Origin: a virus
IMG/VR virus record: IMGVR_UViG_3300037517_003923
Span: 1-31,978 of that record
Length of the DNA: 31,978 bases
Direction: 5' to 3' (one strand)
Under the pieces are notes generated by a model. It was not told the origin of the DNA. It ran no database searches and worked only from the letters and a program-made list of their open reading frames with translations. Positions 1-31,978 of this stretch are shown here, in pieces. The position numbers and the translations under genes are program-made. Each line of letters begins with the position of its first letter. Position 1 is the first letter of the stretch.

Positions 1-304
1 AAAATTTCTTTGTGGGATTCATAGAATCCAAAAACTCTGAAAATTTTCTTAAAGCAACTTTGGGATGAAGTCCATTATCGTTAGCGTTTTTCCAAAGATT
101 TTCGCCAACAACTTTAATAGCATCCTTATCAGCTTTTTCTGGCTTTTGCGGTTTAATTAAACAATTAAAAGACCCATTATCTATTGCAGAATAATCTGAA
201 TACTTTAAGGCCGTAGCAGAGATTTGAAGTATTTCTGCCCCAGCGTCTGGATCTAAGCCTGTAGTTTCAATATCAAAAACAATAAAGTTCTTATTATTTG
301 GCAT
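1..304 (-). CDS. DnaQ-like 3'-5' exonuclease (partial, C-terminus off window)
   Basis: Only the first 101 codons lie in the window; translation runs leftward off the edge. The start ATG (302-304) directly abuts the stop of the polymerase gene (305-307). The N-terminus reads MPNNKNFIVFDIETTGLDP, which is the ExoI motif (D-I-E-T-T-G) of DEDD-family exonucleases such as DnaQ/epsilon. It is followed by a hydrophobic stretch, EILQISA, also typical of the fold. The remaining ExoII and ExoIII motifs would lie outside the window. The placement next to a PolIII alpha gene suggests that it supplies proofreading for the phage replicase. An exonuclease of other function (RNase T or oligoribonuclease type) cannot be excluded from this fragment. 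Confidence 0.85.
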   Translation of the reverse strand, partial: MPNNKNFIVFDIETTGLDPDAGAEILQISATALKYSDYSAIDNGSFNCLIKPQKPEKADKDAIKVVGENLWKNANDNGLHPKVALRKFSEFLDSMNPTKKF

Positions 305-2158
305 TTAATTCAAAATTCCGTATTTAATATAATTAGTCTTATTATTAATCATTTTTGTAATCTGATAAATTTTTTCAAGGGCGGCAACGCCCAATATATC
401 AAATTTGACCCCGCCCAAATACTCTATATCAGATCCTTCGACGTCTATGACCATTTGGTCTAGTTTTTTTGAATATGTCATAGGAAATAATGTGCTCAAT
501 GGCTTATCGGAAACAATTATACCTGCAGCGTGTACGCTTTCATTTTTAGGAAGTTTTTCAATTTTAATGGCAAAATCAAAAGCCTCCTTATATTTTTCAT
601 AAGACTCAGCGACAGCTTTAATATTGTCTATATTCCATCTAATAATGCCGTAAGAAGGATCTTCGTCTTGAAGTTCTACTAACTCGTCTGATATTTTAGA
701 CTCATCGATGAAAAGCTTAGTTATATTATTTGCTTCTTCAAAATAATTATCTACAGGCTTTAATATTCTAAATGCCTCTTTAATTGCCCCCTTACCTTTA
801 AATCTTGAGTGAGTTATGATATGAGCTACACAATCTCTACCATACTTTTCTCTAACATAGTCTATAACTTCAGATCTTGCAGATGGAGGTAGGTCAATAT
901 CAATATCTGGCAAAGAAACATTTGTGGCTGTATTTCTTCCTTCATTATAAAATCTTTCGAAAGGAAGCTCTCTCTCTTTTGAGTAACCAATGGTTTGGTC
1001 TGGTAATATAGGATCAATACTAGATATATCTAATAGATATGAAATGAGACAGCCAGAGGAAGATCCTCTACTATCTATTGGAAGATTCTTAGATTTTGTA
1101 TGTTTAACAATATCACTGACCACTAAAAAATAACCAGAAATATTTGCTTGCTTAAACACTTCTAATTCATGCTTAATTCTATTGAGATAGACTTCTTTTA
1201 GTTCGCTATGATGTTTTATGGCTGGCACAATCTTTTTAGAAAAGCCAGTCCTACAATTTTCTCTTAAGAATTCGTCCTGACTAAGTATTTGATGGTCGTC
1301 TATCTTAAAATCAGGAAGCATAGGCCTTTCTTCAATAGAAAAGTCTTCTATCAAGTCTAGTACCTTGAATGTCTTTTCACCTTCGGGTAATTTATCTAAA
1401 ATGTGACAAATTGCGTATCTAGAATCAAATATTCTAAGATCGTCTTGCTTTTTATCATTATCTTCATCAGAAATGATTAAATCATGAATCTTAACATCTT
1501 CTTTTCTTAGGTAGTGGATGTTATTACATGGTATATAATCTTTGAAATTATTCTTAATAAACTTACCTAGAGATATTAGGGCCGGCATTTTAGAGTAGTC
1601 AAAAAATAAAAATACATCGCTGTATATGCCCCTATAAAGTTTTAAGACTTTTTCTATCTCTTCTTTTGCGTTATTTTTTAATAAAATATCGCACTCTTCT
1701 GTTGAGTCTGAATTATAAGCTAGATCTGGATTAGCAAATGAATTATTAAAAATGCTGCTTTTTAAGTCGCCAATTAGGCATATTAATCCAGAACTGAACT
1801 GCTTAAGATCTTCGTAGTAAAATTTCGGACAAGAGTCTTCTATAACCCTATTTTTAGCTCTACCAGTAGAAAGTAATTTAAGCATATTTTTATAGCCATT
1901 CTTATTTCTACAAAGTAAAGTAATTCTATCAATTTTGTTTTCTAACTGCCAAACATCTATCTCACATCCGATGATTGGCTTTATATTTTTTGCTTTGCAT
2001 TTTTTATAAAAAGGCACTAGGGCTTTAATATTATTGTGATCAGTTATAGCCGCCGCCTTGAATCCAGTGTTTGACAAATAATTTATATAGTCGTCAACAT
2101 CTAAAGTGCTATCTAGTAGCGACCATGCTGTATGAACATGTAATGGTATATAATTCAT
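305..2158 (-). CDS. dnaE: DNA polymerase III alpha subunit, N-terminal half (PHP + palm), apparently split
   Basis: A family C replicative polymerase of 617 residues. The PHP domain opens with LHVHTAWSLLD (6-16) and has AITDHNN (37-43). The palm carries RGSSSG (364-369), PDIDIDL (417-423, with D420 and D422 matching the catalytic Asp pair PDFDVDF), HAAGIIV (543-549) and KFDILG (585-590, D587 matching the third catalytic Asp). Bacterial DnaE proteins are about 1,100-1,200 residues, with fingers, beta-binding, OB and C-terminal domains after this point. Here the protein stops about 30 residues after D587. No Cys-led intein start is visible at the end. The missing half may be a separate gene left of the window, or the gene may be truncated. 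The start ATG overlaps the stop of the upstream nuclease by 4 nt. Confidence 0.93.
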   Translation of the reverse strand: MNYIPLHVHTAWSLLDSTLDVDDYINYLSNTGFKAAAITDHNNIKALVPFYKKCKAKNIKPIIGCEIDVWQLENKIDRITLLCRNKNGYKNMLKLLSTGRAKNRVIEDSCPKFYYEDLKQFSSGLICLIGDLKSSIFNNSFANPDLAYNSDSTEECDILLKNNAKEEIEKVLKLYRGIYSDVFLFFDYSKMPALISLGKFIKNNFKDYIPCNNIHYLRKEDVKIHDLIISDEDNDKKQDDLRIFDSRYAICHILDKLPEGEKTFKVLDLIEDFSIEERPMLPDFKIDDHQILSQDEFLRENCRTGFSKKIVPAIKHHSELKEVYLNRIKHELEVFKQANISGYFLVVSDIVKHTKSKNLPIDSRGSSSGCLISYLLDISSIDPILPDQTIGYSKERELPFERFYNEGRNTATNVSLPDIDIDLPPSARSEVIDYVREKYGRDCVAHIITHSRFKGKGAIKEAFRILKPVDNYFEEANNITKLFIDESKISDELVELQDEDPSYGIIRWNIDNIKAVAESYEKYKEAFDFAIKIEKLPKNESVHAAGIIVSDKPLSTLFPMTYSKKLDQMVIDVEGSDIEYLGGVKFDILGVAALEKIYQITKMINNKTNYIKYGILN

Positions 2159-3141
2159 TCGTTAAAATTATTTCTTCTGTTGGAGGTTTTTGATTCTTTT
2201 GCTATAGACTTTTCTTTTTTTACATTATTTATTTTTAATAATGTATCGTCAATACCATTTCCTACAGCGTAAGCATGTATAGTATCGCAAATGCTAGCTC
2301 CAGATTTGGTTAGAGTTTTGCCAAAATAACATGTGGATTTGCACTTCCACTTGTCAGAAGCCTTTGTCTCTTTTATTCTAGACGGCATCTGGTTCCATTT
2401 TATGGATTTGAATGTTTCTTTTAGCATTTTTTCTGTATTCTTTCGATCATTTTCATCAAAAGTAACAGTAAAAGGACCTCCATCATTTATAAAATGAATT
2501 GTTAAAATTCGATTTTTATATTGAGGAAATAGTATACTTGTAGCTAAATCGTACATCTTTAATTGTACGTCTTTTGAATATAAATATTCGTATTCTTTAA
2601 CATCTCCGGTATTCCAGCATTTTCTAGATCCAGTCTTCCAGTCCACTATCTCTAGTGTGTCGTTATCTACTTGAGTTAAAAGATCTATAGTGCCACGTAT
2701 TTCATACTGCCCTTTTTCCACAGTTCCTTTGATTATATCATAATATTCAAAAGAATAATCTTTACCAGGCATAGGTATTTTAAACTGATACTCAGTAGCT
2801 ATAACATTTAGCTTTCTAGGGTCGTAAGAAGTATTTAGTACTTTCTCTATAGTTCTTAAGCAAAATTTCTTATCGCTAGCAGTAAGAGAAAACTCTGGAG
2901 ACTCTTTAGTATATCTACCCCAGCAGATATCTAAAAGTTTTTGATGATCTGTAATAAACCCAAAGTTTCTACCAACCTTACTGCCTTTTGCCATTAATTC
3001 TAATACGTGATGTACTATCGTACCTAAAAAAGCTTTTTTACCAGCTTTAGATGGCATTTCAAGTATTTGTTCCATAAAGAATTGAAACTCGCAGCCTCTA
3101 TAAGTATTTATTGAAGAGGCTCTTAAAAATTTAAGATTCAT
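2155..3141 (-). CDS. PD-(D/E)XK nuclease, Cas4/RecB-like, with a probable Fe-S cysteine cluster
   Basis: 328 residues. The N-terminus SSINTYRGCEFQFF resembles the start of RecB/AddB/Cas4-type nuclease domains (S-x-x-x-Y-x-x-C-P-x-x-F). Further motifs are GTIVHHVLE (H44), GTIDL (D153), VDWKTG (D167, K169) and DVQLKMY (Q193), which form the PD-(D/E)XK core in the expected order. Cysteines C17, C267, C271 and C285 are arranged as in 4Fe-4S Cas4/AddB nucleases: one Cys before the core and three after it. It probably processes DNA ends in replication or recombination; its neighbours are primase, polymerase and recombinase. There are no other cas genes, so this is not a CRISPR Cas4. The C-terminal tail is lysine-rich. 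The gene overlaps both neighbours (4 nt and 11 nt). Confidence 0.85.
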   Translation of the reverse strand: MNLKFLRASSINTYRGCEFQFFMEQILEMPSKAGKKAFLGTIVHHVLELMAKGSKVGRNFGFITDHQKLLDICWGRYTKESPEFSLTASDKKFCLRTIEKVLNTSYDPRKLNVIATEYQFKIPMPGKDYSFEYYDIIKGTVEKGQYEIRGTIDLLTQVDNDTLEIVDWKTGSRKCWNTGDVKEYEYLYSKDVQLKMYDLATSILFPQYKNRILTIHFINDGGPFTVTFDENDRKNTEKMLKETFKSIKWNQMPSRIKETKASDKWKCKSTCYFGKTLTKSGASICDTIHAYAVGNGIDDTLLKINNVKKEKSIAKESKTSNRRNNFNE

Positions 3142-3562
3142 TTGATTTTATAGTAACCAAAAAGGTTCCGTGTTGTCTTTTTTCAATAGCTAGTGTTATT
3201 TTAGAATTCAAGTCTATTATTTCTTGAACCTGCTTTATTTTTTTTGTATTGAATCCGCCCTTACTTAATGTCTTAACTGCAGAAGCTTTTTTGATAATTA
3301 TTTTTGAGCTTTTTTTGTATGGTATAGGCCATTTCTTATCGTTGTCTTTATACGGTATATATACAGTTTCTAGCATATCTAACTCTGCACAGGCCCTACA
3401 AAAATCAATACTTATTCCTGCGGTATAGGTAGCTAAACATTTATAGCCTTTATTTTTTAGTCTTGACAAAACATATTTAAAATAATTAAATAAGGCAACT
3501 CTATTTGGGTCGTCCTCATCGTAAAGATTATCTATAATTGTTTCATCTTTAATTGAAATCAT
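3131..3562 (-). CDS. Unknown protein, possible SLOG/Rossmann-like fold
   Basis: 143 residues, not recognised with certainty. The stretch GYKCLATYTAGISIDFCRAC followed by a predicted strand (ETVYIPY) resembles the pattern of SLOG-superfamily nucleotide-binding proteins (DprA/LOG type): a strand, a small-residue loop, then a helix with a conserved Asp/Ala face. The classical GGxxG loop is not clear. The C-terminal half is lysine-rich and could contact nucleic acid. It sits inside the replication operon between dNMP kinase (4-nt overlap) and the Cas4-like nuclease (11-nt overlap), so it is probably co-translated with them. The fold assignment is inference from pattern only. Confidence 0.7.
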   Translation of the reverse strand: MISIKDETIIDNLYDEDDPNRVALFNYFKYVLSRLKNKGYKCLATYTAGISIDFCRACAELDMLETVYIPYKDNDKKWPIPYKKSSKIIIKKASAVKTLSKGGFNTKKIKQVQEIIDLNSKITLAIEKRQHGTFLVTIKSNES

Positions 3563-4197
3563 ATGTATCTTTTTATAATTTCATGTAACTGTTTATTTTT
3601 CTCTTCAATAGAGATTTCTTGATTATTTATAGAATATGTATTACTGCCTGAGAAATTATAATTATCTAAACCTAACTCACTCTCATGACTATGACCTAGC
3701 ACATTTCTTAAAAATCTTATTGTGACGTGATCATAGTTTTTAAAAAAATTAATCTCATTTTCAAACCTAGCGTCTGTTATTATGGCATAATCTAAATTGT
3801 CATATTTTATTTTATTATAAACAGACCTAACCCAGCAGTCCTTATCAAAGAACCTAAAAACATCAGTTCCCCATACTTGCATAACTTCCCTTGCCGTCAT
3901 AAAATCTTCCGTGCTTTTATATTTTTTGTCCCTAATCATTAGTACAGAAAGTCTTTCTTTATTTATTGGAAGATCTGACCATTTAAAATTAGTTAGAGTA
4001 TCTTTCTCTTTATTAGAACCCCAACATTGTGTTTCACTTAATCCAAAAATATTGTGACAAATATCCTTTAAAGATTCAGCAAATGAATAGCATTTAACAG
4101 TTTTATTTTTTTCAGCTAGCTTATCTATAATAAAAGCCGCAGCAGAGTCTTTACCGCTCTGCGCTTTGCCCGTCAAGATAATTATCTTTGTTTTCAT
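3559..4197 (-). CDS. Deoxynucleoside monophosphate kinase (T4 gp1-like)
   Basis: 212 residues with an N-terminal P-loop GKAQSGKDS (10-18) and the sequence features of phage dNMP kinases. These include REVMQVWGTDVFR, where family members have LLQxxGTdvxR, then CWV near the middle, AIITDARFENEI (the family has 'ITDvRFxNE') and a C-terminal HESE. The enzyme phosphorylates dNMPs to dNDPs with ATP, feeding phage DNA synthesis together with ThyX, dUTPase and NrdJ in this window. It overlaps the primase gene by 47 nt and the downstream gene by 4 nt, so it is part of the replication operon. Confidence 0.88.
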   Translation of the reverse strand: MKTKIIILTGKAQSGKDSAAAFIIDKLAEKNKTVKCYSFAESLKDICHNIFGLSETQCWGSNKEKDTLTNFKWSDLPINKERLSVLMIRDKKYKSTEDFMTAREVMQVWGTDVFRFFDKDCWVRSVYNKIKYDNLDYAIITDARFENEINFFKNYDHVTIRFLRNVLGHSHESELGLDNYNFSGSNTYSINNQEISIEEKNKQLHEIIKRYI

Positions 4198-5227
4198 ACC
4201 TTTTCCTTAAAACGCTTAATTGCGGCTTAATTTGATTTTTGTATTCATCCTCTGTAAGCTCTGCAGGATCTTTATCTTTAGGAAGCATTAATTTGACTAC
4301 GTCAATTTTACTTTGATGTAAAATCTTTGCTTTATTATAGCCTTCTTCTCCAGCCTTATCAGAATCAAATAGAACTCCTACACATTTTGCGCCAAATTTA
4401 ATTAAAGAAGATATCTGCGCATTTGATACACTGCAACCATAACTTGCTACGCAGTTTTTGACGCCAAATTCCCACATTCGCCATAGATCATATGGACCCT
4501 CCACGAGAACCGCAAAACCCACCCTTTCTATCCAATGCTTGGCCTCGTGTGAATTATATAACTCAATACTCTTATTGAGGCCTTTTGGGTAGTGTCTCCA
4601 TTTAGAATACATTTTTATATATGGAGAGCTTTTATTTAACCAAGAAGGTATAAAAAATCCAGTCTCGCTGCACTTTTTATATATACTTCTACCGGAAAAT
4701 CCTATTAGTTGCCCCTCTTCATTTCTAAGAGGTATCATCACCCTGTGATGTTGAGGCATTACGTTTTTATCGTTAACTATTCCACAATTAAAATGATTGA
4801 TTGTATCTGTCTTAAATTTTTTGCTTGGTATATTATCTAAAGCCTTTAATTTCTTAATATTGGATTCGCTTATAACCGAATTATTCAGTTTTACATTATC
4901 CCTTTTTTCTTTTGGTATATATCCGCAATTAATTTCAGGAGAATTTATTACATTACCTATCCACTCAACAGCCTCAGAAAATGTCATGTTCTTTATTGAT
5001 CGAACAAGACCTATTATATCATTTCCATATTTTTTATGACACTGGTGAGTAAAACAAGACCAGCAGTTCTTAGATCTGTCATAAGAAAAAGCAGCATTAT
5101 TGTCTCCGTTATGGACAGGACAATTTTGCTGTACCCCTCTTTCTGATATAAATTGAAAACCCAAGCTCTTTAAGATTAGCTCATCATAAGACTCTGCAAG
5201 TTTTTTAATTTCAGAAGTCGAGTTCAT
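4151..5227 (-). CDS. dnaG: DNA primase, DnaG type (zinc finger + TOPRIM)
   Basis: 358 residues. The N-terminal zinc-binding domain has C36-x2-H39 and C55-x2-C58, equivalent to CPFH...CFGC of DnaG, with the following IIGLVRSIKNMTFSEAVEWI helix region that is standard after this finger. A basic catalytic segment (HRVMIPLRNEEGQLIGFSGR, 161-180) precedes the TOPRIM domain: LVEGPYD (E243) and FDSDKAG (D288, D290), which bind the catalytic metal. It is shorter than bacterial DnaG (about 580-600) because the helicase-binding C-terminal domain is missing or very small. It synthesises RNA primers and pairs with the DnaB-type helicase immediately upstream (17-nt overlap). Confidence 0.95.
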   Translation of the reverse strand: MNSTSEIKKLAESYDELILKSLGFQFISERGVQQNCPVHNGDNNAAFSYDRSKNCWSCFTHQCHKKYGNDIIGLVRSIKNMTFSEAVEWIGNVINSPEINCGYIPKEKRDNVKLNNSVISESNIKKLKALDNIPSKKFKTDTINHFNCGIVNDKNVMPQHHRVMIPLRNEEGQLIGFSGRSIYKKCSETGFFIPSWLNKSSPYIKMYSKWRHYPKGLNKSIELYNSHEAKHWIERVGFAVLVEGPYDLWRMWEFGVKNCVASYGCSVSNAQISSLIKFGAKCVGVLFDSDKAGEEGYNKAKILHQSKIDVVKLMLPKDKDPAELTEDEYKNQIKPQLSVLRKRYENKDNYLDGQSAER

Positions 5228-6659
5228 CGTTTGAGTCTATTGTTGAAGCGTTATCTAATACTTCAAAGTTAAATCTTCCTTCTACCATTTCTGATCTATC
5301 CATATTAGAGATGATATTAATATACTCAGAAGAAGAATCCATACCCTTTCCATATCTCGTTTCAACTACGATTAACTTCCTGTCTCCATTTGATTTGCTG
5401 TCTCCAGCAGCGAAATCTTCGTCGGTTTTCTTCTTTAAAAAAGCTAAGCTAGAGCATAGCCATAAAATTCTATCACTTCCTGAAACTACGCTAGTATCAT
5501 CTTTATTTATTCCATCTCTATTTAACTGTACGGTGGCTAAAATAGGGGCGTCATGCTTTACAGCAAAATTATGCAACTTTGTTATAAAGTCACCTAAATA
5601 TTGGTATTCTTGAAAATTTCCAAGATCTCCAAGGTCCATAGTTTTTAGATAATCTAAAATTATTAAACAGTCTTTTGTTGAACCGTTTGCATTTTTGCCA
5701 ACGTGCTTGGAAAGCCATTGTCTGCATATGGAAAAAATTTCTTCTTGCGACATTCCAGCGACACTTACGTGATAGAATGGCTTTGAAGACATTTCCTGAA
5801 TTTTGTCTTGAATAATTAAGGAGTCTCTTTCGCTGTTACCGAAAGCTCCTGTTTCAATAATTGATTGACTTATTCCCGAGCAAAGAGAGGCCCATTTAAT
5901 GGCCTGTATTTCTTTCTTCATTTCTGTGTCTAAATATAGAACTGGAACTTCGCTCAGCGCCACATTCTTGGCGACGTTCAGGCAAAATGTACTTTTACCT
6001 ACTTTTGGTCTAGCTCCTACTACATTAACTGTACCTCTTCTATACCCTCCGCCTACACATTGATCGTATCTAGTATAGCCTGTAGGAATACCCGCTAAAG
6101 TTACGGGATTGTCAGACAGATATTTAATGTGCGATATAGCGTACTGCGCTAAATTAGTGATATCGTTTTCTTTTTTAATCTCTGGAATAAGACTTGTAAT
6201 AGTCTCTTCGACGCTAGAGATCAAACTAATAATATTTTCTTCTTTTGAAGCTAGACTTATCTTTTTCTTAGCTTCTTCAATCTTTATATTAAGCTTCTTT
6301 AATACAAAATATTTTTTTATTTCTTTTAGATTTATCTTCGCCTCATCTTTAGAGACATTCAAACCCATGGCTAATTCTATTGTTGGCGAATATTTTTTAT
6401 TGATTTTATCTTGAGGTATGCCATTAGTTTTAGCAAAAGAATAAATCATCTCACTTGTTATGGTATCTACATTTTCACTTTTATATAGATCACAAACAAA
6501 TGAGTATATACTAGCGTTCTCTTCTTTAGAAAAGTGGTCCTTAGAAAGCGAATCTAAATCGGTAAAGAAATTTATAGATCCGCATTTAAATGCATAAGAC
6601 AATATTGACAACTCAGGATCATGAAGAGGTTCTGCATCTGTTGCATTTAAGTTTTGCAT
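5211..6659 (-). CDS. dnaB: Replicative DNA helicase, DnaB family
   Basis: 482 residues. An N-terminal DnaB-like helical domain (DPELSILSYAF onward) is followed by a linker and a RecA-like ATPase. GIPTGYTRYDQCVGGG leads into Walker A GARPKVGKST (215-224). Next come LYLDTEM (241-247), Walker B CLIILDYLKTMD (331-342) and ATVQLNRDG (375-383, the DnaB 'SQLNR' sensor region). The length is typical for DnaB. As a hexamer it would unwind the fork ahead of the phage PolIII-type replicase and recruit the neighbouring primase. The start ATG has an AGGT ribosome binding site 4-5 nt upstream, inside the 3' end of the preceding gene (41-nt overlap). Confidence 0.95.
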   Translation of the reverse strand: MQNLNATDAEPLHDPELSILSYAFKCGSINFFTDLDSLSKDHFSKEENASIYSFVCDLYKSENVDTITSEMIYSFAKTNGIPQDKINKKYSPTIELAMGLNVSKDEAKINLKEIKKYFVLKKLNIKIEEAKKKISLASKEENIISLISSVEETITSLIPEIKKENDITNLAQYAISHIKYLSDNPVTLAGIPTGYTRYDQCVGGGYRRGTVNVVGARPKVGKSTFCLNVAKNVALSEVPVLYLDTEMKKEIQAIKWASLCSGISQSIIETGAFGNSERDSLIIQDKIQEMSSKPFYHVSVAGMSQEEIFSICRQWLSKHVGKNANGSTKDCLIILDYLKTMDLGDLGNFQEYQYLGDFITKLHNFAVKHDAPILATVQLNRDGINKDDTSVVSGSDRILWLCSSLAFLKKKTDEDFAAGDSKSNGDRKLIVVETRYGKGMDSSSEYINIISNMDRSEMVEGRFNFEVLDNASTIDSNDELDF

Positions 6660-7131
6660 TTGTACCTGATTCTAGCACGCCAGTTGGATACTCTTTATTA
6701 AAGTCGAAGTCTACGCCACAAGAAGCGCATTTCTTAATATTTGGCTTGTATTCTGATCTTCTATCTTTGATTCTATTTTTCTTTTTTTGCTTTTCTAAAA
6801 ACTCTTTGTATGCTGGATTAGAGTCCTCTGGTAATTCAAATTCAGAACTGCTTATGAACTGCATTTCGCCAGAAACCCTATTAGACGGTTGATATTCTAT
6901 AACTTCTTTTTCTTGTGGTTTAGGATCTTCGTTTTCAATAGTTTTATCTGATTCAAAATCTACTGAACTAAGAATCTCCATAGCTCTATCTATAGCTTTC
7001 TTTAGAGTCGCGTTATTAAAATTTTTTGTGGGAGGAGCCTCTTCCATGAACATATACTCATAAAAGGATCTGACTTCTTCCATATCCCCGTTTGCTATGG
7101 CGATTTTTAATTTTTCTTTTTTATCTTTCAT
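6619..7131 (-). CDS. Unknown protein with C-terminal zinc ribbon
   Basis: 170 residues, not assignable to a family. The N-terminal third is charged and helical, and the middle contains a lysine/arginine-rich helix (EFLEKQKKKNRIKDRR). The C-terminus has two CxxC pairs (KKCASCG and KCNRC) about 25 residues apart, which is a zinc-ribbon arrangement. The position directly before dnaB, with the gene end overlapping the helicase start, raises the possibility of a helicase loader or fork-associated DNA-binding protein. That is inference from location; no ATPase motif is present. Confidence 0.75.
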   Translation of the reverse strand: MKDKKEKLKIAIANGDMEEVRSFYEYMFMEEAPPTKNFNNATLKKAIDRAMEILSSVDFESDKTIENEDPKPQEKEVIEYQPSNRVSGEMQFISSSEFELPEDSNPAYKEFLEKQKKKNRIKDRRSEYKPNIKKCASCGVDFDFNKEYPTGVLESGTNAKLKCNRCRTSS

Positions 7132-7597
7132 TATTATACCTTCTATCTGCAGCCAAAGCTTTGATTGAATTAGCCATAAATTCTATTTTTCTATCTATGT
7201 CTTCAATTTGATTTGCTGTTATATTTAAATTGACTTTGACAGATTCTAACTCTTTCGCAACAGGATCATTTCTTTTTATTACAAGAGATTTTTCACTTAA
7301 TCCATAACCGCTAGTATTAGGTAGCTCTCTACCTATAATAGAGCTTATGTTTGCGTCACACCAATTAATTATAGACTTTAGTTTATTAATCTTAGACTTT
7401 ATGTAAATAGAGTATTGTGATAATTTTATAGCGTTTATCAACAAGTCTTCACTAGTTTGAGCTTTTAATTCGCTGTGATTTAGATTTAATATTTTTACAA
7501 TTTCATCTGGCTCTTTTATGTTTAAAATATCAGCAGATTGTAACTCTGCTATTTTATCTAGTATTTTACTTTTTGAGGATTGTGATATCTCAGACAT
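7121..7597 (-). CDS. Unknown helical protein in replication operon
   Basis: 158 residues, not recognised. It is predicted to be mainly alpha-helical. A C-terminal stretch (roughly 105-150) has heptad-like spacing of hydrophobics (LESVKVNLNITANQIEDIDR and on), suggesting a coiled coil. One Cys occurs at INWCDANI. There are no catalytic motifs. It overlaps its neighbours by 11 nt and 8 nt, so it belongs to the replication transcription unit. A structural or scaffold role in the replisome is possible but unsupported. Confidence 0.7.
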   Translation of the reverse strand: MSEISQSSKSKILDKIAELQSADILNIKEPDEIVKILNLNHSELKAQTSEDLLINAIKLSQYSIYIKSKINKLKSIINWCDANISSIIGRELPNTSGYGLSEKSLVIKRNDPVAKELESVKVNLNITANQIEDIDRKIEFMANSIKALAADRRYNNER

Positions 7598-7988
7598 TTA
7601 AAATCTTTTTTACATCATTTGAACTTCTTACTTCGTGAAGTCTTATATTGTTTAACTCACAGAAAAAACGCTTATTTTCATCTCTAGTTTTTTGATCTTC
7701 AAATTCGGCTAGGCTTTTGTGAAAAAATGGATTCATTTTGTCATGCTGTTCGCCTTGAACCTCAAAAGCAATTTTTCTGTTTGGAAGAAAAAAATCTAAA
7801 GACAGTCTTGTATCTGGTATTGTGATATCCTCAAGAATTGGGTCTAAAGGATATCTTGATTTAATGATCTGACCTATTTCGTATTGTATATTTGAACGAC
7901 AAGCGGCCTTATTTTTCAAAGGCCAGCTACTTTGTCTCACATCCCATGTCACTGAAGTATTAGGATTATCTATAGATTTTACCTTCAT
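7590..7988 (-). CDS. Small PD-(D/E)XK endonuclease, Vsr/DUF559-like
   Basis: 132 residues. The core LSLDFFLPNRKIAFEVQGEQ (63-82 region) contains D65 and E76-x-Q78 followed by GEQH. The sequence QKTRDENKRFFCELNNIRLHEVR follows. This is the pattern of Vsr-, DUF559- and EDxHD-type nucleases: an Asp on the first strand, E-x-Q/K on the second, then a D/R helix and a final strand. Such proteins act as nicking, junction-resolving or homing endonucleases. The location between RecA-like recombinase and helicase favours a recombination or repair role over homing. The gene starts with an ATGA overlap and has a basic N-terminus. Catalytic specificity cannot be told from sequence. Confidence 0.78.
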   Translation of the reverse strand: MKVKSIDNPNTSVTWDVRQSSWPLKNKAACRSNIQYEIGQIIKSRYPLDPILEDITIPDTRLSLDFFLPNRKIAFEVQGEQHDKMNPFFHKSLAEFEDQKTRDENKRFFCELNNIRLHEVRSSNDVKKILNV

Positions 7989-8308
7989 TTTTTCTTTGTA
8001 TTTTTCTTTGTATTTTTCTTTGAGTTAGAAATTATGTCTTCTAGACTTATATCGTGATTTCTGTGGTAAAAGTACCATCCCTTGACCTCTTTACTATATT
8101 TCACAAGATCTTCAACTGTTACAGAGGATTCCTCTATTTCGTGCGGGATATCGTCTAGACTCATATCATTAATTTCTGCCATTACATCCCTAACAGCCCA
8201 GTCTTTCCAGACTGGAAATGTGAAAGTAACCTTTACCATTTTTAGGCTTTCAGCGGAAAGTGGGCCCGCGATTATTTCATTACTATCTTTTATTTTCTTG
8301 AAATTCAT
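7985..8308 (-). CDS. Unknown protein with lysine-rich repeat tail
   Basis: 107 residues, no family recognised. The body contains an aromatic-rich segment (KGWYFYHRNHDISLEDII) and an acidic centre. The C-terminus is a basic tail, KKNTKKNTKKK, encoded by a 12-bp tandem repeat. The ribosome binding site is strong (AAGGAG, 5-6 nt before the ATG), so the protein is probably well expressed. It follows recA by 9 nt and precedes a Vsr-like nuclease. The tail suggests nucleic-acid contact; that is inference. Confidence 0.75.
   Translation of the reverse strand: MNFKKIKDSNEIIAGPLSAESLKMVKVTFTFPVWKDWAVRDVMAEINDMSLDDIPHEIEESSVTVEDLVKYSKEVKGWYFYHRNHDISLEDIISNSKKNTKKNTKKK
7989..8022. repeat. 12-bp tandem repeat (about 2.8 copies) encoding a KNTK tail
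   Basis: The top-strand unit tttttctttgta is repeated at 7989-8000, 8001-8012 and 8013-8022 (last copy incomplete). It lies at the extreme 3' end of the small gene 7985-8308 and encodes lysine/asparagine/threonine repeats. Because the unit is a multiple of three, copy-number change would lengthen or shorten the basic tail without a frameshift. Confidence 0.9.
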
Positions 8309-8317
8309 ATATACTCC

Positions 8318-9289
8318 TTATATAGCCATTGTTCTTATTTGATCGTAAATTTCTTTGCTTAACACTTGGTTTTTTCTCAAATGCTCTATGACATTCATTT
8401 GTCCTTGAAGCTTTTCCTTGTTTCCTGGAACTGTGTACCATGCTCCAGATTTTGATATGATACCAAATTCACAAGCTAGATTGAAAAGATCCATTGTTTC
8501 ATCAACGCCCTTTCCATATATTATAGGTATGGATACATCGGCACCAGGTGAACCAAGTGCTGAAGCGACTATATAAAAATGAGCGTTTTGACCTATAGTT
8601 TTGTTGTTTGTATCTTCTATATCCTGTTTCCATCCACCCTCAAGCCAAACAGACGCGCCATATTGAGGAGCGTTTCCTCCTACCCCATAACTCTTTTTAC
8701 CAGGTCCAGGGTTAGGATTAGCAATCATATGAGTAAGCGCTATGAAGGTGCTTTTTGTGACAGGCAGTATTTGACTTACTCGTCTAAACATTTTATACAT
8801 TAGACTAGCTGTTCCAGCCATTTTAACACCATCACCTATATTTGATGAAAGCTCTGCTTCAGGACATAGGGCCGCGATAGAATCTAGAATGCAAATGCAC
8901 TTGGGATAATCCTTTAGTGTGGTGTAAAGAAGATTCAGAAAGTCTTCCGCACTGAGTATCTTATTTTCATTTGATCTAACTATCGCAATATTTTCTCTAT
9001 TTAGATCCGGAAAGCAATCTAAAAGCTCTGTTCTAAGACGCCCCTCAACATCAAAAAAGAAAGCCTTTTTAGTCGGGTCTTCTCTATGGCACTGTTGCAC
9101 GTAATGTAAAGCTAAAGTTGTTTTTCCAACCTTAGGTTTACCACTCATTAAAACACTAGAGCCTTCAGGAATACCTCCAGAAAGAGCTATGTCTAGAGAA
9201 AGAGTAGTTTTAAAAGTTCTACCCTGCTCCTCTTTGAGTGCCGTTACTGGGATTAAAAAATTCTCTAATGAAATATCTGATTTACTCAT
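8318..9289 (-). CDS. RecA/UvsX-like homologous recombinase
   Basis: 323 residues. It has a Walker A GKPKVGKTT (50-58) after LSGGIPEGSSVLMSG, an acidic strand FFFDVEG (77-82) where RecA has the conserved Glu, Walker B CICILDSIAAL (130-140), and THMIANPNPGPGKKSYGVGG, which matches the RecA/UvsX L2 region and the motif after it. The C-terminal segment IISKSGAWYTVPGNKEKLQGQ is a well-known RecA/UvsX signature. It forms filaments on ssDNA for strand exchange and recombination-dependent replication. It is slightly shorter than E. coli RecA (353) and near phage UvsX size. It overlaps the upstream gene by 4 nt. Confidence 0.94.
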   Translation of the reverse strand: MSKSDISLENFLIPVTALKEEQGRTFKTTLSLDIALSGGIPEGSSVLMSGKPKVGKTTLALHYVQQCHREDPTKKAFFFDVEGRLRTELLDCFPDLNRENIAIVRSNENKILSAEDFLNLLYTTLKDYPKCICILDSIAALCPEAELSSNIGDGVKMAGTASLMYKMFRRVSQILPVTKSTFIALTHMIANPNPGPGKKSYGVGGNAPQYGASVWLEGGWKQDIEDTNNKTIGQNAHFYIVASALGSPGADVSIPIIYGKGVDETMDLFNLACEFGIISKSGAWYTVPGNKEKLQGQMNVIEHLRKNQVLSKEIYDQIRTMAI

Positions 9290-9747
9290 ATCAAATCTTT
9301 TTCTTTGGTTTCTCTCTTGAAGATAATAGCATCTGGAACTTCAACAGTTTTAGATTTTGATTTTTTACTGTCGATTAAGTCTATTTCATTTTGAAAAATA
9401 TTATACAGTAAACTTTTCTGTTTTTCTAGTGGTAGATATATCAGAGTGATAATACCTTTATCTTTAACATAAGATATAACCGTCTCCACACTGAAAACTT
9501 TTAGAAGTCTTTTAACATAAGTAATTTCTAGAGAGAAATCTTTTGCTAGCTCTTTTAGTTCTGGATTTGCTAAAAGAACATCCTTCCTCCAAAACGGAAC
9601 TAGAGGCTTGGAAATCTTTTCGCCTTTCTTGATTTTGAAAGCAATTTTATTTTCTAAAATAAGCTCTGTTATGTAAGCTTCTATTGGAATCTTTAGCTTT
9701 GGGACAAAGTTTGAGTCCCAATCTTTGGTATTAGTAGATCTGCGCAT
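9286..9747 (-). CDS. Unknown basic protein
   Basis: 153 residues, lysine-rich, not recognised. The segment ELAKDFSLEITYVKRLLKVF could form a helix-turn-helix-like element, but this is weak. The chosen start overlaps the upstream gene by 55 nt and has only a poor ribosome binding site. No better in-frame start is visible nearby, so expression may depend on translational coupling. It is adjacent to recA (4-nt overlap). Confidence 0.65.
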   Translation of the reverse strand: MRRSTNTKDWDSNFVPKLKIPIEAYITELILENKIAFKIKKGEKISKPLVPFWRKDVLLANPELKELAKDFSLEITYVKRLLKVFSVETVISYVKDKGIITLIYLPLEKQKSLLYNIFQNEIDLIDSKKSKSKTVEVPDAIIFKRETKEKDLI

Positions 9748-10139
9748 TTTTCTAAATTTCTTTGTTCGGATTCTATAAGGTTAAGATCTCTATCAAACCA
9801 ACTGATTTGAACTAAATTTATTTCTTGATCATAGAAACCTATACCAAAAGCTTCATGACTATTATGATCACCTAGGTTTATCGCTAGCTTCTTAGAAAAG
9901 AAGAAGTTACTAGATCCTTTTGTTTCTATAGAAACTTTTTTATACCCAGAACCATTTGCGTTGTCTTTTTTAAACAATTTTATTGATACTGGATTAATTT
10001 TAAGATCGCAAACTTCTTGCTGAACCTTAAACCATTCTGATATTTCTCCTGGCTGTTGTGTCTGGTCTAAAGCAATCAGACCATTATCAAATAAAATTCC
10101 CCAGAAGATTTCTAGCGCCTTGTCTGGGTTTCCATTCAT
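9693..10139 (-). CDS. Unknown protein
   Basis: 148 residues. The sequence alternates predicted beta strands (VSIKLFKKD, KKVSIETKG, AFGIGFYDQEINLVQISWFD) and may be a small beta-rich domain. No catalytic motif is seen. It begins with an ATGA overlap with the upstream gene and runs 55 nt into the downstream one. Function unknown. Confidence 0.68.
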   Translation of the reverse strand: MNGNPDKALEIFWGILFDNGLIALDQTQQPGEISEWFKVQQEVCDLKINPVSIKLFKKDNANGSGYKKVSIETKGSSNFFFSKKLAINLGDHNSHEAFGIGFYDQEINLVQISWFDRDLNLIESEQRNLEKCADLLIPKIGTQTLSQS

Positions 10140-10381
10140 TTAGAAAATCCTCGAACAGAGTCAGCTTTTTCTGACTGACCTTTAGTTCTAACAACAGAAG
10201 TTAGAATCTGACCACCAGTTGAAGCTATATAGCCTTTCTTTTCTGGGATCGGAGGATTATAGAAATTATCTAAAGCATTATTAATAATATTTGAGACAGA
10301 TAAAACATCATCATCGTCGCAAATTTCAGATACGCTTTTTTTAATTTGTCTTTTTAATTTATTTAAATTTGTCTTGTTCAT
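10136..10381 (-). CDS. Small unknown protein
   Basis: 81 residues. An N-terminal basic helix (MNKTNLNKLKRQIKKSVSEI) is followed by an acidic patch (CDDDD) and a Gly/Thr/Arg-containing C-terminus. No family is recognised. It lies one base after the upstream stop and overlaps the next start as ATGA. Confidence 0.65.
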   Translation of the reverse strand: MNKTNLNKLKRQIKKSVSEICDDDDVLSVSNIINNALDNFYNPPIPEKKGYIASTGGQILTSVVRTKGQSEKADSVRGFSK

Positions 10382-10382
10382 A

Positions 10383-10721
10383 TCATCTCTTATAATAAAT
10401 TTGAGCTTTAGTGAGTAAATAACTATTTCTATCTCTTAAGTAGCTTACATAGTTATCGTAACAGTCTTTATTTACTTCTTCAAATAAGAACTCGTTTTCT
10501 ACTCTTGTTTGATTCTTTTCGTCAATTTTATCAACTATTGGATTATAGAGTCTTCTTTGTCTTTTTGATGCTAGTACGTAGAATTTAACGCCAGAAGATA
10601 TATGTACAGACTTAGCTGCAGCATTCGTATTATCTGTTGACTCTTTGCCTGAATTAGAGGTATACCATGTGCTGATATTATTGTCTTCTTTTATTTGTTT
10701 TGCGTTTTTAATAAATTTCAT
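10383..10721 (-). CDS. Small unknown protein
   Basis: 112 residues, with basic and tyrosine-rich segments (KFYVLASKRQRRLYNPIVDK and a tyrosine-rich C-terminus). No domain is recognised. It overlaps the upstream gene by 4 nt, placing it within the run of small accessory proteins between the recombinase and the nucleotide-metabolism genes. Confidence 0.65.
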   Translation of the reverse strand: MKFIKNAKQIKEDNNISTWYTSNSGKESTDNTNAAAKSVHISSGVKFYVLASKRQRRLYNPIVDKIDEKNQTRVENEFLFEEVNKDCYDNYVSYLRDRNSYLLTKAQIYYKR

Positions 10722-11020
10722 TTTATTCTCTTTACTATAACTGTCATCAATGGAATTTCCCCATTATCTTTGAAGTCTGTATTTATAATTGCTGTTTTTT
10801 GAGAAGGTGTGTCTATTGGACTACAAGACAAACAACCTTTTATTTCTTGCGGTTTGCTTGCGACTTTATTTTCTCCATACCATGCAGCCTGAACAAGAAA
10901 TCTTTTTTCGCAATCTCTTATTATAATTTCAGCCATCTTTAAGTTTGTATTGTCGCAATAAATAGTAGCGACTTTAGCCTTAAAGCCATCTGAGTCAATC
11001 TCTTTTTGTTTTATACTCAT
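10718..11020 (-). CDS. Small unknown protein with several cysteines
   Basis: 100 residues, containing TIYCDNT, IIRDCEKRF and GCLSCSPID; the last gives a CxxC pair. A predicted beta-rich protein with possible metal binding, but too few features for a family call. It is bounded on both sides by 4-nt overlaps, so it is part of a translationally coupled string. Confidence 0.65.
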   Translation of the reverse strand: MSIKQKEIDSDGFKAKVATIYCDNTNLKMAEIIIRDCEKRFLVQAAWYGENKVASKPQEIKGCLSCSPIDTPSQKTAIINTDFKDNGEIPLMTVIVKRIK

Positions 11021-11370
11021 ATTTTCTTTTCGCCGGTCATAATGTAATGATGCTTTTGAGCCGGAGTCATATTAGCTATATCAGCCATATGCTGTTTCTT
11101 TTTCTTTAATTCTCGCTTTTTAGACTCCCAGTTCAAAGTCGATTTAGGAAGCTTTCCTTCTTTAACTAGATCTTCTGTATTCTTATTGGCTAAATCGCCT
11201 ATAGTCTTTATTTTTTTAGAGTCTACAACAGAGTTCAATCCAGAATAGTCTCTACAATATTCACCCTTACAATTCTCTAAAGGGCAAACTGTAGGCTTTT
11301 CATCAGACATCTTTAAAAATATTTCTTCTTGATGTCCACATTTTTTGCAAAAAAAAGGATATATTGGCAT
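11017..11370 (-). CDS. FmdB-family-like zinc ribbon protein
   Basis: 117 residues. The N-terminus MPIYPFFCKKCGHQEEIF with C8-x2-C11, then C29 and C34 after a short linker, matches the FmdB-type putative regulatory zinc ribbon (M-P-x-Y-x-Y-x-C-x-x-C-G-x-x-F). The rest is lysine-rich and helical and ends in a short basic tail. Such proteins occur widely in bacteria and phages; their function is poorly defined, with suggested nucleic-acid or regulatory roles. It lies 10 nt after the preceding gene. Confidence 0.8.
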   Translation of the reverse strand: MPIYPFFCKKCGHQEEIFLKMSDEKPTVCPLENCKGEYCRDYSGLNSVVDSKKIKTIGDLANKNTEDLVKEGKLPKSTLNWESKKRELKKKKQHMADIANMTPAQKHHYIMTGEKKI

Positions 11371-11380
11371 CTTGTAAGTC

Positions 11381-11761
11381 TCACTTAGACTTAATATATT
11401 TCTTGTACTTAGGGATAAATTTGCATAAGCTGACGTCTTTTGCTATATAAAAATCCCCATCTCTTTCAAGAGCTCCATTTTTAACCTGCTTTTCGCATAA
11501 GATTATTGAATAAAACTCATCGCTGAAAAGCTCATCAGATCTTGATATCGTAAAATCTTTAGGTACTGAAAAAATTAATTTAGAACCAAAATATTTATGA
11601 CTAATTATAGTCATTTTGGCAGCAATTTTTTCTAGCATGTCATCTTCAATAACTTCAAAAACAATTGAATCCAACTCAAGTCCAGAGTATATAGACGAAT
11701 ATAATCTCAATAATTCAACTTTATATTTTGAGACGTATTTTTCTGCGTTTATGTTGGACAT
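11381..11761 (-). CDS. Unknown protein
   Basis: 126 residues, mixed alpha/beta by eye (helical N-terminus, then strands such as KLIFSVPKDF and YSIILCEKQV). It ends with a basic segment, KFIPKYKKYIKSK. No family is recognised. It sits 14 nt after the dUTPase gene and 10 nt before the zinc-ribbon gene. Confidence 0.68.
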   Translation of the reverse strand: MSNINAEKYVSKYKVELLRLYSSIYSGLELDSIVFEVIEDDMLEKIAAKMTIISHKYFGSKLIFSVPKDFTISRSDELFSDEFYSIILCEKQVKNGALERDGDFYIAKDVSLCKFIPKYKKYIKSK

Positions 11762-11775
11762 GATATTGAATACAC

Positions 11776-12279
11776 TTATTTTATTCCAGAAGAACCAAAG
11801 CCATTAGATCCTCTATCTGTTTCACTAAGTGATTTAGATAAAGTAAATTGAACTTTTTCGTATCTAGAAACAACGCCTTGAGCTATTCTGTCACCTTTAG
11901 AAACTAAAAAGTCTTGATCACTTAAATTAGCAAGAATTATACAAACTTCTCCTCTATAGTCAGAGTCGATTGTTCCTGGGGCATTTAATACAAATATTTT
12001 ATTTTTAGCAGCTAAGCCGCTACGGGATCTTACCTGTAGCTCAAAACCCTGAGGGATCTCTAATGATATTCCAGTTTTAATAACGACTACATCTTTACTC
12101 TTAATTAATACATCTTCTACTGAGTAGAAATCGAATCCGGCAGAACCAGAAGTTGCGTAAACTGGTAATCTTTGAACATTATTATTTTCTAAAAAGATAG
12201 TTTTAACTTCAATCATAGATGTTTCATTAATAATATTTTTATATGTTTCAGGATGACATTTTTGATATATATCAAGCAT
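11776..12279 (-). CDS. dut: dUTP diphosphatase (trimeric dUTPase)
   Basis: All five motifs of trimeric dUTPases are present in order: SAGFDF (46-51), RSRSGLA (84-90), NAPGTIDSDYRGE (99-111), GDRIAQ (129-134) and the C-terminal P-loop-like RGSNGFGSSG (156-165). It hydrolyses dUTP to dUMP and PPi, keeping uracil out of phage DNA and supplying substrate for ThyX. The listed start lies one base after the nrdJ stop. The alternative start Met22 (12214-12216, MIEVKTIFLE) fits the usual family N-terminus better. Neither start has a good ribosome binding site, so the start is uncertain. Confidence 0.95.
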   Translation of the reverse strand: MLDIYQKCHPETYKNIINETSMIEVKTIFLENNNVQRLPVYATSGSAGFDFYSVEDVLIKSKDVVVIKTGISLEIPQGFELQVRSRSGLAAKNKIFVLNAPGTIDSDYRGEVCIILANLSDQDFLVSKGDRIAQGVVSRYEKVQFTLSKSLSETDRGSNGFGSSGIK

Positions 12280-12280
12280 T

Positions 12281-14203
12281 TTAGTTTATATCAACCAATT
12301 CGCACTTATCTCCAGTACACGCAAAGGTTTGTGTACCAGCAGTTTTATCTTCCTTCTCGTAATTTTTTAACATAGACCAGTCTACATTTTTAGGCATCTT
12401 AGCTAGAAGATTATTATATTGCTCTTCGGTACAGTCCTGATAAGGTGCTTGTTTATAAGAATGGTCTGAGTGAGGAAGAAATGAAATTCCACTTATTTCA
12501 TCAAAATGCTTATAAACAAAGGCACCAACATCCATCCATTCATGATCTTTAATAGTAACTGTAATAGAAGGCTTGTGCTCACACCAGTATCGCTGATAAG
12601 TCAGCCAAAGATTTAAATGGTTTATGGCAGAAATGTCATTTCTAGTAATAGACTCTTCAGCCTTTACAGGAAAGGAGAATACCATAGTGTGATCTGGCTT
12701 CATGACGCATGGCTCACAAGGAAAACCCATATCAAACATCATCTTACATAAAGGATCTTTTTTGTCCGCTCTAACGGTTCTTACGTAGAATTTATTGTGT
12801 CTTGGATGTATCCCAGACGCGGAATCTGTAAGTTGTGATACTGTACCACTAGGCTTAATACAAGTAATGGCAGCGGCAGGCTTTATGCCTATTTGCTCAG
12901 ACCATTGAGCATTAGTTCTTATAGCTACACTCTTAAGATCAGAAAGAATTGTAGGCAAATCAGGATTATCATACATCATTTTATTGTCTAATATTCCTGT
13001 TAATGAAACCCCTAATAGGGCTTCCTCTTCGCAATTCTTTCTCCACTCAGAAGATAAATAAGGAAAATGTAGAAGAGAAGCTTGAATAGTGCCAAGAATA
13101 GTGGCAAGCTTTATCTTGTTCTCTAGTGATTCTTTTGTATCATTCTGTCTAACAATTACCTCAGTTAAATTACAAAACTGACAGTCTCGTAATATAATTT
13201 CGCTACAAGGATTTGTTCCAAATTCGTAAGAAGCATCTCTTCTTTCTCCCAATTTAGAGACGGTTTTTCTTGCCGCGTCTCTGTTAAATATACCTCTTTC
13301 ACCGCTCTTAGATTTGTATAGAGCGCTCCACTCCTCAATGAATGTCCCTATTTCTGGTTTTTCTTTGTAAGCAACCGAGTTGTTGGCAAGAGCGCGCTGT
13401 GGATTGTCATTCCACCATGCTCCAGACTTAGCGTCTCGCATTCTTTCATCAGTAAGATTGCTGAGTGATATAAGAGCAGATCTGCGGACACCTCCAACAA
13501 CGACAATTTCCGCAGTCTTACATATGATGTCATGACATTCAATGGAAGTGAGTTTTCTTCCAGCAGCCTTTTTAAAAGTATCAACTGTAAACTTGAAGAG
13601 GTCATCAAGGGGCTCTGGACCTGAAGCTCTACCTCCAAATGTTTTAAGTCTAGCACCCGAAGGACGAATCTTACTGAGGTCCCATCGCGGTATTTGCCCA
13701 CTAATAAGTAGAGAGATGAGCTCTTTAAAAGCTTTAGCCCAGCCAGCTTTACTATCCTGAACCATAATGACAGTGTCTGAGTTATAGAATGATTCTGCAA
13801 TGCTAGGTAGTTTTTCAACGTATTGCCTTTCTACAGAGAATCCTACACCAGTTCCGCACATTAATATATAAAGAATTTCATCAAAGGCTCTAACTCTCTT
13901 GACGGCTACATATGAGCAGTTATAACCTGCTACATTGTCTCTCTTGAGAGCTTCTCCTGCAGTCATTAAAGCTCTCATTGAAGGCATAACCTCAAGATTT
14001 AGAATCGCTGATCTTAGCTCCTGTCTAGTATCAGCGGGAATTGAAAAGCCATTATTCTTCTTAAGATGTTCATCAAAAAATTCAAAGTATCGATCAACGG
14101 TTTCTTCCCATGTTTCTCTTCTACCGTTCTCCTCACTCCATCTAGAGTATCTTGATAGGTGGATAAATTGCTGATATTCGCTAGGAAGTGATATTGTTTG
14201 CAT
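12281..14203 (-). CDS. nrdJ: Adenosylcobalamin-dependent (class II) ribonucleotide reductase, monomeric RTPR type
   Basis: 640 residues. C333 in GTNPCSEIILRDCQFCNLTEV corresponds to the thiyl-radical Cys, and C344 follows 11 residues later, the same spacing as C408/C419 of Lactobacillus leichmannii RTPR. C96 (GYNCSYVA) would be the redox partner. The C-terminal ACTGDKCE (C629-x4-C634) matches the RTPR thioredoxin-accepting pair. ITCIKPSGTVSQL is the phosphate-binding loop. It reduces ribonucleotides using B12, without oxygen or an NrdB partner, so the phage depends on host cobalamin. It is somewhat shorter than the 739-residue reference. A CTATAATAAA box lies 7 nt before the ATG; no clear Shine-Dalgarno is seen. 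Confidence 0.95.
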   Translation of the reverse strand: MQTISLPSEYQQFIHLSRYSRWSEENGRRETWEETVDRYFEFFDEHLKKNNGFSIPADTRQELRSAILNLEVMPSMRALMTAGEALKRDNVAGYNCSYVAVKRVRAFDEILYILMCGTGVGFSVERQYVEKLPSIAESFYNSDTVIMVQDSKAGWAKAFKELISLLISGQIPRWDLSKIRPSGARLKTFGGRASGPEPLDDLFKFTVDTFKKAAGRKLTSIECHDIICKTAEIVVVGGVRRSALISLSNLTDERMRDAKSGAWWNDNPQRALANNSVAYKEKPEIGTFIEEWSALYKSKSGERGIFNRDAARKTVSKLGERRDASYEFGTNPCSEIILRDCQFCNLTEVIVRQNDTKESLENKIKLATILGTIQASLLHFPYLSSEWRKNCEEEALLGVSLTGILDNKMMYDNPDLPTILSDLKSVAIRTNAQWSEQIGIKPAAAITCIKPSGTVSQLTDSASGIHPRHNKFYVRTVRADKKDPLCKMMFDMGFPCEPCVMKPDHTMVFSFPVKAEESITRNDISAINHLNLWLTYQRYWCEHKPSITVTIKDHEWMDVGAFVYKHFDEISGISFLPHSDHSYKQAPYQDCTEEQYNNLLAKMPKNVDWSMLKNYEKEDKTAGTQTFACTGDKCELVDIN

Positions 14204-14210
14204 AGTTAAT

Positions 14211-14220
14211 TTTATTATAG
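14211..14220 (-). promoter_or_regulatory. Putative promoter box CTATAATAAA upstream of nrdJ
   Basis: The minus-strand decamer CTATAATAAA occupies 14220-14211 in the 23-base gap between the glycosyltransferase stop and the nrdJ ATG. The identical decamer occurs before the GTG start at 21490. It resembles T4-like late promoter cores (TATAAATA) and also a sigma-70 -10 box. If used like a T4 late promoter, the transcript would start only a few bases before the ATG. There is no experimental support, and AT-rich DNA makes chance matches likely. Confidence 0.35.
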
Positions 14221-14226
14221 GCGAAT

Positions 14227-15225
14227 TTAAGCGCTGTTTGCCAAAGACTTTTTATATTCATTCATTATAGAATTTGCAAAAATATCAACACTATTTTTTA
14301 GGTACATTTCATAATTTTTAAGACCTATCTTTTGTCTTTCAGCTTTAGTCTTGTTAATAAGATTTTCTGTCTTTGCTATCATGTCACCAAAATCGTCTGC
14401 TAGCCAATCTTCAGAATCGAAAAGTTCTTTTACTGCATCAAGCTTATACGATATAACTGGTTTTTTTGCGGCCATAGCTTCTAGCGCTGAAAAACAAAAA
14501 ACTTCTGAAGAGGTAGGGTAGTGCCATATATCGCACTCTTCTATAATTTTTTTAACAGCAAGATCATCCATATTATGGTAAATTTTTACGTTATCAAGAT
14601 GTTGATTTTTTTTAAACGATAGCAGGTATTGATAGTAAGATAAATCCTGAATCTCTCCACCAACATTAAAGCTATTATTTTTAAAAATCTCTGCGACCTT
14701 AAATGTATGATCTATAAGTTTTGAACTACAAAAAGCAGAAATTCTAGATAATATTGGAATCTTATTTTGTTCTGATTCTTTAAAATCATAATTAAATGAC
14801 GGCCTTATTATTAGAGAGTTTTCAAATTTGCCGCTTATAGCTTGTCCAAACTTAGACAAAAAGAAAATTTTATCAAAAATTGATGGGTCAAAACCAATTT
14901 TTTGGTTGCAAAGAACAGTTATAAATTTTTTTGATTTTGCAGGAAGATTGTAAAAGTATGTTGGATTTTGTGAACCAGGTATAAAAATATGGATTATATC
15001 AGGACTAAAGTGGCTTATACTTTCTAGAATTTCATTTTTATAATCAAAGTTTTTAGATTCGAGCAAAAAAGTCTTACCTATTTCTTGAAACTTTTCTCTG
15101 TATATACCGTCCCAAAAACCATAAAATTGCATTTCATTGTCTTTTGAAAATTTTTGAGCCAAAGCAAAAGCCGTTTTTGTAGATCCACCTGGATTATAAA
15201 AGTTGTTAATAAATGCTATTTTCAT
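14227..15225 (-). CDS. GT-B glycosyltransferase, family 4-like
   Basis: 332 residues. The N-terminus MKIAFINNFYNPGGSTKTAF is the GT-B/GT4 opening with the glycine-rich loop that contacts the acceptor or donor. The C-terminal half contains EVFCFSALEAMAAKKPVISY and LDAVKELF, equivalent to the E-x7-E nucleotide-sugar-binding motif region (PSxxEGFGxxxLEAMAxGxPVV). It transfers a sugar from a nucleotide donor; the acceptor (virion protein, DNA or cell-surface glycan) is unknown. It is transcribed divergently from the plus-strand cassette across a 29-base gap holding a palindromic TATAAATTTATA. Confidence 0.9.
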   Translation of the reverse strand: MKIAFINNFYNPGGSTKTAFALAQKFSKDNEMQFYGFWDGIYREKFQEIGKTFLLESKNFDYKNEILESISHFSPDIIHIFIPGSQNPTYFYNLPAKSKKFITVLCNQKIGFDPSIFDKIFFLSKFGQAISGKFENSLIIRPSFNYDFKESEQNKIPILSRISAFCSSKLIDHTFKVAEIFKNNSFNVGGEIQDLSYYQYLLSFKKNQHLDNVKIYHNMDDLAVKKIIEECDIWHYPTSSEVFCFSALEAMAAKKPVISYKLDAVKELFDSEDWLADDFGDMIAKTENLINKTKAERQKIGLKNYEMYLKNSVDIFANSIMNEYKKSLANSA

Positions 15226-15232
15226 ATGTGTA

Positions 15233-15244
15233 TATAAATTTATA
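15233..15244. promoter_or_regulatory. Palindromic divergent promoter TATAAATTTATA
   Basis: A perfect 12-bp palindrome centred in the 29-base gap between two divergent genes (ATG at 15223-15225 on minus, ATG at 15255 on plus). Each strand reads TATAAATT, near the T4-type late core TATAAATA. On minus it is preceded by C (CTATAAAT), as in several other boxes here. A start site 5-6 bases downstream would give leaders of about 6-9 bases in both directions. It could serve as one bidirectional late promoter recognised by the phage sigma factor, but it might be only an AT-rich spacer. Confidence 0.45.
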
Positions 15245-15254
15245 GGTAATTATA

Positions 15255-16472
15255 ATGAGATTTAAGGCATTACTAAATAAAATAGCGAAAGCAGCTTATC
15301 AGCCGTATCCATGTACTCCTGGAAAAGATTGTCCTCAAGATGTAATGCAATCCGAAAATCCTGGCGCTATCCAAAATCCTTCTAGTTACATACCAGACAT
15401 AGTGAATAACGCACTTCGGGAAGACTGCGAATTATGCAAAAAAGGATGCTGCGGGTTTGAATATTTGGTGCTTAAAGAAATCAATATTAACAATCTGTCT
15501 ACTATAGCTTCAGAAGAAGGTATTGAGACTCCATTTTTTAAGCAAATAGACGGTACACTTCATATTCATAACGGAGTTAAAAACTATAGAATAGACCCCG
15601 TTATAACTTTAGCCTACAAAAGAAAGGCTTGTGTAAGTGCCACTAGAAGTCATTGCGATTTATTACAAGCCAAACTAAAATCAACTCCTGCCCTTAGTGG
15701 CAATGTTAGCAATAAACCTTGCAGAGAACGAATTGATTTTAGTAAAAACAGTTTCACGTTTCAGGAAAGTCCTTGCGAAAGTGAACAAGGTTGTGGCGCA
15801 GGATATGTACCACAAATTGCCCCTAGTGGAGAAGGCCATATATTCCGTATTAAGGTTAAAGGCTTACGTACCGATGGTGGGTATAATATAATAGCCCCTT
15901 TTGAGATGCCTGGGGCTAACCAACAATTTAAAAATCAGTTAATTGCTCTTATGTTAGGATCCTGTAGATCAGTTTCTACAGAGCAGCTGACAAACATAAC
16001 TGAAGCCACGGAGCTAGAAGACAGACTTGAATTCGCATCTAACGTTACACTATTTGCTGCTTCGTGGGTATTACCTGGATTGGCAGGTAGGGCAGCTGCT
16101 GCAGCGCTGTTAAAAGGCGTGCCAAGAGCTAGTCGGTTGCGACCTATCGTAGAAGGTACAACGTGTGCAATAGCTAAAGCGCCATGGTATTTGAAGGAGG
16201 CAGCCACATTTGGAGCCTTGTATGCAGCTGGACCTGTAATTCCTGATGCGGTTGATCTTGTGCGTTGGATGCAATTAGAAGATTCAGGGTATGCACTATT
16301 CAGAAACAAACGTAAATATGTAATACAAGACAGTCAAGGTCAGGATTATAATCTTGAGAGTAATGGAAATGCTTGTGTTATACAGCTAAATGAAGCTCAG
16401 GAGATGGAGGATACTCTTGACATTTTAGATACACCACGACAGATTTTAGAAAATTTAGAACAGGGTTATTGA
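15255..16472 (+). CDS. Unknown cysteine-rich protein with two hydrophobic segments (plus-strand cassette, first gene)
   Basis: 405 residues, no family recognised. A basic amphipathic N-terminal helix (MRFKALLNKIAKAAYQ) is followed by a cysteine-rich region with about 11 of the 14 cysteines before residue 185. This includes C58-x2-C61-x3-C65-C66, a possible metal-binding knuckle. Two long hydrophobic, Ala/Gly-rich segments (about 264-289 and 314-337) could be membrane-inserted helices. There is no classical cleavable signal peptide, although the N-terminus is positively charged. It is one of only two genes on the plus strand in the window and sits 6 nt before its partner. The similar N-terminal helix in both proteins suggests a shared targeting signal. 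A virion-packaged or membrane-active effector is possible but unproven. Confidence 0.8.
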   Translation: MRFKALLNKIAKAAYQPYPCTPGKDCPQDVMQSENPGAIQNPSSYIPDIVNNALREDCELCKKGCCGFEYLVLKEININNLSTIASEEGIETPFFKQIDGTLHIHNGVKNYRIDPVITLAYKRKACVSATRSHCDLLQAKLKSTPALSGNVSNKPCRERIDFSKNSFTFQESPCESEQGCGAGYVPQIAPSGEGHIFRIKVKGLRTDGGYNIIAPFEMPGANQQFKNQLIALMLGSCRSVSTEQLTNITEATELEDRLEFASNVTLFAASWVLPGLAGRAAAAALLKGVPRASRLRPIVEGTTCAIAKAPWYLKEAATFGALYAAGPVIPDAVDLVRWMQLEDSGYALFRNKRKYVIQDSQGQDYNLESNGNACVIQLNEAQEMEDTLDILDTPRQILENLEQGY

Positions 16473-16478
16473 AATAAA

Positions 16479-17588
16479 ATGAACAATTTAAAAAACATCC
16501 TATATCGTTTGAAATTCGCTTACAGAACTTTAGGAAGCGCTGATGAAATGGGAGTCCGTCCAGGTCAGATTCAGGGAATTGGAGGATGGCAAAATGATCC
16601 GATGTTTAAAGATTTAGGACTTTGGGTTGCTGATAAGTTTTTACAACACCATGGGTCAGGATCTAATACTCCGATAAGACTAGACCGACTCATGAATGAT
16701 GCGACTATAATTTTCCCAGATTTAGATAATCCAGATGATATTGAAGAGTATGTGGATTGGGTTAAAAATATTAGCACTTGCTATAAAAATCCTGGTGAAG
16801 GAAATGCCACAGAAGTTATATTTGGTTATGAGGGCACTAAGTTTTGGATGTGTCTGAATGGTTTGATGATTGACGCATCGTGCGCCGCATTAGAGAGAAA
16901 TGAAGTACCTATACCATTACCACAAGGTAGAGATGCAGCTTCAGCAGAATTATTAAGATCATCTTCTGGAATCCAAGCAAGCAGTCCTTATACAACAGAC
17001 GATTTTCTTGGAAAGAGTATCGCACAAATAAGAGCAATGATTTGTCAAATGCATTTTAATCTTTCTGACGGTAAACCTTGGAGTCAAGCTTCCGAAGAAG
17101 AAAAGCAGGACGCAAGATATAGCTTTGTTCAATATTGGCTAAATGCCATTGTCAATCATATTGAGAGTCATTTTACAGGATTAAAACTCAAGGAGATGGG
17201 TTATTACAATGGACCAGGTGTTACGTCACAAAATATAGTTTTACAAGTCTTGGAAAGAGGCGGAATAGCTTGTGTAGCAGTGGCGCAAGGTATTATCGCA
17301 AGCTGGGTCAATTTGCCACCTACAATCATTAATAGCCTTGAAGCGTTTCAATATAGAAGAGTCAGGCAGCTTTTAAGAATGCAGGCTCTTATGTATTTTA
17401 CGCTTTTATTGAATTCTAATGTTTGCAATGAACTTTCAGGAGAAGAAAGAGTTAAATGCAGATGTGGAATAAAAAAGAAACCAGCTCCTCCGCCGCAGCC
17501 GCGGCCAGAAGTTGACACGGGAATTGGGTTTAGTCCATTTGGTATAGCTTATAATGAGACTGACGAAGTATTAAACAAGCCTGTTTGA
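16479..17588 (+). CDS. Unknown protein (plus-strand cassette, second gene)
   Basis: 369 residues, no family recognised. The N-terminus MNNLKNILYRLKFAYRTLG resembles that of the upstream partner (hydrophobic/basic pattern ending in AY plus basic or Gln). The middle is helical, with a cluster MICQMHFNLSDGKPWSQASE, and includes hydrophobic helices near GIACVAVAQGIIASWVNLPP and LMYFTLLLN. After a cysteine cluster (CNELSGEERVKCRCG) comes a proline-rich linker, KKKPAPPPQPRPEV, and a short tail. It is co-oriented with the preceding gene at 6-nt spacing and converges on a minus-strand glycosyltransferase 24 nt away. No terminator hairpin is visible in that gap. Confidence 0.8.
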   Translation: MNNLKNILYRLKFAYRTLGSADEMGVRPGQIQGIGGWQNDPMFKDLGLWVADKFLQHHGSGSNTPIRLDRLMNDATIIFPDLDNPDDIEEYVDWVKNISTCYKNPGEGNATEVIFGYEGTKFWMCLNGLMIDASCAALERNEVPIPLPQGRDAASAELLRSSSGIQASSPYTTDDFLGKSIAQIRAMICQMHFNLSDGKPWSQASEEEKQDARYSFVQYWLNAIVNHIESHFTGLKLKEMGYYNGPGVTSQNIVLQVLERGGIACVAVAQGIIASWVNLPPTIINSLEAFQYRRVRQLLRMQALMYFTLLLNSNVCNELSGEERVKCRCGIKKKPAPPPQPRPEVDTGIGFSPFGIAYNETDEVLNKPV

Positions 17589-17612
17589 AGAAAAGAATAA
17601 ATTATAAATTAC

Positions 17613-18206
17613 TTATCTCAAAACTCTAGAATAGTTCTGCAAATGATAAACAAAAGATTTTACTTTTAAAAATTTAAAACCCATCATTGGTAGGATTTCA
17701 TCAAGCAGAGTTATATCATTTGGGTGTGGAAACTTTACTGTATTGGGGTAAGGTATAAAGGTGTCTTTATTAAATGATATCGGCATATACCACCCTTTGC
17801 AGTTTTCTTTGAATTCTGGAATAACAGAACTAGTAGCGTCACACCACTGTTGGAATTCATTTTTCCTGAAAGTTTCAGGACTAATACCAAAGTCTAGCAT
17901 TATATTTTTATTTGAAACAGGAATTACTCCAGGCTCTACTAAATAGCCTGTGCATATTGTTTTATCCTTTGTATACTTAATATAATACTCGTCCCAATTT
18001 TTACTTACAAACATGTCGTCATTCATTAGAACAACAGTATTTGTTGAAGCTTTGGCGACTCCAGTATTATAAGCATCATAAACATCATTAGAATCAATTA
18101 TTTCTATCAACTCATAGCTATGCTTAGTGTTTTCTTTCAAAATATCTTTGCATAAATTTATGCAAGAACTTTTACTCAAATACGGTATTACAATTGAGAA
18201 ATCCAT
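17613..18206 (-). CDS. GT-A (family 2-like) glycosyltransferase
   Basis: 197 residues. The N-terminus MDFSIVIPYLSKSSCINLCK is the GT2 opening (x-S-I-V-I-P-x-Y). The line VAKASTNTVVLMNDDMFVSKNWDEYY contains the NDDM variant of the DxD metal/nucleotide-sugar motif followed by the usual aromatic helix. It is short for the family, with a minimal GT-A core. It is the last of six consecutive glycan genes, directly abutting the methyltransferase gene at 18207. The product is unknown: the island may modify host surface glycans or phage virion proteins. Confidence 0.82.
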   Translation of the reverse strand: MDFSIVIPYLSKSSCINLCKDILKENTKHSYELIEIIDSNDVYDAYNTGVAKASTNTVVLMNDDMFVSKNWDEYYIKYTKDKTICTGYLVEPGVIPVSNKNIMLDFGISPETFRKNEFQQWCDATSSVIPEFKENCKGWYMPISFNKDTFIPYPNTVKFPHPNDITLLDEILPMMGFKFLKVKSFVYHLQNYSRVLR

Positions 18207-18728
18207 TTATCTTTTTACTCCTATAAATCTGATATCGTTTATTGGAGTTAAATAATCTATAACAACTCTTTTAAAGGTTTTTTCTAAGTCAAAAATATCT
18301 GTCAATTGTTTTATATGTATATTGCCGTAATAGTCTAAGGTATGTGGAGAAGCGAATCCTGAAGAGCGACTAGTTCCATGCTCTGCTCGCTCATATCCTC
18401 CAGCAGTGAATACTAAAAGACCATTAGGTTTTAAAAGATCGACTATTTTGAGTAAAGACTCTTTATAGAACTTGTCGTGTTCTAACATTTCTGTACTTAT
18501 AATTGTATCAAAAATAAAGCCTGGATTGTATTCGTGAACAGGACATACAATATCTACATTCTTACCAGGACCTATATCTAAACCGATATAATTGCAATTC
18601 TCAAACAATACTTTATTTGAGCCATTTATATCTTGACTACCTACGTCAAGAACTGTTTTATTTACAAAATAATCTGGATAAAGTTGCTTTGCGTATAAAC
18701 AAAATTCTACTTGTTCTCTGTGAGACAT
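18207..18728 (-). CDS. Class I SAM-dependent methyltransferase
   Basis: 173 residues. Motif I VLDVGSQDINGSN (a variant of VLDxGxGxG), motif II YIGLDIGPGKNVD with acidic D for the SAM ribose, then DTIISTEMLEHDKFYKESL and LLKPNGLLVFTAGGYE follow the Methyltransf_11 layout. A Gly/Ser-rich loop (GTSRSSGFASPHTLDYYG) is typical of small-molecule or sugar methyltransferases in glycan clusters. The likely role is capping or modifying a sugar made by the neighbouring glycosyltransferases. The ribosome binding site is not strong and the gene abuts its neighbours closely. Confidence 0.87.
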   Translation of the reverse strand: MSHREQVEFCLYAKQLYPDYFVNKTVLDVGSQDINGSNKVLFENCNYIGLDIGPGKNVDIVCPVHEYNPGFIFDTIISTEMLEHDKFYKESLLKIVDLLKPNGLLVFTAGGYERAEHGTSRSSGFASPHTLDYYGNIHIKQLTDIFDLEKTFKRVVIDYLTPINDIRFIGVKR

Positions 18729-18731
18729 ATT

Positions 18732-19322
18732 TTATTCCTTTATGAAAGAACCCCAAAACACACTTAAAAAGTCATCATACATGAATTTTTTTAATTTATT
18801 TTCAGATAGTAAATTTTCAACTTGAGAATAAGAAGCTTCTGGCAATTTAAAACCATCTAAAATATTATATTTTGATTTAATATCATTCCACTTATCTAAT
18901 TCATTTGGAGAATCTACATAGTCATGCATCATTATAACATCGTTCTTTTTAAGAAGTTTTGAATATATTTTAAATTCATCGATTTTATTTCCTCCGTCAC
19001 ATAAAAATAATACTCTTCCTTTTTGTGAAATCATTTCAGATAATTCAGAAATAGATTCATTAGAAAAGCAATCTGAAATTCTAATGCATTTATATGCAGG
19101 ATTTTCTAAAGGTATCTTAATAATAGAATCATTTATTTCATATGTAATGAACTTACAATCTTCCTTTTTATTATTATTTAGCCATATAGCAAAACCTCCC
19201 GTATAAGTCCCTATTTCTATGATTAAATCAAAATCTTTAATTATCTTATTAAAAATTTCTACTGTTCTTGGTACTTGTGCAGCTAGGATGTTTTCGACCC
19301 AAATAAAAGATTGAGAAATCAT
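18732..19322 (-). CDS. SAM-dependent methyltransferase (Methyltransf_24/CmcI-like)
   Basis: 196 residues. The motif FDLIIEIGTYTGGFAIWL is the glycine-rich SAM loop of the CmcI/Methyltransf_24 type, where E-I-G-T-Y-x-G-G is usual. FITYEIND gives the acidic residue after the second strand. GRVLFLCDGGNKIDEFKIY and NDVIMMHDYVD match the family 'DGGHxxxxxxxD...HDY' pattern, with GGN replacing GGH. It probably methylates a sugar or a related small acceptor. The stop is followed by AAGGAATAAAAT before the next ATG, a good ribosome binding site for the downstream methyltransferase. Confidence 0.83.
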   Translation of the reverse strand: MISQSFIWVENILAAQVPRTVEIFNKIIKDFDLIIEIGTYTGGFAIWLNNNKKEDCKFITYEINDSIIKIPLENPAYKCIRISDCFSNESISELSEMISQKGRVLFLCDGGNKIDEFKIYSKLLKKNDVIMMHDYVDSPNELDKWNDIKSKYNILDGFKLPEASYSQVENLLSENKLKKFMYDDFLSVFWGSFIKE

Positions 19323-20092
19323 GGAATATATGGCTCCACATGTACATAATCATAGTTATGGACTATGTCAGTTCTCCATCCTAATTCTTTTCTAGGTTTT
19401 CCAGTGAATTCGCTAGAGAAACACAAATTAACAAGACCGTTCCAGTCTCTGTCAGACTGATGGCCCCATCCATTTACTTTTTTAATCATTTCATCCTTTG
19501 TTCTAACCCAACTATAATGATGCGCTATAGGTGAACCATTTAAAAGGCAGCATCCTATTTTAGTGTTTGGCTTTGCGTACCAAAACCATCTTTCTGCAGC
19601 AGAATTAAGATCCTCAACCATAAGGCTTTTTGAATTATGTAATGAAATACAATTTTCTGTCTGAAGCGCTCTCCAGCAAGTATCTCTATAATACCAAAAG
19701 CATTTAAAATTCATATGATCTAAAATATCAATGTCGTTTGACTGGTTAGCCCATATCTTAAAAGACTCAGCGTCAAGTATCTCATCGGTATCAACAAACA
19801 TAATTTTATTTGTTATACCTCTTAAAATTTCATAACCGACTATTCTAGCGAAGTTATGTCCAGATCTTGGGTCTGCCGAGAAAGCATTTTCATGAGGAAA
19901 TGAGGCAGCTATTACTTCTGGATTATCTTTTAAGAATTGGTTTAGTCTATCTAAATTTTGCTCTGAACCATCTAGATACCTTTCACAATATGAAATTACT
20001 ATATTGCTGCAGACTTTTTTTAATGACTTAACACATGGCTCTAAAAACTTGTGATCGTTTTCACAATAAGATACTACAGCGCCTATTTTCAT
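19319..20092 (-). CDS. GT-A glycosyltransferase
   Basis: From the chosen start, 257 residues. The N-terminus MKIGAVVSYCENDHKFLEPC and the line ITNKIMFVDTDEILDAESF (DTDE as the DxD metal motif after a hydrophobic strand) are typical of GT-A enzymes. The C-terminal half is rich in Trp, Tyr and His (KCFWYYRDTCW, IAHHYSWVR), as seen in acceptor sites. The ATG at 20090-20092 forms an ATGA overlap with the upstream stop and has GGGA about 8 nt before it. A longer reading from 20107 (five extra residues) exists but is less likely. Sugar specificity is unknown. Confidence 0.83.
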   Translation of the reverse strand: MKIGAVVSYCENDHKFLEPCVKSLKKVCSNIVISYCERYLDGSEQNLDRLNQFLKDNPEVIAASFPHENAFSADPRSGHNFARIVGYEILRGITNKIMFVDTDEILDAESFKIWANQSNDIDILDHMNFKCFWYYRDTCWRALQTENCISLHNSKSLMVEDLNSAAERWFWYAKPNTKIGCCLLNGSPIAHHYSWVRTKDEMIKKVNGWGHQSDRDWNGLVNLCFSSEFTGKPRKELGWRTDIVHNYDYVHVEPYIP

Positions 20093-20763
20093 ATAAATTT
20101 TTCCCATTCAATATATGGAGAGATGCAACAAGATTCTCCATGAGTACATCTACTAGGCATAGGAGAAACTAAAACTCTATTGTTTTTTCCTAAGCCAAGA
20201 AACATTTGGTGATCAGCAGGAGGCCCTGATGTATCGCAAAAGAATTTAATTAAGTTGAAGTCTTGCTTTAGAGTCTTGACCTTTGCCGCAAAGGTCATGC
20301 ATGTTGAAGGCGTAGTTCGCCAATAACATTTTTTACCAGCAAAAATTTCAGAACGTAGTCCATTATACAAGTCTGTATATTTATCAAGATGGTCATAAAG
20401 TGTAACGTAATTAGCGCCCGTACTAAATCCGTCAATAAGGTATTCGTCTACATTAGGTAGATGGATATAGTCGTTTTCCACGAAATAAATTATATCTTGG
20501 TCAGATCTTTCTTGTATGGCTTTAGAGACAAACCAAAGAAAACTTCTGCCGTTACCAAGAGATGTTTCTGTTATATTTTTATGAATATCATGTATCTGAC
20601 TGTAAAACTCTGGACCTGAATTATCTATGTTTATAGTTAAATTATTTGTATCAGATATACATTTGATAAAATTTTTAAGACATTTTTCATTGGAAATGTA
20701 GTCTATAGAATTAGAAGATCCACATTTACTGTGCATTCTGTAGTAATAGAATATGTTAGACAT
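20089..20763 (-). CDS. Probable GT-A type glycosyltransferase
   Basis: 224 residues. The central DQDIIYFVENDYIHLPN places a strand before an E-N-D motif, the GT-A pattern for metal/nucleotide-sugar binding. The downstream CYWRTTPSTCMTFAAK and GPPADHQMFLGLG follow the layout seen in small phage and bacterial glycosyltransferases of cell-surface clusters. The N-terminus (MSNIFYYYRMHSKCGSSNSI) is unusual for a GT2 and lacks the V-S-I-V-I-P strand, so this may be a distinct GT-A subfamily. It overlaps both neighbours by 4-8 nt. Confidence 0.7.
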   Translation of the reverse strand: MSNIFYYYRMHSKCGSSNSIDYISNEKCLKNFIKCISDTNNLTINIDNSGPEFYSQIHDIHKNITETSLGNGRSFLWFVSKAIQERSDQDIIYFVENDYIHLPNVDEYLIDGFSTGANYVTLYDHLDKYTDLYNGLRSEIFAGKKCYWRTTPSTCMTFAAKVKTLKQDFNLIKFFCDTSGPPADHQMFLGLGKNNRVLVSPMPSRCTHGESCCISPYIEWEKFI

Positions 20764-21490
20764 GCTTTTTTATCTCATCAAAAAATTTAAATAAGCCGCC
20801 GTTTAAAAATAATCCGCCGTGAAAAAAACCAGAAAACAGAAGCTTTTTAATTTCTTCTGGATCGTTTTCGTGTTCGATTAGTTCAGGAAACTTTTCTTTA
20901 AGCTTCCATTTCTTAAAGAAATGTTGACCACTTTTTGTCCACAGATCTTCTCTTCTATTACCTGACGCCCTTAAATGCTCAATTATACTAGGCTCAAATA
21001 GATATGACCTAACGCCATTTTGAGCTGCACGTATAGTGTAATCAAAGTCTTCCCAACTCCACAAATATTGTTCATCAAACTCACCTATAAGTTTATAGGA
21101 TTCTTTTAAAATTGAAAAACCGCTGTAGTTTTCAGCAGCCTTTACAATACCATAGCCTTCGTTGTGTTTAATTAAAATTTTTTCTATTGCTTGTTTATCA
21201 TTAAACAAAACGTCATCATTGCATATTAAAACACTTTCAGTATTAGATAACTTTACAGCTAAATTCCATAAAAAGCTTAAAGGTCTATGATCATTTATAA
21301 CTGTAAATGAAATTTTCGATGACGATAAAAAGTCTATAAATTTATTAGAATTGCATTCTTGAAAGTTATTAAAAATAACGAATATATCTAAAGGCTCATG
21401 ACTTAAAGTCATCGCAGAAAGAACCGCATTATATGCGTAGTTTTCTCTTCCTGGAAAAACCGTAATGGCAACTGTAGAATTTTTTGTCAC
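20756..21490 (-). CDS. GT2-family glycosyltransferase
   Basis: 244 residues, starting at GTG. The N-terminus STVAITVFPGRENYAYNAVLS is a GT2-type nucleotide-binding strand and helix. ESVLICNDDVLFNDKQAIE carries the NDD (DxD) motif. YLWSWEDFDYTIRAAQNG is the ED-x-D/Y acceptor-binding motif common in GT2 rhamnosyl- and galactofuranosyltransferase-like enzymes. It is the first gene of the minus-strand glycan run, starting only about 10 bases after the U-tract of a strong terminator. A CTATAATAAA box lies 3 nt before the GTG; no Shine-Dalgarno is visible. Confidence 0.87.
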   Translation of the reverse strand: MTKNSTVAITVFPGRENYAYNAVLSAMTLSHEPLDIFVIFNNFQECNSNKFIDFLSSSKISFTVINDHRPLSFLWNLAVKLSNTESVLICNDDVLFNDKQAIEKILIKHNEGYGIVKAAENYSGFSILKESYKLIGEFDEQYLWSWEDFDYTIRAAQNGVRSYLFEPSIIEHLRASGNRREDLWTKSGQHFFKKWKLKEKFPELIEHENDPEEIKKLLFSGFFHGGLFLNGGLFKFFDEIKKHV

Positions 21491-21493
21491 TAG

Positions 21494-21503
21494 TTTATTA
21501 TAG
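21494..21503 (-). promoter_or_regulatory. Putative promoter box CTATAATAAA at the GT2 start
   Basis: The same decamer as before nrdJ, here on the minus strand between the terminator U-tract and the GTG start (21488-21490). If it acts as a late-type promoter core, transcription would begin at or next to the GTG, giving a leaderless message. It may therefore restart transcription of the glycan genes right after the terminator. Sequence-only evidence. Confidence 0.35.
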
Positions 21504-21526
21504 AAAAACGGACCCTTTCGGGTCCG
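21500..21526 (-). terminator. Intrinsic (rho-independent) terminator
   Basis: On the minus strand a 7-bp GC-rich stem CGGACCC / GGGTCCG (526-520 paired with 515-509) closes a GAAA tetraloop and is followed at once by TTTTT. This is the only clear intrinsic terminator seen in the window. It lies 22 nt after the stop of the putative virion gene at 21549 and marks the end of that two-gene unit. Confidence 0.93.
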
Positions 21527-21548
21527 AGTTTCTTAAGATTTTTATAAA

Positions 21549-22151
21549 TTACTCTAAGAATGCTCCAGAATTTCTTGTTGCAGGAATCATTCTTCGCAGC
21601 GATATGGTTACAGATAAACCAACTAACCCAGTAGGATCACCAGAAAAATTAAGAGCTATAGCTTGATTTTTAGCTATCTTTCTTACTGTATCACTACCTA
21701 CGGTTAACGATAGATTAGTGTTATTATTGGCAGCAACGGAAAGATCTACTGCAGCAGATATTAATGAAGTTCCTGAAGCGATAGCTGTTCCGCTAGAAGC
21801 CTTAACAATATCTAATGAAGATGCGTCAGTAGAATTAGTTTTAAATCTAACCGATATGCTATCTAAAATATATTCGTATTGGCAAACCATTAAATATTGA
21901 TCTATAGCAAGAGTATCTATAGGAAGACTAAAGGTATAAACCTCATTATCATCTTCTATCATCGTAGCTCTTGCGTCGAAAGTCTCTTCAGTTCCAACTA
22001 CAGGTCTAGAGAGTTTTGGATTTCTATACTTTGCAAAACTTGGCTGCTGTGGAGAGGCCGTATCTTGCTTTATATCGTTGCCTAATTTGATGTGACTACC
22101 AGTACCACGTATGGTAGAAGCGTTATTATTTGATGATCCTGATGTTGACAT
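21549..22151 (-). CDS. Probable virion structural/decoration protein
   Basis: 200 residues, low in Cys, rich in Ser, Thr, Asn and Ala. The N-terminus is disordered and Ser/Asn-rich (MSTSGSSNNNASTIRGTGSH). A predicted all-beta C-terminal half follows (SISVRFKTNSTDASS, VDLSVAANNNTNLSLTVGSD, VGLSVTISLRRMIPA), resembling capsid decoration or head-fibre type domains. An excellent ribosome binding site (AAGGA, 7 nt before ATG) and an immediately following strong terminator suggest high late expression. No specific family can be named. Confidence 0.75.
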   Translation of the reverse strand: MSTSGSSNNNASTIRGTGSHIKLGNDIKQDTASPQQPSFAKYRNPKLSRPVVGTEETFDARATMIEDDNEVYTFSLPIDTLAIDQYLMVCQYEYILDSISVRFKTNSTDASSLDIVKASSGTAIASGTSLISAAVDLSVAANNNTNLSLTVGSDTVRKIAKNQAIALNFSGDPTGLVGLSVTISLRRMIPATRNSGAFLE

Positions 22152-22162
22152 GATTTATTCCT

Positions 22163-22726
22163 TTAGCCGCTTACGATTTGATCGGCTTCGTCAGCAAATA
22201 CTTCAAGAGTTTTTGGTTTTGCGCTAGTAGTCATTTTTGTATAGTACTTAAGACCCAAGTTAGCGCTATAACTTCTATTACCAGGAGAAACGTCTGCCGT
22301 TAAAGTTACAGAAGTTGTATCGAATGCATATCCGCCCTTAGAACCAGTCTGAGGAACAAGATTGCCTCCAGACACTTTTACGACTCTTCCATATATATCC
22401 AATATACCTGTAGCTCCTGCAACCGCAGTTGCAGTAGTATTGTAATCTGGAACAACCTTAATTGTGTTGTATCCTCTCTTACCACCTTCTGGAACTCTAG
22501 TTCTAATTCCGCCTAATCTAACATCTATCTTAGTTTGCTTTTCATCATTAAAATTGTTGTTAGAATAAACAGAACTACCTGAAAGCATAAACTCTGAATA
22601 AAGTTTATTTGATTCAGGATTCTCACCCTGATCAACTTTAACAAAGTTTATGTTTTGAGTACTACTTGAGGAGTTTACTCTTCTTAATACAGCTTTTGTG
22701 TTATTATTTGTGCCTGTTGTAGCCAT
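22163..22726 (-). CDS. Probable virion structural protein
   Basis: 187 residues from the ATG at 22724-22726, chosen because AGGG lies 8-9 nt upstream. A GTG eight codons earlier (22748-22750) is less likely. The composition is virion-like: Ser/Thr/Asn/Gly-rich, no Cys, N-terminus MATTGTNNNTKAVLRRVNSS, predicted beta strands (QTKIDVRLGGIRTRV, TSVTLTADVSPGNRSY). It is paired with the next virion-like gene 11 nt downstream and preceded by a CTATAATATG box. The identity (capsid, decoration or tail) is not resolvable from sequence alone. Confidence 0.72.
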   Translation of the reverse strand: MATTGTNNNTKAVLRRVNSSSSTQNINFVKVDQGENPESNKLYSEFMLSGSSVYSNNNFNDEKQTKIDVRLGGIRTRVPEGGKRGYNTIKVVPDYNTTATAVAGATGILDIYGRVVKVSGGNLVPQTGSKGGYAFDTTSVTLTADVSPGNRSYSANLGLKYYTKMTTSAKPKTLEVFADEADQIVSG

Positions 22727-22754
22727 TATTTGACCCTGCAAATAATACACAATT

Positions 22755-23411
22755 TCATATTATAGATGATAACATGTGCTTAGGAACGCCAACATTAGAA
22801 AAACCAGAACTTAAAATTTCAAAAATACCTTCCTTTTTTGGAGGTATTGCGCCAAAGTAATCATAAGAACAAGCGCTATTCAGTGAAAGTCTTTTACCTA
22901 TACTTAAAACGTCAGAAATTTTATTGGGTTTTTTGCTAAAGCTGCTTACTGCTATCTTAGCATTTTCATAAGGTTCTGCTATAGAGCATATTTTATCGTA
23001 AGTCTGTTCGTCATTTACCCAGCCTATCTCTAAACAGAAAACTAAATTACCCTTAATTATGCTCTTTGAGTTCTTTACAAAAGACCTTACTTCATTTATA
23101 TTGAAATTAGATATTGAAAATTTATCGAAAGATATAACTGGGATTATATTTTTTCCGTACTTAGATTGTAAAGACTCTAAAATACTTAGAGTATAACTAT
23201 CTCCTAATCCATAGTAAGGAAAATTTAGCGAGACATAGACCTTATTAGGTTTTTCTTCTACGTCCTCTAGAATAGAAAGTGAAGAAAGATCTATAAGACA
23301 ACCGTTTAAATCATGCTCTAAGGTAAGAGCTAAACAGGAAGATATTTCTTTCTTTGAATAAAGAGAAGAAAAAGATACGCATATTATTCTATCTCTGATA
23401 TCGATTGACAA
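22755..23411 (-). CDS. Possible DeoC-like TIM-barrel aldolase-related protein
   Basis: 218 residues from a TTG start at 23409-23411, chosen because GGGGAG lies 7 nt upstream. A longer TTG reading from 23426 has no ribosome binding site. Features recall deoxyribose-phosphate aldolase-like barrels: KVYVSLNFPYYGLGDS (DeoC has a V-V-N-F-P-x-G strand-loop), LVFCLEIGWVNDEQTYDKI (strand followed by helix), AKIAVSSF (position of the Lys-bearing strand) and NSACSYDYFGAIPP. The canonical Schiff-base K-T-S-T motif is not clear, so it may be inactive or a different barrel. Adjacent thyX would suit a nucleotide-sugar salvage role, but that is inference. Confidence 0.6.
   Translation of the reverse strand: MSIDIRDRIICVSFSSLYSKKEISSCLALTLEHDLNGCLIDLSSLSILEDVEEKPNKVYVSLNFPYYGLGDSYTLSILESLQSKYGKNIIPVISFDKFSISNFNINEVRSFVKNSKSIIKGNLVFCLEIGWVNDEQTYDKICSIAEPYENAKIAVSSFSKKPNKISDVLSIGKRLSLNSACSYDYFGAIPPKKEGIFEILSSGFSNVGVPKHMLSSII
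22756..22765 (-). promoter_or_regulatory. Putative promoter box CTATAATATG before the virion gene pair
   Basis: Minus-strand CTATAATATG (22765-22756) overlaps the stop codon of the upstream gene. It lies about 30 nt before the chosen ATG of the virion gene, leaving room for a leader with its AGGG ribosome binding site. It shares CTATAATA with the boxes at 14211 and 21494. With the terminator at 21500 it would delimit a two-gene virion transcript. Confidence 0.35.
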
Positions 23412-24097
23412 TTTAAAGCTCCCCAAGATACTGGAAATAACTCTGAAATAATTTTACCTATAGCGTTAGCGTATTCTCTTATTTCCTGCTGAGCGTGTTC
23501 GCTAGATCTTTGCTTAAAAAATCTAGCGTAAGAAGCTAAACTGCCAGTCCAGTACCATTCAGTATATGTACCTAAAGGTAATATCATTCTGCATTGCTCT
23601 GGAGCTACTCCAATATTCAACAATGTTTTATATGCATAATCACAAGCATCTATAGCTTGTGAGTATATTAAATAAGACTTGTTGCTAATATCTACCTCGA
23701 CAGGATCACCTGCACCCTGCTTCATTTTTTCTGGTCTAGCGCACCATTCAGGATAGAAGTATTCTGGACCAGAATCAACGTATCTTCTACTAATCTCATT
23801 TTCAACAAAACCCACTTTATGTTTAAAAAACTGAGTCCTTATTGGAAATGGCGCTTTTATATGGAGCGTAACTTGTGGATGAGCAAATGGAGTCCAATGA
23901 CCATGTCTAGCAAGATAAGAAACAAGCTTTTTATCTTTATCAGATAAACAAGGAATATCTTCTTGAGATTCGTATTCCCAAGAGCTCTCTTTATTAAATG
24001 AGACTCTCGCTGAATTTACAACAGTCAAATCAGATCCCATATGATCTATGTATCTGACGAAACCATTATCAAGAACTTTTTGTTTTTCTATGATCAT
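23384..24097 (-). CDS. thyX: Flavin-dependent thymidylate synthase ThyX
   Basis: 237 residues. RHGHWTPFAHPQVTLHIKAP is the family start of the flavin-binding region. IRTQFFKHKVGFVENEISRRY aligns with the ThyX signature RHR-x7/8-S, and S103 is the nucleophile-like Ser; the three residues read K92-H93-K94 in place of RHR. ILPLGTYTEWYWTGSLASYARFFKQRSSEHAQQEIREYA is the C-terminal dUMP/FAD-binding segment (LPLG...T.....GS...L..FL..R....AQ.EIR). It makes dTMP from dUMP with methylene-tetrahydrofolate and NAD(P)H and links to dUTPase, dNMP kinase and NrdJ. It overlaps the upstream gene by 29 nt. Confidence 0.95.
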   Translation of the reverse strand: MIIEKQKVLDNGFVRYIDHMGSDLTVVNSARVSFNKESSWEYESQEDIPCLSDKDKKLVSYLARHGHWTPFAHPQVTLHIKAPFPIRTQFFKHKVGFVENEISRRYVDSGPEYFYPEWCARPEKMKQGAGDPVEVDISNKSYLIYSQAIDACDYAYKTLLNIGVAPEQCRMILPLGTYTEWYWTGSLASYARFFKQRSSEHAQQEIREYANAIGKIISELFPVSWGALNCQSISEIE

Positions 24098-24500
24098 TTA
24101 TAAAGCTTCTGTAATTTTTATTGAATATATTTTTTACGTGAGAATTATCAAACTGCTCAGCAATAGTGACATCCATTCTATAAGGAGTTCTTATTACTAT
24201 AGCATCAATACCATCAACAGCAGCTAACTGGTTAGCCATGCCGTTAGATATTGGGTAATTAGTAAAAACTAAAAAGTCATTTCTTTTTCTATAAAAGCAC
24301 TGTTTATTAAATATTGGAAAAAGCTCACCATTTACTTCTATAGTCTTAGTGTCTATAAGATCATCAATAGAACCTGAAGAATCAGAGCCTGGATCTTTAA
24401 GATGACAATTGCTTTCGTCTCCAGTCGGTCCGTGGCATATTGGACAAACCTTTCTCTCCCATCTTATTTCAGGCTCTTTATTCCAGTCAACATTCTTCAT
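24069..24500 (-). CDS. Unknown protein with CxxC zinc-like site
   Basis: 143 residues. The N-terminal region contains KVCPICHGPTGDESNCHL, a CxxCH plus downstream Cys/His that could bind zinc. A later segment, GIDAIVIRTPYRMDVTIAEQF, is strand-turn-strand-like, and the C-terminus is basic. No family is recognised. It precedes thyX with a 29-nt overlap and follows the next small gene by a 4-nt overlap. Confidence 0.68.
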   Translation of the reverse strand: MKNVDWNKEPEIRWERKVCPICHGPTGDESNCHLKDPGSDSSGSIDDLIDTKTIEVNGELFPIFNKQCFYRKRNDFLVFTNYPISNGMANQLAAVDGIDAIVIRTPYRMDVTIAEQFDNSHVKNIFNKNYRSFINDHRKTKSS

Positions 24501-24802
24501 TTTAATCCTTTGTTAGCTATTAATATCGTTGGAACCGCTGGCATTTCAGGGCTTGAAGATATAGAAGCTATTAAGAGTTCTTTTATTGAATTAACCATTT
24601 CCGAAGAAACAGATTCAACATTATAGTAATACTCTTCTCCATAAAGAAGTTTTATCTTTTCGATCATAACGCTTTGCGCATTCTGATCAAACTGGATGCA
24701 AGCTAAAGCCCGCACACAATCTTTTACATCTGGAGGATCTTCTGGAAGGTCAGCAAAAACAAGTATTTTACCTAGATCAATTTCTATTGAGATTTTAATC
24801 AA
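24497..24802 (-). CDS. Small unknown protein (TTG start)
   Basis: 101 residues. The start is TTG within a TTGA overlap with the upstream stop, supported by GGAG 8 nt before it. The sequence is mixed alpha/beta (MIKISIEIDLGKILVFADLP, then helices). It has Cys residues at CVRALACIQ. No known family is recognised. Confidence 0.65.
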   Translation of the reverse strand: MIKISIEIDLGKILVFADLPEDPPDVKDCVRALACIQFDQNAQSVMIEKIKLLYGEEYYYNVESVSSEMVNSIKELLIASISSSPEMPAVPTILIANKGLK

Positions 24803-25032
24803 AAGGTTTTCTCCATTGGAGTTTGATTGCCTTCGATAATATAATGAGCTAAAATAGACCCTTCAATATCATCGTCTATCCAATGAACTTTTGGCATACC
24901 TCTATAGGTATAACCTTCAGTTAAACGATGCGTAGAACTGACAGCAATTACCCTCTCGTTTGGATCTGATGCCAAACAAGCGTAGTAATTAAAACCATTT
25001 CTATTTGCTTTGGATAATATTTTTATGAACAT
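24799..25032 (-). CDS. Small unknown protein
   Basis: 77 residues. It contains YYACLASDPNERVIAVSSTH and MPKVHWIDDDIEGSILAHYI and is predicted mixed beta/alpha. No family is recognised. It is coupled to both neighbours by short overlaps (10 nt and 4 nt). Confidence 0.65.
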   Translation of the reverse strand: MFIKILSKANRNGFNYYACLASDPNERVIAVSSTHRLTEGYTYRGMPKVHWIDDDIEGSILAHYIIEGNQTPMEKTF

Positions 25033-25643
25033 TCAAAAACCTTCATCATGCTTTCTATACCGTACTTATACGGCTTACTTAGCTTATCAGACCAAAAAGA
25101 CGGTAGATTAATATCGATCTTCATTGGTCTATCAATCTGACTTGGACAATACAATATAGCTTCATTCACAGACAATCTAAAATTATTCGGCATAATATTA
25201 TGATATTTTTGCTTTATAATTTTTTGAGTGATACTGCCCTGCTTCACAAGATTGAAGTCTAGATTCTTAATCAGCCAAGTATCAATATATGACTCAAGAC
25301 CTCTATTGATCCATCGGGTATCACTAGTTGAAACCATTAGTGTGACGTCACGCTGTCTCGCCAAAGAACACATTTGCATTAAAGCGTCATTGTTCTTTTT
25401 TTCACCCTTAGGAAAAACGAGCTGAGGCTCATCGATCCAAATAACACTGTCGGTAACTTCCTCGAAATTGATATTAGGAAGATTTAAAACACCCGTACCC
25501 TCAAGAGCCTGGGGAAACGGGTGGTCAACAATATACTTCTGTTTATCTTTAATAGAGTTAAGTATGTTATAGCAGGACGCGGTCTTGCCGCTTCCTGTAT
25601 TACCTACAACAGAAATGACTTTGCATTTAGACCAGTTAAACAT
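25023..25643 (-). CDS. P-loop ATPase, Zot/HerA-like
   Basis: 206 residues from the ATG at 25641-25643, which has GAGG 7-8 nt upstream and lies one base after the preceding stop; a longer reading to 25676 is less likely. The Walker A GNTGSGKT (14-21) follows KVISVVG, and Walker B VIWIDEPQLVF (67-77) has the D-E pair. SLARQRDVTLMVSTSDTRWINRGLESYIDTWLI follows the Zot/FtsK-HerA plan: an Arg-rich helix, a sensor strand, then the conserved Asp before the final strand. It is small and lacks a transmembrane segment, so it is unlike filamentous-phage Zot, which has one. DNA translocation or packaging is possible, but tailed phages normally use TerL. Confidence 0.82.
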   Translation of the reverse strand: MFNWSKCKVISVVGNTGSGKTASCYNILNSIKDKQKYIVDHPFPQALEGTGVLNLPNINFEEVTDSVIWIDEPQLVFPKGEKKNNDALMQMCSLARQRDVTLMVSTSDTRWINRGLESYIDTWLIKNLDFNLVKQGSITQKIIKQKYHNIMPNNFRLSVNEAILYCPSQIDRPMKIDINLPSFWSDKLSKPYKYGIESMMKVFECS

Positions 25644-25644
25644 A

Positions 25645-26169
25645 TTAAGCCCTCGTTGCCCAATAGATTCCACCATTGCGGCCCTTTTTAAATACGATAT
25701 GATTTTCGTATTTCTTTATTAGAAGCTCCTTCATATCGACTGGATATATATTGTATTGACTTGCAAGATCACAAAGTTTAGCATTCCCAGAAGCCATTGA
25801 GTTTTCAAAATCAGTCCAGTTAATTGTTACAGAATTTGGGTCTTGTTTCTTTACTCTTTGATTCATTTTTTGCTCCTTTTTATTTTGGTCTTCAATATGA
25901 TAAACGTCAAATAAGCAATATCTACACAGTGGATATACGTACTTTGTATTGTAATACGGTGAACGTAATACTTTTGTAAAACATTTAACGCAAAGGCACT
26001 CTTTAATGTCACCAAGTTCGTCGTAAATAACGAGACATTTGTTTTTTCCGTTTATAGAAAGCTCGCTGTATTTATATATTTCGACGTCGCCTGCTAGGTT
26101 TTTATTTTTTCTCTGCTCTAAATCAAACATTGCTTGTTCATAACTTCTGCCGTAATAACTGTATGCCAT
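25645..26169 (-). CDS. Unknown zinc-finger and HTH-like protein
   Basis: 174 residues from the ATG at 26167-26169, chosen for the AAGGTG just upstream; a longer TTG reading exists. CLCVKC and then CRYC spaced about 25 residues later form a two-CxxC zinc site. The C-terminal part (AKLCDLASQYNIYPVDMKELL) has helix-turn-helix spacing and ends GRNGGIYWATRA. DNA binding is plausible. No known family is recognised; homing-endonuclease accessory or transcription regulator are guesses only. Confidence 0.7.
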   Translation of the reverse strand: MAYSYYGRSYEQAMFDLEQRKNKNLAGDVEIYKYSELSINGKNKCLVIYDELGDIKECLCVKCFTKVLRSPYYNTKYVYPLCRYCLFDVYHIEDQNKKEQKMNQRVKKQDPNSVTINWTDFENSMASGNAKLCDLASQYNIYPVDMKELLIKKYENHIVFKKGRNGGIYWATRA

Positions 26170-26548
26170 GTTCACCTTCAATGTCAGATTTTAAAATTGA
26201 TACTTGAGATCTGTTTTTAACATCTTCCCATTTTAAAATTACCCATCCTAAAGCATCAAAACTTATAGCTAAATAATCAAAGTCTCCATCAGAGTATTTT
26301 TGTTTTATTTGACTATTAGTTTTGCTTTTTCTTATGTCGCATCTATATCTTTTTGATTTTTGGTCAAAGAAAACTGATTTAACCTGAACCTTCTTAAAAT
26401 TAGAGTCTATACCAAGAACAACATAATCATAAGGTAGATTATCTAGTATCGGCTTACTACATTCCCATCCGTTATCTAAACAAAAAATTTCGAACAAAAG
26501 CTCAGCTCTTGTCCCTTTCGTTTTGCCCTTGTTTTTAATTTTACTCAA
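26138..26548 (-). CDS. PD-(D/E)XK endonuclease-like protein
   Basis: 136 residues. The order KGTRAELLFEIFC (E16), LPYDYVVLG (D41) and KKVQVKSV (Q55-x-K57) gives the E-D-(Q/E)xK core of archaeal-resolvase-like and I-Ssp6803I-like PD-(D/E)XK nucleases (the PDDEXK group). The C-terminus is a strand/helix (YLAISFDALGWVILKWEDV). These proteins resolve junctions or act as homing enzymes. No intron or intein is visible in this window, so the target is unknown. It overlaps the gene downstream of it by about 32 nt. Confidence 0.78.
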   Translation of the reverse strand: MSKIKNKGKTKGTRAELLFEIFCLDNGWECSKPILDNLPYDYVVLGIDSNFKKVQVKSVFFDQKSKRYRCDIRKSKTNSQIKQKYSDGDFDYLAISFDALGWVILKWEDVKNRSQVSILKSDIEGEHGIQLLRQKL

Positions 26549-26885
26549 AGTTTCTCACATCAGATTTTAATTTGATGGACTCTTGAATTCCTTTTTCTGT
26601 CAAATTAATTTCTAATTGATTATTGTTGTTCATATTTACTGTAGCAAGATTTTTTATGACAAGCTTATTTATTTTCTGTTCTGTTAGAATAAAAGAAGCA
26701 AGTTCGTATATATGGGCATGTATTTTTTCTTCTGGATTATCACTCCAGCTTTTGCCATAGTATACAGAATACGCCGCGAGCATGGAAGCAACATTTTTAT
26801 CTTTTATTAACTTACAAAGATCGTAAAATACGCTCATATAAGCGTCATAGTTTTTTTTGAACTCTTCTCTTATTTCAAACTTCAT
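26541..26885 (-). CDS. Unknown small protein
   Basis: 114 residues, predicted helical, lysine-rich. A central Tyr-rich segment (YSVYYGKSWSDNPEEKI) is followed by helices and a C-terminal basic end. No family is recognised. The start overlaps the end of the sigma-factor gene by 11 nt, so it may be co-regulated with it. Confidence 0.65.
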   Translation of the reverse strand: MKFEIREEFKKNYDAYMSVFYDLCKLIKDKNVASMLAAYSVYYGKSWSDNPEEKIHAHIYELASFILTEQKINKLVIKNLATVNMNNNNQLEINLTEKGIQESIKLKSDVRNFE

Positions 26886-27393
26886 CGCTTTTAATACACT
26901 TCATTTTAGATTCTCTTATGGTAGAATATATTTTTTGTTCTGTCATTCCAAATATTTTTGCTATATCTGTAACAGAATGTCCATCTATAAACTTAAGCTT
27001 TAAAATCTTTAGTTCATCTTGGTTTAGTAGAGTGCTTATATTCTCTAATAACTCTATCTTTTCGTAAGAATTACTAGATAAATAAAAGTCCTCTCTGTTT
27101 TCTTTAGATATTCTATTTCTTATTTTGTTTATTTTACTAAATGATTGCAATAAAGACTTTACTACGCCACGACCTCTATTAAAAGCGTAGGTAGTAAAGT
27201 CTGATCTGGATGGGTCGTAATTAAATCTATTATTCCACAGATCTATATATATTTCATTTATAGCGTCGTCCCGCTCCTCGCGAGGAAGCTTTCCAAGCAT
27301 TGGACCATTTTTTGTAAATTTTTTGTTTACATGATCATTGATGAAGTTTTTAGCTTCATCTTCTGTCATGATTTTAAAATTAGGCTTAGCCAT
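26875..27393 (-). CDS. Sigma-70-like RNA polymerase sigma factor
   Basis: 172 residues from the ATG at 27391-27393. Region 2-like helices are REERDDAINEIYIDLWNNRFNYDPSRSDFTTYAFNRGRGVV (about 38-78), and region 4 is LNQDELKILKLKFIDGHSVTDIAKIFGMTEQKIYSTIRESK (about 123-163) with a helix-turn-helix. No full region 1 or 3 is seen, so the layout is ECF-like and short. It probably redirects host RNA polymerase to phage promoters such as the TATAAAT boxes here. An upstream extension (MVRGSSPLGS) is tRNA sequence read as protein and is rejected. The ribosome binding site GGGAG is the 3' acceptor strand of tRNA-Arg. Confidence 0.9.
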   Translation of the reverse strand: MAKPNFKIMTEDEAKNFINDHVNKKFTKNGPMLGKLPREERDDAINEIYIDLWNNRFNYDPSRSDFTTYAFNRGRGVVKSLLQSFSKINKIRNRISKENREDFYLSSNSYEKIELLENISTLLNQDELKILKLKFIDGHSVTDIAKIFGMTEQKIYSTIRESKMKCIKSDEV

Positions 27394-27395
27394 AA

Positions 27396-27469
27396 CGCTC
27401 CCGAGAGGACTCGAACCTCTGACCAATAGCTTAGAAGGCTATTGCTCTATCCAACTGAGCTACGGGAGC
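27396..27469 (-). tRNA. tRNA-Arg (anticodon UCU)
   Basis: 74 nt on the minus strand. The acceptor stem is GCTCCCG paired with CGGGAGC, then discriminator G. The D arm contains AGCTCAGTTGGATAGAGC. The anticodon arm is CAATAGC-CTTCTAA-GCTATTG with anticodon TCT (loop positions 34-36), reading AGA/AGG codons. The T arm is AGAGG-TTCGAGT-CCTCT. CCA is not encoded. It lies 6 nt after the preceding stop and 2 nt before the sigma-factor ATG, inside the operon. It could help this AT-rich genome decode its AGA codons. Confidence 0.97.
27398..27402 (-). promoter_or_regulatory. Ribosome binding site of the sigma gene within the tRNA acceptor stem
   Basis: Minus-strand GGGAG (27402-27398) is both the 3' strand of the tRNA acceptor stem and a Shine-Dalgarno sequence 4 nt before the sigma-factor ATG. 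Folding or 3' processing of the tRNA would remove or hide it. See findings. Confidence 0.6.
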
Positions 27470-27475
27470 AAGATA

Positions 27476-27685
27476 TTAAAATGCAGTGATTATACAATCT
27501 CTAACGTATGACTTCCAATGACTTTTTAATAAAGTCGCTTCTTTCTTTCCGCATTGATAGTTTATTGTAATATTGTTGTATCCACAACTAACATTTTCGG
27601 CTTCAAAAGGCTGAGCTCTAACAGCATCACCAATCAAAAGAAAAGTTTCTAAACCATTCAATCTAATATCTACGTTAAGTTGCAT
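27476..27685 (-). CDS. Small unknown protein
   Basis: 69 residues from the ATG at 27683-27685, chosen because AGGA lies 9 nt upstream. A longer reading (to 27736) has no support. The protein MQLNVDIRLNGLETFLLIGD onward is predicted beta-rich. No family is recognised. The start overlaps the UvsE gene end by 11 nt, and the stop is 6 nt before the tRNA. Confidence 0.6.
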   Translation of the reverse strand: MQLNVDIRLNGLETFLLIGDAVRAQPFEAENVSCGYNNITINYQCGKKEATLLKSHWKSYVRDCIITAF

Positions 27686-28586
27686 TGTATTTATTCCTAT
27701 ATTTAATAAGCGCTTTGTCTTTTTGCTTGGCTTCAATCATCACGTCATAGTATACGCTAGAACTCAACTCAGGGATTCGATTTTCTATAAAATCTGAGTG
27801 AGCTTGTGGAATTTTTCCTTCTGCAGACTCTGAGTAATGAACTTTTGGAATTTCTTCTCGCCATGTCTTAAACGACAAAGACGCCGCATCGTATAAGCTT
27901 TCGTCACTTCTGAATTTGTGATGATGCACATCTAGAACTATCTTTGCTCCACACTCAGAATATATCATATTATAGAGGTCTGTAACAGACCACATAGAAG
28001 ATTTGTCGTCATTTTCTATAGTAATTTTACTCTGAATTTTTGCGTCTAGATTTTTAAAATTTTGACAGAATCTTTTTGCTGTCTCTTTTTTATCATCGTA
28101 AGCACCACCAACATGAAAGTTTATGCAGAAATTTTCAGAATCAAGCATTCTTCCGATTTCGTAGTGCATCTCAATAGATCTTGAGCTTTTGTTGCAGATC
28201 TCAGGATCTTTTGATGCCAAACATGTGTAGGGTCCAGGATGACAAGAAAGTCTAATACTAGAAGCCTTTGCTAAAGCTCCTGCTATTTTCATGTTTTCAG
28301 TAATCTCAAAATTATCTTTGAGCTGCGATATATTATATCCAACTCCTGGATGATCATAGAAAGGAAAAATATTACTACTTACTCTGAAGAATTTTACAGA
28401 GTTTTCAGCGTTCCATTTGATAATTGAAATTAAGTCTTTAGTATTTTTCTTAATCAGCTCGCTAGCGACATCAAGACTAAAGTTAGCAAGACGACAAGTC
28501 CTGTCAGTAAGTACCTTTTCATTTTTAGTTTTGTTATCATTGATAGTTAGATTTTGACAGGCGTATCCAAGATTTCTAACGGGCAT
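27675..28586 (-). CDS. uvsE: UV damage endonuclease (UvsE/UVDE family)
   Basis: 303 residues with the UVDE motif series: NLGYACQNLTIN at the N-terminus, KFFRVSSNIFPFYDHP, IRLSCHPGPYTCLAS, CINFHVGGAYDDKKET, KITIENDD, IVLDVHHHKF, VHYSES and a C-terminal VMIEAKQKDKAL. The His, Glu and Asp residues form the metal site of the TIM-barrel. It nicks DNA 5' of cyclobutane dimers and 6-4 photoproducts, giving repair independent of UvrABC or light. The length is close to the family (about 300). The ATG has AGGT about 8 nt upstream. Confidence 0.95.
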   Translation of the reverse strand: MPVRNLGYACQNLTINDNKTKNEKVLTDRTCRLANFSLDVASELIKKNTKDLISIIKWNAENSVKFFRVSSNIFPFYDHPGVGYNISQLKDNFEITENMKIAGALAKASSIRLSCHPGPYTCLASKDPEICNKSSRSIEMHYEIGRMLDSENFCINFHVGGAYDDKKETAKRFCQNFKNLDAKIQSKITIENDDKSSMWSVTDLYNMIYSECGAKIVLDVHHHKFRSDESLYDAASLSFKTWREEIPKVHYSESAEGKIPQAHSDFIENRIPELSSSVYYDVMIEAKQKDKALIKYRNKYNAT

Positions 28587-28599
28587 TGTATTACCTAAT

Positions 28600-28662
28600 T
28601 TAAATGTTGTCTTTAGAATATCCTAAATCTTTTGCATTTTTATAATTAACCAAGTATCTCAT
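28600..28662 (-). CDS. Possible 20-residue small ORF
   Basis: ATG at 28660-28662, stop TAA at 28602-28600. It encodes MRYLVNYKNAKDLGYSKDNI. It overlaps the end of gene 28646 in another frame and fills most of the otherwise non-coding 59-base gap before uvsE. The ribosome binding site is weak (GACGAG just before). It may instead be a decayed or frameshifted extension of the neighbouring tail gene. Very low certainty. Confidence 0.2.
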   Translation of the reverse strand: MRYLVNYKNAKDLGYSKDNI

Positions 28663-29107
28663 CTCGTCTTTGTTGTGTTAACAGCCCAACAGTGACTAGA
28701 TAATCCATTCCCTGTATAGTAATAGGATCGTCTGAAATTATTTCCTGCGCTGCTTGCGCTAGTGACATAAAATCTGCAACCAAATCATCTGTTTGCGCCG
28801 CCTGTCTGTAAGCTGATCTCTCTTGGGATGTAAACCTAAGAAGAAACTCGTAAGCAGTCCAAGTTTTTCTTAGTTCGTCGGAAGTCTTATTTCTTATAGT
28901 CCATATCTGCTGAACAGAGTTTGTATTAATCGTATAAGATTCATCAACTGTTTCTGTTGAAGAAACGGAAGGTTGATTTGCGTATATAACAATTCTATAT
29001 GAATCTTTTTTTGGATTATCAGAAGTAACCCAAGACTGATACAAAGAATTGTCTATTTCTTTAAATTCAATTATTTCATTATTGTAGACATGTGCATAGA
29101 TACTCAT
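28646..29107 (-). CDS. Probable tail-fibre accessory/assembly-type protein
   Basis: 153 residues. N-terminal MSIYAHVYNNEIIEF and the later IWTIRNKTSDELRKTWTAYEFLLRFTSQERSAYRQAAQTDDL recall small phage proteins next to tail fibres. These have a short strand-rich N-terminal half and a helical C-terminus, with LVADFMSLAQAAQEI and DPITIQGMDYLVTVGLL typical of virion or tail-tip accessory proteins. A strong ribosome binding site (AAGGAG 7 nt before ATG) and an ATGA overlap with the LamG-like gene place it in the tail-fibre operon. The specific chaperone or component role is inference. Confidence 0.7.
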   Translation of the reverse strand: MSIYAHVYNNEIIEFKEIDNSLYQSWVTSDNPKKDSYRIVIYANQPSVSSTETVDESYTINTNSVQQIWTIRNKTSDELRKTWTAYEFLLRFTSQERSAYRQAAQTDDLVADFMSLAQAAQEIISDDPITIQGMDYLVTVGLLTQQRRDEILG

Positions 29108-29750
29108 CCATATCTCCTTATGTGTGACTCTATAGTTGTGTCTGAAATAGTGCTAGAAATAGCAGTTGTCGCCTCACGCTCGTCCTTAATGTCTCGTATC
29201 AGAGGAACATAAACTTTTAGATTTTGTGGTTTTATAAGTGATGCTTTTTGATCTCTATAAAGAGATGCAATATCTGCTGCACTAAGTACCGCATTCCATA
29301 TTCCAATTTCACATATCCTACCTTCATATGAGGGAGAAATACTACCACCATAATTTGCTCCCGCTAACCATCTAGTAGGAGTAGTTATTGCTCTAGAAGT
29401 TGTATTGGTAGCACTACTACCTCCATTTAAATATATTGTTCTACTAGTTGCTGATGTACCTACGGCAGTTGCCATATTCCATGCGTTATTTGTATAATTA
29501 GTTGTTGCTATCGCATTAGCATTTGCTGTTGTAAATGCGTTATATATAAGTCTAGTAGTACTTGTATTTACTTGTATAGCATGTCTTTGAACATCACTAG
29601 TATTGTGAAGCACAAACATCTGTAAGGTTCCAAGAGCAGCAACTGTTGGATAGAACCAGAAATTTATTGTAAATGGATATGTAAATAAAGACGCTGTTCC
29701 TTGAATATAGTCTGTGCCATTTCCATTCAAGTTTATAAAGTTATATGCCA

Positions 29751-29751
<1 letters not shown>
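29104..29751 (-). CDS. LamG/concanavalin-like protein (probable receptor-binding or tail component)
   Basis: 215 residues. PFTINFWFYPTVAALGTLQMFVL, AIQVNTSTTRLIYNAFTT, NNAWNMATAVGTSATSRTIYLNGGS, and YEGRICEIGIWNAVLSAADIASLYRDQ are the hallmark strands and end-helix of LamG/laminin_G_3 jelly-roll domains. These bind carbohydrate or protein and are common in phage tails. The end of the protein is a charged helical tail. The ribosome binding site is AAGGAG, about 10 nt from the ATG, and the ATG overlaps the stop of the fibre gene as TAATG. It probably functions with the collagen-like fibre in host recognition. Confidence 0.85.

Positions 29752-31978
<2,227 letters not shown>

What the first reader, a model, noticed from the sequence alone, without database searches (positions are those of the whole stretch)
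305..2158. Replicative polymerase alpha subunit ends just after its third catalytic Asp
The 617-residue protein has PHP, palm and all three catalytic Asp motifs (D420, D422, D587) but stops about 30 residues later, without fingers, beta-binding or OB regions. The next gene leftward is a DnaQ-like exonuclease. Either the polymerase is split into two genes, with the exonuclease inserted between the halves, or it is a truncated, possibly non-functional relic. I see no intein N-terminus (Cys) or intron features at the break. Knowledge used: DnaE domain order. The second half would lie outside the window.
Basis: partly seen in the sequence, partly recalled or inferred. Interest (0 to 1): 0.75.

Follow-up and report, generated by a model that had tools for sequence, protein, structure and literature searches.

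The report
Phage DNA polymerase split in two
A group of environmental phages makes its main DNA-copying enzyme as two separate proteins, cut at the border between the palm and fingers domains and with the proofreading-enzyme gene between them, so this essential machine must be put together from pieces.

Summary
The 617-aa protein is the front half (PHP, palm, thumb; all catalytic Asp) of a DnaE-type Pol III alpha. The window ends inside the next gene. Two independent assemblies of the same virus continue past it: a complete DnaQ-like exonuclease (216 aa), then a 509-aa protein holding exactly the missing half (fingers, HhH, OB), then SSB. Structure matches place the break at E. coli residue 579/583. 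The arrangement is old and stable: 79 distinct sequence pairs (7 from the window's clade, 72 from a sister clade about 35% identical), all broken 20-34 residues after the third Asp, with the exonuclease between the halves. Both halves are under strong purifying selection. In 23 records up to 223 kb there is exactly one palm half, one fingers half, and no PolA or PolB. No intein or known intron lies at the break. A cultured phage (Rossellomorea phiT1) has the same break. Best explanation: a two-subunit replicase that reassembles without covalent joining. Split phage polymerases are known (T4-type 43A/43B; a minimal split Pol III alpha in jumbo phages), so this is a new variant of a known kind. 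Reassembly and activity were not tested.

The parts
305..2158 (-). N-terminal half of a DnaE-type DNA polymerase III alpha (617 aa): PHP, palm and thumb, with catalytic D418, D420, D587; ends at the palm/fingers boundary
   Evidence: AlphaFold2 model mean pLDDT 85.5 aligns to E. coli DnaE 2hnh residues 4-579, Z 32.3.
2..304 (-). DnaQ-like 3'-5' exonuclease, first 101 of 216 aa; its ATG follows the polymerase stop directly (TAAATG). Runs off the window
   Evidence: Pfam RNase_T; complete gene at L002 7855-8505; TAAATG junction.
1..1 (-). Direction in which the C-terminal half lies, outside the window. In L002 (same virus) it is at 8519-10048: 509 aa with fingers, HhH and OB fold, followed by SSB at 10089-10517
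   Evidence: model mean pLDDT 90.1 aligns to E. coli DnaE 583-1073 and Thermus DnaE 642-1121.
2155..3141 (-). PD-(D/E)XK exonuclease, same operon, overlaps the polymerase start by 4 bases
   Evidence: Pfam PDDEXK_1.
4151..5227 (-). DNA primase (DnaG-like, Toprim)
5211..6659 (-). DnaB-like replicative helicase

Best explanation
This is the palm-bearing subunit of a genuinely split replicative DNA polymerase (DnaE type). The phage encodes alpha as two polypeptides: an N-half (PHP, palm, thumb, all three catalytic Asp) and a C-half (fingers, HhH, OB), with the proofreading exonuclease gene between them. SHOWN by sequence: both halves exist in the same virus, the break falls at the palm/fingers boundary, nothing essential to the catalytic core is missing, the arrangement is conserved in two deep phage clades, and no other replicative polymerase was found. 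INFERRED: the halves are made from one early replication operon (in the window's virus), fold separately, and dock non-covalently to rebuild the active site. The fingers subunit brings the nucleotide and template contacts to the palm subunit, and the exonuclease binds the PHP domain as epsilon does in bacteria. No splicing step is needed.
For: C-half found directly downstream in two independent assemblies, with Pfam finger, HHH_6 and a weak sub-cut-off OB match. N-half ends at PHROG 405 position 619 and C-half starts at 625. Models align to E. coli DnaE 4-579 and 583-1073. All viral loci of the clade with both halves in view have them separate, with a DnaQ-like exonuclease between (79 distinct N+C pairs). 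N stops 20-34 residues after the third Asp in all of 98 loci. pN 0.05-0.24 against pS 0.60-0.87 in both halves. The two split clades form one group, support 100, while bacterial and most phage DnaE are fused. Each of 23 records up to 223 kb has exactly one palm match and one finger match, and no PolA or PolB. Cultured phage phiT1 carries the same break with no other polymerase annotated. Precedent: split 43A/43B of Aeromonas phage 25 co-purify and have polymerase activity (PMC2988022).
Against: No biochemical or expression evidence. The N/C interface was not modelled, as only single chains could be predicted. The records are fragments, and divergent polymerases below the Pfam cut-offs would be missed. 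Correlated N and C distances (r 0.97) show co-inheritance, not binding.
Confidence: 0.87

Rival explanations
1. The halves are joined after all, by RNA trans- or cis-splicing, a cryptic split intein, or stop-codon readthrough and frameshifting, giving one full-length alpha.
For: Phage DnaE genes of this very clade do carry inteins: L048 and L050 have a split intein plus a free-standing endonuclease inside the N-half, and L044 has an intein in the C-half. In the window the exonuclease follows the polymerase stop in the same frame (TAAATG).
Against: No intein motif at the ends of the N-half or the start of the C-half in the loci inspected. No Rfam match, so no known intron, in nine loci. In relatives the halves lie 5-9 kb apart with genes on both strands between. 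The inteins that exist sit inside the halves, not at the break.
Confidence: 0.06
2. A decaying relic: the polymerase gene was broken and the phage now relies on the host replicase.
For: The protein is truncated relative to bacterial DnaE and was seen alone at the window's edge.
Against: Strong purifying selection on both halves and on the exonuclease; invariant catalytic Asp in 53 N-halves; the break is conserved across two deep clades; complete replication operon around it.
Confidence: 0.03
3. The N- and C-halves have taken on separate jobs (for example a PHP/palm protein for repair and a DNA-binding fingers/OB protein) and do not form one polymerase.
For: In some relatives the genes are 5-9 kb apart or more, so they need not be expressed in step. 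Iyer et al. 2021 describe a reduced split Pol III alpha beside a family B polymerase (PMC7824862).
Against: No other replicative polymerase in 23 records, always exactly one of each half; full catalytic residues; both halves co-inherited with parallel divergence.
Confidence: 0.04

Closest known systems
Split gene 43 (43A/43B, family B DNA polymerase) of T4-related Aeromonas phages 25 and 44RR (PMC2988022, citing Petrov et al. 2010)
   Same: A phage replicative polymerase encoded as two polypeptides without an intein; the halves co-purify and are active.
   Different: Unrelated polymerase family (B, not C). There the break holds a seg endonuclease or an untranslated spacer in a few phages; here it holds the proofreading exonuclease and is fixed across a deep clade.
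Minimal split Pol III alpha of group 2.2 jumbo phages (Iyer et al. 2021, PMC7824862)
   Same: A C-family polymerase split into two phage proteins predicted to reassemble.
   Different: That version lacks the other Pol III domains, is divided between NTP-binding and Mg/template-binding parts, and accompanies a family B polymerase. Here PHP, HhH and OB domains are kept, the break is at palm/fingers, and no other polymerase is found.
Split DnaE of Rossellomorea phage phiT1 (PV767480.1, gp20 and gp18)
   Same: DnaE broken at the same palm/fingers boundary in a cultured phage.
   Different: A 49-aa ORF, not an exonuclease, lies between. The tree places it apart from the window's clade, though a single clade is not rejected (AU p 0.185).
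Split-intein DnaE of cyanobacteria (Caspi et al. 2003, cited in PMC3919608)
   Same: DnaE encoded by two genes.
   Different: Those halves carry intein parts and are ligated; here no intein lies at the break. From memory, the cyanobacterial break also lies further downstream, inside the fingers.
Other DnaE breaks in cultured phages: Rhodococcus phage Grayson, Bacillus phages vB_BpsS-140 and Jayan, Mycobacterium phage Riparian
   Same: DnaE homology spread over two or more ORFs.
   Different: The breaks lie near the PHP/palm border or inside the palm, not at palm/fingers.
'Fractured genes' (Dassa et al. 2009; read only as cited, paper not held)
   Same: Relatives L048 and L050 have exactly this kind of locus inside the N-half: split intein plus a free-standing endonuclease.
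   Different: The palm/fingers break itself has no intein and no endonuclease in the window.

Membership tests
DnaE-type DNA polymerase III alpha (family C) | PHP domain followed by a Pol beta-like palm and thumb | tested here: met
   Pfam PHP and DNA_pol3_alpha; model aligns to E. coli DnaE 4-579, Z 32.3.
DnaE-type DNA polymerase III alpha (family C) | Three catalytic aspartates | tested here: met
   D418, D420, D587 align with Taq D463, D465, D618 and are invariant in 53 N-halves.
DnaE-type DNA polymerase III alpha (family C) | Fingers, HhH and OB domains C-terminal to the palm (DnaE order, OB after HhH) | tested here: met
   Present on a separate polypeptide (L002 8519-10048): DNA_pol3_finger, HHH_6 and a weak, sub-cut-off OB match; model aligns to E. 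coli DnaE 583-1073.
DnaE-type DNA polymerase III alpha (family C) | Single continuous polypeptide | tested here: not met
   Two ORFs separated by the exonuclease gene.
DnaE-type DNA polymerase III alpha (family C) | Clamp-binding motif and tau-binding C-terminal domain | tested here: inconclusive
   C-half ends with the OB fold; no match beyond E. coli 1073. No clear clamp motif seen by eye; not tested by a motif search.
Split-intein DnaE | Intein N- and C-parts at the break | tested here: not met
   N-half ends ...INNKTNYIKYGILN; C-half starts MFTTSDISLKNEKAW, fingers sequence from the outset.
Two-polypeptide phage polymerase (43A/43B type) | Both parts encoded in the same genome with break in the polymerase core and nothing essential lost | tested here: met
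Two-polypeptide phage polymerase (43A/43B type) | Parts co-purify and have polymerase activity together | not testable with these tools
   Needs expression and assay.
Minimal split Pol III alpha of jumbo phages | Lacks PHP and accessory domains and accompanies a family B polymerase | tested here: not met
   PHP, HhH and OB present; no DNA_pol_B match in 23 records.

The most novel reading that the evidence does not exclude
In these phages the Pol III core is an obligate assembly of separately encoded parts (palm subunit, exonuclease, fingers subunit, and in the sister clade a conserved 58-aa orphan protein as a possible clasp), in which palm and fingers can separate and exchange, and the fixed gene order N-exonuclease-C serves ordered, matched synthesis.
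Probability: 0.15. Interest if true: 0.8.

Novelty: new variant of a known kind. Interest (0 to 1): 0.62.

Why it matters
Replicative polymerases are among the most constrained enzymes, and DnaE is nearly always one chain. A natural, old and stable split at the palm/fingers border, with the proofreader gene kept between the halves, shows that the core can be built from two subunits over long evolutionary time without protein splicing. It gives a ready natural split site for studying how fingers closing drives catalysis, and for making split or inducible C-family polymerases. It also warns annotators: these halves look like truncated genes and are easily discarded as relics or assembly errors.

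Tried and rejected
Assembly error or frameshift at the break: rejected, same stop in two independent assemblies and a matching break in all relatives. Truncated relic: rejected, purifying selection and a complete partner gene. Intein at the break: none seen in the loci inspected; inteins occur only elsewhere, in L048, L050 and L044. Group I/II introns: no Rfam match in nine loci. A second polymerase elsewhere: no PolA, PolB or second DnaE in 23 records. Homing endonuclease as the cause of the break: an HNH gene sits between N-half and exonuclease in L026/L028, but most loci have none, so the cause is unknown. Independent origin of the phiT1 break: favoured by the tree, not proven (AU p 0.185). 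An RNA element between N-half and exonuclease in the sister clade: the spacer turned out to encode a conserved 58-aa ORF. dN/dS within the window's clade could not be computed because synonymous sites are saturated; pN and pS are given instead. Papers: no description of this split was found in ten searches of an open-access library; Dassa et al. 2009 and Petrov et al. 2010 could not be read directly.

Full report
What is in the window. ORF 305-2158 on the minus strand encodes 617 aa. Pfam sees a PHP domain and the Pol III alpha palm/thumb region and nothing else. PHROG 405, a whole phage Pol III alpha of 1190 positions, is matched only from 42 to 619. Alignment to Thermus DnaE puts the catalytic aspartates at D418, D420 and D587 (Taq D463, D465, D618). 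The stop codon is followed at once by the ATG of a DnaQ-like exonuclease (TAAATG), which the window edge cuts after 101 codons. Upstream in the same direction lie a PD-(D/E)XK exonuclease, a primase and a DnaB-like helicase. The window is an IMG/VR fragment of 31,978 bases.

Where the other half is. A viral scan found the same virus in two other assemblies, L002 and L005. They differ from the window by 3 and 18 bases over 3141 and have the same stop. Downstream of the N-half both have the full 216-aa exonuclease, then 13 bases, then a 509-aa ORF, then SSB. The 509-aa protein has the DNA_pol3_finger domain, HHH_6 and a weak OB match, and matches PHROG 405 from position 625. The two proteins therefore tile one DnaE with a gap of five profile positions. 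AlphaFold2 models of each half alone are confident (mean pLDDT 85.5 and 90.1). They align to E. coli DnaE residues 4-579 and 583-1073 and to Thermus DnaE 5-644 and 642-1121. The break is thus at the palm/fingers boundary, and the two proteins together cover E. coli DnaE to about residue 1073, that is, all but its far C-terminal region.

How widespread it is. Scans with alignments of the N-halves and C-halves, followed by ORF classification, gave 98 loci in which both halves are complete, or 79 distinct nucleotide pairs: 7 from the window's clade and 72 from a sister clade about 35% identical. In every locus with both halves in view they are separate ORFs, and a DnaQ-like exonuclease lies between them (the one row marked otherwise, L007, is a reversed locus that the script misread). 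The N-half always ends 20-34 residues after the third Asp. In the window's relatives L003/L011, L004/L012, L013, L039 and L065 the halves are 5-7 kb apart, and about 9 kb in L180, but the exonuclease stays upstream of the C-half. Of 80 bacterial DnaE loci, 78 are single ORFs carrying both parts; the two others are a contig end (L167) and a break elsewhere (L140). Distant phage relatives are fused too. In the tree the two split clades form one group with support 100, which suggests one old split.

Evidence that it works. Between relatives pN is 0.05-0.24 while pS is 0.60-0.87 in both halves and in the exonuclease. N and C distances are parallel (r 0.97), as expected for co-inheritance. Twenty-three records, up to 223 kb, each have exactly one palm match and one fingers match and no family A or family B polymerase. 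A cultured phage, Rossellomorea phiT1, has DnaE broken at the same boundary as gp20 and gp18, with a 49-aa ORF between and no other polymerase annotated in the 50 of 52.8 kb viewed. The literature gives a precedent: split 43A/43B of Aeromonas phage 25 co-purify and have polymerase activity, and a split nrdA is fully functional (PMC2988022).

Joining mechanisms considered. No intein sequence is present at the break in the loci inspected, and nine loci have no Rfam match. Inteins do occur in this polymerase family but inside the halves: a split intein with a free-standing endonuclease at RG/C-SAAG in the N-half of L048 and L050, and an intein at RPG/C in the C-half of L044. In the relatives with halves kilobases apart, genes on both strands lie between, which excludes simple cis-splicing. 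Non-covalent reassembly is therefore the best explanation; it is inferred, not shown.

Novelty. Split phage replicases are known in family B (43A/43B), and a reduced split Pol III alpha beside a family B enzyme was described in jumbo phages (PMC7824862). What appears new is a DnaE with PHP, HhH and OB domains, apparently the sole polymerase, split at palm/fingers throughout a deep phage clade with the proofreader gene fixed between the halves. Ten literature searches found no description, but only open-access papers were searchable.

Open points. Why the exonuclease sits between the halves is unknown; it may be the inserted gene that caused the split, or it may be kept there for matched expression. 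The sister clade also has a conserved 58-aa orphan ORF between N-half and exonuclease in 76 of 82 loci and a C-half N-terminal extension with a CGC motif. Either could help the halves dock; neither was tested.

Noticed in passing
Sister-clade loci, e.g. L016 8411-8590, L212, L217, between the N-half and the exonuclease: Conserved ~58-aa ORF (pattern F.EL.VG..F..N..EY.K....R.SCCK) with no Pfam or PHROG match, present in 76 of 82 loci and absent from the window's clade; possible extra polymerase subunit.
   Followed up: partly
L048 7713-10843; L050 814-3916: The N-half is itself broken inside the conserved RG(S/C)-SAAG motif by a split intein with a free-standing endonuclease gene between the intein parts: a 'fractured gene'.
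   Followed up: partly
L044 17008-19533: The fingers half carries an in-frame intein, with an HNH-like region seen by eye, at RPG/CLEA.
   Followed up: partly
L026 2124-2810 (also L028, L245): HNH endonuclease gene inserted between the N-half and the exonuclease.
   Followed up: partly
Sister-clade C-halves, e.g. L016 9275-9360: N-terminal extension with a conserved Y.CGC.F motif, absent from the window's clade; looks like part of a zinc site.
   Followed up: no
L258 5210-5359 (phage phiT1): 49-aa ORF of unknown function between the two halves of the split DnaE of a cultured phage.
   Followed up: partly
window 25026-25676: P-loop ATPase with a weak match to a terminase family; large records of the window's clade gave no Terminase_6N match, so the packaging enzyme may be divergent.
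   Followed up: partly
window 29751-31976: Long collagen-like [13 protein letters not shown] repeat protein, probably a fibre; the + strand repeat ORF 31151-31861 is its shadow.
   Followed up: no
window 7590-7988: Homing/HNH-endonuclease-like ORF between replication genes.
   Followed up: no
L002 10653-13447: Glycosyltransferase genes next to the replication operon; by eye, further ones lie at window 14227-21490, perhaps for DNA or capsid glycosylation.
   Followed up: no
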